From Hesseltinella vesiculosa (lineage: Eukaryota; Mucoromycota; Mucoromycetes; Mucorales; Cunninghamellaceae): DNA of 64,000 nucleotides. The translations under genes and the position numbers were made by a program. Below the pieces are notes generated by a model. The model saw only the letters and a program-made list of their open reading frames with translations, had not been told where the DNA came from and ran no database searches. This document shows positions 1 through 64,000 of this stretch, piece by piece. Location: positions 885,001-949,000 of the forward strand of contig MCGT01000001.1 in NCBI GenBank assembly GCA_002104935.1, in the 5' to 3' direction. Position 1 is the first letter of the stretch; every line of letters begins with the position of its first letter.

Positions 1-1602
1 ATCGGCAGATCCCGAAAGGCATTTGTCGTAGCTCCCGGCTTAGTTCGTTGCGCCCTAAGTGAAAGTGATTGGGACAATGCAGAACGGATCCTTCGGAACG
101 CCTGCAGAGACTGTCATGAGTAGCGTATGCCTCTTGTTGCTTGTTTAAAATTGGCTCGAAAGTAAGGCGGTAATGTTATTTTCAGGCAAACAGCTATCTC
201 ACTGTTTTTTTTGTTCGTTTTTTTTTTTTTTTTGTACAAGACAATGCTACTCTCTTCATATCAAGGAATGATTTCCCTGAGGCAAAGGAATCGGCAGATC
301 CCGAAAGGCATTTGTCGTAGCTCCCGGCTTAGTTCGTTGCGCCCTAAGTGAAAGTGATTGGGACAATGCAGAACGGATCCTTCGGAACGCCTGCAGAGAC
401 TGTCATGAGTAGCGTATGCCTCTTGTTGCTTGTTTAAAATTGGCTCGAAAGTAAGGCGGTAATGTTATTTTCAGGCAAACAGCTATCTCACTGTTTTTTT
501 GTTCGTTTTTTTTTTTTTTTTTTTTTTGTACGAGACAATGCTGCTCTCTTCATATCAAGGAATGATTTCCCTGAGGCAAAGGAATCGGCAGATCCCGAAA
601 GGCATTTGTCGTAGCTCCCGGCTTAGTTCGTTGCGCCCTAAGTGAAAGTGATTGGGACAATGCAGAACGGATCCTTCGGAACGCCTGCAGAGACTGTCAT
701 GAGTAGCGTATGCCTCTTGTTGCTTGTTTAAAATTGGCTCGAAAGTAAGGCGGTAATGTTATTTTCAGGCAAACAGCTTTCTCACTGTTTTTTTTTTGTT
801 TGTTTTTTTTTTTTTTTGTACGAGACAATGCTGCTCTCTTCATATCAAGGAATGATTTCCCTGAGGCAAAGGAATCGGCAGATCCCGAAAGGCATTTGTC
901 GTAGCTCCCGGCTTAGTTCGTTGCGCCCTAAGTGAAAGTGATTGGGACAATGCAGAACGGATCCTTCGGAACGCCTGCAGAGACTGTCATGAGTAGCGTA
1001 TGCCTCTTGTTGCTTGTTTAAAATTGGCTCGAAAGTAAGGCGGTAATGTTATTTTCAGGCAAACAGCTATCTCACTGTTTTTTTTGTTCGTTTTTTTTTT
1101 TTTTTTGTACAAGACAATGCTACTCTCTTCATATCAAGGAATGATTTCCCTGAGGTAAAGGAATCGGCAGATCCCGAAAGGCATTTGTCGTAGCTCCCGG
1201 CTTAGTTCGTTGCGCCCTAAGTGAAAGTGATTGGGACAATGCAGAACGGATCCTTCGGAACGCCTGCAGAGACTGTCATGAGTAGCGTATGCCTCTTGTT
1301 GCTTGTTTAAAATTGGCTCGAAAGTAAGGCGGTAATGTTATTTTCAGGCAAACAGCTTTCTCACTGTTTTTTTTTTGTTTGTTTTTTTTTTTTTTTTGTA
1401 CGAGACAATGCTGCTCTCTTCATATCAAGGAATGATTTCCCTGAGGCAAAGGAATCGGCAGATCCCGAAAGGCATTTGTCGTAGCTCCCGGCTTAGTTCG
1501 TTGCGCCCTAAGTGAAAGTGATTGGGACAATGCAGAACGGATCCTTCGGAACACCTGCAGAGACTGTCATGAGTAGTGTATGCCTCTTGTTGCTTGTTTA
1601 AA
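1..1602. repeat. Tandem ~290-bp repeat, five full units plus one truncated unit
   Basis: Units start at 1, 290, 584, 874, 1163 and 1454 (periods 289-294 bp). The last copy breaks off near 1602. Units are almost identical and differ mainly in T-run length and a few positions, such as ctatctc/ctttctc and gtacaag/gtacgag. Each unit has about 200 bp of mixed-composition sequence followed by two T runs of roughly 8 and 16 nt. A segment reading ggctcgaaagtaagg (153-167) loosely resembles an RNA polymerase III B box, and the T runs would serve as pol III terminators. I could not match the unit to 5S rRNA, U snRNA, SRP or tRNA, so its nature is unknown. The array may continue left of the window. Confidence 0.9.
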
Positions 1603-1832
1603 ACTTCGGTAAGCTCACTGGCGACGCGTATATAATGATGCCCCCTTCACCACCGCCAACAAGTCCATCCAGTTCCTTTGTGACAAAGCCGGTCTCCTTT
1701 CCACCTCTCCATATTAATAGTTCTTCGCTATATTTTTGCGCTAACCTCTTTAAGCCACGTCACTGCCTAATAAAAATCTATGAGCTCTTAATCTCAATAA
1801 AAAAAGCGGCATGGGCGTGTTCCTTTTTTATT

Positions 1833-3983
1833 TCAATGGGCAGTTGAATTCTTTCGTTTGCGGCATTTTTTTTTATCCAGTAGCGTTTCCATGTCGCTCA
1901 TGAGTAGCGAGTCTCGTTTCCACGATATGTCATTGCTGTTGCTTCCTGTCGTGCACAAAGATTCAAAAATATGAACCACATTTTTGAGCCGGGAGAAATT
2001 GCTGATATAAGCAGGTACTTCCGAGACTGACAAAGGGAACTGGAGATGGTCGAGCTCGGTCATTGTGTAAATACCATCGCTGGAGAGCATTGTCAGGTAG
2101 AATGTCACGTAAGGGGCTAGAAAAATACTTCATCAATTATTTTTTCCTCGTGCATTCGCCACCAGGTTCTTACCAACTACGTGAATTGAGAGTGCTCCAG
2201 ATATGTGACTCGAATCAATGGCGTTTTTAGCGAACAATGCCAAGCGTACGAGATCCCAGTTGACAAGATAGTGGTCTTTTGTCATCTTTTTAATTTCCCC
2301 AAACCCAACATTTACACCGTCGTCGGTGGCATGGGGGAAGATGGTGAGGATGCAATCAGGAGAGCCGGTAAATTGAGGTGGGCGTTTGGAGGAGTCAGCT
2401 CGGTCAGTAGCGGTGAATTCGATGCGGATGCTTTTGTTCTTGTTGTCGAACAAAGGCTGGAGAAGAGGAACGAGGTATCGGGTAATCAGGGTTGTCTCTG
2501 ACATTTGGCCATTTGTAGGATCGTTTGGAAGGCATTGGATAAGTTGATATACAGACAGCGTCAATCGTTTTTCAATCGTATCATCCATTGTTTTGGCTAA
2601 GGCCAGGATCGAAGTTCCCGCATCGCATACGTCGACTTGGTTGCCACAGTAGTCTTGGCTTGTTTGAATTAATTCGGCAATCGATGCTGCAGGGAATCTT
2701 GAGCTTGTGGGCCAGGTATCGAGGAAATGCTTGCGAATTTTGCAATAGACTTGTTGGCCAAAAAAGGGGATCATTGCCTTGTGCATGCGGTTGTTGTTTT
2801 GGAGGAGGAGTATGGAGGACAGCGAAAGAATAAGATGTACGTCAGATTCAAGTGTCAGGTTGTTGAAGCCATCTTCTGCCAATTCAAAAACGTACTTCTG
2901 CAACTGGTAAAATTTATCCGAGATGTCATCTTGGCCAACAAAGAATCGCTCTTCCCCAAGAGGTTTCAAACACAAAGAAAGTCGAGCTGGTGTCGAGGGC
3001 GGTGCCCGGATGGGCGCTGAGGTACTGGTAGCAGAGATATCCAAAGCATCACTGGTTTCAGAAGATTCATCACTGTCTTCAACATCTCCAGACATACTTG
3101 GGGTAGCTGGGGTGTCAGTTATGCCACGGCGTAGCAGCTGCTGTACTTCTCTGGCTGCAGGTGTTGCTGCAACGGCCAAAGTGCTGATGGCTTCTTCATG
3201 AAAGGCTCTTTGAGTTTGTTTCTATAAAATAGTTTGTATGTAGGTCAGGATAATCATCGCAATTGAAATTTAAAAGACCATACTCTTCGGGTATAACTTT
3301 GGTAAATGGCAATCCAAGTATCAGCATTGAACCTTGTTGATTTTCTTGGCCTTTTTTTTTAAAAAAATAAATAGCAGGGAATAAGACGTGATGGTCGACC
3401 AAACGCTTCAGCTTTTGTCTAACAAACTTACATCTTTTTGCTTGGGAGCATACAAAAAGCAGATCTGAAGCGATCCAGCCATACACCATGCAAACCTTGA
3501 TATTTTTCGGTAGAGATGTCCAAAGACCAAATAGGAATGCTCTCCTTGTGTTTTGACACAAAAACTGAAAATCGTGGGTGTGAGCTTTTAGTGATGTAAT
3601 CGTTGAGTGCTGAATGGTAAAGTATGTAAGTTAGATCATGCCTGTTAAAATATTGTTCGTAAACACGTACCATGTTTCCACTCCTCTTCGTTTCCTAATG
3701 AACTGTTCGACATTGTTGTCTGCAAAAACACGCAAAGTGAAGAGTACTTTTTTTGGCGCACTTTTTTTTCTTTTATTTTTTGGCCATCTCGCTCGGAGAA
3801 CTCACCTGCTCCGACAGCGGGCATCCCGAACCATACCATTACGTCGTCCCCTCTCGCCTCCATTGTGACGAACGACCAGTCAATGTGTTCTTCAGGTGCT
3901 TTGATCGCATCAAAGGCATCTTCAATGCTCCGAGTTTTTTTTCCCTCTACCGATTTCATCAGTCCCTCGTGGCAGGAAATCAC
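1833..3983 (-). CDS. Uncharacterised multi-exon protein with PD-(D/E)XK-like motif; apparent frameshifts
   Basis: I associate this family, from memory, with Mucorales genomes; no function is known to me. Candidate exons on the minus strand are 3983-3806, 3719-3671, 3609-about 3430, a segment to about 3220, then 3219-2174 and 2116-1833. The last intron (2173-2117) is clear: GTAAG donor, TAG acceptor, frame kept. Near the C-terminus the protein reads SPDCIL, then about 15 residues later GFGEIKK, spaced like the D...ExK core of PD-(D/E)XK nucleases. Two single-base frame slips, near 3430 (A run) and 3218, separate segments that otherwise read as one protein. The gene is therefore either a decaying copy, wrongly read at an unrecognised intron, or affected by base errors. 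The join between the first two exons is also out of phase. Family membership is moderately sure; nuclease activity is only inference. Confidence 0.55.
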
Positions 3984-4005
3984 GTACCGAAGCTTACATC
4001 AGCTG

Positions 4006-5188
4006 CTCACAATGGGTTGAAATCATCGTAACGACGAATCCTCCAAAGATCACATGGTCGAAGATGTGTCAATTCACCTTATTAATGCCTCTTCTCTTAT
4101 AATCGTTAACCCCCCTATCACCGTCTCCTGGACTTTGCTGCGTCGACACACCACGGGACGACCGATTGCCGCACCAAACCTAGATGCTGGACACTCTTGA
4201 TCGACTCATCTCATCTCTTTCCTGCTGAACCTCAGTAATCAAGTCTTCCCCCCCCCTTCTCATCCACCTGTTCTAGATTTTCCGTGAACCAGTTCAGAAA
4301 ATTCACGAATACGAATGTTTACACCCACTAAAACCCTTTTTCTGTTTTTGGAATCTTATCTTTCTAACACCACCCCCAAAGTACAGCGATCAGCCCTGAT
4401 GGCAAATTATTGCTATCGCTGGCCGTCGAGGATTGGCTCACTTCAATATTTTGTCACAGCGTTGGAAACTGTTTGGGAATCAGCTGCAGGACGTCCCGTA
4501 TGCAAAAAAAAATAAAAGGTCGGCATACTGTAAAACTTGCAGGTTCCGTGAGAGGTTGGCATTTTGTGGGTTAAAAACCCTCAGTTTGCAGGGAAAGTGA
4601 AGCACCACTGTGAATACCAGAAGTCCAAAAAAGGAATACTTGTCTTAACGCGTTAGACAAAAAAAAGCGTGCAGTCAAACATAAAAAAAAGAAGAAAAAA
4701 AATAAAACACGTAAGCGCCAAAAACGGTCCTCTTACCTCTTCCTTCTTTGCATTCGGGATAGGGTGACGTTAGATAGGACATTCGTATCCGTGAATTTTC
4801 TGAACCTCCTCGTACTTTTAAAAAATCGGCCATTTTTCCCATGGGGACCCCCAGTTGATTTGATCAAAAGTCATCGTGTAAAATAATTCTGACTAATTTC
4901 ACCCAGAATTTTGCATAACAGTACTAAATGATCAATTTTTTTTGACCTTGAGTAAAGTGGCAGCTCTCTTACATTGGAGTGAAGTGCTAGAAGACTGGAT
5001 GGCATGTAATACAGTAAAGGCGATGAAAAGGGGCATTAAGGAACCTCTGGACACTCCTTTCCAAAAACACTTGACTGATCAGGTACAATCTCGTGACTTC
5101 ATTGTCATTTTTCAACTTGATACTAAGTCATGGCAACAAATCGCAAAAAAGAGGATGATATACAGTAAAATGAAGGGGATTGGAGTGC
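4006..5188. other. Gene-free interval between the uncharacterised gene and PEX5
   Basis: I see no convincing coding sequence. It holds the inverted-repeat element at 4292-4805. At about 4841-4930 there is a segment (gggacccccag followed by A-rich sequence) that resembles, in opposite orientation, the segment at about 49400-49508. That suggests two relics of the same transposon end. The rest is A/T-rich. Confidence 0.5.
4292..4805. mobile_element. Possible MITE: 514 bp bounded by 27-bp inverted repeats
   Basis: Positions 4292-4318 and 4779-4805 are inverted copies of each other with one mismatch (gttcagaaaattcacg core). The interior has no coding potential, as expected for a miniature non-autonomous DNA transposon. 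I could not find a clear target-site duplication. A near mirror of the terminal sequence (gattttccgtgaac) lies just outside the left end, so the true boundary is uncertain. Confidence 0.45.
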
Positions 5189-7215
5189 TTAAAAATCAAA
5201 AGCTTCTCTGAAAATTTGAATATCAGCACCAGGTGAGGCTTTGCTCTCGAGGTCACGACGGCCCAGCATTCGGAGGGCTTTGCGCAGCATTCCCCAGAGG
5301 TTGTCGGACACGTTAATACCTTCTTCATTCCCCAGTCGTTTGTGGGTGGAGAGGGCAGAGAGGAAATGCTCGGCAGCTTCTTGGTAGCAGCCAATGTTTA
5401 AACAGCTGACACCAATGTTGTAGCGGGCGCGCACGAACGTTGGCCACAGGTTCAAGGCGTTTTCATAGGCTTCAATGGCTTCCTCACATCGTCCGTGATT
5501 TGCGAGAGTTGCGCCCAGGCGATTCCACAGCAGTGGGTCCTACAACAAAGGGCTGGTCAGGTAAAAATAATAAAAAAAGCAGGAGAGTATACTGTCTTAC
5601 CTTGGGTTGGCTCTTGACAGCCGTAAAGAAGCAGTCGATGGCTTTTGTATAATCCCCCCGCCCATAAAACAAGATGCCAAGCCCTACTTGCACATCGGGG
5701 TCCATGTTGTTGCCTTCAGGGGCCATTTGAGCTGCAGTGATAAAAAGATCGGTAACACGATCGTGAAGCTCCCCCAATGTGACGGTGTCGTAGGTGTGGG
5801 GTTCTGGAGGTGCGATGCCGGGGTATTTCTTTCTGATCCATCGATTCAAGGTGTAATAAGTGGCATAGTCATGAGATTCATTGGTATAACTGACGGCCAG
5901 CGACATCAGGGCTTGTAGATTGTCAGGATCCAGGTCGACAGCATGTTGGAGCGCACGCACAGCGGCAACTTCCTTTTCATTTTGGGATTGTACTTGGCCA
6001 AGGTAGGTCCAGGTGATGGAATCACCTCCGTTGACGCTGCTCTGGATGGTAGCTTCCAAGGCCAGAGCTAGTTCGCTAAGACTGATGGTGGTGTCGCCAC
6101 GGCTTTGTCTGGCTAGCATTGCCATGGATTCGCCTAAAGGGTCATCGTGGCTGAGGTAAGGATTGTCGATTTCAAATGTATACGAGCCGACTTTTGGCAT
6201 GTGCTTGTTGGATTCGTCAAAGGTGCCAAATTCGTCTTCCCAGCGATTCTCGTCAAGATCCTCAAGTTCTTGTTCGTAAGCTTGCTCTGGTCGGGCCATC
6301 TGATCTTGCAAGTCTTGTAGCAATGAACCTATACCGTCGATGGTATCAGTAGTTTCGTTCTCCACGGTGTTCTTGTCGACACTGCCAGCGTGCTGTAGCT
6401 GATCTTGGTCGAGGGTAGTGCTGGTAGTTTGATCTTGGTCGACATGGTCAAATGCAGCAAACTGGGCATCCCAAGTCTGTGTGTCGAAGGAGTCTGTCAA
6501 TGATGTTGTGTTGATCCAATGCATTCGATTCGAGGGTATGGTCATGGGTGTGGAGTGGGGGATCCATGGCTGGGGTGAGAATTCGGTTGAGCGAAGGCTG
6601 GAAGGTCCATGGTGGAATTCTTGTTGCCAATCTTGAGAAGGGATAAAGTGAGCCTGAGGGTTGGGAACAAAGGATAAAACGGAAAGAGGATTCCTACAAG
6701 GAGTTACCTGAAGTGCGTGAGAGAGGTTGAGGGTTTGGGTGGTTGAATTCAGAGGACCAAGATTTCCCATGGGCGACCAATTCAAGTTCTTGTTGCAATC
6801 TTGACATGGCAAAGGGGCCAGTGTTGGTTGTATACGTTGGTGCAGGAGCATCTTTGAAAAAATCAGAGGCGAGATCGGTCTTGTTGACGTCAGTGTAAGT
6901 GCGTTGCGTGCGAAACTATTCAAGAGAGGCGAGATGCAGGATGGAAATGGTGAGCATATTCATATAAAGAGCATGGTTATTTCTACATTTTCGCGTTGTT
7001 CATTGTACGGGTACTTACAGAGGAAGAGCTTGATGGTGCAGACTGAAACCGTTCCTGTTTTAAAAAAAAAGTGAGGAAAAAAAGAAAAGAAAAAATACCT
7101 AAGCCTAAGCCAATGTCTTTTAAGATTAACTTACCTGCTGCAGCGACCGGTCTTGAGAATATTGCTTTAGCACAGAAGCGATGGGATCATGGGTGGAGCA
7201 ATCAATGGAATTCAT
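5189..7215 (-). CDS. PEX5: Peroxisomal targeting signal 1 receptor PEX5
   Basis: This is the cycling receptor that binds C-terminal SKL-type signals on peroxisomal matrix proteins and docks at PEX14/PEX13. Minus-strand exons 7215-7135, 7054-7019, 6915-6708, 6631-5601 and 5539-5189 join in frame to 568 aa, normal for the family. The N-terminus ends exon 1 with QDRSLQQ and continues ERFQSAP, the conserved fungal PEX5 N-terminal box. Docking pentapeptides (WxxxF) are visible: WSSEF (residue ~92), WQQEF (~110), WDAQF (~162) and WEDEF (~240). The C-terminal half is TPR repeats ending in FREAFDF. The first ATG (7215) was chosen because exons 1 and 2 restore the conserved box. No obvious conserved cysteine precedes it within the first exon except C6, which could be the recycling cysteine. 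It diverges from the giant gene across 428 bp. Confidence 0.93.
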
Positions 7216-7643
7216 TGGATAAAAAGAAAGAGGAAGACATGGTTTGAAAGTTTTGCGATGACAAATGGCAGAAGAGAAAAGACCGCCGATTTTGGGTGAC
7301 CAAGCATTTTTTGTCAAAAATGCTTGTTTCCGTGTTGGGCTTGGAATTTTTTTTAGCAGTGAACTTCCAGTTTGAAAATTTGCACTGTTCGATTCTCACG
7401 CCTTGTAAACGTTCTTTTTACCATGCCAAGTCTATGTTTCTGTTATAAATTGATATGGTATGGTTAAAAGCTATGGGTATGGGTATGGACCAAAGACATT
7501 GCCACCCACAAAGCCAATTCATGCAAAATGCCAAGGTCGGATGTTCAAAACTGCCAGATCAAAAAAAAAAAAAAATTACCCAGCAAAAAATAAACTTTCT
7601 CTTCACTCCCTTTTTTTAATTTTTTAATAACGAAAACCACACA
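7216..7643. promoter_or_regulatory. Shared divergent intergenic region, PEX5 / giant repeat gene
   Basis: This 428-bp gap separates two start codons that face away from each other, so it must carry both promoters. A 14-nt A run lies at about 7561-7574, T-rich sequence follows at 7610-7626, and a TATA-like ttataaatt is at about 7441-7450. No specific factor site is recognised. Confidence 0.5.
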
Positions 7644-10600
7644 ATGAATTTGAAGCATCTTCTCCATAGAAATAGCCGTGGTTTACCAGGCTCATTTGAT
7701 CAAAATACTGAAGACCAAACTACTCAACAACCAACAAAGTAAGAAGAAATGACACTTGAAAAGAAACAAGCTGGGCTCACTTTTTTTTTCTCAGCAATGT
7801 ACAACAGCAAGATCAAACGAATCAAGATCGTGTTACTGAGCAGGCAGCAGCTCCTCTACGAAGTACCGATCCACAACGGCGTCGAACCAACGATAGTCAA
7901 CTGTCCGATATCTCTGCCGATGATGCTTACGCCCGGGCCAAACAACAGTTCCCTGTGAGTATAACAAGCAGCACAGCCTCGCTGAAGAGTCAAGAGTTTA
8001 AGCCTCTTCCTGTCAAGAACCAACCGTCTCAACTGTCATCATCAAGCGAGGCCTCAAAATCACAAATGGATCCTACTTTGTCTGTTAAACTGCCCACCAC
8101 AGACGACGCAAGCTCTACCGGCGGCTTCTTTGGAGATGGCCATACCTTTGACACCCCTGGTCATAACCCCCACAAACAGGCCTACCAAAACTGCCTTCCC
8201 AACCCCGTTGTTTACGCAGACCCTGCCCCCTTTGACTTTCCCCAAGACGACGATGTTATGATTCTACCTCATGACACCATGCCTGGTAGCTTCTTGCCTG
8301 AACGTGCCAATGAGCGAGGCAAATACAAGTCAATTGAAGGCGAGCAAGCGCCTGTTCACAATGACAGCATTCAATCCAAAGTCTCATCTACTGCTGCCGC
8401 AGCTGCTGGTGGAGCCATTGGAGCAGCCAGCGGTTTTGCTGCCTCTATTGCCCGTGTCCTTGGTGGTGGCCGAAGTGAACCTGTGGAAAATGCCAATGAT
8501 GATCCAGAGGACAACTCCTCTGAATCTGACTCTTCTCAACAGCAGGGTGCCGCCCGATGGAACCAACTCTCCACCGATGCAAAGCGCCAGCAAGAAGTGA
8601 ATGCCTCCCTGCCCTCTGATCTGCGCAAAGGAAGCGTCGACATTGATGATGATGGTACTACAAACGATGTTTCCGATCGCTCCTTCACCGATGATGCTGA
8701 TGATGCTGATCCTGTTGCTACCGGAACTGAGGGTGCTCGCTCCTTTGCCAAGGGTGTTGCTGCTGGCGCCATGGGTGCCTCCAGTGCCACTACTGCTGTG
8801 CTTGATGGTGGTTTGAACAAGAACCCACTACGAGGAAATATCGATACAAACGATGCTGATGCCGACCTCACCGGTACCCAGAGCTCTGTGCAAGACCGTC
8901 TGGGCGAACCCTCCCTTGACGAACCTGACTTTGACCCACAACAAGACTTGTCTACAGACTTCGGTGACTCTTCATTGAACAATATGGACGACCGCATGAA
9001 GAATGCACTCGATGGTGCCAATGACTCCGTCTCTGGTCCCATGGATAATACTTCCGACCGGGTCACTGATGCTGGTGCCAACATCCAATCTGCCTCCTCT
9101 AATGGCAAAGGTATTGCTGCAGGTGTGTTGGGTACTGCTGGAGCTGCAATTGGAATGAACAAACTCTCAGGAAAAGGAAAGATGGCAGAACGCGATGGTG
9201 ACGTCAACCGCTTCGATATTGAACCACCTTCGCAAAACCGCTTCAACACCAATAAATCACCACAAGAAAAAAACACACCTGGCTGCGAAAAGATGGCTGA
9301 TGAACCTGCTGCTGCTAGCCGTGCCAGGGATGATAATCGTGCTCCTGGTGCTATCAACGACGAGTCCAACCAAGTGACATCTGGTGCTGCGAAGGCCAAG
9401 GATGGAGCTGGAGCCAAGAAGAAGGGGATTTTTGGCGCTTTCCGAAGGCACCCAAAGCAAGGAAAGTCCTCTAAACCGGACACCGAGAACACCGCTAACA
9501 CTCAACCAACTGCTATTGATGAAGATCATCCAAAACTCGATATCCAAAATGGCAAGGCCCCAGAAAAAAAGAAACTGTTGGGCCGGTTAGGTTCTAGCGG
9601 CCCCACTTCCATGGATGACATCAATGATCACCCAGTAACAGATGGTTCTAGTGGCAAAAATACGTCTACTAGTGGAGTCAACAATGCCTCTGATCAAACT
9701 GCTTACGCAGCTACCGATGCCAAACCCACGGGTTCTAAGAAAGGAATTGCTGCCGGGGTCTTTGGAGCCTTCAGAAGACACTCGAAGCAAGGAAACCCCA
9801 GTGGACTTGATCCTCGCGCCAAGGCATTTGTCCCTCAGCAATCTCTGGAAACAAATCCTGACCCCCAGCACAACGTGATTCCTGGACGTCCTGGCATCGA
9901 CGACTCTGCCGTGAAAAACGAAGCCGACCATGCAAAGGGTGTTCTTACTGATGCCGATGATCATATGTCTAGCCCCACGAGAGATGCTGCTGACCGAACC
10001 ACAGGTGCTCCTACCGATGTCAAGGTCGCTATCAACCCTGGTACCAAAGATCATACTGCTGGTGTATTGGGTGCTGCTGGTGCTGCCATTGGCTTGAAGA
10101 AGCTCTCGAAAAAAGGAGCCATTGGTGAATTGAATGACGTTGACGCTATGACCGATTCTGAGCCTCACGGTAATCTCCCAGGAAGAAAAAAAAAAAAAAA
10201 GATAGGATTTGGCTGTGTTAACATTAACTTACATTTCGTCTAAAGACAATCGCGATCCTGATGCAAAAGGCGATGTCTCTGATGCAGCCGGTGCAGACGA
10301 TAATCCCACTCTCGACTTGGGCTCTACCAAACCTGACACGAACATGAATGATCCACAACATTCACCGGATGCTCTCTTTGATCACTATGACAATGACCAA
10401 CCTACCAATCATCCTAGTCTTGATACGCCTGACCTCCATCAAGATCACCTCGATGAATCAACAACCAAGCCAAATCTTGATCCCCGACAAGAAACCCCTG
10501 AAAAAGCCAACCACACTAACCGTGTTGATTTGGGCGGCGCGAAAAATGATGTTTCCGACCCTGCAAATGCTCAAGATAATGCCAAGAAAGCGACTTCTGA

Positions 10601-13075
10601 TGCTAAAGACATTACTTCCAGCACAAAAGGTGCCGCTGCTGGTGCTCTTGGTGCTGCTGCTGCTCTTGGTGCTGCTGCGTTTGGAGCTGGCAAACTTAAG
10701 CAACAGGGAAGGGCTAGTTCACCTGACACACGTGACAGCCTTGGGGATAACGAAGCTAAGCTTGGAATGGAAATGGGCTGCCAGCAAGGTTTGCGCAAAA
10801 AAAAAAAAAAAAAGCTTTTATACGAACTTTTTTTCTTTCCCCGATTTTTTTAGGCGATGATTTTGTTAGCGCCAATTCCGGTTTGGGTATGCACGCGCAG
10901 CAAGATGTCGAAGATTCCTTGGATGATGGCACCGTCGAAGAAACATCCAACAAAGCCAATGCGAGGGATTATGGCCACGATAGTGAAGATCTTGACCTCG
11001 GTGATGAAGATCTCGATCTCGGTGAAGAGCAAGATGTCAATCAATCCCTTGATCGAGAGCAAGGGTTCGATGACGCTGACTTGGAACAAAATGATCTTGA
11101 TGGTGAAAAATCTGGCCAACCTGGATTGAATCAACGTGAATCCGTTAAACCTGGACTTGATCAATCTGACCTTGGACAAGCTAACCTCGATGAACCTCCT
11201 CTGCGTCAGGTCGATGTTGATGGTAATCTCTCGCAAGGTGGCATCAATGATGTTGACTTTGAGGATTCTTCTTTGAATGATGTTGACGACCGATCAACTG
11301 GCACTTTTGAAGATGCGGAAGACTCGTTTTCAGGTGTCAAGAACGAGCAAGTCCCAATTGGTACCATGGGTGTTGCTGCCACCGCTGGTGCTTTGGATGC
11401 TGCTGCAGGAGATGCCAATGACGTTACAAAACACAAGCAACAACGAAAGACTGAGGCCGAAGAGGAACCCACTCATGGTCATTTCAATCAACCAAGCCTA
11501 GATCTCGAACGACGTAAGCCAACAGAAAAAAATCTGCAAGGCTTCCCTACATTGACTTTACACATAACCTTCTTAGCCGATACTGATGCACTAGTTGACC
11601 GAGGCGTCTCTCCTGACGTGACGAAACAAGGCTTATCTGACGCATTGGACGCCGATTTTAACCTTTCTGACACCGAACTGACCACGGATATTCATCATGA
11701 CCAAGAAAACCTGGGCTCACAGGGTAACATATCTGCAAAAAAAAAAAAAAAAAAAACTGTGCGCACATCTTAATATCATGTCTTTTAAAATAGCTGACCG
11801 GCCAACACGTCTTGTAACCGATATGAAAGGTTCTGTATCTGACAACACAAATGATGCCACCGATCGCCCTTCAAGCGCCTTTACAGATGCCAAGAACGAT
11901 GTCTTTGGTCAAATGAGTGATGCAAACGACCAAAGGGAAAATACAACTTCCGAATCCAAACCTTCCGCTTCTGCCTCCAAAGGACTCTTAGCTGGGATCA
12001 TGGGCGCTGCCGGTGTTGCTGGAGCTGCTGCCGGTTTGAAGAAGTATGGAAACCAAGAGAGTGGAAATCATCTGATCGAGCATGGACATGCCCCTGATTC
12101 TCTACAAGCCGGATCAAACCAATGTTCTCCCAATCAGCCAGATCTCAACCAGGAACAAGGTATGATAAGCGTCTCCTATCCCACATATGAATGGCCTTGT
12201 CATATTTTTTTAACGCATTCCCATTTATCTCAGGTAGCGAAGGGATTGACAATAGAGAAACCCATGATGTATTGGGCGACCCTGATCAAGATGTCAGCTT
12301 GGGAAAGCTCGAAGAACGCTTGGACGCTGATGCCAATCAATTTAACCTTCCACAAACCTCTGGATCTCCTCTCGCTAAGTCCAACCTCGATCAGCCTATC
12401 GATGAACCCCGCGATGATGATGATGATAGAAAATATGGTGGCGACCAAGCTGAAGACATGTCTCGTCAAATAACTGACAACCTCGACGACGGTGATTTCG
12501 ATGACTCAATGAATGACGACGATGACCGAACAACAGCAACCTTTGCAGATGCTGAAGGATCATTTTCTGATGACAGTCATGTTTCTGAAACTTCTGACAG
12601 CAAAGATGTAAGTGTAAGGCAAAAGGAAAGAACATAAAAATCGGGCTCTAACGACAGCATCGTTTGTTCTAACAGACCACTGGGGCTCGCTTCAACAAGC
12701 CTGACCTCGGTCCATCGCCTGACCGACCCAGCCTAAACCAGCCTGGCCTTGATCTCGAACAAGGTATGACAAAGCCTTTCAATATAATTTTTATTGCTAG
12801 TTAATATTAACGATCTACGGCAATTTTTTTTGACTGATGATGTCATTGAAGAATCTTCTAATGCCACCAATGATTCTATTCATTATGACTTGAGTACTGC
12901 CGCTGGTACAGCTGCAGGTGTCTTGGGTATTGCTGGTGTCGCTGGTGCAGCTACTAAACTGAAGGACAAGACTTCCAATCGTGCAGCGATCGATGAACTC
13001 GACAACGTCACCGACCACCGTGTCGCTCAATCAGTCGAAGCAGAGTCAAAATCTAACCTCAATCAAGGTAATACT

Positions 13076-13128
<53 letters not shown>

Positions 13129-16100
13129 AGCAATCTAACTTCTATTTAACATAAAGGTGGCCATATCATGAATGTGCCAGCCCAAATGGGGGACGTGCCT
13201 TCTTGGAATAACGAAAACGATCGCACTGGCTTTGATGAAGATACCAAGCAAAATGAAATCGACGCAAAGAAAACTGGTACGGGAATTCCTGATTTGCAAT
13301 CTGCCCACACGGGTTTGGACATGCCACAGCACCCATCCACCAATAAAACCGAACTCAATCAGCATAATAAACTTCCAGATGCTGATAATGGTAAAACCGA
13401 AAATGCAATTAAAATAGGCTTACAGCACTAAGCAAATTGCTTCTTTCCTTTTGCTCGTAGGGTCGTCTGCCAATCCCCGGCACCACAAATTAGACGCCTC
13501 AGGTCCAGGCCAAATAGAAGACACTGAAAATGCCAAACATGAAAACAAAGGACTTGCTGCTGGTATCTTAGGTGCTGCTGGAGTAGCTGGAGCCGCCTTT
13601 GGAATGAAGTATGAACATTCTACACCCGGCAAAATCCAACCCAATCTCGACAATGAGAGTATCACAACACCCAAGGCTAATATGCCTAACGTCGACTTGC
13701 CTAACGTCGACCTGCCAAACGTCGACATGCCCAAGGTTGACATGCCCAACGTGGATATGCCCAACGTGGATATGCCCAAGGCTGATATGCCCAGCGTCGA
13801 CGTGCCCAACGTTGACATGCCCAACGTCGACATGCCAAACGTCGATATGCCAAACGTCGATATGCCAAACGTCGATATGCCAAACGTTGACATGCCAAAC
13901 GTCGATATGCCAAACGTCGATATGCCAAACGTCGACATGCCCAAGGTCGACATGCCCAAGGTTGACATGCCCAACGTGGATATGCCCAACTTGGATATGC
14001 CAAACGTCGATATGCCAAACGTCGATATGCCAAACGTTGACATGCCAAACGTCGATATGCCAAACGTCGATATGCCAAACGTCGACATGCCCAAGGTTGA
14101 CATGCCCAACTTGGATATGCCAAACGTCGATATGCCAAACGTCGATATGCCAAACGTTGACATGCCAAACGTCGATATGCCAAACGTCGATATGCCAAAC
14201 GTCGACATGCCCAAGGTTGACATGCCCAACTTGGATATGCCAAACGTCGATATGCCAAACGTCGATATGCCAAACGTCGATATGCCAAACGTCGATATGC
14301 CAAACGTTGACATGCCAAACGTCGATATGCCAAACGTCGATATGCCAAACGTCGACATGCCAAACGTCGATATGCCAAACGTCGATATGCCAAACGTCGA
14401 CATGCCCAAGGTCGACATGCCCAAGGTTGACATGCCCAACGTGGATATGCCCAACTTGGATATGCCAAACGTCGATATGCCAAACGTCGATATGCCCAAG
14501 GCTGATATGCCCAGCGTCGACGTGCCCAACGTTGACATGCCCAACGTCGACATGCCAAACGTCGATATGCCAAACGTCGATATGCCAAACGTCGATATGC
14601 CAAACGTTGACATGCCAAACGTCGATATGCCAAACGTCGATATGCCAAACGTCGACATGCCCAAGGTCGACATGCCCAAGGTTGACATGCCCAACGTGGA
14701 TATGCCCAACTTGGATATGCCAAACGTCGATATGCCAAACGTCGATATGCCAAACGTCGATATGCCAAACGTCGATATGCCCAAGGCTGATATGCCCAGC
14801 GTCGACGTGCCCAACGTTGACATGCCCAACGTCGACATGCCAAACGTCGATATGCCAAACGTCGATATGCCAAACGTCGATATGCCAAACGTTGACATGC
14901 CAAACGTCGATATGCCAAACGTCGATATGCCAAACGTCGACATGCCCAAGGTCGACATGCCCAAGGTTGACATGCCCAACGTGGATATGCCCAACTTGGA
15001 TATGCCAAACGTCGATATGCCAAACGTCGATATGCCAAACGTTGACATGCCAAACGTCGATATGCCAAACGTCGATATGCCAAACGTCGACATGCCCAAG
15101 GTTGACATGCCCAAGGTTGACATGCCCAGCGTCGACGTGCCCAAGGTTGACATGCCAAACGTTGACATGCCCAAGACCGACTTGCCCAACGTTGACTTGC
15201 CCAACGTTGACATGCCAAGCGTCGACATGCCAAACGTTGACATGCCCAAGGTTGATATGCCCAAGGTTGACATGCCCAATGTTGACATGCCAGACGTCGA
15301 TATGCCAAACGTCGATATGCCAAACGTCGATATGCCAAACGTCGATATGCCAAACGTCGACATGCCCAAGACCGACTTGCCCAACGTTGACTTGCCCAAG
15401 GCTGATATGCCAAACGTCGATATGCCCAGCATTGGCAAAGCTAATGTTGAATTGCCTAACCTTGATGCTGATGTTACTGGTATCAAGAAACCTTCATTGG
15501 GTGCTAAAGGACTTGCCGCCGGTGTGATGGGAGCTATGGGTGCTGCTGGAGCTGCTATTGGTCTGAAAGGAAAATTACCAAAACGTAAGACACACCAGTC
15601 GAACATTGATGCTCCTGACATTGACTAATCTAACAATGATATGGCATTTGCAGATTCACCCAAGGTTGATATGCCCAATGTTGATATGCCCAACGTTGAC
15701 ATGGCCAATGTCGATATGCCCAAGGTTGATATGCCCAACGTTGACATGCCCAAGGTTGACATGCCCAACGTCGACATGCCAAACGTCGATATGCCAAACG
15801 TCGATATGCCAAACATTGACATGCCAAACGTCGACTTGCCAAACGTCGATATGCCCAAGGCTGATATGCCCAGCGTCGACATGCCAAACGTCGATATGCC
15901 CAGGGCTGATATGCCCAACGTTGACATGCCTAACGTCGATTTGCCCAACGTCGATATGCCTAAGGCTGACATGCCCAGCGTCGACGTGCCCAACGTTGAC
16001 ATGCCCAACGTCGACATGCCCAAGGTTGACATGCCCAAGGTTGACATGCCCAGCGTCGACATGCCCAACGTCAACATGCCCAAGACCGACTTGCCCAACG

Positions 16101-19100
16101 TTGACTTGCCTAAGACTGATATGCCAAACGTCGATATGCCCAGCATTGGCAAAGCTAATGTTGAATTGCCTAACCTTGATGCTGATGTTGCTGGTATCAA
16201 GAAACCTTCGTTGGGCGCTAAAGGACTTGCCGCCGGTGTGATGGGAGCTATGGGTGCTGCTGGAGCTGCTATTGGCCTGAAAGGAAAATTACCAAAACGT
16301 AAGACACACCAGTCGAACATTGATGCTCCTGACATTGACTAATCTAACAATGATATGGCATTTGCAGATTCACCCAAGGTTGATATGCCCAATGTTGATA
16401 TGCCCAACGTTGACATGGCCAATGTCGATATGCCCAAGGTTGATATGCCCAACGTTGACATGCCCAAGGTTGACATGCCAAACGTCGATATGCCAAACGT
16501 CGATATGCCCAAGGTTGACATGCCCAAGGTTGACATGCCCAAGGTTGACATGCCAGACGTCGACATGTCAAACGTCGACATGCCAAACGTTGATATGCCC
16601 AGCGTCGACATGCCCAAGGTCGACATGCCAAACGTCGATATGCCAAACGTCGACATGCCAAACGTTGATATGCCAAACATTGATATGCCAAACGTCGACA
16701 TGTCAAACGTCGATATGCCAAACGTCGACATGCCCAAGGTTGACATGCCCAAGGTTGACATGCCCAGCGTCGACATGCCCAACGTCAACATGCCCAAGAC
16801 CGACTTGCCCAACGTTGACTTGCCTAAGACTGATATGCCAAACGTCGATATGCCCAGCATTGGCAAAGCTAATGTTGAATTGCCTAACCTTGATGCTGAT
16901 GTTGCTGGTATCAAGAAACCTTCGTTGGGCGCTAAAGGACTTGCCGCCGGTGTGATGGGAGCTATGGGTGCTGCTGGAGCTGCTATTGGCCTGAAAGGAA
17001 AATTACCAAAACGTAAGACACACCAGTCGAACATTGATGCTCCTGACATTGACTAATCTAACAATGATATGGCATTTGCAGATTCACCCAAGGTTGATAT
17101 GCCCAATGTTGATATGCCCAACGTTGACATGGCCAATGTCGATATGCCCAAGGTTGATATGCCCAACGTTGACATGCCCAAGGTTGACATGCCAAACGTC
17201 GATATGCCAAACGTCGATATGCACAAGGTTGACATGCCCAAGGTTGACATGCCCAAGGTTGACATGCCAGACGTCGACATGTCAAACGTCGACATGCCAA
17301 ACGTTGATATGCCCAGCGTCGACATGCCCAAGGTCGACATGCCAAACGTCGATATGCCAAACGTCGACATGCCAAACGTTGATATGCCAAACATTGATAT
17401 GCCAAACGTCGACATGCCAAACGTCGATATGCCAAACGTCGACATGCCCAAGGTTGACATGCCCAAGGTTGACATGCCCAGCGTCGACATGCCCAACGTC
17501 AACATGCCCAAGACCGACTTGCCCAACGTTGACTTGCCTAAGACTGATATGCCAAACGTCGATATGCCCAGCATTGGCAAAGCTAATGTTGAATTGCCTA
17601 ACCTTGATGCTGATGTTGCTGGTATCAAGAAACCTTCGTTGGGCGCTAAAGGACTTGCCGCCGGTGTGATGGGAGCTATGGGTGCTGCTGGAGCTGCTAT
17701 TGGCCTGAAAGGAAAATTACCAAAACGTAAGACACACCAGTCGAACATTGATGCTCCTGACATTGACTAATCTAACAATGATATGGCATTTGCAGATTCA
17801 CCCAAGGTTGATATGCCCAATGTTGATATGCCCAACGTTGACATGGCCAATGTCGATATGCCCAAGGTTGATATGCCCAACGTTGACATGCCCAAGGTTG
17901 ACATGCCAAACGTCGATATGCCAAACGTCGATATGCCAAACGTCGACATGCCCAAGGTTGACATGCCCAAGGTTGACATGCCAGACGTCGACATGTCAAA
18001 CGTCGACATGCCAAACGTTGTTATGCCCAGCGTCGACTTGCCAAACGTCGATATGCCCAAGGCTGATATGCCCAGCGTCGACTTGCCAAACGTCGATATG
18101 CCCAAGGCTGATATGCCCAGCGTCGACATGCCCAAGGTCGACATGCCAAACGTCGATATGCCAAACATCGATATGCCAAACGTCGACATGCCAAACGTTG
18201 ATATGCCAAACGTCGACATACCAAACGTCGACATGCCCAAGGTTGACATGCCCAACGTCGACATGCCCAAGGTTGACATGCCAAACGTCGACATGCCAAA
18301 CGTCGACATGCCAAACGTTGATATGCCCAACGTCAACATGTCCAAGACCGACTTGCCCAACGTTGACTTGCCCAACGTTGACATGCCAAGCGTCGACATG
18401 CCCAAGGTTGACATGCCAAACATCGACATGCCCAACGTCGACATGGCCAAGGTCGATATGCCAAACATCGACATGCCAAACGTCAACATGCCCAAGACCG
18501 ACTTGCCCAACGTTGACTTGCCCAAGGCTGATATGCCAAACGTCGATATGCCCAGCATTGGCAAAGCTAATGTTGAATTGCCTAACCTTGATGCTGATGT
18601 TACTGGTATCAAGAAACCTTCCATTGGGTGCTAAAGGACTTGCCGCCGGTGTGATGGGAGCTATGGGTGCTGCTGGAGCTGCTATTGGTCTGAAAGGAAA
18701 ATTACCAAAACGTAAGACACACCAGTCGAACATTGATGCCCTTGACATTGACTAATCTAACAATGACATGCCATTTGCAGATTCACCCAAGGTTGACATG
18801 CCTAACGTCGACATGCCTAACGTCGACATGCCCAAGGTTAACATGGCCAACGTCGATTTGCCCAATATCGACATGCCCAACGTTGATATGCCCAGCGTTG
18901 ACATGCCCAAGGCCGATATGCCCAACGTCGATATGCCAAACATCGACATGCCAAACGTCGACATGCCAAACGTTGATATGCCCAGCGTCGACTTGCCAAA
19001 CGTCGATATGCCCAAGGCTGATATGCCCAGCCTCGACATGCCCAACGTTGACATGCCCAACGTCGACATGCCAAACGTCGATATGCCCAAGGTCGACATA

Positions 19101-22100
19101 CCAAACGTCGATATGCCCAAGGTCGACATGCCAAACGTCGACATGCCCAAGGTTGATATGCCCAAGGTTGACATGCCAAAGGTTGACATGCCAGAACGTC
19201 GACATGCCAAACGTCGACATGCCAAACGTTGATATGCCCAGCGTCGACTTGCCAAACGTCGATATGCCCAAGGCTGATATGCCCAGCCTCGACATGCCCA
19301 ACGTTGACAAGCCCAAGGTCGACATGCCCAAGGTTGATATGCCCAAGGTCGACATGCCAAACGTCGACATGCCAAACGTCGATATGCCAAACGTCGACAT
19401 GCCAAACGTTGATATGCCAAACATTGATATGCCAAACGTCGACATGCCAAACGTCGATATGCCAAACGTCGACATGCCCAAGGTTGACATGCCCAAGGTT
19501 GACATGCCCAGCGTCGACATGCCCAACGTCAACATGCCCAAGACCGACTTGCCCAACGTTGACTTGCCTAAGACTGATATGCCCAAACGTCGATATGCCC
19601 AGCATTGGCAAAGCTAATGTTGAATTGCCTAACCTTGATGCTGATGTTACTGGTATCAAGAAACCTTCATTGGGTGCTAAAGGACTTGCCGCCGGTGTGA
19701 TGGGAGCTATGGGTGCTGCTGGAGCTGCTATTGGTCTGAAAGGAAAATTACCAAAACGTAAGACACACCAGTCGAACATTGATGCTCCTGACATTGACTA
19801 ATCTAACAATGATATGGCATTTGCAGATTCACCCAAGGTTGATATGCCCAATGTTGATATGCCCAACGTTGACATGGCCAATGTCGATATGCCAAGGTTG
19901 ATATGCCCAACGTTGACATGCCCAAGGTTGACATGCCCAACGTCGACATGCCAAACGTCGATATGCCAAACGTCGATATGCCAAACATTGACATGCCAAA
20001 CGTCGACTTGCCAAACGTCGATATGCCCAAGGCTGATATGCCCAGCGTCGACATGCCAAACGTCGATATGCCCAGGGCTGATATGCCCAACGTTGACATG
20101 CCTAACGTCGATTTGCCCAACGTCGATATGCCTAAGGCTGACATGCCCAGCGTCGACGTGCCCAACGTTGACATGCCCAAACGTCGACATGCCCAAGGTT
20201 GACATGCCCAAGGTTGACATGCCCAGCGTCGACATGCCCAACGTCAACATGCCCAAGACCGACTTGCCCAACGTTGACTTGCCTAAGACTGATATGCCAA
20301 ACGTCGATATGCCCAGCATTGGCAAAGCTAATGTTGAATTGCCTAACCTTGATGCTGATGTTGCTGGTATCAAGAAACCTTCGTTGGGCGCTAAAGGACT
20401 TGCCGCCGGTGTGATGGGAGCTATGGGTGCTGCTGGAGCTGCTATTGGCCTGAAAGGAAAATTACCAAAAACGTAAGACACACCAGTCGAACATTGATGC
20501 TCCTGACATTGACTAATCTAACAATGATATGGCATTTGCAGATTCACCCAAGGTTGATATGCCCAATGTTGATATGCCCAACGTTGACATGGCCAATGTC
20601 GATATGCCCAAGGTTGATATGCCCAACGTTGACATGCCCAAGGTTGACATGCCAAACGTCGATATGCCAAACGTCGATATGCCCAAGGTTGACATGCCCA
20701 AGGTTGACATGCCCAAGGTTGACATGCCAGACGTCGACATGTCAAACGTCGACATGCCAAACGTTGATATGCCCAGCGTCGACATGCCCAAGGTCGACAT
20801 GCCAAACGTCGATATGCCAAACGTCGACATGCCAAACGTTGATATGCCAAAACATTGATATGCCAAACGTCGACATGTCAAACGTCGATATGCCAAACGT
20901 CGACATGCCCAAGGTTGACATGCCCAAGGTTGACATGCCCAGCGTCGACATGCCAACGTCAACATGCCCAAGACCGACTTGCCCAACGTTGACTTGCCTA
21001 AGACTGATATGCCAAACGTCGATATGCCCAGCATTGGCAAAGCTAATGTTGAATTGCCTAACCTTGATGCTGATGTTGCTGGTATCAAGAAACCTTCGTT
21101 GGGCGCTAAAGGACTTGCCGCCGGTGTGATGGGAGCTATGGGTGCTGCTGGAGCTGCTATTGGCCTGAAAGGAAAATTACCAAAACGTAAGACACACCAG
21201 TCGAACATTGATGCTCCTGACATTGACTAATCTAACAATGATATGGCATTTGCAGATTCACCCAAGGTTGATATGCCCAATGTTGATATGCCCAACGTTG
21301 ACATGGCCAATGTCGATATGCCCAAGGTTGATATGCCCAACGTTGACATGCCCAAGGTTGACATGCCAAACGTCGATATGCCAAACGTCGATATGCACAA
21401 GGTTGACATGCCCAAGGTTGACATGCCCAAGGTTGACATGCCAGACGTCGACATGTCAAACGTCGACATGCCAAACGTTGATATGCCCAGCGTCGACATG
21501 CCCAAGGTCGACATGCCAAACGTCGATATGCCAAACGTCGACATGCCAAACGTTGATATGCCAAAACATTGATATGCCAAACGTCGACATGCCAAACGTC
21601 GATATGCCAAACGTCGACATGCCCAAGGTTGACATGCCCAAGGTTGACATGCCCAGCGTCGACATGCCCAACGTCAACATGCCCAAGACCGACTTGCCCA
21701 ACGTTGACTTGCCTAAGACTGATATGCCAAACGTCGATATGCCCAGCATTGGCAAAGCTAATGTTGAATTGCCTAACCTTGATGCTGATGTTGCTGGTAT
21801 CAAGAAACCTTCGTTGGGCGCTAAAGGACTTGCCGCCGGTGTGATGGGAGCTATGGGTGCTGCTGGAGCTGCTATTGGCCTGAAAGGAAAATTACCAAAA
21901 CGTAAGACACACCAGTCGAACATTGATGCTCCTGACATTGACTAATCTAACAATGATATGGCATTTGCAGATTCACCCAAGGTTGATATGCCCAATGTTG
22001 ATATGCCCAACGTTGACATGGCCAATGTCGATATGCCCAAGGTTGATATGCCCAACGTTGACATGCCAAGGTTGACATGCCAAACGTCGATATGCCAAAC

Positions 22101-25100
22101 GTCGATATGCCAAACGTCCGACATGCCAAGGTTGACATGCCCAAGGTTGACATGCCAGACGTCGACATGTCAAACGTCGACATGCCAAACGTTGTTATGC
22201 CCAGCGTCGACTTGCCAAACGTCGATATGCCCAAGGCTGATATGCCCAGCGTCGACTTGCCAAACGTCGATATGCCCAAGGCTGATATGCCCAGCGTCGA
22301 CATGCCCAAGGTCGACATGCCAAACGTCGATATGCCAAACATCGATATGCCAAACGTCGACATGCCAAACGTTGATATGCCAAACGTCGACATACCAAAC
22401 GTCGACATGCCCAAGGTTGACATGCCCAACGTCGACATGCCCAAGGTTGACATGCCAAACGTCGACATGCCAAACGTCGACATGCCAAACGTTGATATGC
22501 CCAACGTCAACATGTCCAAGACCGACTTGCCCAACGTTGACTTGCCCAACGTTGACATGCCAAGCGTCGACATGCCCAAGGGTTGACATGCCAAACAATC
22601 GACATGCCCAACGTCGACATGGCCAAGGTCGATATGCCAAACATCGACATGCCAAACGTCAACATGCCCAAGACCGACTTGCCCAACGTTGACTTGCCCA
22701 AGGCTGATATGCCAAACGTCGATATGCCCAGCATTGGCAAAGCTAATGTTGAATTGCCTAACCTTGATGCTGATGTTACTGGTATCAAGAAACCTTCATT
22801 GGGTGCTAAAGGACTTGCCGCGGTGTGATGGGAGCTATGGGTGCTGCTGGAGCTGCTATTGGTCTGAAAGGAAAATTACCAAAACGTAAGACACACCAGT
22901 CGAACATTGATGCCCTTGACATTGACTAATCTAACAATGACATGCCATTTGCAGATTCACCCAAGGTTGACATGCCTAACGTCGACATGCCTAACGTCGA
23001 CATGCCCAAGGTTAACATGGCCAACGTCGATTTGCCCAATATCGACATGCCCAACGTTGATATGCCCAGCGTTGACATGCCCAAGGCCGATATGCCCAAC
23101 GTCGATATGCCAAACATCGACATGCCAAACGTCGACATGCCAAACGTTGATATGCCCAGCGTCGACTTGCCAAACGTCGATATGCCCAAGGCTGATATGC
23201 CCAGCCTCGACATGCCCAACGTTGACATGCCCAACGTCGACATGCCAAACGTCGATATGCCCAAGGTCGACATACCAAACGTCGATATGCCCAAGGTCGA
23301 CATGCCAAACGTCGACATGCCCAAGGTTGATATGCCCAAGGTTGACATGCCAAAGGTTGACATGCCAGACGTCGACATGCCAAACGTCGACATGCCAAAC
23401 GTTGATATGCCCAGCGTCGACTTGCCAAACGTCGATATGCCCAAGGCTGATATGCCCAGCCTCGACATGCCCAACGTTGACAAGCCCAAGGTCGACATGC
23501 CCAAGGTTGATATGCCCAAGGTCGACATGCCAAACGTCGACATGCCAAACGTCGATATGCCAAACGTCGACATGCCAAACGTTGATATGCCAAACATTGA
23601 TATGCCAAACGTCGACATGCCAAACGTCGATATGCCAAACGTCGACATGCCCAAGGTTGACATGCCCAAGGTTGACATGCCCAGCGTCGACATGCCCAAC
23701 GTCAACATGCCCAAGACCGACTTGCCCAACGTTGACTTGCCTAAGACTGATATGCCAAACGTCGATATGCCCAGCATTGGCAAAGCTAATGTTGAATTGC
23801 CTAACCTTGATGCTGATGTTACTGGTATCAAGAAACCTTCGTTGGGCGCTAAAGGACTTGCCGCCGGTGTGATGGGAGCTATGGGTGCTGCTGGAGCTGC
23901 TATTGGTCTGAAAGGAAAATTACCAAAACGTAAGACACACCAGTCGAACATTGATGCTCCTGACATTGACTAATCTAACAATGATATGGCATTTGCAGAT
24001 TCACCCAAGGTTGATATGCCCAATGTTGATATGCCCAACGTTGACATGGCCAATGTCGATATGCCCAACGTTGATATGCCCAACGTTGATATGCCCAAGG
24101 TTGACATGCCCAACGTCGATATGCCAAACGTCGATATGCCCAAGGCTGATATGCCCAAGGTCGACATGCCAAACGTCGATATGCCAAACGTCAACATGCC
24201 AAACGTTGATATGCCAAACATTGATATGCCAAACGTCGACATACCAAACGTCGACATGCCCAAGGTTGACATGCCCAACGTCGACATGCCCAAGGTTGAC
24301 ATGCCAAACGTCGACATGCCAAACGTCGACATGCCAAACGTTGATATGCCCAACGTCAACATGTCCAAGACCGACTTGCCCAACGTTGACTTGCCCAACG
24401 TTGACATGCCAAGCGTCGACATGCCAAACGTCGACATGCCCAAGGTTGACATGCCAAACATCGACATGCCCAACGTCGACATGGCCAAGGTCGATATGCC
24501 AAACATCGACATGCCAAACGTCAACATGCCCAAGACCGACTTGCCCAACGTTGACTTGCCCAAGGCTGATATGCCAAACGTCGATATGCCCAGCATTGGC
24601 AAAGCTAATGTTGAATTGCCTAACCTTGATGCTGATGTTACTGGTATCAAGAAACCTTCATTGGGCGCTAAAGGACTTGCCGCCGGTGTGATGGGAGCTA
24701 TGGGTGCTGCTATTGGCCTGAAAGGAAAATTACCAAAACGTAAGACACACCAGTCGAACATTGATGCCCTTGACATTGACTAATCTAACAATGACATGCC
24801 ATTTGCAGATTCACCCAAGGTTGACATGCCTAACGTCGACATGCCTAACGTTGATATGGCCAATGTCGATATGCCCAAGGTTGATATGCCCAACGTTGAC
24901 ATGCCAACGTTGACATGCCAAACGTCGATATGCCAAACGTCGATATGCCCAACGTTGATATGCCCAACGTTGACATGCCCAAGGTTGACATGCCAAACGT
25001 CGATATGCCAAACGTCGATATGCCAAACGTCGATATGCCCAATGTCGACATGCCAAACGTCGATATGCCCAAGGTTGACATGCCCAAGGTTGACATGCCC

Positions 25101-28100
25101 AAGGTTGACATGCCCAACGTCGACATGCCCAAGGTTGACATGCCCAACTTCGACATGCCCAAGGTCAATATGCCCAAGGTCGATACGCCCAACGTTGACA
25201 TGCCCAACGTTGATATGCCAAACGTCGACTTGCCCAACGTCAACATGCCCAAGACTGACTTGCCCACTGTTGACTTGCCCAAGGCTGATATTCCAAACGT
25301 CGATATGCCCAGCATTGGCAAAGCTAATGTTGAATTGCCTAACCTTGATGCTGATGTTACTGGTATCAAGAAACCTTCGTTGGGCGCTAAAGGACTTGCC
25401 GCCGGTGTGATGGGAGCTATGGGTGCTGCTGGAGCTGCTATTGGTCTGAAAGGAAAATTACCAAAACGTAAGACACACCAGTCGAACATAGATGCCCCTG
25501 ACATTGACTAATCTAACAATGACATGCCATTTGCAGATTCACCCAAGGTTGATATGCCCAATGTCGATATGCCCAACGTTGACATGCCAAACGTCGACAT
25601 GCCTAATGTCGACATGCCCAAGGTTAACATGGCCAACGTCGATTTGCCCAATATCGACAAGCCCAATGTTGACATGCCCAACGTTGATATGCCCGGAGCC
25701 AACATGCCGAAGGTTGGCATGCCCAAGGTTGATATGCCCGGAGCCAACTTGCCCAATGTCGATATGCCAAACGTCGACATGCCGAAAATCATCAATTCTG
25801 ATGTGAGTATGCCTAACATCGATATGCCCAGCCTCGATAAACCCGGTATTGATAAGCCTGATATTGCCACACCCAAGGTCAATTTGTCAAACGTTAACAT
25901 GCCGAGCGCCGACAAACCTAGTAGTGAGATGCCGAATTTGGATAAGAGCAATGTTGGAGCCAAGAAACCTTCTATTGGTACAAAAGGAATTGTAGCAGGT
26001 GTGATAGGCGCTGCTGGTTCTGCAATTGGCTTACACAAACATGCAAAGCATGGAAAGACAGGTAATCTTGGCGGGAATGTATCTATCCCTTGTACTAAAA
26101 ATGCCTCTTGTGTTTTCCCAGATGTGAAAGCCCTTGACCTGCAAAACAAAGGTAAGCTTCTAAAAAAAAAAAAGAAAAAAAGAAAAAAAACTTAACGCTT
26201 GCATGCTGAATGATAGGAAAAATTGCTTTGGATGCTGGTGCTGTTGGCAGTGGGACGGTTCCAGACATCGCTAGGCAGGTTCCAGGTTCTACTCTTGATA
26301 TGAATGGTGCCAAAGGAAATGGTGCAGGTGCCTTGGATGCTACCGGTGATAACGGTGCTGCCGTTATCCCCATGAACACTGATGCCTCGCAGCCTGCTGG
26401 TGATCGATTAGCCCAAACGGCTGCTGATGTGCAGCATGGTAATGTTTATTATATATATGAATCAACATCTCAAATTCACGATTATATCTCTGCCAATGAT
26501 GAAGGTACCAAGAAGGGTGGTCTAGCTGGGTTTATGGGTGCCATAGGCTTAGGAAAGCATGGGCATCATGCAAAATCTAGCAAAATAAATGCCGAGCCGC
26601 GACCTTCCGATGCACAGCTTTCCACTGATGCTCAACTCACTGGACATGGGCTCAACCCCGACGACAATCAAGCCGGTGTGGGAAGAAATGAACGTGACCC
26701 TTTGACTGAACAAGGACAAAAGTACAAGCTTGCTACGGGTGCTGCTGTTGCTACTGCAGCCGCAACAGCTGCATCTGTGGGAGTGGGTGCTGGTACGAAG
26801 GATCAAGATGGTGCAACATCGTCGAACAAAGTCTTAATCGAGTCACCCAGTGGCGAAGCTCTTAACCAAAAAGGTGATCACAAACGATCACCCTACAAGC
26901 CCCGCCTCGGTCAGCAAAGCCCTCCCTCTGCTGACATTGAAAGCAAGCAATCTCAGTATCTCGGCAATGGCATCGGCATTCAGCAGCCATCGTCTGATCG
27001 AAAAGTTGGACAATCTCCTGTGAACCCATTAATCAACCAAGAGCAGTCGTCTCTCTCTCCTGACACCGGTTACAGCCACGAACTTACAGTAGGTGATCGC
27101 CAATCGCAAGCGTCTCCATTCGACCGTCATTCCCAGAGATCACCTTATGATAGCCTTTCTCAAAGGTCAAAGTCGCCCATCGACCGGCAAATGCAAAGAT
27201 CACCAATGAATCCGCTGATCAATCAATCGCACACACCAACATACGGAAACCCTCTGCACCAATCTCTGGACAACCCTGCTGTCATGGACCAAGCTGCAAT
27301 CGATCGCCTCAGACAAACGTCTCACTCACCTGTCAATCCACTAATCAACCAATCGCACACCCCGACTTACGACAACCCTCTGCACCAATCGCTTGACAAC
27401 CTTGCCATCAATGAGCAAGCTGAATTTGATAGAAAATCTCAAAGATCTCTTTCGCCTGCCAACCCATTGATCAACCAAGCCGCCCCTCAAGCACAAGGTA
27501 GCGCTTTACAGCAATCGCTTCCTAACGGACCTGTACGACCGCCACAGCAAGGCTATCGGACTGTCGTTGACGTGCAACCTCATCCTCACTACGCAGATGT
27601 TTGCCAGCCTAAGCCTCGCGTCGCTCAACAAGGCGTCCCACCCCTCCCTCACCATACTATGCCACCGCACCAACCTTTTGTAGCCCAGCAAAATATGCCT
27701 TCACCTCACCATGACATACAACAGACTCAACCTAGGATTGCTCTTCAAGGTATGCCTTCAGTACCTCAGCAAGGCATGCAATACACCCAACAGCAACGTG
27801 CTCCACAATGGCAACAGGCTCAGCCTCAAATCCGTCTCAATCAGCCAATGCAACCCCCACCACCACAAATCCGCGTTGGTCAGCAAATGCAGCAACCCCA
27901 GCATTCTCAGATGCGAGCTCCCCAGACTCAAGTTCCTCAAATACAGGTTGGTCAACAGATGCAGCAACCCCAGTGGCGCCAGCAAGCGATGCCTGGTCAA
28001 CAAGGATACATTGACCCTAGCAGAACCAAGATCATCTACGACGAAGGTTCCGGTCCACTAAACGCAAATGCTCACAGTCCTGTAATGAATGCCCCTGGTA

Positions 28101-28444
28101 CTGGAATGTTTGGGCATCACAATATGCAAGCAGGAGTGTCACATCCTTCTAGTGGGCACGTTGCCATCACAACTGGTGGTCGCCGTCGCAGCTCAACACG
28201 CGACCTCGCCGCTGCCTTACCTGTGCTCTCCAACTACGTGCCATATGCTCAAGGCATTGCAGTCGAACGCAATGCTGAAACACGCTATGACCTCCATAAT
28301 CAACAAATCTGCGATCAAAACCGCCGCTACTCCCTCAAACATGGTGATGCCAATGTCGATCCTGGCCTTGCCCCTCCTACCGAACACCGACGGCGTCGCA
28401 GCAGCCTTCGAGAATTCTTGAGGCATTTGATGGGCCGCTCGTAG
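7644..28444 (+). CDS. Giant repeat protein: VDMPN/K pentapeptide arrays with glycine-zipper modules
   Basis: I do not recognise a known gene. In-frame exons: 7644-7738, 7795-10169, 10246-10788, 10854-11513, 11577-11723, 11794-12159, 12234-12607, 12676-12763, 12801-13067, 13157-13390, 13461-15584, then array exons 15654-16298, 16368-17012, 17082-17726, 17796-18711, 18781-19757, 19827-20472, 20542-21186, 21256-21901, 21971-22885, 22955-23929, 23999-24739, 24809-25467, 25537-26061, then 26122-26151, 26217-26438 and 26505-28444. With single-base slips corrected this gives about 6,346 aa. The N-terminal third is acidic (D/N/S-rich) with modules like KGIAAGVLGTAGAAIG and two FRRHxKQG motifs. The middle is hundreds of VDMPx pentads. 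The C-terminus is Q/P-rich, with QRSP and NPLINQSHTPTY repeats and two RRRSS motifs. There is no N-terminal signal peptide. The 26439-26504 intron is optional, being in frame either way. A scaffold or tether role is a guess. Confidence 0.8.
13077..13124. repeat. (CA)n microsatellite inside an intron of the giant gene
   Basis: About 22 uninterrupted CA dinucleotides occupy most of the intron between the exons ending at 13067 and starting at 13157. Confidence 0.95.
13681..15435 (+). repeat. 15-bp coding minisatellite (VDMPN pentads), first uninterrupted block
   Basis: About 117 consecutive 15-nt units of the type gtcgatatgccaaac lie in the long exon 13461-15584. They encode VDMPN, VDMPK, ADMPS, VDVPN and similar. 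Higher-order repeats are visible: a run containing KADMPSVDVPNVDM recurs at about 13780, 14500 and 14790. The exon then ends with IGKANVELPNLDADV and a glycine-zipper segment. Because the unit is a multiple of three, all reading frames on both strands stay open. Confidence 0.95.
15654..19826 (+). repeat. Five-exon block, copy 1 (4,173 bp)
   Basis: Units starting at 15654, 16368, 17082, 17796 and 18781 recur in the same order as units 19827, 20542, 21256, 21971 and 22955. Private variants confirm the pairing: the PRADMPN pentad in the first unit, MSNV in the second, VDMHK in the third, NVVMPS in the fourth and KVNMANVDLPNIDM in the fifth. Single-base slips in this copy are only in its last two units (18621; 19195 and 19583). 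Confidence 0.9.
19827..23998 (+). repeat. Five-exon block, copy 2 (4,172 bp), with many single-base indels
   Basis: This is a near-identical copy of 15654-19826. Slips near 19892, 20178, 20470, 20850, 20953, 21564, 22066, 22117, 22126, 22580, 22597 and 22820 break the frame. They add or remove one base, mostly within C or A runs. The last unit (22955-23929) is clean and intact. Two substitutions near the end (ttcgttgggcgc against ttcattgggtgc) separate it from its partner unit. Confidence 0.9.
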
Positions 28445-28856
28445 CCTTGACACCTTTTTTTTTTTATTGTCATTTAAAGAAAATTTGCAGTTTAATTAAT
28501 AAAAAAAACCAACGTTCGAAGTTGTAGCCAAATTCACATCGAGTGCCTACGGTCAACATCATTTAAACTTATAGTACGATAAAGTTGCAACTTGTATTTT
28601 TACTGACACTGGGACGTTGCAGGGCTTAAACATGGTTACACTCAGCCGATAGTGAAAAGCACTTGTTTCTGCAGTATTAGTTTTCTGTGATGGATAGTTA
28701 AATCTCCAAATTCCTAATATAAGTTTTTTTGGAGTCGTGGTTTTCTTTTGCCCCTTTTTTCATTTCTTGTGGTTTTTATGGTAAAACAAATAAAACAGAG
28801 CTCGGGGCCATGTTACAAAAAAGAGCGTTGCAAATATCCGCAGGCAGAATTGGCTG
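28445..28856. other. 3' flank of the giant gene, no gene seen
   Basis: This is A/T-rich sequence after the TAG stop at 28442-28444. An aataaaa-type signal at about 28498 could direct polyadenylation. Its right end, read on the minus strand, gives short stretches (VTAANSACG) that could be the edge of an inverted transposase fragment. Confidence 0.4.
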
Positions 28857-28860
28857 CGGT

Positions 28861-29953
28861 GACAATTTTAACATCGGTGTTTAAAACCCCCAAAAAAGAT
28901 GACAGATCTATGAACTACCCGCGCGCAGAAAAAAAACATGGCGATGGTATACAAAGGTACAGAAGGTTTCGAAAAAAAAATTGAAGGCGCAAAATATACT
29001 GTACTCTCCCAGAAAAAATCTGAATGGAAAAATGATATACAAAAAATAATTGTTCTAGTTCACTTGGATTAAGCTTGGGAATGTTGTTTTAGGACAGAGT
29101 GCGCTCAACTCGAAAAAAAAATTGGTCTCCAGGACACGCGTGAAAACCGTCAAAGTCTGAAAAGCAATTGCGGGGACGGGAACCAAGTCATCCCGGGTTC
29201 GAAAAAAAACCCATATTTAGACATGGCAAGAAAAGTGTAATGTTTAAGCAAATACTTGCCTTCAAAGGGAATGAAAATAATTGTGAGCGATATATTTTTC
29301 TTTATATGGGTGATGGATTTTTTGAAAATATACTTTCTAAAAAAGTAGCAAAATACTTGCCTTCAAAGGGAATGAAAATAATTGTGAGCGATATATTTTT
29401 CTTTATATGGGTGATGGATTTTTTGAAAATATACTTTCTAAAAAAGTAGCAATTATACTTTTTAGGAAAGTATATTTTCAAAAAATCCATCACCCATATA
29501 AAGAAAAATATATCGCTCACAATTATTTTCATTCCCTTTGAAGGCAAGTATTTGCTTAAACATTACACTTTTCTTGCCATGTCTAAATATGGGTTTTTTT
29601 TCGAACCCGGGATGACTTGGTTCCCGTCCCCGCAATTGCTTTTCAGACTTTGACGGTTTTCACGCGTGTCCTGGAGACCAATTTTTTTTTCGAGATGAGC
29701 GCACTCTGTCCTTAAAACAACATTCACTAGCTTAATCCAACTGAACTAGAGCAGTTTTTTTTTTTTTTTTCATCACTTTTCCTTCCAGATTTTTTCTACG
29801 AGAGTATTTGCGCCTTCATTTTTTTTCGAAATCTTCTGTACCTTTGTATACCATCGCCGTGTTTTTTTTATTTTCTGCACGCTGGTTGTTGACTAGATGG
29901 TTCATACGATCTGACATCAATTTTGGATTTTAAACACCGATGTTAAAATTGTC
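28861..29953. repeat. Long imperfect inverted repeat (~1.1 kb palindrome)
   Basis: The left arm (28861-29455) and right arm (29458-29953) are reverse complements. The match is nearly perfect toward the centre and more diverged outward: gacaattttaacatcggtg at 28861 pairs with its complement at 29935-29953. The left arm additionally carries an internal direct duplication of ~108 bp (about 29236-29341 and 29347-29450). A tRNA-like gggttcgaa lies in each arm (29208; 29598 in complement), but no complete tRNA fold is seen. Confidence 0.85.
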
Positions 29954-30953
29954 ATCGTCAGCCCTATGGACATACCAGTAGCTGGGTTTACGGAAACCCA
30001 AAAAACCTGGATGACCAGTGATGTGTTCCGGCACTGCATTGTGGAAATATGTTTACAATTTGACAAAAGACACCGTGGTCAAAAATGCTTCCTCATCCAG
30101 GACAATGCTCCAACTCATAAAATCGATGATGAGCTGAAAAAGTGCCTTGGAAATGTAGAGATAATATATTTACCTCCTAGCACGACCAGCCAGTACCAAC
30201 ATCTTGATGCTGATATCATCCAGTCGTTTAAACGGCGTTATTGTAAATATAAATGGCTGGTATGTGATGCCAGTGACTCACTTTTTATTTTTTTTTAATC
30301 AGCAAAAAGTTCATGGAGCATGTCCTTCGCGCTGCAAAAAGCCCTCTCATCAAGAATATGAAAGGAAGACAAAATCAATGCGAAGACAGATATTTTCATT
30401 GCAAAAATGGCGTGGAACGATGTCAATCCCGCGGCCATTAACAACTGCTTCGTTAAAACGGGAGTTTTTGAAGCCTCCTCCGACGGTGCTAAGATCACTA
30501 GAGCGCGAAGAAATGGCCAGCACTGAAGGCATGACTCAGTCAACGGACGCCACTATCGCAAGACTCAGAAATACCGGCCTCCCGAAAGGCATCATGGACG
30601 ATATTGTCTCTGCCAGTGAAATTGACCTTGACAGCTTAGTCTTCCCAATGCCCTGGGATACTGGTAAAGACGTTACAGTCAGCGATTTGATGTTCTAGTT
30701 CCACTTGGAGAACGCCAATGCTGATGGTATCAACCATGGCTTCGACATGGACACAGAAGAGAAGCAATTGGAAGAGGGCATTGGCGCGGACGATGAGTCT
30801 ACCTGCAATCACATCAATCGAGGACCTTCATCGCTTTGCCATGCTTGTCAACAACACCATGAATGCAATCCCTTTCAACCTGAAACGGAAATGGATTTGT
30901 TGATTATACTGGGAAAATTTGCCTCAGAGCTAAAGTCAACAAGCAAAAGCTGA
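29954..30953 (+). pseudogene. pogo/Tigger-type DDE transposase relic
   Basis: The reading from 29966 gives QKTWMTSDVF, then CFLIQDNAPTH and EIIYLPPSTTSQYQHLDADI followed by SFKRRY. These are the second aspartate (QDN) and third acidic position (LDA) blocks of the pogo/Tigger DDE_1 family. An intron or slip at about 30259-30301 leads into KKFMEHVLRAAKSP. After a one-base slip near 30362, AWNDVNPAAINNCFVKTG follows, the usual C-terminal block of the family, and then a tail to about 30953. The N-terminal DNA-binding part and first catalytic aspartate are missing and replaced by the inverted repeat. Non-functional. Confidence 0.8.
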
Positions 30954-31125
30954 TTGAAGCAAAAAAAAGCTTCTGATTCTCCCCTTCTCTCTTTTTTGGT
31001 CATTTATGTTTCTTCTCGAATGTCCAATTTATGTTCAATTTTACTACATATTCGGCCAGCAGGAATTGCCTAAAAACCAAACTTTCGTCGAGATCGATTT
31101 AATTAGGGAAAAAAAAAAAAGAGAT

Positions 31126-33468
31126 CTATTCATCAGAGGATTCCTTGAGGATCTTGAGGATGTTTTCAAAAGAGTCGCGGATTTGCTTCATGGAATCACG
31201 TTCGCGCAGAGTCACCGTGCCATCTTCAACAGTTTGGAAATCAATGGTGATGGCATAAGGAATACCGAGTTCATCGTTACGGGCATAGCGACGGCCGATG
31301 GAGGTCTTGCTGTCGTCGGTACGGGTAGAGATGCCATTCTTTCTCAGCTGACGAGAGTATTGACGGACAAAGGGCAAGAAGGCTTCGTTACCAGACAGAG
31401 GCAGCAGGCAGCACTTGAAAGGAGCAACAATTGTGGGGAAAGAAAGGACATTGCGGGATTCGTCACCTTCACGGACCCACCAGCTATGTTCCAAGAGGGA
31501 GTAGAGGATACGGCCGATACCAAAGGAAGGTTCAATGACGTTGGGGGTGTATTCACGGACGTGCTCGGTCACAGTGCCACGGGACACGCTGACATCGTTC
31601 TTTTCGACTTCAAATGTTTGACCGTCAGCTTCTACAGAGGCCTTGCCTTCAGTTTCCAAAGCATTTTGCAGTTTCTCGTAGCATTCGTCGGTGTAGGATA
31701 AGAGGGCTTCTTCGACAGCCTTGGCACTCTTCTTAAATTTGGGACCAAAGGTCTTCTTGTTGATTTCAACTTGCCACTTTTCAATCACGCGGGGAGTTTC
31801 GAGTTGCTCACGGACCACCAATTTTTCCTTGGTACGGCGAGAGTGCACCGTCAGATCATAGGCAGAGCGATCAGCACAGCCAACACATTCAATCCAGCCC
31901 TGCATAGGAAAAAAAAAGGGGGGGGGGTTATTCTCATTTTCATACGGTTGTGTCACACCTCTTTCATAGTTAACTTACGTAGCTGCTCTTAATTTCAGCA
32001 TCCCAGCAGTCAGTGGCATAATGGGCCATTTCGTTGTCCATGTGTTGTCTGAAACGGAGGCGATCGCGCTTAATACCGATCTTTAGCAGGAACAGGTAGA
32101 TACGGCCAATGAAATAACCGAGCGTTTGGTTATCAATCACACCCTAGTAATAAAAATGAGGTGCGAGATATGAGTGATTGTCGGCGACAGAGAGCATCGA
32201 TTTTTTTTTTCATTTCCCTTACCTTTTCAACAGCGTCACCGATGGTCATTTCAACAAGGTGTGTGTTGCCCGACAGCTGGACATCCTTGGACAACAAGCT
32301 GATAGTGACATCCTTGACGTCGGCAAAGTGAGGGTGTTGCTTGTTTTCGGGATCCACAAAGTGTTCGATTTCAGCCATAGTGAATTCACTGATAAATTTT
32401 TTTTAAAAAAAAAGTAAATGATGAGGAACATGCCCTCTTCCCATTTCACGTCTGAATTACCGAACACGCAAAAGGCCGGAGCGAGGACTGATTTCGTTAC
32501 GGAAAGAGCGACCAACTTGGGCAGAAGCAAAAGGCATCTTGTCGTTGTTGAATTCCAAAAGACGCTTGAAGTTTAAGAACTGACCTTGGGCAGTTTCAGG
32601 ACGAAGGTAGCTGAGGAAAGCAGGAGGATGAGTCATCCACGCACCTTTTTTACGACATGAATGATTTCTTACCCCTTCAACTGTCCGGTAGGACCGATCA
32701 TGCTGTCGAACATGAGGTTGAATTCCTGAGGAGCAGAGAGTTCATTGCCGCTTTCAGGGGAGCGAATGTCAAACTTCTTCATGATGGCGCCCAATTCTTC
32801 ACCGCTGAAGTTATCGATTTGAGCCAGGGTGGTTTCGTATTCTTTACGCACGGCGTCGTCCAATTCCACGGCGACAACGGTACCCTTCTTCTTCTTCTTC
32901 TTCTTGGCATCCTTGTCTTCAACGGGGTTCTTTACGGTTTCGCCGGTCTTGGCAGCGCGAGCCTGAGCATCACCTTGAAGACGAGCTTCCAATACGGCTT
33001 CGACGATGTGGTCAGCGCGGAAAATCTCGCCGTTCTTCAAGTCCTTGCACATCCAATCCGCAAACTTATCGACGTGGCCAGATGTTTTGAGAACTTCTTC
33101 GGTAGTCATGATGGTGGTGTCCAGTTCGAGCATTTCTTCTTCAAGAACAAAGTGGTTACGCCACACGTTAATGATGTTGTTCATCAAAGCACAGCCAGTT
33201 GGGCCGTAATCGTAGAAACCAGCGACACCTAAATGAAAAAGAAGGAAGCGGTGGATGAGCATTGATGCTTAGCCCGATGGTTCAACAAATGACAAACCGC
33301 CGTAGATTTGGAATGAAGGGGCATAAAAGAAGCGCTTGGTGATCAATTGCTATTGGAGAGAAGTATGGAAATAAGGGACGTGCGTTCTCCTTTACACAAT
33401 ACCGGGTGTTATCTCTCTCCACGGCATTTTACCTCAAGGGCAGGTCTATCAAAGGTTGTGTCAGACAT
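31126..33468 (-). CDS. GRS1: Glycyl-tRNA synthetase
   Basis: This enzyme charges tRNA-Gly in the cytosol and probably mitochondria (alpha2 class II). Minus-strand exons 33468-33433, 33349-33298, 33228-32673, 32610-32461, 32388-32223, 32143-31979 and 31899-31126 join without frame error to 632 aa, close to the yeast enzyme. Signature stretches: [22 protein letters not shown] at the start (conserved exon 2-3 join), [13 protein letters not shown], class II motif 2 ([17 protein letters not shown]), [20 protein letters not shown] and motif 3 ([15 protein letters not shown]). A C-terminal anticodon-binding domain begins at about [11 protein letters not shown] lysine-rich insert (seven K) lies near residue ~110. 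Intron 2 uses a weaker GTTTG donor. The start ATG gives [12 protein letters not shown], matching family N-termini. Confidence 0.96.
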
Positions 33469-33992
33469 TGTCTATACGTTTGAAAAGAAAAAAAGGGAAA
33501 GAGAAAAAAAGGGAAGGGGAATCCCTGATTTGGCAATCCCGCCAAAAAAAAAAAAGAGGACAAAAAAGCCACACCCGACATGACACAGAACCGGTCAAAA
33601 CCATTCATTTTACGGTACTTCATTTTGACATACTGTAACACAGCCATATCGATAGCATTAACATGGTCTATGCATGAGTGGCTTCTTGCGTAAATCCTGG
33701 GCATTGGTGACTCTTCATAGTCATAATCCTGGACATGAGAGGTTTTTCCTCTGCCAGCATCTTTTTAAAAAAAAAACTCCCCCATATGTTGCACAGCACT
33801 TATGAGAGATCCGAACGATTTGAAAATTTGTAAAGGTACGCATATGCATGAATCATGACGGTGCTGAAAATCTCAGGTCGACTGGTCAATGTCGTCCAGC
33901 CAACTTTTGATCAGTTTCATTTTCACACCTCCGATTCACAAGCTGACATAAATTTTTTTAAGGTCAAGGCAAAGAGGCAGCGAGGAATATGT
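33469..33992. other. GRS1 upstream region, no gene seen
   Basis: This stretch holds the GRS1 promoter at its left edge and purine-rich tracts (aaaaagggaaagag) at 33484-33570. I see no coding sequence or RNA gene. Confidence 0.5.
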
Positions 33993-34682
33993 TTAAAGGG
34001 TAGCGGGGTAGAAGAGGCAGGATTCATCACGCAGGAGTTGGATGGACATGTTCACGGAAGTAAGGACGTTGGGAGCCGAGAAGGGGATGTCATCGTAAAC
34101 GTGGTGCCAGTGGGCTGACCAGATGACGGCCAGAATGGTGTCGAAGACGAGAGGTGCTGAGAGGGACGGGGTGACAGGACGTAGGAGTGGCCAAGACCAG
34201 GAGGCGAAGGAGGATATAACGTTCTGGATCGAGTCGACTGGAGGGGCAAAGTGCTGCATCTTGAGGGGACATGCGAAAAGCAAGTGGACACTCGACTCGT
34301 CATGGTATCGGCAGATCGAGGACTTTGGCGAAGTCACAAGGGTGGGGACGATACGATGAAGTATTGAGCGTGAGGTGAGTTTGCCAGGCAGGAACCGGAA
34401 CAAGACAGTGCGTAAGAAGTGAGGGAGGGACGTACGCCAAAAAGATTCCCATTGGCAGCAGACCACTACACACCCGGGGCGTGAAGCAGGAGAACGTATC
34501 GTGATGTGAGGAGCAGGCGGATCGACCTTGATCGGAATGGTTGTCGTAGTGGGGCAGGGAAGAGGGGAAAGAAGCAAGCTCAAAACGATGCGCCGAGCCA
34601 AGACAATGTACGGTCGCACAAGACAAACTGTACTGCCATTCAGAGCGAGAGTCGTTTGAGCATGATCTGAAATGATTGGCAT
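33993..34682 (-). mobile_element. Non-LTR retrotransposon (LINE) 3' fragment, zinc-ribbon region
   Basis: A 229-codon open frame on the minus strand reads WESFWRTSLPHFLRTVLFRFLPGKL, then ILHRIVPTL, then SSICRYHDESSVHLLFACPLK. This is the pattern of the zf-RVT region that follows reverse transcriptase in LINEs: C-x(n)-H-x(4)-H/C before a conserved CPLK. No reverse transcriptase or endonuclease domain is present, so this is a 5'-truncated copy, the usual outcome of incomplete target-primed insertion. It lies between GRS1 and the Mg2+-ATPase. Confidence 0.65.
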
Positions 34683-34803
34683 CCATCTATTTTTTTTTTC
34701 CTTCCTTCCTCTTTTTTTTTTTTCGATTCATCTCAAAATACGGAAGGTTTATTCGACGTGGGGATTTTGAGAGCGTGGAGGGAAGGGTGGTAGACAGGGA
34801 GGT

Positions 34804-37800
34804 CTACAACCATTCCTTGAACCAGCGCATGTAGAGGATCTTCATGGCTTGTGTCAAGACATAATAGCCAACAATGGCAGACACCATGAAGCCAAAGTAT
34901 TCAGAAGGCATGTGGACAAAGCCGAGATCATACCCAAGGTCAGAGTAGGTGATGCCGATGCCTACAGCAACAACCACCACAGTGCCGAGACCAAGTGGCC
35001 AAGAGGGCCAGCGTTGCAAAAAGGGGATCTTTTGGGTACGGATCATGTGCACAATCAGAGCTTGAGTAGTCATGCCTTCCAAAAACCAGCCAGTTTGGAA
35101 ATAGGCTGCTTGAGTATCGGGGTCACGATAGCCAAAGTGGAACCAGAGAATCATAAAAGTGAACACGTCAAACACGCTGGACAGGGGGCCGAAGAAGACC
35201 ATGAACTTGGCAATACCAGCAGATGTCATTTCGTGAGGGTGAGCCAGGAATTCTTTGTCGACAGTGTCCCAGGGAATAGCAATTTGTGAGAAATCGTACA
35301 AAAAGTTTTGTGTCAAAATTTGGTTGGAGGTCATGGGTTGGAAGGGCAACCAAGCTGAGGCAATCAGCATGGAGAACACGTTCCCAAAGTTGCTAGATGC
35401 GGCCATCTTGATATACTGAAGGTGGGAAAAATATTAATAACATGCCCCATTTTTTTTTTTCGCTTAGGAGTTAATTTTTTTTTTTACCTTGATGGTATTG
35501 GCATGGGTCATACGACCGCGGATAATGGCTTTGGTGATGACTTGCAGTGATTTTTCCAATAGGATCAGATCGGCGGCATCTTTGGCAAGAGGGGTACCTG
35601 TGTCGACACTGATACCAACATCACTGGCAGCGAGAGCAAGAGCGTCATTGATACCGTCACCGAGGAAACCGACGGTATGGCCATGGCGTTGAAGAGCGTT
35701 GACAAGGGCACATTTTTGCACAGGGGTGAGCTTGGCAAAGAGAGTGCAACGTTCGGCGGCGGCATCAAATTCTTCACTGGTCATCTTGTCCAGGTCATCG
35801 CCTGAGGTCACATGCGTGACGTCGATACCGACTTGCTGACACACGTTCTGGGCGACGGCGAGGTTGTCACCAGTCAACACCTTGACACCGACGTGATAGT
35901 TCTTGAAATCTTCAATGGCAGCTCGGCAATCGGGTTTGGGGGGGTCCATAAAGGTGACAAAGCCGACCAAGGTCAAGTTGTTTTCGTCACGTTGGATGGA
36001 GAAGTCAGAGTCGTAGTTGATGGATCGTTTGGCGACAGCGAGGACACGGAGGCCGCTTTCGTTGAGTTTGTTGCAGATGGCTTGGGCACGGACGCGCTGG
36101 GCGATATCCAGGGCCAAGTCTTCTTCCTTTTCAGATTCAAACGAAACGTAGTGACTGCACATGGCGAGGGTTTCTTCGACAGCACCTTTGCACACGAGCA
36201 TGAGTTTGCCGGGGTTGGAGGAGCGTTGAAGGATCACGGACATGCGTCGGCGCACAAAGTCAAAGGGCAGTTCATCGATTAATTCAAAGGGATCTTCGGC
36301 CAGGTCGGTCTTGAGCAGGTAGTCGCCATAGTTTTCGATGGCGGCATCGAGCACGTTCTTGAGGCCACAGGCATAGAAGGAGTTGAAAAAGGCATACTCG
36401 AGAACTCTTTCATTGGCCTGGTCATGGATATCTAAGAAGCTGTTCACACTAACATTGTCACTTGTCAATGTACCAGTCTTGTCACTGCACCTGTTAGAGA
36501 GGACGAGGTGTGAGTTGACAAGGAACATTCGAAAGAGGCGCTCACTTACAAGATGTCCATGGAACCGATGGACTGGATGGCGTCGAGACGACGGACGATT
36601 GTCTTGTGTTTGGCCATTTCGCGGGCACCGTAGGCCAAGTTGGTGTTGAGAATCATGGGTAGCATTTCAGGCGTGAGACCAACCAAGACGGTGATACCGA
36701 AGTAGGCGGCGCTGACAAAGTCGTGGGTACTGACACCATTGAGGACAATAACAATGGGCACCATGACGGCGCCAAAACCAAGCAGAAGGTAGGCCACCTT
36801 GCGGATGCCTTTTTGGAAAGCGTTGACGCCTTTCATTTCTTGGGATTGGAGTGACTTGGAGATCATGTTGATGTAAGTATCCTGACCGGTCTTGACAACA
36901 ACAGCATGACCGCTGCCGGAGATGACACTGGTCGACATGAAGCAGAGAGCAGGATTATCAAAGAATTGTTGGTTGGGCTTGCCATCGTCGCCGAGCTTGT
37001 CCATTGAGCTGGAGGCAAGGGTGATGGAGTCGCTGTTGTCGACAAATTCTTTGGTAGGAAGCTCACCTTGATAAGCAGTGTTGGTGTGTTTTTCCACAGG
37101 CAAAAATTCACCAGTGAGAGCTGATTGGGAGACATAGAGGTTCTTGCTGTCGAGGACAAAGCAATCGCCAGGCATGACATCACCAGCCTTCAAAGGGACA
37201 ATATCACCGGGGACAACATCTTTGACGGGGATTTCCATTTCTTGAGGCACACCATTCACTTGACGGGTCACGCGGGCTTTCACTTGAACCAGTTCACGCA
37301 TCGCTTTGAATGTGCGCTGGGAACTAAATTCTGTTCGGAAGGGAACAAAAAAAAAGTGTCGGTGACAAGCAAACAAAAGAAACATCGGTTTACCTTGATA
37401 AAAAGCCAAGGAGGACGAGAGAATGACCATGGAAAAAGTGAAGCCAAAAGTGATTTTGTCGCCAGAGACAGTGTAAGAGACAATACCAAGAAGAAGAAGA
37501 AGCAAGTTGAATGGATGGACCAAGGCGGTGAAGAGGAGACGGTAAACAGGCGTGAGTTTGGCAGAAGCCAGTTCATTGGGACCATGTTTTTCAAGTCTTG
37601 CAGCGACTTCTTCATGGGTGAGACCAACCATGCTTGAATCAAGAAGACCAAGAACGGCGGGTGCAGAGAGTTGGGCGTATTTTTCCAAGGCTTCGAGAAT
37701 TTCTTTTTCGCGTTCGGAGATGCCTTCAGCAGAGGCTCGTTTGCCAACGAAGATGGCGAGCAAACGAGCCTTGGAGCGCTGGAACCAGGAAGGCACCTTT

Positions 37801-37925
37801 TCAGTATGAGTCACAGTGATTCTGTCATTGTCGTAGGTTTTAATGTCAATGACTTGAACCTCTGGAAAAATAAAAAGGATGAGTTACAAAAAAGGCAAAA
37901 TCATTCAAAGTCAGCGGCGGTGCCG

Positions 37926-37957
<32 letters not shown>

Positions 37958-38040
37958 GCAAAGCGATGATTCTCGTTACCGAGGAGATTGGGGGGAGAGG
38001 CGGTGTTGTTGGTGGGTTTCGTATCAGGGTGAGTGGACAT
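34804..38040 (-). CDS. MgtA/MgtB-type magnesium-translocating P-type ATPase (P3B)
   Basis: Predicted membrane ATPase importing Mg2+. Exons 38040-37953, 37861-37394, 37330-36550, 36490-35488 and 35415-34804 join in frame to 983 aa, slightly longer than bacterial MgtA because of an N-terminal extension. Visible motifs are the actuator SALTGEFLPVEK, LVGLTPEMLPMI in the M4 helix, RRLDAIQSIGSMDIL followed by the phosphorylation site CSDKTGTLT, KVLTGDN and the hinge GFLGDGINDALAL. C-terminal helices begin ASSNFGNVFSM. The GLTPEMLPMI block is diagnostic for the MgtA family as opposed to fungal H+ or Ca2+ pumps. The phosphorylation-site codon context spans an intron (36549-36491). A bacterial origin is possible for the family in fungi but is inference here. 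Confidence 0.93.
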
Positions 38041-39014
38041 GATGGGTTTGTGGAAGGCTAAGAAGAAGAAGTATAAGCAAAGGACGAACCAGACGGAAAA
38101 GGCAAACAAGCGAGGGACATTATTTTTGATGATGTTTTACCTTTTGACCAAATTACGGAGGTTGCTTGCTGTCTTGGAGAGTGAAGAGGAGTTGCATAAG
38201 TGTAGTGCGCAGATGAATTTCTTTCAGCTTGAATAAATCAAACGTTTTGGAGATCAACGATAACGTAAAGAGAAAAAGGGAAAAGAGAAAGTAAAAACAA
38301 GCGGGGGATCTTTTTATCTCCTTTTTTTTTCTTTTTGCACATTGCCGACTTTCCGTCTGTGCCTGAAACCATGAGGTCTTTTTTTCCTAGGTGGTCACTC
38401 ACTGTCAATAAAACGTATTCCCTAATTGCTTGATAAAAGAGAGACTCACTTCATATGCCACGCCATTTTTTATGCAGGTATGTTCAATTTTTATTTCATG
38501 GCTGCTTTGTTTCCACAATAGTTTTTTTTTTTTTTTTTTTTTTTTTTGATGGACCAAGTTGGTTCCGCATCATTTTTGAGTGATTTATTTTTTTCCCCTC
38601 ACCTGAAACAGGAATCGAGGGCATCCATAGGAGAACGTGAGATTTCCATATTTGGGTAATTTCACCTGGTAGAGTAATATTATTAGAGCAGATCACGAAC
38701 CACTCGATTTCAACAAAAAGTTACACGGGGCAAGATGCCAAGCATTGTTTCCAAAAGAGGTCATTTATTTTTTGATGCTGATCTTGAAATACTTGCTCTT
38801 TTGTCGAAGCTTCCACCGTGCAACCTTTGGTTGAGGCTTTTTTTTCTTGGTTCCTTGAAAAACGAGGATCCATCAGCGGACAAGGAAATTCATAATATCA
38901 CTATTTATTATTCATGAAAGGGAGGAAGGAAGAGGATGATAACATACTTGTAAAATTAAAAAGGGAAAGACGCTAAAAAGAAAAAAAAATAGTCTGGGGG
39001 AAGAAAAAGAGATG
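38041..39014. other. Intergenic region between two minus-strand genes, no gene seen
   Basis: This must contain the Mg2+-ATPase promoter on its left and the 3' region of the RRM gene on its right. Long T runs are at 38320-38335 and 38521-38547. Small open frames here show no family resemblance. Confidence 0.5.
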
Positions 39015-40949
39015 TCAAAGCTGAAAATTCCAAACGCCACTGTTGCTCCCAGGATGAGAGGTGCTTCCAGGATGAGAGGGGGTCCCAGAATGAGGGGATG
39101 GCAGGTATTCTTGTGAGTGACCACCAGAGAGATGGTGAAGTCGATCGGCGTCGTTCCTATCATTCAGGCCAGCTGATGGATCGGTCAAGCCCATGCGCTG
39201 CATGCCATCGACCATGGCCGTGATGCTGTGCTCTTTGCCTTGATACAATTCGTATGGATACAGCCCAGGTAAGGAGGCTTCTTGCTTCTCTTGGTAGGAT
39301 TGGGGAGGACCAGTTTGGGGCGACGATTGTAGATGGTGGGTCTGCATCATCCATGAGGGCGGGTAAGCCGACGTAAGCATGGGTGGCTGACCAGAGGGAG
39401 ACATGTGAGACGAAGGGGACGATGCGTCCGGAGGCAAAAAGAAGGGCGACGCAGAGGAGCCTGAGGAGAGGACGGCATGATCTTGCAATGGAGGAGGGTG
39501 GGATGGTGTGGAGCTGGGAGGATGGTCAAACACAGGCGGATAGGATGAAGAGGGTGTTGGAGGGTTTTGTTGAGGCGAGGGATAATAGCCGGTGGGTGGA
39601 GGATAGGGAGGCATGAAATCATAGGGTAGCTGACCAGCGGATGGAGGAGGATAATAGCTATTGTTATTTACTTGGCTGACATCTGTGCTACCAGGTTTTG
39701 GATGGGGCATGGGGCGATCCAATGGAGCAAAGTTCAAATAAGAAGGAGTATGGACTGGGACAGCGTACATTGGGTTGGCGGCATTGCCATAGGTTTGCTT
39801 CAAGCTTTCCAAAACATTGGCATCTGGCACATCACTGAATTCCAAAGTGGTATACTTTGGTTGGATGGGTGGATACATTTGACGTCGTTGTAGAATATGC
39901 GAGCCGTTTGCAGCAAATTTGTCATGGTGTACTCGTAGCCGTCGGCCCTGGTAGTCGTAACCATCAAACCATTCTGAATAAAAGGAAAGGATGAGGCAGC
40001 CTATTCCTCCTTTTTTTTTTTTTTTCTTGTTTCTTACCGACGGCATTGTCAGCGTCTTCGGGTGTAGCAAAGAGCACGGTGCCAAAACCTCGACTGCGAC
40101 CATCAAAATCTTGTGCAACGTCGGCGCGAATGACTTTGCCAGCAGGACGAAACAAGTCTTTGATGTCTTGCCATTGAGCAGCAAACGGGAGCTTTTCAGG
40201 GAGAGAAAAACGTGAGTATGCCTGTCCGTTCCTCATTGTGAAATCTTACATTGCCAACAAATAACTGCCGACCCAAATGAGTGACACCCTGTGGAAGAAA
40301 AAAAAGTCAGACGGCGTTGGTTTGATGGCATGCCATTGTCGATTTACCTGGTCAGGCGAGGGTAGAATAAGCTCGGCTTCGTGATCGTGATCGGGCTGGG
40401 CAGGATCGGTGGTGGATTCGGATAAGGATGTTTTTCTTTCCACATAACCACGGTCTTCGCGTACTTCCAAGACACGTCCATGCCATCGATAATTGTGGAG
40501 CATATCTATAAATAATGAGAGAGAATGAGCATGGATACAGGCGTAGGTGGTTTTGAATGTCTTACCAATAGCACGCTGAGCATCTTCCACCTTTGAAAAT
40601 AGCACAGTGCCATGGCCCTTGGATCGATTGTCGTAACTGAGGGCTACATCCGCTCGTAAAACTGGCCCGGCTCTTCGAAAGAGATCTTTGACGTCTTGCC
40701 ACCGAACTCGGAAGGGAAGCTGCATAGAAAATTAGAAAAGAAAGAATGAGAGGTGAGTTGAGATACGCACATGTAGAATGCCATCCGTCTTACATTGCCA
40801 ATAAAAAGCTGTCGTACTTGTGTGATGGGAGGTGCCTTGTCACTGTCAAGGTCATAGTCGTTATCGGCGATGGGTTCAATAGGTGCAGGTGAGGTAATAT
40901 TGTTAAGGCCATGCAAGCCGGAAGTTTCTTGTGTTGCTGATTCGGCCAT
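39015..40949 (-). CDS. Two-RRM RNA-binding protein (Gbp2/Hrb1-like) with proline-rich tail
   Basis: Likely nuclear or shuttling mRNA-binding protein. Exons 40949-40794, 40719-40566, 40505-40348, 40288-40250, 40191-40038 and 39973-39015 join in frame to 539 aa. RRM1 reads QLFIGN, LPFRVRWQDVKDLFRRAG, RADVALSYDNRSKGHGTVLF and LHNYRWHGRVLEVRED. RRM2 reads QLFVGN, LPFAAQWQDIKDLFRPAG, DGRSRGFGTVLF and DYQGRRLRVHHDKF. In both, the RNP2 strand ends exactly at an intron, so the two RRMs share an exon pattern, as expected of an internal duplication. The last ~300 residues are low-complexity P/S/Y/Q. Similarity to yeast Gbp2/Hrb1 is by RRM pattern; RS or RGG repeats are not seen, so the exact orthologue is uncertain. 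Confidence 0.88.
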
Positions 40950-41788
40950 TGGTTCAAGTCGATAAAGCGTCCAAGTGTTGTAGATAAAAATGAATTGGCA
41001 GAGACCGTCGTGTTCAAAAAATGAGTATCAAAACAAGGGAAGATAAACAATCACACCAAAAGGAATGAATAAAATAAGAGTGTCAGAAACGTTACGCGAT
41101 GGAAAATAAAAGCAAGTTCTAATGAGATACACAGCAACAAATAGGGGAGGTGTATGGGATGGAAAAAGATAGACTGAAGAGGAGGTAGGTGCGAAGAATC
41201 AGAGATGGAAAAAAAAAATACTATGCCACAAACCAATAAAAAAAAAGGGGGAGAGAGTAAAGCCACCCTTATAACGACAAGCAAACTAAAAAGTATAAAT
41301 AGGTAGATGGGTTAAAGTACAATTAACGCACTCGCTCAAGCATGGACAAGGGAAAGGAAAAAAAAAAAAAAATAGAAAACAAAAAAAAATCTTGCCCAGA
41401 AGCAAAGCAGTGGACCAATTTCACGGTGGTGTTCAAGCACCGCACAGGTGAAAATGCCATGGACTGCACTGTGAACGCTCACGTGACCATACCTGTCAAC
41501 AATGGGTTGGTCAAACAATAACTGTTTCTACTATAGTATATATAACTATCTATATTTCTTTCCCTTGGATGGGCTGAAAAGACAGTGTCACGTAAATCAC
41601 AAATACCTCGTGCAGAAAAAAGAAAAAAGTACGCCTTGGTTATTTTCATTGCGGATCTTGTTTTTTTTTTCAGTTGTGAAACAACGGGTGTTGATTCGCC
41701 AATGAAATCGTAAGAATGACTCACAAAAGTCACTGATGCATGTCTTTTTTTTTTATTTCATTTTCCTTTCTTTTTCCATTTCACACTA
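40950..41788. promoter_or_regulatory. Divergent intergenic region, RRM gene / chorismate synthase
   Basis: This is 839 bp between divergently oriented start codons, rich in A and T runs. A hairpin-capable segment (tttcacggtgg ... gcacaggtgaaa) lies at about 41418-41453. No coding sequence or RNA gene is recognised. Confidence 0.45.
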
Positions 41789-43180
41789 ATGAGTTCATTT
41801 GGCAAGATCTACCGAGTCACAACCTATGGCGAATCCCACTGTAAAGGTGTGGGTTGTATTGTTGATGGTGTCCCTCCCGGTATGGCATTGACCGAAGCTG
41901 ATATTCAACCTCAACTGTCAAGAAGACGTCCTGGCCAAAGTAAACTGACTACACCCGTACGTTCTCCCTTTGATGAAAGTTAACAATGCTGATCTTTTTT
42001 TTCTTGTGGGCTTGTCTTAGCGTGATGAAAAGGATCGAGTGACGATCATGTCAGGCACAGAATTCGGTGTGACCTTGGGTACGCCCATCGGGTTGACCGT
42101 TCCCAATTTGGATCAGCGTCCTCATGACTACAGCGAAACCGATGTCTTCCCTCGTCCTTCACATGCCGATTACACCTATCTAGAGAAGTACGGTGTCAAG
42201 GCATCCTCGGGTGGTGGTCGTGCCTCGGCTCGTGAAACCATTGGTCGTGTTGCTGCTGGGGCCATTGCTGAAAAATACTTGAAGGATGCCTTGGGCGTCG
42301 ACATCGTCGCCTTTACCTCAAGCGTCGGCAAAGCCGCCATGCCCTTTATCCGTGATTTGCAAGAAAACGATACCGTCAAGCCCGAGTTTTACGACTTTTT
42401 GAATACCATTGACCGCCCCACTGTGGATGCTGACATCACCCGCTGTCCCCACGCTGAAACGGCTGAACAGATCAAAGAGGTAGAGGTGCACGCGCCTATC
42501 TGGAAGATCTATCCTCACCTCGCTCTCTCATTTTTCTCGTAGGTCATCCTGAAAAAGGCGGAGGAAAAGGATTCGGTTGGCGGCACCGTAACATGTGTGA
42601 TTCGTAACTGCCCTGTTGGTTTGGGTGAACCTTGCTTCGACAAATTGGAGGCGCTGTTGGCCCACGCCATGCTGTCCATCCCTGCCACCAAAGGCTTTGA
42701 ATTCGGCTCAGGTTTCTGTGGCACTACCATGGCCGGCTCGCAACACAATGATCCTTTTGTGAAAAAGAACGACGGCTCCTTCGGCACCAAGACCAACTTC
42801 TCGGGGGGTGTGCAAGGCGGCATCACCAATGGCGAAAATATCTACTTCCGCGTCGCCTTCAAACCTGCCGCCACCATTTCTCGTGACCAAGAAACCACTT
42901 CTTACGACGGTGTCGTGGGCACCCTGGCAACCCGCGGTCGCCATGATCCCTCGGTCGTGCCCCGAGCTGTTCCTATTGTCGAGTCCATGGCCGCCCTGGT
43001 TATTATGGAGTAAGCTGCAGCTGACGAGAGGCGTCTTCTTTGGTTGAGCAAACGCTTACATTTTTATTTCTTCTCTCTAGCACCTTTTTACAGCAACAAT
43101 CCCGTCGCGCTGCTGTTTCCCGACTGCCTGCCATTGACATCCACCACTCCTTACTCGGCAAAGCTCCAAAGGAGCAATAA
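41789..43180 (+). CDS. ARO2: Chorismate synthase
   Basis: Converts 5-enolpyruvylshikimate-3-phosphate to chorismate, the last shikimate-pathway step, with reduced FMN. Exons 41789-41956, 42021-42479, 42543-43009 and 43081-43180 join in frame to 397 aa (yeast Aro2 is 376). The first family signature is [18 protein letters not shown]. The central one is [23 protein letters not shown], and the C-terminal part includes [23 protein letters not shown]. The third exon appears to stop at ATGGAGTAA, but GTAAGC there is a splice donor. Splicing to 43081 gives [12 protein letters not shown] and the normal C-terminus. Standard fungal Aro2 is bifunctional (intrinsic flavin reductase), which is inferred here. 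Confidence 0.96.
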
Positions 43181-43599
43181 ACACTACAAGCATACTATAG
43201 ATTCATACGTGTTTTTTTTATTTAATCGAACAGAGTGTAAAAAGTTACTGAAAAATGCTATCGTCATTGCAGAACACAAAATAAACGAAATGTGTATTCC
43301 CCAGATGCTGGCTCTCGCTAAAAAAATGAAAACAGCCATCATCAAAAGGTGATGAAGCTGAAGCATCAAATACCACCTCGGCTGCTCAGTCACGGTGACG
43401 GCAGTTCTGGCTACAGATGTTTCCTTTTGTCCAGTGCCCTTGCCGGTATTGGTATGTATACACCAGCAAGCCATTTGACAGTTTTCCCAACTTCATATAC
43501 TTTTTTTTATTTTATTTTATTTTTATTTTGCAGTATTTCCCGTGTACAGCAGTTACTACGATAAAGAGCAGAACTTGCACCGTGTTGGTGGCACCTTGG
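43181..43599. other. Convergent gap between ARO2 and FANCI ends
   Basis: Both neighbouring genes end here. Polyadenylation-type AATAAA-like motifs occur (aataaac at 43278). No gene is seen. Confidence 0.5.
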
Positions 43600-46500
43600 C
43601 TAACTATCATCCTCATCTGAACCTGCCAGGATTGGTACATCACCAGACCCAGACGCTTCACCTTGATGATTTGTCTCAGCCAAACGAGCCTAGAAATCGA
43701 AAACAAGTCAGGAAACGCTTCAACCATCCCACTGTTTTTTTTTTTTTTTTTTACCCGCTTCGCACCAGATTTTGGCGCGTCATCACCCTCATCCTCGGAG
43801 CTGTCGGGGGCTACAAAGTTCTGAAGCTTGATTTGGAAGTCGCGCGACGTGCTGCGCTTCATGTATTGCATCAGATCCACCTTGGACTTGCGGGAAAGCT
43901 TAATCAGGTACTGTTCAAATTGCTCAACGACAAAAATCAGCATGGGTATAGACTTGCTTTCACGCACAATTTTTTTCTACACAAAGAAAAAAAAAGCCCC
44001 CGTGTCAGGGCTGGTTGACTGGTTTCACGGCTGGAATTCATTACCTTTTCTTTCATATCGACAACGCTTCGCTTGCCATTGGCCTTCTTGCGTCGCACAG
44101 AAGAGGATTCATATTCTTCTTGACGTTGATGGCCATACGTGGTCAGAAATTGGTACATTTTTGTTGTCAGTGCGTTGCCAATCTTTGCCACCAACTTGAT
44201 AAAAGCTTGAGGGATGTCTTTGGGCGTAGTTAGTTTCTAAGGACAAGGGAAAAAATGAAGATTGTCTTTAGGACTCCAGCACGAAGCAGTTCAAAAGCAT
44301 ATACATGTTTCAGGATGGCCAAATATCCTCGGTAGGTTTTGGTGATGGCACGGATCAATTGCTCAGCCAGCGGCCCCGTCAAGGCAGCTTGAGTCAATTC
44401 GCTGAGGATCACAAGGTAAGCATCCAAATGTTCACATACCGCTTGCTCAAAGAGCTGTAGCCTGTCTTCGCCATCTGCTCGTTGGAAGAAAAAAAAAAAA
44501 GAACGATAAGCGCATCTTTTTTTGGAATCAAATACGCTTACCTGACATTTTCAACCGACCAATACACCAAATCATATCGGCAGCTCCTTCCTCTACCAGC
44601 GACAAGGACAGTGTCGCCAAAGAGGTGGTGGTTTTTTCGTTGACAATGGCAAAGGTATTGGAAGGGGGTGCTTGGCTATCAAAAGAAGTCCCTTGGATAT
44701 CACCATGCATGAAATGTATTTCATTGCTCATGGTCTTGATGATATCCAGTTGGTCGTTGCGGATGGACAGGGAGATAAGCAGACCAAAGAGTTCCTTGAC
44801 AACGGGCACGTCTTGAATCGGACGGTCCTCCATAATACCTGACAGCCAGCTCATCACACAGCCTACATCCTCACCATACCCAGCTCCTGTACGGTCCAGC
44901 TGCTCCAGTAGGAACGAGATTATCTGGAGAATAATCACGGCTTCCTTGTAGAGAGATGTCTCAGCATTCAAATACTTGAGCAAGATGCGCTAAAACAAAA
45001 AAAGGAAGAGATACATCAGGTAAGATTTGTGGCCTTCTTCCTTTCACGCTGTTTTCCTCTCGTACTTTGAGCTCAGTCCAAAGAGGCATGATCAAACGGT
45101 TCATGTCATAATTAGGAGGGCTGCGTTGATTTGTCACAGAGAGCATATCCAAGAGAAAGCTATGCAGTTGTTGTGGCCAAGTATTGTGTGTTGTCATCAG
45201 GATATGCAACAGGGTACTAGCAATTGCCGAGAGAATCGAATGGCCCTGTCCAGAGAGAAATAAATGCCAGTTGCAAGATTTACTTTTTCTGTTGTACCTT
45301 TTTTGGTTGGTGGCTGATAAGCGTGCTTTCCGAGGTTTCATGGATCAGGATGTGGAAGAACACTTTGGCCAAAGCGCTTCGATGAGTCAAGGATTTTTCT
45401 TTCACACCATCATCAAACTTGTCATCCATTGCCTACGGCGAAAAATAACCGTTGAGAATAAGTGTACGACCGGTTTGTTGGAGTGAAGACAGCTGCAGAT
45501 ATTACTTTATCTATGGTTTGGCCAGCAGTGATGACCAGATAATGGATAAAATCGAGGTCCGTGCGCAGTGATCGAACCGGCGTCTGTACGTCACCTTGTA
45601 AAAAGATAGATTGGATCGCAATGGCAGAGAATTCCAGGCTGAGGACGGCAGAACCTGCGGTTGGCGCTTTGCGTCCTTGAAGACATGAAAAAAAAGGGGG
45701 GGTTAGCCTTCGAGGATTTAACTATGAGTGTAAAAACACTGCATCTGTCACAAAATACCTTTTTCCTTGGCAGTGTCTTCATACAGCGTCAAGATTGCTT
45801 TACGCTTTTTGTACAAGCCAAGGATTTTTTGACATGACTCCATAGAATCGGCATGCAGCAGGAACTCGTGCTCCAGTGTCGTTTCCAAGACACCAATCAG
45901 CAAGGAAGAAATGCCAGCATGATACTGGCCGTTGGTGCTATTGATATCCAAGTTGGTGGTTTTGTCAAGCTCGTAATCTTCTAAATCCAGGGCAACAAGT
46001 CGTGTTGTCAACGACTCTATTTTTTGTTTACACTCAGATAGCGCGCTGAGAATCACTTTGAAAAAGAGTAAGATGTAAGATCACAGGTGTCATCGGTCGC
46101 TGTCTTCTCGGCCGTCTGTACCTGAGTGCTGGTTACCAGCCATTGTCAAATGGCGGACAATCATCAAAAGATTGCTGAGAAGAAGAGCAATGGGTTCTTG
46201 CAGGGTTGGCCGCAGCTCGGATTCCAAGCAAATTTGCAAATCCAAAGGAACGGGGTCATCCGGTTTATAGTAACGAAGGAACTAAAATGTTAGATGGAGG
46301 GAAGAGTTACTCTAGATCTATCCATATGGCATGCTTTGTAGATACCTGCGCATAGAGAGATTCAAATATATCGCCAGCAATCATGTCATATTTGAGCGCC
46401 AGCGTGCCAAGGCCATCATAAGCAGCTGATCGGATTTCATATTGCTGATTGAAGCAACGACGGAGCAGACCGAGGATTTCAAAGATCACCCCTTCTGAAC

Positions 46501-49052
46501 CAAAGACGCCCGTCGATGAAGAACTATGAATCGAGTCCAGCTGACTCTGGAGCATACTGATAAGACCGTGTACCGAAATCATTCGACCATCAAGCTCTCT
46601 AACGAAACGTAAACGCTAAGAGGGTTAGTTTGACTGAAATAAAAAAGGAAAGAGGCCGTCGCTAACCTGGCAAAGATGCTCTTTCGGAGCACAAGCATGA
46701 GCCCGTCACGGAACTGGGCATCTTGTCCAGCAATGGGCTGTACCGCGCTAAGCAGGCATTTGGCAATGGGAAGAGGAAGGTACGATAAAAAGTCCAAATT
46801 GTATTTTACCTGTCAAGAAGGAGGGGGGAGGGGGATGAGCACTATCCAATTCATTCTCTGCCTGCCGCTTACATGGTTGACATAACTGGGGATCCCTCGG
46901 CCTTGAAGTACCACTTTGCTCAGTAGCTGTAAAAATGGCAAGGCACTGGGTGATCGTGACACTACGCGTGATGTAATTTGTTCCAAGATCTCGGCTCGTA
47001 CAACATCATGAAGCTGTTATATAGGTAAGGAACGGTCAGAAGTGGAAAAAATGGGGCAAGGATGTGTCATATTTACCTTGAACATGGCAGCAATGACTTC
47101 AATGCCAAGGTCGATGATGTCGTCCGCATATTTGGGTCTCGATTGTGGAATAACGACAGCTAGTTTGAACAAAATAAACAAAATGAGGAATCCGCTCTTA
47201 ATGAATCATGTTCTAGAATGAGGCTGACCATCTGAGTTTCTGACACCCAAAACTGAAGCAGCATCAATCAGGAGCAAAGCGAGGTGGATGGTGCTTTGGA
47301 TAACCTGGTCCCAACCGGACGCCGATCGATCTACAATGTCCATAATCACTGTCCGTACTGATTTGATATCCATATTTGTGTATTCTAAGGTCCCCACGGG
47401 AGACAGGCAAAAATGGGAGTCATGAGAGGCTGTTGGGCGCGTCCTTTGTTTTCATAAAAATCGTCTTACCTGCTACCCAGTGGAGCTTGTCGAGCACATC
47501 ATTGTCTTTATAAACGGACATTATGCTTGACTTCAACATATCAAAGATCTAGAACAAGAACGTGAGCTTAGCGTCAGCCATGGTGAGGAGAGATGGGAGC
47601 AATCAACAATCTTACAGTGCTTTCAAGGCGGTGGATTCTTGAAATTGATAACAAACAGGCCATTTTGAAAGTGTTGAGCAAATAATGCTTGTCGTTTTTC
47701 AAGAACTTCATAAGCTCTGATCCCAAGTCCTAGATATTACATTAAAAAATAAAAAGGATGTGTTAGTATATCTCCAAAGCCGGCGGTTGAGAGGGTTCTT
47801 ACGTTGTCCTGTTTAATAGCAAAAGACAAATGAAGCATCACTGTCCCTTGCATACTTTGGCCACTATGGGTATAAATAAAATCATGAGCTTCGCTGTTTC
47901 CCTTGCCCACTCACCCTCCTTTCCCTGCGCTTACTTTGACGTTGCTCGTTCCGGATGATTGGCATCGAACCACTCAAAATATGTACAAATTCCAGCAACG
48001 GCTTCCTTTCGTTTGCCCTGGATGTGATGGAAGAAGAAAGGTTGGTCCCTTCAGCCCGTCACTGATCCTTTTTTTGTTTACCTTTCTGGAAAGGATGAGC
48101 AGCTGGTATACAAAGGGAGGTATTTCATCGATTTCAAGTTCTTTGATCTGGCGGACAAGGCGTTTGACGGCAACATCAAGTTCAGGTCCTGAGAGCTCCA
48201 GGTCGTTTACACAGGAGGCAAGCGTCACCGATGATAAAGGGTTCCATTCAAACTGACATAGATTTTGCAGTATGCTGCTGCTCATCTCTGTAGCCTCCAT
48301 AGCTGATAGTAAATTGTGCACTTTGGCAAGCAAGTCAAACACGCGTGGCTGTAAAGGCACGCCGTTTTCGATATATTCAAGCACGTTTCGGCCGATGCCT
48401 TCTAGGTGTTCAGTTGAAAGGATCTCCAGCTATGTTGGCAAAAATAAAGTCATTTAGGCTTGCGCTTGTTTCCTAATCAACAGGCTTACTTCAGGTAAGA
48501 GCAGGTTGACAATCGTTGTAGCAAGTTTGACATTTTCACCTGAACCATTGGTTGATTCCAAATCTTCACCTACCCTAATTTAAATTAATATTATGAATAA
48601 GGCTTTAATCTTCCCGTATAAGCAGCATGTCAAACAATGCATTACCAATCGAGGAAGGTACTGACGACGGCCATTCGGCCTTGTTGGGCAACATCGCCAG
48701 CATCGGAAGGAGCTCCTGCAATGTGAAGAAGACGATTAAAAAGAACAGTTTCATATTATCAGTGTTCTCTAAACTTTACCAAGAAGCAATGCACGCATCA
48801 CAAGGATAGGATCGGCATCTTCAGCAGGCGAAGTAAGCTTCTGACGAACAAGATCGTGGATCTACAAGAAACAAGTGGCACAGTATGAGTTAAAATCTAG
48901 CACCAAGAGCAATGCAAAAAAATAAAAGATGGATGGATCCTCAGGACCAGCTTTAGCAATTGTCTTACCTGTTGCATTGACAATGACAGAACAAGCTCTT
49001 TTAATGCCGTTCTATCGGCTTGCTTGCTAAGTTTCAATAGCTGTTGATCCAT
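43600..49052 (-). CDS. FANCI: Fanconi anemia group I protein FANCI
   Basis: Partner of FANCD2 in the ID clamp that marks interstrand crosslinks. It is a many-exon gene encoding roughly 1,300 residues. Verified exons: 49052-48969 (MDQQLLKLSKQADRT, like human MDQKILSLA), 48861-48780, 48715-48646 and the last, 43689-43600. Diagnostic blocks are IDEIPPFVYQLLILS, VIMDIVDRSASGWDQVIQ, FLSYLPLPIAKCLLSAVQP, LMLVLRKSIFAR and SIPMLIFVVEQFEQYLIKLSRK followed by KVDLMQYMKRSTSRDF. All match FANCI in order. The lysine in LVLRKSIFA aligns with the human monoubiquitination site. The acidic C-terminus ends AGSDEDDS. Some introns use GTTAGC-type donors (after FAR, ~46670). The exon list is not fully resolved. 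Confidence 0.9.
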
Positions 49053-49823
49053 GAAAAAAAAAAAAAAAAAAAGGAACGCGGAAAAGAGACATAAAAAAAA
49101 AGTCGCGGCCAAGCGGAAGAGCCCAACTTCCGAATGTACAAAAAAGGCAAGTCGGAGAGCCCGATGATTGTGCTCTTTGCACAGAGGTTGGTGTGCGTTG
49201 CATACGACATTGCCTGTGAATTACCTTCTAAAACATTACCCTACAATCAATGCAGAAATTCATGTCTTGGCAATAATATCATTGCTTTCATTGCTCAGCG
49301 AATAATCTTTTTTGGCAGTCCAAACAATCGGGAGACCACCTCAATCAGATACAATCAAGTACGTGCGAATTCATTTCTAGCGTTTATTTCCAAATACTGT
49401 ATGAGACAGAGGTGTAATTTGAATCATAGTCAATTTGGAGCAATTTTTCACTGTGATTTTTTTTTTATCTGATCGCCTGGGGGTCCCACTGAGGAAAATC
49501 ACTGTTTTTTCATTTATTTTAGCTGTCCAAAAAGGTGAACCTTGAGCAGACCAGTCTTCCAGTAGGAAAAGCGCGAAATGGGCGCAAACAGCTCATGTAG
49601 GGTTTCTCAGTGTCAGGTGAGATCAGGAGTGACCAGATTTCCAACTACAAGTCATAACCTTGGCGCCTTAACGTGCCTTGGCACATGTCACCGGGACCTC
49701 TTTTTGTTCTTTTCTGTTGACCAGCAACTTTAGCTGACCTGGATCAGCCAATGAGATGCCACACACAGCGGACTTTGTAATGGGTTAGAAAAAAAGCGGG
49801 CGCTTGGGTCTGCACGGCAGGTA
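49053..49823. other. FANCI upstream region with a transposon-end relic
   Basis: Poly-A/T sequence just upstream of FANCI (49051-49110) is likely its promoter. At about 49400-49508 sits a segment ending gaggaaaatcactg that resembles, in reverse, 4841-4930. The CACTG end suggests a Tc1-type terminal repeat. No coding sequence is seen. Confidence 0.4.
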
Positions 49824-50595
49824 CAGCGTTTCCATGAATAAGTGGCGGCTCTCCTGGAAGACAGGTGGCGGACTTTGGATTTCCCTGGTGTCGCACAAGC
49901 CAAGACAAATTTGGCGCAACTTTTTTTTTTTTTTGTCGTAGATATTTTTTTTTCGTGTCGTCATAGACTTGTCGTGCGACAAACTGTTACTTAAATACAA
50001 CTACATAGGGGTCCTATGGAAGCAGTCAATGATGCGGGGAGAAGAATTACTGATAAAGCCATGCAGATCCTTGATAGAAACATCATTACACGCCGCTTTG
50101 ACGATGCGGCCGACCCGAACTGCTCAATCGGATCGAGCTCAGGGGAATAGGTTGGAAGATGCATGCATCGATACCCACGATTCCTGATGAAAGTATCGAT
50201 GGCCTTGGATTGATGACTTGGTGCATTGTCCATCACCAAATAGCAGCCCTCAAATTCTGGAGGTTGGTCCATAGTTTCATGACCTCATTCAACAAGGCGA
50301 TGTAGTGATGAGTGTTTGTGCCGATGCCAATGTGTTTGTAGGTAACTTGATCAAGTTTGCTTTTTTGTTCCCTGTAGGCGGACTTCTCATGCTGATTTGA
50401 ACAACACCAGAAGCACAAGCACCAAGGATCGTAGAAAAAGGCAACTTTCTCAAAATGCGACATTATGCTTTTGGTCATCCTGTCAAAAAAAAAAAAAAGT
50501 TGCGCCAAATTTGTCTTGGCTTGTGCGACACTCGGAAATCCAAAGTCCGCCACCTTGTCTTCCAGGTGAGCCGCCACTTATTCATGGAAAGAGTG
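49824..50595 (-). mobile_element. Internally deleted Tc1-type element 1 (772 bp)
   Basis: Bounded by TA at 49822-49823 and 50596-50597, with ~100-bp inverted terminal repeats (core cctggaagacaaggtggcgg). The minus strand keeps only the 3' part of a DDE transposase: THHYIALLNEVM, CYLVMDNAPSHQSKAID, IRNRGYRCMHLPTYSPELDPIEQF. That gives the second D and the E of the catalytic triad; the helix-turn-helix and first D are gone. Frames are broken. Confidence 0.88.
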
Positions 50596-50597
50596 TA

Positions 50598-51368
50598 CAC
50601 TGTTTCCATGAATAAGTGGCGGCTCTCCTGGAAGACAAGGTGGCGGACTTTGGATTTCCGAGTGTCGCACAAGCCAAGACAAATTTGGCGCAGCGTTTTT
50701 TTTTTTTGTCGTAGATATTTTTTTTTCGTGTCGTCATAGACTTGTCGTGCGACAAATTGTTACTTAAATTCAACTACATAGGGGTCCTATGGAAGCAGCC
50801 ATTGATGCGGGGAGATGAATTACCGATAAAGCCATGCAGATCCTTATAGAAACATTATTACACGCCGCGTTGACTCGATGCGGCCGACCAGAACTGCTCA
50901 ATCGGATTGAGCTCAGGGGAATAGGTTGGAAGATGCATGCATCGATACCCACGATTCCTGATGAAAGTATCGATGGCCTTGGATTGATGACTTGGTGCAT
51001 TGTCCATCACCAAATAGCAGCCCTCAAATTCTGGAGGTTGGTCCATAGTTTCATGACCTCATTCAACAAGGCGATGTAGTGATGAGTGTTTGTGCCGATG
51101 CCAATGTGTTTGTAGGTAACTTGATCAAGTTTGCTTTTTTGTTCCCTGTAGGCGGACTTCTCATGCTGATTTGAACAACACCAGAAGCACAAGCACCAAG
51201 GATCGTAGAAAAAGGCAACTTTCTCAAAATGCGACATTATGCTTTTGGTCATCCTGTCAAAAAAAAAAAAAAGTTGCGCCAAATTTGTCTTGGCTTGTGC
51301 GACACTCGGAAATCCAAAGTCCGCAATCCGTCTTCCAGGTGAGCCGCCACTTATTCATGGAAAGAGTG
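50598..51368 (-). mobile_element. Internally deleted Tc1-type element 2 (771 bp)
   Basis: Same structure and orientation as the previous element, separated from it by a single TA (50596-50597). It carries VMDNAPSHQSKAID and YSPELNPIEQFWSAAS on the minus strand in a broken frame. Confidence 0.88.
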
Positions 51369-51370
51369 TA

Positions 51371-52141
51371 CACTGTTTCCATGAATAAGTGGCGGCTCTC
51401 CTGGAAGACAAGGTGGCGGACTTTGGATTTCCGAGTGTCGCACAAGCCAAGACAAATTTGGCGCAGCGTTTTTTTTTTTTGTCGTAGATATTTTTTTTTC
51501 GTGTCGTAATAGACTTGTCGTGCGACAAACTGTTACTTAAATACAACTACATAGGGGTCCTATGGAAGCAGTCATTGATGCGGGGAGAAGAATGAACGAT
51601 AAAGCCATGTAGATCCTTGATAGAAACATTATTACACGCCGCTTTGACTCGATGCGGCCGACCAGAACTGCTCAATCGGATTGAGCTCAGGGGAATAGGT
51701 TGGAAGATGCATGCATCGATACCCACGATTCCTGATAAAGGTATCGATGGCCTTGGATTGATGAATTGGTGCATTGTCATCACCAAATAGCAGCCGTCAA
51801 ATTCTGGATGTTGGTCCATAGTAATCATGACCTCATTCAAGAAGGCGATGTAGTGATGAGTGTTTGTGCCGATGCCAATGTGTTTGTAGGTAACTTGATC
51901 AAGTTTGCTTTTTTGTTCCCTGTAGGCGGACTTCTCATGCTGATTTGAACAACACCAGAAGCACAAGCACCAAGGATCGTGGAAAAAGGCAACTTCTCAA
52001 AATGCGACATTATGCATGTGGTCATCCTGACAAAAGAAAAAAAAAGTTGCGCCAAATTTGTCTTGGCTTGTGCGACACTCAGAAATCCAAAGTCCGCCAC
52101 ATGTCTTCCAGGAGAGCCGCCACTTATTCATGGAAAGAGTG
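51371..52141 (-). mobile_element. Internally deleted Tc1-type element 3 (771 bp)
   Basis: Third copy in the same orientation. TA dinucleotides at 51369-51370 and 52142-52143 join it directly to its neighbours. A one-base loss in the DNAP block (gcattgtcatcacc) shifts the frame at the second catalytic aspartate. Confidence 0.87.
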
Positions 52142-52143
52142 TA

Positions 52144-52915
52144 CACTCTTTCCATGAATAAGTGGCGGCTCTCCTGGAAGACATGTGGCGGACTTTGGAT
52201 TTCTGAGTGTCGCACAAGCCAAGACAAATTTGGCGCAACTTTTTTTTTTTTTTTTGCAGGATGACCAAATGCATAATGTCGCATTTTGAGAAAGTTGCCT
52301 TTATCCACGATCCTTGGTCCTTGTGCTTCTGGTGTTGTTCAAATCAGCATGAGAAGTCCGGCTACAAGGAACAAAAAAGCAAACTTGATCAAGTTACCTA
52401 CAAACACATTGGCATCGGCACAAACACTCATCACTACATCGCCTTCTTGAATGAGGTCATGATTACTATGGACCAACATCCAGAATTTGACGGCTGCTAT
52501 TTGGTGATGACAATGCACCAATTCATCAATCCAAGGCCATCGATACCTTCATCAGGAATCGTGGGTATCGATACATGCATCTTCCACCCTATTCCCCTGA
52601 GCTCAATCCGATTGAGCAATTCTGGTCGGCCGCATCGAGTCAACGCGGCGTGTAATAATGTTTCTATAAGGATCTGCATGGCTTTATCGGTAATTCATCT
52701 CCCCGCATCAATGGCTGCTTCCATAGGACCCCTATGTAGTTGAATTTAAGTAACAATTTGTCGCACGACAAGTCTATGACGACACGAAAAAAAAATATCT
52801 ACGACAAAAAAAAAAAAACGCTGCGCCAAATTTGTCATGGCTTGTGCGACACTCGGAAATCCAAAGTCCGCAATTCGTCTTCCTTGAGAGCCGCCACTTA
52901 TTCATGGAAACAGTG
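52144..52915 (+). mobile_element. Internally deleted Tc1-type element 4 (772 bp), opposite orientation
   Basis: Fourth copy with the transposase remnant on the plus strand (MSHFEKVAF, THHYIAFLNEVM, broken DNAP block). It abuts element 3 at TA 52142-52143 and the full-length element at TA 52916-52917. Confidence 0.87.
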
Positions 52916-52917
52916 TA

Positions 52918-54563
52918 CAGTGAATCCGACAATCAATGTCGCAGCCAATCAGAAATGATGTCGCAGGCCAATCAAAATCGATGTCGTTGGTCAATTGAAA
53001 TTGAAGTCGCAGGCCAATCAGAATCAATTGCGCGTTTTCAGAAATGGAAGTCGTATTTTTAGAAACCATGTCGCCTGCTTAGAAATCGTGTCGTTTCTTG
53101 GCACTCGAAAAAATATAAATCGCAGGCAGGCCTTTTCAGGTGTTTTTTTTTTCTTTTTCAACCTTGACAACATGAGTACAATATTTTTATATGAAGATGG
53201 GTGTGGAAATGTAGTTGATGAGAATGGCGGTCCTGAACCCATGGACTACATCGTTGATCAGAATGAATTTATAGTTGAGGCGATTGCTACTCATTCTGAA
53301 TACTTGAAACATGCAGCTTCTAGTGAATCTGCTCAGACTTATCCGACGCAGGTAGAAAAGTCAAAAGAAGAAGACACTCGCATGAAGGAAGCAAACATAA
53401 AACGGGATTATGTTCGCTATACTGTCCAGGATAAAGCCAGGTTTTTCGATCTGAAGATTGAAAAGTGCATGAGTGCATCAGCTGCAGCGTTACAGTTGGG
53501 CATTCATGTTCGAACTGCTCAGAGATGGGCCAAGCAGTATGCCATATGCCCTGATAGTATTTTTGAGAGTTGTGAAAAAGTAGGACGCAAGTGTATCTTG
53601 ACCGAGGAGCATAAAGCGACTCTTGTCAACTTCATTGATGCTAATCCCTCTGCGACTGTAGTTGAAGTGACCGAGCATCTGTTGAAACAATTCATTGATC
53701 TCAAGGTTTCACGTAGCACGGTTTATAATTTCATGAGACGTGAATGCAACCTTTCGTTGAAAAAAGCAGATTTCCATTCTATCGAAAGAAACAGTCCAGC
53801 AAAGATTGAGGAGCGGTATGATTGGGTTCGTAAATGGGAAAAAACAGACATGAACTTCCTAGCGAATTGCGTGTTTCTTGACGAGTCTGCTTTTGACATC
53901 AATATGAAACGCTCAAGAGCCTGGTCTAAAAAAGGCACTCGTGCTATCGTTACCAGGCCTACTACAAGAGCAAACACAACGTCTATACTGGGTGCTATCT
54001 CTGCCGCAGGTTTGATTGCAGTTGGCGTGAAAAAACCAAGACCTGCCAAGAAACGGAAGACTGATGGATATATTAGCTCAGGAACTGTAACCGGTCATTA
54101 CATCAGTTTCTTGAAAATGACTCTCGATGAAATGGACAAGCATCCGCATATGAAAGGCCACTACATAGTCATGGATAATGCACCCATTCACACGCACGAA
54201 AACATAAGGAAGTATATTGAATATCGAGGATATAAATGTGTGTATCTTCCTTCATACTCTCCTGAGCTGAACCCGATAGAACAGTTCTGGGCAGTAGCAA
54301 AGAGTAAGGTGAAGCGCCATAGGTTTTTGCAGGAAGATACTTTATCAAAAAGAATAAACGAAGCCTGCAAAAGTGTCGAGAAAAGTCACGTCAAAGGTTT
54401 CGTTTCGCATTCTTACAAGTGCTGGGATAAATGTCGAAATAGGGAACCCATGTAAATGGCCACCAGGAACAAAAAGTCAATGTGCATCGATGAAAATCAG
54501 GTAAGCAGCAACAGACAAGCAACAGTTACTTTTTATTTTCACTGAGAGAAACAAACAAACAAA
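52918..54563 (+). mobile_element. Full-length Tc1/mariner-type element, copy A
   Basis: Starts cagtgaatccgac directly after TA 52916-52917. The 5' end has several direct subterminal repeats of gtcgcaggccaatcag. It contains the complete transposase at 53172-54455. The matching 3' end is probably ttttcactg at 54544 (TIR only ~7 bp), but identity with copy B continues 19 bp further to about 54563. Confidence 0.85.
53172..54455 (+). CDS. Tc1/mariner (DD34E) transposase, copy A
   Basis: Cut-and-paste transposase, 427 aa from the first ATG (MSTIFLYED). A helix-turn-helix region at about residues 85-130 (FFDLKIEKCMSASAAALQLG, RTAQRWAKQY) would bind the terminal repeats. It is followed by a second winged part (VSRSTVYNFMRREC). 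Catalytic residues are D in VFLDESAFD, D in YIVMDNAPIH, and E in YSPELNPIEQFW. There are 34 residues between the last D and E, making it DD34E as in Tc1. No stop or slip is seen, so it may be active. It is identical over its whole length to the copy at 58145-59428. Confidence 0.93.
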   Translation: MSTIFLYEDGCGNVVDENGGPEPMDYIVDQNEFIVEAIATHSEYLKHAASSESAQTYPTQVEKSKEEDTRMKEANIKRDYVRYTVQDKARFFDLKIEKCMSASAAALQLGIHVRTAQRWAKQYAICPDSIFESCEKVGRKCILTEEHKATLVNFIDANPSATVVEVTEHLLKQFIDLKVSRSTVYNFMRRECNLSLKKADFHSIERNSPAKIEERYDWVRKWEKTDMNFLANCVFLDESAFDINMKRSRAWSKKGTRAIVTRPTTRANTTSILGAISAAGLIAVGVKKPRPAKKRKTDGYISSGTVTGHYISFLKMTLDEMDKHPHMKGHYIVMDNAPIHTHENIRKYIEYRGYKCVYLPSYSPELNPIEQFWAVAKSKVKRHRFLQEDTLSKRINEACKSVEKSHVKGFVSHSYKCWDKCRNREPM

Positions 54564-54584
54564 AAAAAAACTTGCACCAATTCC

Positions 54585-54905
54585 AAGTGTGGTCCAAGTG
54601 TGGTTGGTCCAAAGTGTTGTCCAAGTGTGGTTGGTCCAAAGTGTGGTCCAAGTGTGGTCCAAGTGTGATTGGTCCAAAGTGTGGTCCAAGAGTGGTCCGA
54701 GTGTGGTTGGTCCAAGTGTGGTTGGTCCAAAGTGTGGTCCAAGTGTGATTGGTCCAAAGTGTGGTCCAAGAGTGGTCCGAGTGTGGTTGGTCCAAGTGTG
54801 GTTGGTCCAAGTGTGGTCCAAGTGTGGTCCAAGTGTGGTCCAAGTGTGGTCCAAGTGTGGTCCAAGTGTGGTCCAAGTGTGGTCCAAGTGTGGTCCAAGT
54901 GTGGT
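54585..54905. repeat. 11-bp minisatellite (gtggtccaagt), array 1
   Basis: Near-perfect tandem copies of tggtccaagtg with interspersed variants tggttggtccaaag and gtccgagtg. The right half (54806-54902) is almost pure. The reading frames stay open on both strands only because the unit is stop-free. Confidence 0.95.
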
Positions 54906-55117
54906 GTAGAATACACACTCAAAGATCGGACCAAACTAGAGGTTTATTCAAGATGAAGATGAAGAGCAAGAGGAGAAAGAGGATATCTAATCAATTTATA
55001 ATTACTGGGCGTGAGTCATACCGGGAATGTCTGTGTGTCAATCCGGATTAGACACACAGTTGAGTACCGACTTAGACTTTGAAATGGTCATTGAGAATGG
55101 TTCCTGTCTGTACTTAA

Positions 55118-55470
55118 CAAGTGGTCCGAGTGTGGTCCAAGTGTGGTCCGAAGTGTGGTTGGTCCAAGTGTGGTCCGAGTGTGGTCCGAGTGTGGTTGGT
55201 CCAAAGTGTGGTCCAAGTGTGGTCAAAAGTGTGGTCCAAGTGTGGTCCAAGTGTGGTCCAAGTGTGGTCCAAGTGTGGTCCAAGTGTGGTCCAAGTGTGG
55301 TCCAAAGTGTGGTCCAAGTGTGGTCCAAGTGTGGTCCAAGTGTGGTCCAAGTGTGGTCCAAGTGTGGTCCAAGTGTGGTTGGTCCAAAGTGTGGTCCAAG
55401 TGTGGTTGGTCCAAAGTGTGGTCCAAGTGTGGTCCAAGTGTGGTCCAAGTGTGGTCCAAGTGTGGTTGGT
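55118..55470. repeat. 11-bp minisatellite (gtggtccaagt), array 2
   Basis: Same unit and variants as the array at 54585. Separated from it by 210 bp of unrelated sequence. Confidence 0.95.
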
Positions 55471-55535
55471 GTCGTATCAGACCTTTGATACCCGTGTGTG
55501 GCAGGTCCACACACTTGTATGCTCACAAATAAAAT

Positions 55536-55663
55536 AAAAAACTAAATATAATTGGTGATGTTGTGGTGTATGGAGACGTCCTACACGCACCTCACGTATA
55601 AAAAACTAAATATAATTGGTGATGTTGTGGTGTATGGAGACGTCCTACACGCACCTCACGTAT
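55536..55663. repeat. Direct repeat, two 64-bp copies
   Basis: 55536-55599 and 55600-55663 are identical tandem copies (core ttggtgatgttgtggtgtat). Confidence 0.95.
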
Positions 55664-55851
55664 AGGGATATTGGATAGGTTTTATTGCATAATTTTTATT
55701 ATGCAAGGGCAGACCATGTCAAGGTGAAACTCAGAGCTTGCTGGCCACAATGACTCCACGTTTTCACAGCCTTGTCAATTGAAAACCCCATTTATAAATG
55801 CATATGCACAACCTACCATATCACCTCTATTCCACCTCCAATTTACAGGGT

Positions 55852-56033
55852 GTGTTGACCACACTTGACCGGTCGCATGCAACATGTCATGAGAATGTAC
55901 ATTGAGACCGTTGATCTAACATCAACCAGGGTTTCTCCCTCTAAAACTATATATAACTAGGAGTCTCACATCTAATAAAAAACCTAATCACATTCTCACT
56001 TATTTTTTATTCTGTCTATTACACTCTCGTGAC
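55852..56033 (+). mobile_element. Possible solo LTR (~180 bp)
   Basis: Begins tgttgacc and ends gtgaca (TG...CA). It contains a TATA-like ctatatataac at about 55948 and aataaa at about 55975 in the order expected of a retrotransposon LTR. No matching target duplication was found, so this is tentative. Confidence 0.3.
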
Positions 56034-56035
56034 AC

Positions 56036-56112
56036 CTCAGTTGGTCCAAAGTGTGGTCCAAGTGTGGTCCGAGTGTGGTTGGTCCGAGTGTGGTTGGTCC
56101 AAAGTGTGGTCA
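56036..56112. repeat. 11-bp minisatellite (gtggtccaagt), short array 3
   Basis: A short run of the same unit and its tggttggtcc variant, found immediately after the possible LTR. Confidence 0.85.
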
Positions 56113-56402
56113 GTATAGAGTTGGTGAACCAAGAAATCGTATCGCAAGTTTTCTTTGTTTTCTGCAATCGCCGTGGTTCGCTTATCTTTGTGTGCAATAT
56201 GCATATGCCTGAACCATGATTACAATTTAAACTCTTCTCCATGGGCCTCACTTAGATCACATTTCCTTGTGGATCAGTTTCATTTTATTTGCTCACGCTA
56301 CAATAGATAGAATAGGTCGCACGGTTGACGTAGAACTCTTGGATAAAAATCAACGTAGGATCAAAATTGTCAAAAATCTCGGACAGTAAAGCTACAACAT
56401 AG

Positions 56403-56657
56403 CTACACACCCTTGCTGCTTGTTAGAAATGATGGGTATTTGTGATATTCAGATGGATAGGAGCACATTCTTGTCAGTGACATCAGCAAAGGTTGCATTG
56501 GATCATCCGTATAGCAAATCTCCAAATCCTTCATTGTAGCAAGTCTTTTTGTTAAACGTACTGCATTATATTCGGAATATTCCTGGGAGAAAAATATGCA
56601 GAGAGCTCTTTCCCTTGAAATGTTTCGATTTGCTGTATTCATGAGCATCAGTTCCAA
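56403..56657 (-). pseudogene. Truncated N-terminal fragment of the recombinase-like family
   Basis: The minus strand reads ALCIFFSQEYSEYNAVRLTKRL, then DLEICYTDDPMQPLL and YPSEYHKYPS. This aligns with the start of the plus-strand gene at 56765: AICIFYSEQFAKETVENLSEKL, DLDICFTNDPWKPLL, NPSYYQRYP. It stops after ~75 codons, so only the N-terminal domain remains. It lies head-to-head with its full-length relative. Confidence 0.75.
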
Positions 56658-56764
56658 AATGTCAATAAAAAAAAAAGACGGGGACTCTCGAAAAAAAAAA
56701 CGGCTTCCATTTTCCCCACGGCCGTGTCTCCTTTTTTTTCACTTCCTCTTTTTTTTTTCTTGCC

Positions 56765-57829
56765 ATGCCCGTTATTTCTCGAAATCAAGCGATTTGCATT
56801 TTTTACAGTGAACAGTTCGCCAAGGAAACAGTCGAAAATCTGTCAGAAAAATTGGAATCATATGGCGATTTGGATATATGCTTTACCAATGACCCATGGA
56901 AGCCTTTGTTGCAAACCAAAACAAAGATCAATGGTAACCCTTCCTATTACCAGCGGTACCCCGATATGGAGCCAGAGCCAAGTAACTCTGTGGACAACGT
57001 GATGCTCAACAATTACAGACAAGTCACTGACTACATGAATCGCGTTTATCGTCCCTTTGTGCCGCCTGCTTGCGAACTATTCGACGAAAAACCAATGTCT
57101 TTGAAAGAAGTTTACCATGAGATGCTCCTGGTCACCAATTTTTTTGACGACAAGTCGGCACAATCATTTGCATCCTGGTGTGGTTTGTCGAAGTTGGACT
57201 TTATGAAAGCCTCTATTCAACGGAAATTCCAAAAGAATGCGCAAGGGAAGACGCGATACCGAGTGCTCTGGGTTCTCAAGGAAAATCATCGCAAAGATAT
57301 TGTTAAGCAAGTTGTCAGTGTTAAGGAGAAACACAAAGCATCCATTGAAGATCTGAAGAATGACGGATATCAAGTTGTCGGCTATGTAAGAAAATCACGA
57401 GGTGATGAAGACGAAGGCACGAGACTGCGGCTCCTGGACTCAATGATCGATCGACTGGTCACCGACTCATCTGTGGACATGGTGTATGCTTCGTATTCTT
57501 GTGCGTCCAATGAACCTTTTGCTAATCGAGACCATTCCCACACGATACGAGTGCCACGGACTGCAGGCAATACTCAAGATCTGCTACAGTTCATTGCGAC
57601 AAGTACAAAACCAGTGGCCATTGCGGTAATCGATTTCGCTGGCTTATCGACAAACACCACTGACATCACCGCCTTGATCAATGACCATGAATGCATCCAA
57701 GCGATTGTTGTCGACAATTTGGAATCTTGCAACAGCGCAATGATTTTCACCCGAGAAGAACTTCTAGATCCCAACACGATCCAGCTCTTTGCATCTCGTC
57801 GGGCCCCAATTCAACGGTCGAAGCGATGA
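56765..57829 (+). CDS. Recombinase-like protein of a family associated with Mucorales
   Basis: Single-exon gene, 354 aa, function unknown. The N-terminal ~60 residues form a unit shared with the adjacent fragment (CIFYSEQF ... CFTNDPWKPLL). A middle region (CGLSKLDFMKASIQRKF) looks helical. The C-terminal domain reads GYVRKSRGDEDEGTRLRLLDSM, ASYSCASNEPF, KPVAIAVIDFAGLSTN and IVVDNLESC. The Y-V-R-K-S followed by R-x3-L resembles the catalytic N-terminus of serine recombinases (YxRxS). That S would be the nucleophile and the later RD/DFAGLS the fold core; this is inference. I recall the family as dispersed in Mucorales, which would fit a mobile-element origin. The flanks are transposon-rich. 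Confidence 0.7.
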   Translation: MPVISRNQAICIFYSEQFAKETVENLSEKLESYGDLDICFTNDPWKPLLQTKTKINGNPSYYQRYPDMEPEPSNSVDNVMLNNYRQVTDYMNRVYRPFVPPACELFDEKPMSLKEVYHEMLLVTNFFDDKSAQSFASWCGLSKLDFMKASIQRKFQKNAQGKTRYRVLWVLKENHRKDIVKQVVSVKEKHKASIEDLKNDGYQVVGYVRKSRGDEDEGTRLRLLDSMIDRLVTDSSVDMVYASYSCASNEPFANRDHSHTIRVPRTAGNTQDLLQFIATSTKPVAIAVIDFAGLSTNTTDITALINDHECIQAIVVDNLESCNSAMIFTREELLDPNTIQLFASRRAPIQRSKR

Positions 57830-58037
57830 ATTGAGTTTATCCCTCCCTATATCCTTCTCGTTTTATGCGTCAATACCATCTTCCTTCCCCATCCTTGCAC
57901 GTCTTTTCCTGAATAAATGACTGATTGAAATTGATCACGAAGATACAATGGAGTATGGAGGATATTAAGCCATGGTGCTAAGTGGCTCTGGAAAGATATT
58001 TTCGGCACGCAGTCCAAGCAAAGAGAAACCATGTGCT
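57830..58037. other. Short gap before transposon copy B, no gene seen
   Basis: 208 bp of 3' flank of the recombinase-like gene; a polyadenylation-like gaataaatg is at about 57911. Confidence 0.5.
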
Positions 58038-59682
58038 TTGTTTGTTTGTTTCTCTCAGTGAAAATAAAAAGTAACTGTTGCTTGTCTGTTGCTGCTTACC
58101 TGATTTTCATCGATGCACATTGACTTTTTGTTCCTGGTGGCCATTTACATGGGTTCCCTATTTCGACATTTATCCCAGCACTTGTAAGAATGCGAAACGA
58201 AACCTTTGACGTGACTTTTCTCGACACTTTTGCAGGCTTCGTTTATTCTTTTTGATAAAGTATCTTCCTGCAAAAACCTATGGCGCTTCACCTTACTCTT
58301 TGCTACTGCCCAGAACTGTTCTATCGGGTTCAGCTCAGGAGAGTATGAAGGAAGATACACACATTTATATCCTCGATATTCAATATACTTCCTTATGTTT
58401 TCGTGCGTGTGAATGGGTGCATTATCCATGACTATGTAGTGGCCTTTCATATGCGGATGCTTGTCCATTTCATCGAGAGTCATTTTCAAGAAACTGATGT
58501 AATGACCGGTTACAGTTCCTGAGCTAATATATCCATCAGTCTTCCGTTTCTTGGCAGGTCTTGGTTTTTTCACGCCAACTGCAATCAAACCTGCGGCAGA
58601 GATAGCACCCAGTATAGACGTTGTGTTTGCTCTTGTAGTAGGCCTGGTAACGATAGCACGAGTGCCTTTTTTAGACCAGGCTCTTGAGCGTTTCATATTG
58701 ATGTCAAAAGCAGACTCGTCAAGAAACACGCAATTCGCTAGGAAGTTCATGTCTGTTTTTTCCCATTTACGAACCCAATCATACCGCTCCTCAATCTTTG
58801 CTGGACTGTTTCTTTCGATAGAATGGAAATCTGCTTTTTTCAACGAAAGGTTGCATTCACGTCTCATGAAATTATAAACCGTGCTACGTGAAACCTTGAG
58901 ATCAATGAATTGTTTCAACAGATGCTCGGTCACTTCAACTACAGTCGCAGAGGGATTAGCATCAATGAAGTTGACAAGAGTCGCTTTATGCTCCTCGGTC
59001 AAGATACACTTGCGTCCTACTTTTTCACAACTCTCAAAAATACTATCAGGGCATATGGCATACTGCTTGGCCCATCTCTGAGCAGTTCGAACATGAATGC
59101 CCAACTGTAACGCTGCAGCTGATGCACTCATGCACTTTTCAATCTTCAGATCGAAAAACCTGGCTTTATCCTGGACAGTATAGCGAACATAATCCCGTTT
59201 TATGTTTGCTTCCTTCATGCGAGTGTCTTCTTCTTTTGACTTTTCTACCTGCGTCGGATAAGTCTGAGCAGATTCACTAGAAGCTGCATGTTTCAAGTAT
59301 TCAGAATGAGTAGCAATCGCCTCAACTATAAATTCATTCTGATCAACGATGTAGTCCATGGGTTCAGGACCGCCATTCTCATCAACTACATTTCCACACC
59401 CATCTTCATATAAAAATATTGTACTCATGTTGTCAAGGTTGAAAAAGAAAAAAAAAACACCTGAAAAGGCCTGCCTGCGATTTATATTTTTTCGAGTGCC
59501 AAGAAACGACACGATTTCTAAGCAGGCGACATGGTTTCTAAAAATACGACTTCCATTTCTGAAAACGCGCAATTGATTCTGATTGGCCTGCGACTTCAAT
59601 TTCAATTGACCAACGACATCGATTTTGATTGGCCTGCGACATCATTTCTGATTGGCTGCGACATTGATTGTCGGATTCACTG
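58038..59682 (-). mobile_element. Full-length Tc1/mariner-type element, copy B (inverted)
   Basis: Reverse-complement copy of 52918-54563. The outer 5' end (cagtgaatcc in its own sense) lies at 59682 next to TA 59683-59684. The other end (cagtg at 58057-58061) is followed by the same ~19 bp (agagaaacaaacaaacaaa) found outside copy A. Confidence 0.87.
58145..59428 (-). CDS. Tc1/mariner (DD34E) transposase, copy B
   Basis: 427 aa from the first ATG, identical in protein sequence to copy A. It has an intact helix-turn-helix and the D, D and E blocks (FLDESAFD, VMDNAPIH, YSPELNPIEQFW). Transcription would run away from MON1, whose start codon lies just beyond the element's 5' end. Confidence 0.93.
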   Translation of the reverse strand: MSTIFLYEDGCGNVVDENGGPEPMDYIVDQNEFIVEAIATHSEYLKHAASSESAQTYPTQVEKSKEEDTRMKEANIKRDYVRYTVQDKARFFDLKIEKCMSASAAALQLGIHVRTAQRWAKQYAICPDSIFESCEKVGRKCILTEEHKATLVNFIDANPSATVVEVTEHLLKQFIDLKVSRSTVYNFMRRECNLSLKKADFHSIERNSPAKIEERYDWVRKWEKTDMNFLANCVFLDESAFDINMKRSRAWSKKGTRAIVTRPTTRANTTSILGAISAAGLIAVGVKKPRPAKKRKTDGYISSGTVTGHYISFLKMTLDEMDKHPHMKGHYIVMDNAPIHTHENIRKYIEYRGYKCVYLPSYSPELNPIEQFWAVAKSKVKRHRFLQEDTLSKRINEACKSVEKSHVKGFVSHSYKCWDKCRNREPM

Positions 59683-59720
59683 TATTTCGGGCTCTCTCTT
59701 TTTTTTTCATTCATTGTTGC

Positions 59721-61725
59721 ATGGACGCTGTTAATCAACCTACTCCTTCTACATCACAACAATCTTATATCTCTACTGCTTCTTCCACTTGCAGCAATGA
59801 GATAAAATCCGGACGTAAAATAAGTCGCAAGGTCTCTAGAAGCTCAGTCTCTGATGCATCTGGTAAACACATCTTGGCATTGTTAGAACTCGTTTTAATT
59901 TTCTTACCCATCTTTTAGATACTCACTTGACGTCTTGGGCTCGGCACAAAAAGCACTTTGTTATTCTCAGCAGTGCCGGGAAGCCTATTTGGTCACGGTA
60001 AGAAACTGTGTACAAACGGGGGGGGGTTGTCTTCTCATCCCTCTTTTATGCATGCCGCCTCGCTAGTTATGGCGACGAATCAAAGCTATCTTCCTTTACT
60101 GGAGTCATTCAAGCGATTATCTCTTTTTTTCAAGATAGCAATGATGCCATCAAGTAAGCTGAGATGTGGGCTGTCGAAAAAATAATATGTTCTTTCGACT
60201 TACCTTTGCCATCTTCACTTGATCAGAACTATCAATGCAGGTAGCCACAAGTTCGTCTTCTTGCTGAAAGAACCGTTGTATTATGTGGCCATTTCCAGCA
60301 CGCACGAATCTGATGTTCAAGTAAGTGACTGACTGATCTGTGCTACATAAAAAAAAGGAGCATTGCCCTTATCTCATATCCACATCCCTGTAGTTGAAGG
60401 ACCAACTCGCGTATCTCCACAACCAGATCATCAGTGTGCTAACCAGTGCGCAGCTAACGAAGATATTTAAACAGCGAGTCAACTTTGATTTACGGCAGCT
60501 CTTGGGAGGGACAGAAGTGTTCCTGGACAGCCTGGCCACCTCGTTTCAAAAAGACCACAGCTTCATGTTTGGTGCATTGGAAGTTCTGCGGCTCAGCCGG
60601 CCCATGCGCGACCAAATCGGACGACTGCTTGCCAAAGGCAAGACCAACGACCTTCTCTATGCCATGATCATCGCTCGGGACAAACTCGTTACACTATTGC
60701 GGCCGAGGAAACACAGCTTGCACCCCTCTGGTAAAATACGACACATCAGAAAACAGTAAATGTCCATCTCCCTCACTCTCCAATTTTAGATCTGCACATC
60801 CTCTTCAACATGCTGACTGGCTCCACGACCTTTCACACGGCCGAATCCTGGACGCCTCTGTGTTTGCCGAAATTTAACGCCTCTGGATTCCTCCACGCAT
60901 ACATTTGCTACATAGAGAAGGATATCTCGGTGGTTATGCTCAGCACATCTAAAGACAACTTTTATCAGCTCAGCGAAAGAAAAATCAAGCTTGTCCAGGT
61001 AGGCATGATTCGACGTATGGCAACGCACCTTTTCTCACCATTTCATTTTTGTACTTGTCATTGTTTAGGATCTAGATAAAGAGCAACTACTAGAAAAACT
61101 TCAGCAGGCTGCCATCAAGTCTTACACGATGGGTAAACCGCAGACGACAGCGGGTAATGACGGACTAGCGCTTACCCTGCTTTTTTTTTTATCTCACTTA
61201 GCGGACACCGGTATCCCTAATATTTGCCACTTCATGTACAAATCAAAGGCACATATCCAATTCACATGCCCTGATTACACCGGTCCCTATGCCGATGATA
61301 CCAATCGCAAAAGGTAAAAAAAAAAAAAATCCAGAGAACAATCCCATTCAAGCGCCTTTTTTTTTTTTTTTTTTTTAACGTAGACTTCACCGATTATACC
61401 AATTTGTGTACGATAGAATGCATACGCGATCCAGACCATTGAAGCTGTATTATCATCGCGATCAAAATGAAGTTATCCTTGGATGGGTAAGTGTGAAAGG
61501 AGCAATGAATTGCCGGGCGGGAAGTGCACAACGCACTGGAAAGACCGTTGATCTGATTATTTTTGTACGCCTCTTCTACGCTAGATTATGTCCTCATTTG
61601 AACTGTACACTGTGTTTTCCCATGACACAAGCAAGCCCTCGATGATTACCCATTCGAACCAACTGCTTCGCTGGATCAAGAAGCAAGAAGATAATTTATT
61701 CATCCTCAACTCACCCGTATTTTAA
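59721..61725 (+). CDS. MON1: Vacuolar fusion protein MON1
   Basis: With Ccz1, Mon1 is the guanine-nucleotide exchange factor for Rab7/Ypt7 on late endosomes and autophagosomes. Exons 59721-59862, 59919-59997, 60067-60153, 60227-60320, 60394-60730, 60790-60998, 61069-61132, 61202-61313, 61384-61486 and 61585-61725 join in frame to 455 aa. Family blocks in order are KHFVILSSAGKPIWSRYGDE, KLSSFTGVIQAIISFFQDS, NAGSHKFVFLLKEPLYYVAIS, FDLRQLLGGTEVFLDSL, DKLVTLLRPRKHSLHPSDLH and AESWTPLCLPKFNASGFLHAYI, with a C-terminal LRWIKKQEDNLFIL. The protein is shorter than yeast Mon1 because the acidic N-terminal region is brief (~50 aa). The first ATG lies 38 bp from a transposon end, so the native 5' UTR or promoter may be displaced. 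Confidence 0.94.
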
Positions 61726-62046
61726 CCTAACATTAAAATTCGATTCCCCGTGCCAATGAGCTAAATAAGCTGGTGATCCCCTTTTTTTACATGGTACTGG
61801 TGATACGTGATGAGACTGTTGTTGACACAGGACCACCATAATTGAATTCTTTGATGAAAGAATGAAAGAAATGCTCAACAGAACTTTCCAGTGGTTAGGG
61901 TAAACGCTTGGAGCGATTCTTTTCCTTGGAAGGAAGAGCATAACCGAATAGGATGAGCTCACATTGGAAACCGCCCCCCCTTTTTTCTTTATTTATTTTG
62001 AACAAGTACAAAGTTCGTCAACGACCAAGATGGGTGAGAGATATGA
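61726..62046. other. Convergent gap between MON1 and SBDS
   Basis: 321 bp holding the 3' ends of both genes. A C-run/T-run (ccccccccttttttc) lies at 61973-61987. No gene is seen. Confidence 0.5.
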
Positions 62047-63167
62047 TTAAAACTGTTCGTCGCCTTCTTCTTTTTCACGCAGGTTCATGATTTCCAGCTT
62101 GCCCTTGCCTTTGGTGTCCTTTTGCAGCAAGTCATTGATTTCTCGGTACTTTCCTGGATCCACGAGAGCAATCTGAGACAAAGAAGAAAATAAGAAAGTG
62201 CGCGTTGGAGTTTAACACAAGAGGTCACTTACCACTTCGTACTCAGCAGCTTCAAAGTCTTCTTCTTCCACAGAGGTCATTAATGGGATGATCTTTTCCT
62301 TGAGCAGCTTTTTCGACTCTTTGCCTTCGACCATCGTGACTCGCACTCGCATCTGGGCTCGTTGGATAGGCAGCACCTGTTTTTCCTGCAACTGCTTGAT
62401 CACATCCAAAGCCTGAAAAAAAGAAAAGAAAGGTCCGTTAGCAAGACTGACCAGTGTGCTTCATTTGTACCTGTGATTTGGAGCTGCGTTTGGGGTTGAC
62501 GCTGAGATGTAAGTCTTGCATAGCCTTTTCGATCATGGTGACGGTGTAGGGGCGTTTGGTCTGAGGATTCACACAGTTGTCGGTCACAATATTAGCAATA
62601 TCCTTCCACATGGATTCCAGCTGGTTGCTTCGTTCTTTTTCAGCCACCTGCAATTCACCTTTTTTGAGAATCTACCGTCCAGATGGCTCGATGAGAACGC
62701 TGGCTTACCGCAGTCGACTGGGTCCTATTTCCTTACCTCTTGAATCACCTTGTCAGTATCATCGGTTTTGAAGCATTTTTTCAAATCGTCTTTGCTGGCA
62801 ACCTGGCCCTTGGAGACATTTAAAAAGACACTGTGGATTTGAAGCACTTCATCGAGATCGGTTTCGCTAGAAAAAAAAAAAAAAAGGACAGAGAGTTTTA
62901 GATGTCTATTGATTTGATCCATTGATATCAATCCATTTACACATTGCTTCGCCATTCCATCACCTTGTTTTTGTAGCAAGCCAGTTCAAATCGCTTGCCG
63001 CCTTTTCGTAATCGGACCACGGACACGTTGGTCAATCTACAAACAAAACCGGCCCGAAATGAATAAAAGCGATTCATAAGAGATTGACATGATCATCACT
63101 CTACGGGTGGAAAATCATGGAAAGCAAACACTCACTTGATCTGTGACATGGGTTGTTGGATAGGCAT
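62047..63167 (-). CDS. SDO1: Ribosome maturation protein SBDS/Sdo1
   Basis: Works with the GTPase Efl1 to release Tif6/eIF6 from pre-60S subunits. Exons 63167-63136, 63036-62941, 62866-62737, 62671-62471, 62412-62233 and 62172-62047 join in frame to 254 aa, the normal size (human 250). The order of blocks is [103 protein letters not shown] and [23 protein letters not shown]. This matches all three SBDS domains. It is divergent from the downstream cyclotransferase gene across 174 bp, which implies a shared promoter. Confidence 0.97.
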
Positions 63168-63341
63168 TATGGTAAGAGGTATGAACTAAAGAACAGAAGA
63201 GAAAAAGGAAAATGGCCCAGCCTGTGCAGCTTTTTTTTTTTTTTTAAAACACTCCCGCATTTTTTTTTTTTTTCATTTTTTGACGCTGACCAACCCTTGT
63301 CTCCCTATTTTCTTTTTTTCTTCTTGTTTTCTTCACTATTG
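63168..63341. promoter_or_regulatory. Compact bidirectional promoter, SDO1 / QPCT
   Basis: 174 bp between divergent start codons, with T runs at 63231-63245 and 63260-63272 and pyrimidine-rich sequence up to the plus-strand ATG. Confidence 0.55.
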
Positions 63342-64000
63342 ATGCAATTGACAAGCTTTATCCCCAAGCAAATGTATTCCCTTGTCTTGTCACTTTTAGC
63401 ATTTATTACTTATATCCAAGCGTATCGGCCTCTGTCGAATGACTCGTTGAAAAAGGTGTGGCAGGTTGGTCAGCCGGAAGCTTTGTCGGTGGACCATGGC
63501 GCCTGGCTTCATCCGTTATTGATTGAACGTGTGTCTGGATCCCCAGGAAACATCATTGTACGAGACACAATCATTAACCATTTCAAGAAGATGAATTGGA
63601 CGATTGAACTGGACACATTCACCGCGGAAACGCCTTTGGGTGACAAGGAATTCACCAACATCATCGTCACCAAGGAGCCTCAGGCGCAACGACGCCTTGT
63701 GCTGGCAGCCCACTTTGACTCGATGAACAGCGACTTTCCATTTATTGGAGCAACCGACTCGGCCGTGCCTTGTGCCGTCCTCATGTCCTTGGGCGCGACC
63801 CTGAATGACCATTTGCCAATGCAGTCGGATTGGTCCGGCGGCCGGCGCAAGACCAAGCTGCCTGAACAGCAAACCACACTGCAGCTCATGTTTTTCGACG
63901 GTGAAGAAGCCTTTGTCTCTTGGACCCACAATGACTCGATTTATGGCGCCAGGCACCTGGCCGAGACTTGGGAAAAGACTCCACTGCCACACTACCCCCC
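63342..64000 (+). CDS. Glutaminyl-peptide cyclotransferase (M28-type), partial
   Basis: Forms N-terminal pyroglutamate on secretory proteins. The open frame from ATG 63342 runs to the window edge (219 codons, 3' end missing). The N-terminus has a hydrophobic stretch (MYSLVLSLLAFITYIQA), a signal peptide or anchor, placing it in the secretory pathway. Zinc-site blocks of the M28/glutaminyl cyclase family are present: VLAAHFDS followed by FIGATDSAVPCAVLM (metal-binding D), and LQLMFFDGEEAF (catalytic E and metal-binding E). The W in FVSWTHNDSIYGARHLAE is also typical of glutaminyl cyclases. The remaining zinc histidine lies outside the window. Confidence 0.9.
   Translation, partial: MQLTSFIPKQMYSLVLSLLAFITYIQAYRPLSNDSLKKVWQVGQPEALSVDHGAWLHPLLIERVSGSPGNIIVRDTIINHFKKMNWTIELDTFTAETPLGDKEFTNIIVTKEPQAQRRLVLAAHFDSMNSDFPFIGATDSAVPCAVLMSLGATLNDHLPMQSDWSGGRRKTKLPEQQTTLQLMFFDGEEAFVSWTHNDSIYGARHLAETWEKTPLPHYP

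Follow-up and report, generated by a model that had tools for sequence, protein, structure and literature searches.

A single giant spliced gene is predicted on the forward strand of Hesseltinella vesiculosa contig MCGT01000001.1, and its structure is well supported by sequence analysis (Table 1). The encoded protein would carry long runs of proline-containing pentads of the V-D-M-P-N type, interrupted by glycine/alanine-rich (Gly/Ala) segments. With a probability of roughly 0.42, we propose that it acts as an intracellular elastic tether or scaffold, in which proline springs are joined at glycine-zipper nodes. We infer this function from the architecture and by analogy, with no relative of known function to draw on. 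Counted in favour of an elastic scaffold are the open chain, the stop-bearing introns, the constraint on the pentads, their regular proline spacing, the net negative charge, the low confidence of structure prediction and a shared Gly/Ala core, whereas a family match specific to the native pentad order speaks against a spring and for an ordered rod.

Within the analysed window, the whole stretch of 64,000 nucleotides, the predicted gene begins with an ATG at 7644 and closes with a stop codon at 28442-28444. Its 26 splice-consistent introns, predicted from the sequence, are divided into 10 upstream of the array, 13 inside it and 3 leading to the last exon, and retention would bring in an in-frame stop in 22/26. 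Removing the 10 upstream introns yields a 2,407-residue chain through the end of E0, the first array exon, with 0 stops. To obtain one frame over the 27 predicted exons, single-base slips in seven array exons were set aside, and the summed exon lengths then come to 6,331 residues, close to the ~6,350 of the original prediction; its single continuous splice-consistent frame likewise agrees with exon joining and open frame, splicing being predicted. The introns at 26062-26121 and 26439-26504 are less certain, since both stay open on retention and carry no branch-like motif. A set of independent genes is disfavoured, since every array intron is in phase 1, each slip-free array exon has a length divisible by three and one frame can be followed across all slip-free exons. 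No second copy of the gene was found in the 27-Mb genome, and the 64-kb window contained no RNA family at gathering score and no tRNA. Chitin_synth_2 gave 44 matches spread over many places, in line, like the P-type ATPase near the giant gene, with a fungus, although this family also matched in 4 bacterial controls; an axonemal dynein family matched neither here nor in its control.

Table 1 Coordinates of the predicted gene and its parts (window positions)
Feature	Position	Strand	Description
Whole predicted gene	7644..28444	+	27 exons, ~6,331 residues; based on joined exons, their lengths and the open frame
N-terminal part	7644..13390	+	10 exons encoding 1,699 residues; acidic, with 8 Gly/Ala segments
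E0, first and longest array exon	13461..15584	+	Gly/Ala segment, 117 pentads, second Gly/Ala segment; frame intact
First 69-nt phase-1 array intron	15585..15653	+	GTAAGA...TTGCAG, branch-like CTAAC/CTAAT, in-frame stop if retained
Block A	15654..19826	+	Array exons E1-E5 and their introns
Block B	19827..23998	+	Array exons E6-E10 and introns; tandem copy of block A
E10, slip-free array exon	22955..23929	+	54 pentads and closing Gly/Ala segment
Example closing Gly/Ala segment, GLAAGVMGAMGAAGAAIGL	23854..23910	+	Glycines at i, i+4, i+7, i+10, i+13, i+17; Lys on both sides
E11, E12 and the intron between	23999..25467	+	E11 intact, its closing segment shortened by 3 residues; E12 slipped
E13, degenerate last pentad exon	25537..26061	+	19 pentads and own Gly/Ala segment
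C-terminal part	26122..28444	+	Q/P-rich; imperfect direct repeat of 126 bp (27215-27478); basic stretch RRRRSSLREFLRHLMGRS at the end

The core of the gene consists of 14 array exons (E0-E13) parted by thirteen 69-nt phase-1 introns, which comprise only 3 distinct sequences with at most 4 differences and have the same ends in 13/13. Seven of the 14 exons are free of slips (E0, E1, E2, E3, E10, E11 and E13), and all of these are multiples of three; the other seven (E4-E9 and E12) are slipped, the slips in E7 and E9 leaving a length divisible by three. Given these exon lengths and the uniform intron phase, the tether could grow or shrink by unequal crossing-over, or by exon skipping, with no break in the frame. 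Blocks A and B, 4.17 kb each, differ by 2 substitutions, 15 single-base indels and two mutually offsetting 30-nt gaps, all 15 indels changing the length of a short single-base run. In pairwise alignments of single exons, 0, 0, 0 and 2 substitutions separate four of the A/B pairs and 7 separate the fifth, E4/E9, which we take to be the same slips aligned differently. Because the blocks differ almost wholly by homopolymer-run indels, the slips are most likely assembly errors resembling those of unpolished long reads rather than decay; this refines the original prediction, which had simply set them aside. The same comparison disfavours a pseudogene. The A/B duplication itself could be an assembly duplication, and unpolished frame slips of this kind could hide such genes from annotation.

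One regular expression applied in any frame counted 603 V-D-M-P-N-type pentads, in keeping with the predicted pentad core, and 325 of them lie within the seven slip-free array exons. Among these 325, proline occupies position i+1 in 311, and in the pentad stretch of E0 the interval between successive prolines is 5 in 117/117. Single-base codon differences among the 325 pentads gave 72,603 synonymous and 42,040 non-synonymous pairs, i.e., an N/S of 0.58 against 4.5 expected without selection (ratio 0.13), the pentads compared being paralogues and near-identical exon copies inflating the raw pair counts. Judged by codon comparison, the pentad amino acids are constrained and synonymous sites free to vary. 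The slip-free exons together encode 4,529 residues, on which D, E, K and R leave a net charge of -338.

The gene holds 25 Gly/Ala segments, which bears out the glycine-zipper character claimed earlier. A closing segment is present in 14/14 array exons, shortened in E11 and slip-interrupted in E9, and an alignment revealed a KGxAAGVLGAA-like core common to 12/25. When one segment was searched against the genome at E<=1, 14/14 matches fell inside the giant gene, and solved structures gave 0 matches to the Gly/Ala profile at the same threshold. On a hydrophobicity scale, totals for the best segments are +2.55 to +3.0 kcal/mol, so that helix pairing would be favoured over spontaneous membrane insertion. 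The flanks also have the composition expected from the original prediction: acidic residues outnumber basic ones in the N part (312 D+E vs 160 K+R in 1,768 residues), and the Q/P-rich C part is slightly basic (56 D+E vs 72 K+R in 765 residues), with a basic C-terminal end. No signal-peptide-like hydrophobic start was detected, the first window above threshold beginning at residue 228. Pfam scans of 8/10 N-part exons (all but 7644-7738 and 12676-12763) returned one sub-threshold match to DUF1720 only, and with 26219-26437 and 26507-28441 of the C part (all but exon 26122-26151) no family passed its cut-off in the unique exons covered, as the statement that the protein belongs to no recognised family would have it.

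Mechanistically, the pentads, with Pro-Asn or Pro-Lys as a flexible turn, may act as an entropic spring that is acidic and largely disordered. The Gly/Ala helices, with Lys on either side, would pair with one another and thus cross-link or anchor chains, both helicity and pairing being proposed here, and the basic tail may dock on an acidic surface, for instance a membrane. The design of such a protein would be close to that of elastin and flagelliform silk, and its likely use to that of leashin or periaxin. Elastin and silk are secreted, and as the giant protein is without a signal-like start, the analogy is one of design, not of place; no search made here tied it to elastin or spider silk. 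Near-identical introns between flagelliform silk modules were reportedly described by Hayashi and Lewis in 2000. In tropoelastin, as outlined in excerpts of PMC7947355, Val-Pro-Gly-Val-Gly domains alternate with Lys-rich, often Ala-rich, cross-linking domains encoded by one exon each, and the C-terminus is basic; exon-encoded proline pentapeptide springs, cross-linking domains and a basic end would be shared. However, tropoelastin is extracellular and covalently cross-linked, whereas the springs here are acidic and spring and node lie in one exon, and in place of a secretion signal and VPGVG were found the first hydrophobic window at residue 228 and the pentad VDMPN. Flagelliform spider silk (Flag) similarly combines proline-turn pentads, GPGGX motifs believed to adopt type II turns and serve as springs, with spacers in its repetitive regions (excerpts of PMC8957953), yet is an extracellular fibre with known end domains and another motif.

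Instead of springs, the pentads may build a right-handed quadrilateral beta-helix with a Pro-Asn type II turn at each corner, and thus stiff rods, a reading that we consider unlikely. The pentad follows the (A/V)(D/N)(L/M)xx pattern of pentapeptide-repeat (Rfr) proteins, and the summed PF00805 scores of E0 (110.6 bits) and E10 (50.8 bits) pass the cut-off of 20.2, with Pentapeptide_4 also above cut-off in E0. PF00805 matches the native pentad order and 0/5 permuted orders, one of which gave a sub-threshold Pentapeptide_4 match (0.04). Most of the 16 solved chains matched, with 4yfo first (3.6e-10), are pentad-type beta-helices as judged by aligned letters or names, apolipoprotein B and LPP2 chains also being included, and NCBIfam Alr5209 matched at 5.4e-22, though under its cut-off. 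The likeness noted in the original prediction is therefore stronger at the sequence level than had been thought, but it did not extend to a confident fold: AlphaFold2 returned a pLDDT of 45.4 for E10 and of 47.0 for a pure 200-residue pentad block (24 register-shifted rows), both from shallow alignments built of the gene's own repeats and without positive control, and DSSP gave nothing. The low confidence is weakly consistent with disorder of the pentads. At E<=1 a single PF00805 stretch is found in E10 and none in E0, and none of 9 matches listed in a genome-wide PF00805 scan lies at the locus. Proline had been seen as an obstacle to the fold, an objection that loses force, as the inter-coil bonds are made by the i+1 carbonyl and the i+2 amide, and excerpts of PMC7337050 do not name the i+1 amide as donor, so that proline looks tolerable there; still, the amended residue list for i+1 in the same excerpts omits proline, the residue that predominates at this position here. 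It is distinctly unlikely that the array is a runaway minisatellite, tolerated in coding exons without a function of its own. The genome does contain other arrays with a period of 5 residues or 15 bases (L009, L010 and L023), and the near-identical blocks and introns show active turnover, yet amino acids are constrained where third positions vary, intron ends and closing segments are maintained throughout the array and the 10 exons preceding it stay open across 1,699 residues.

We also infer, as a possible though doubtful reading, a leashin-like tether, with the Gly/Ala segments and the basic tail in or on membranes and the pentad array only a leash. The conserved ends of leashin bind the Woronin body (N-terminus) and the septum (C-terminus). 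According to excerpts of PMC2690989, leashin (Lah, Pezizomycotina) is also a fungal protein of thousands of residues, with acidic, Pro-rich central repeats between two unlike end domains, and it has been likened to the elastic PEVK region of titin. Lah depends on a predicted membrane segment for its septal localisation (excerpts of PMC5345055); the giant protein has 25 Gly/Ala segments and a basic C-terminal end. However, leashin has its own repeat units, PEEVELPASP and LPVDEDLDLLPALPES, and these excerpts describe neither a tandem exon array nor glycine zippers; spontaneous insertion of the segments would be unfavourable, at +2.55 kcal/mol or worse on the hydrophobicity scale, and some 25 anchors exceed the need of one leash. 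Descent from the AHNAK/periaxin family appears very improbable. A search of ~5.77 billion proteins with residues 1-2400, scoring 2,263 candidates of ~1,940-6,172 aa, gave 3 matches (AHNAK and two unnamed), all on the pentad array, the top one being frog AHNAK (8.6e-208) with VDMP-like motifs aligned. Members of this group are giant or long with V-D-x-P repeats, and excerpts of PMC7072810 assign periaxin a disordered pentapeptide PEVK-like region and both periaxin and AHNAK2 a PDZ domain. The AHNAK flavour noted in the original prediction is thus real, but looks compositional: among 24 pentad orders, the permuted VNMPD scored 132 bits against AHNAK and the native order 117 bits, with the native order best against P0001 and P0004 and third against P0003. 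Moreover, exon 2 and the last exon gave best E values of 9.8 and 2.6 against frog AHNAK (P0002), and no PDZ match was found in 8/10 N-part exons, 26219-26437 or 26507-28441.

In further protein searches, candidates of ~934-2,973 aa yielded 0 matches among 7,993 scored, and a search with E0 (~389-1,237 aa, 6,486 scored) yielded one, a Pro-rich protein on a JGI contig that looks unrelated; such searches miss relatives that share no 5-residue words or are of other lengths. Extensin_1 (PF02095) was above cut-off for E0, but 4/5 permuted E10 orders match as well, one with 134.7 bits against 59.4 bits for the native order, and the match is for this reason compositional. Literature searches returned nothing on pentapeptide repeats in Mucoromycota, on a fungal glycine zipper with tandem repeat or on a giant repeat protein in Mucorales, and no fungal AHNAK by title among the matches listed.

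The giant proteins known to us that serve as elastic elements or tethers come chiefly from animals (titin, elastin, AHNAK and silks), with leashin found in one fungal group. It could be speculated, although this is improbable, that an intracellular elastin was independently invented in this fungal lineage: a single-copy gene with frame-safe tandem spring-plus-node exons and homogenised introns, giving a cytoplasmic elastic network of ~6,000-residue chains whose length is tuned by exon copy number. If true, such a gene, sharing in another fungal lineage the exon economy of elastin and silk genes although the searches made revealed no relationship to them, would offer a clear instance of convergence and a natural setting in which to follow the growth of tandem exons. 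Outside the giant gene, the array module matched 7 genome places. No paralogue was recognised among the 4/7 that were read (all but C45, C37 and C2), and none of them pairs a Gly/Ala segment with VDMPN pentads. One is an acidic frame with VEEPI pentads and a start that by eye is BIR-domain-like; of the others, one consists of FAAPA-type repeats, one is a QPSTGG frame and the third is Pro-rich, its start looking signal-like by eye. A P-type ATPase lies some 8 kb from the giant gene.

The predicted splicing of the giant gene yields 27 exons with a summed length of 6,331 residues, close to the ~6,350 of the original prediction, whose coordinates are borne out: with ten predicted introns removed, a frame of 2,407 codons stays open from the ATG at 7644 to position 15584, where the first array exon ends. 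Upstream of the array, eight of ten introns are in phase 1, the first being in phase 2 and the seventh in phase 0. All 13 introns between the 14 pentad-bearing array exons (E0-E13) are in phase 1, and they comprise three distinct sequences differing at no more than four positions. Retention would introduce an in-frame stop in each of these 13 and in 22 of all 26 predicted introns, while 10 of the 26 have lengths that are not multiples of three. Of the three introns predicted downstream of the array, two are tentative because they stay open if retained and carry no branch-like motif.

Predicted introns, array and duplicated segments in the window
Feature	Positions	Strand	Details
Intron 1	7739-7794	+	phase 2, predicted
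Intron 2	10170-10245	+	phase 1, predicted
Intron 3	10789-10853	+	phase 1, predicted
Intron 4	11514-11576	+	phase 1, predicted
Intron 5	11724-11793	+	phase 1, predicted
Intron 6	12160-12233	+	phase 1, predicted
Intron 7	12608-12675	+	phase 0, predicted
Intron 8	12764-12851	+	phase 1, predicted
Intron 9	13068-13156	+	phase 1, predicted
Intron 10	13391-13460	+	phase 1, predicted
Array	13461-26061	+	14 exons E0-E13, thirteen 69-nt introns between
Block A	15654-19826	+	E1-E5, 4,173 nt
Block B	19827-23998	+	E6-E10, 4,172 nt, tandem copy of block A in the assembly
1,648-bp copy	52916-54563	+	inverted partner of 58037-59684
1,648-bp copy	58037-59684	-	inverted partner of 52916-54563

Single-base slips occur in seven of the 14 array exons, leaving E0, E1, E2, E3, E10, E11 and E13 slip-free. 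Aligned as single blocks, A and B differ by two substitutions and 15 single-base indels, each a length change in a short one-base run, and by two mutually offsetting 30-nt gaps that are probably a choice of the alignment. Exon-by-exon alignment gives seven substitutions in E4/E9, which we take to be the same slips aligned otherwise, two in E5/E10 and none in the other three pairs. Since substitutions are rare and indels common between the blocks, the slips point to long-read assembly error, and the gene is for that reason most likely intact. Block B could itself be an assembly duplication rather than a genuine tandem copy.

The array exons hold 603 pentads in any frame, 325 of them in slip-free exons. 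Position by position, the commonest residues of the 325 are V (276), D (311), M (287), P (311) and, in fifth place, N (212), K (79) or S (28). Pro-Asn is the favoured type II pair. Differences among these 325 pentads are largely synonymous (ratio to expectation 0.13), and prolines in the E0 pentad stretch are spaced by five in 117 of 117 intervals. Slip-free exons carry a net charge of -338 over 4,529 residues (D, E, K and R counted). The last exon is Q/P-rich, with a basic stretch at its end. We take the protein to be intracellular, because hydrophobicity first exceeds the threshold used in a window that begins only at residue 228.

The chain also holds 25 Gly/Ala segments, defined by a single composition criterion (runs of at least 13 residues of G, A, S, T, V, I, L, M or F, with G or A making up at least half). 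The first 1,699 residues contain eight of them, and E0 has another close to its start; thirteen close E0-E12 (that of E11 is three residues shorter, and a slip cuts into that of E9) and three lie further downstream, one of which closes E13. An alignment of twelve of the 25 yields a KGxAAGVLGAAxxxGAAxGLKK-like consensus, in which a single glycine is invariant; identities to the first row are 20-44%.

That the pentads fold as a beta-helix of the pentapeptide-repeat type is a live minority reading. E0 exceeds the cut-offs of both Pfam pentapeptide families, and PF00805 is matched by the native pentad order alone among six orders tested, against five of six for Extensin_1. Proline at i+1 may be tolerable in such a fold because, in solved pentapeptide-repeat proteins, inter-coil bonds are made by the i+1 carbonyl and i+2 amide (PMC7337050). 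However, E0 contains no significant single stretch for these families, and a whole-genome PF00805 scan gave nine matches, none at the giant-gene locus. AlphaFold2 offers no confident fold: pLDDT is 45.4 for E10, modelled with seven alignment rows from this gene, and reaches 47.0 for a block of pentads 200 residues long with 24 register-shifted rows; DSSP gave no output for either model. We therefore hold that the array is probably disordered. At another locus of the genome, L023 (G000:C12:637500-642000), a long array of 15-bp units has several open frames that match PF00805, a caution that period-15 DNA alone can suggest this family.

By the searches made, the giant gene appears to be an orphan. 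Against about 5.77 billion proteins, the 1,699-residue N part gave no match and E0 gave one, a Pro-rich protein that looks unrelated. A 3,527-residue joined chain matched three proteins, namely frog AHNAK plus two without names (2,591 and 3,735 residues), and all three align to the array via their own V-D-x-P repeats. Exon 2 and the last exon gave no match to frog AHNAK. When all 24 circular orders of the pentad are compared, the native order comes first against the matched proteins P0004 and P0001, third against P0003 and second against AHNAK (117 bits, behind VNMPD with 132), so that the resemblance is in part order-dependent. Yet, because a non-natural order scores equally well against AHNAK itself, we read that likeness as one of composition and period rather than descent. 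Within its own 27-Mb genome, with only the best candidates scored, all matches to the N-terminal 500 residues (3/3), the last exon (1/1) and a Gly/Ala segment (14/14) fall at this locus. An array exon gave 60 matches, the majority in the giant gene and the remainder in seven other places, four of which were inspected and hold repeats of other kinds. In the same genome, at about 3290-5347 of locus L009 (G000:C13:395000-404900), VEEPI pentads form an array within an acidic frame, whose N-terminus looks BIR-domain-like by eye.

The original observation as a whole is confirmed and sharpened, its naming is partly supported, and the gene reads as a new form among the known giant repeat scaffolds. 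From architecture alone, we infer as the favoured mechanism that the protein would serve as an intracellular elastic scaffold, in which pentads would act as springs, self-associating glycine zippers as nodes and the basic tail as a docking part. Node formation is put before membrane insertion because the Gly/Ala segments have summed values of +2.55 kcal/mol or higher on an insertion scale. Homogenised introns are a feature of Flag, the gene of flagelliform silk. The design of the giant gene, in which proline pentads alternate with Lys-flanked Ala/Gly segments in frame-keeping exons, comes close to those of tropoelastin (PMC7947355) and flagelliform silk (PMC8957953). In likely place of action, leashin may be nearer than either; it has Pro-rich acidic repeats, is compared to the elastic PEVK of titin, and acts as an organelle tether (PMC2690989). 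Periaxin, with a pentapeptide PEVK region, may be likewise near (PMC7072810).

Other repeats occur in the window. A 289-bp unit is repeated in tandem 5.5 times at 1-1603 (about 97-98% identity) and has no match in Rfam; directly downstream of the giant gene lies an inverted repeat of about 0.5 kb (28852-29347 / 29456-29963, 88% identity). At 49821-52919 lies a cluster of copies 0.2 to 1.7 kb long, some direct and some inverted (about 93-96% identity). The two 1,648-bp copies are probably recent mobile-element insertions, as they form a 100% identical inverted pair, each with an open 498-residue frame, and the one copy scanned matches a DDE_3 transposase. Between them lie TGGTCCAAGTG-type minisatellite arrays at 54582-54905 and 55121-55466.
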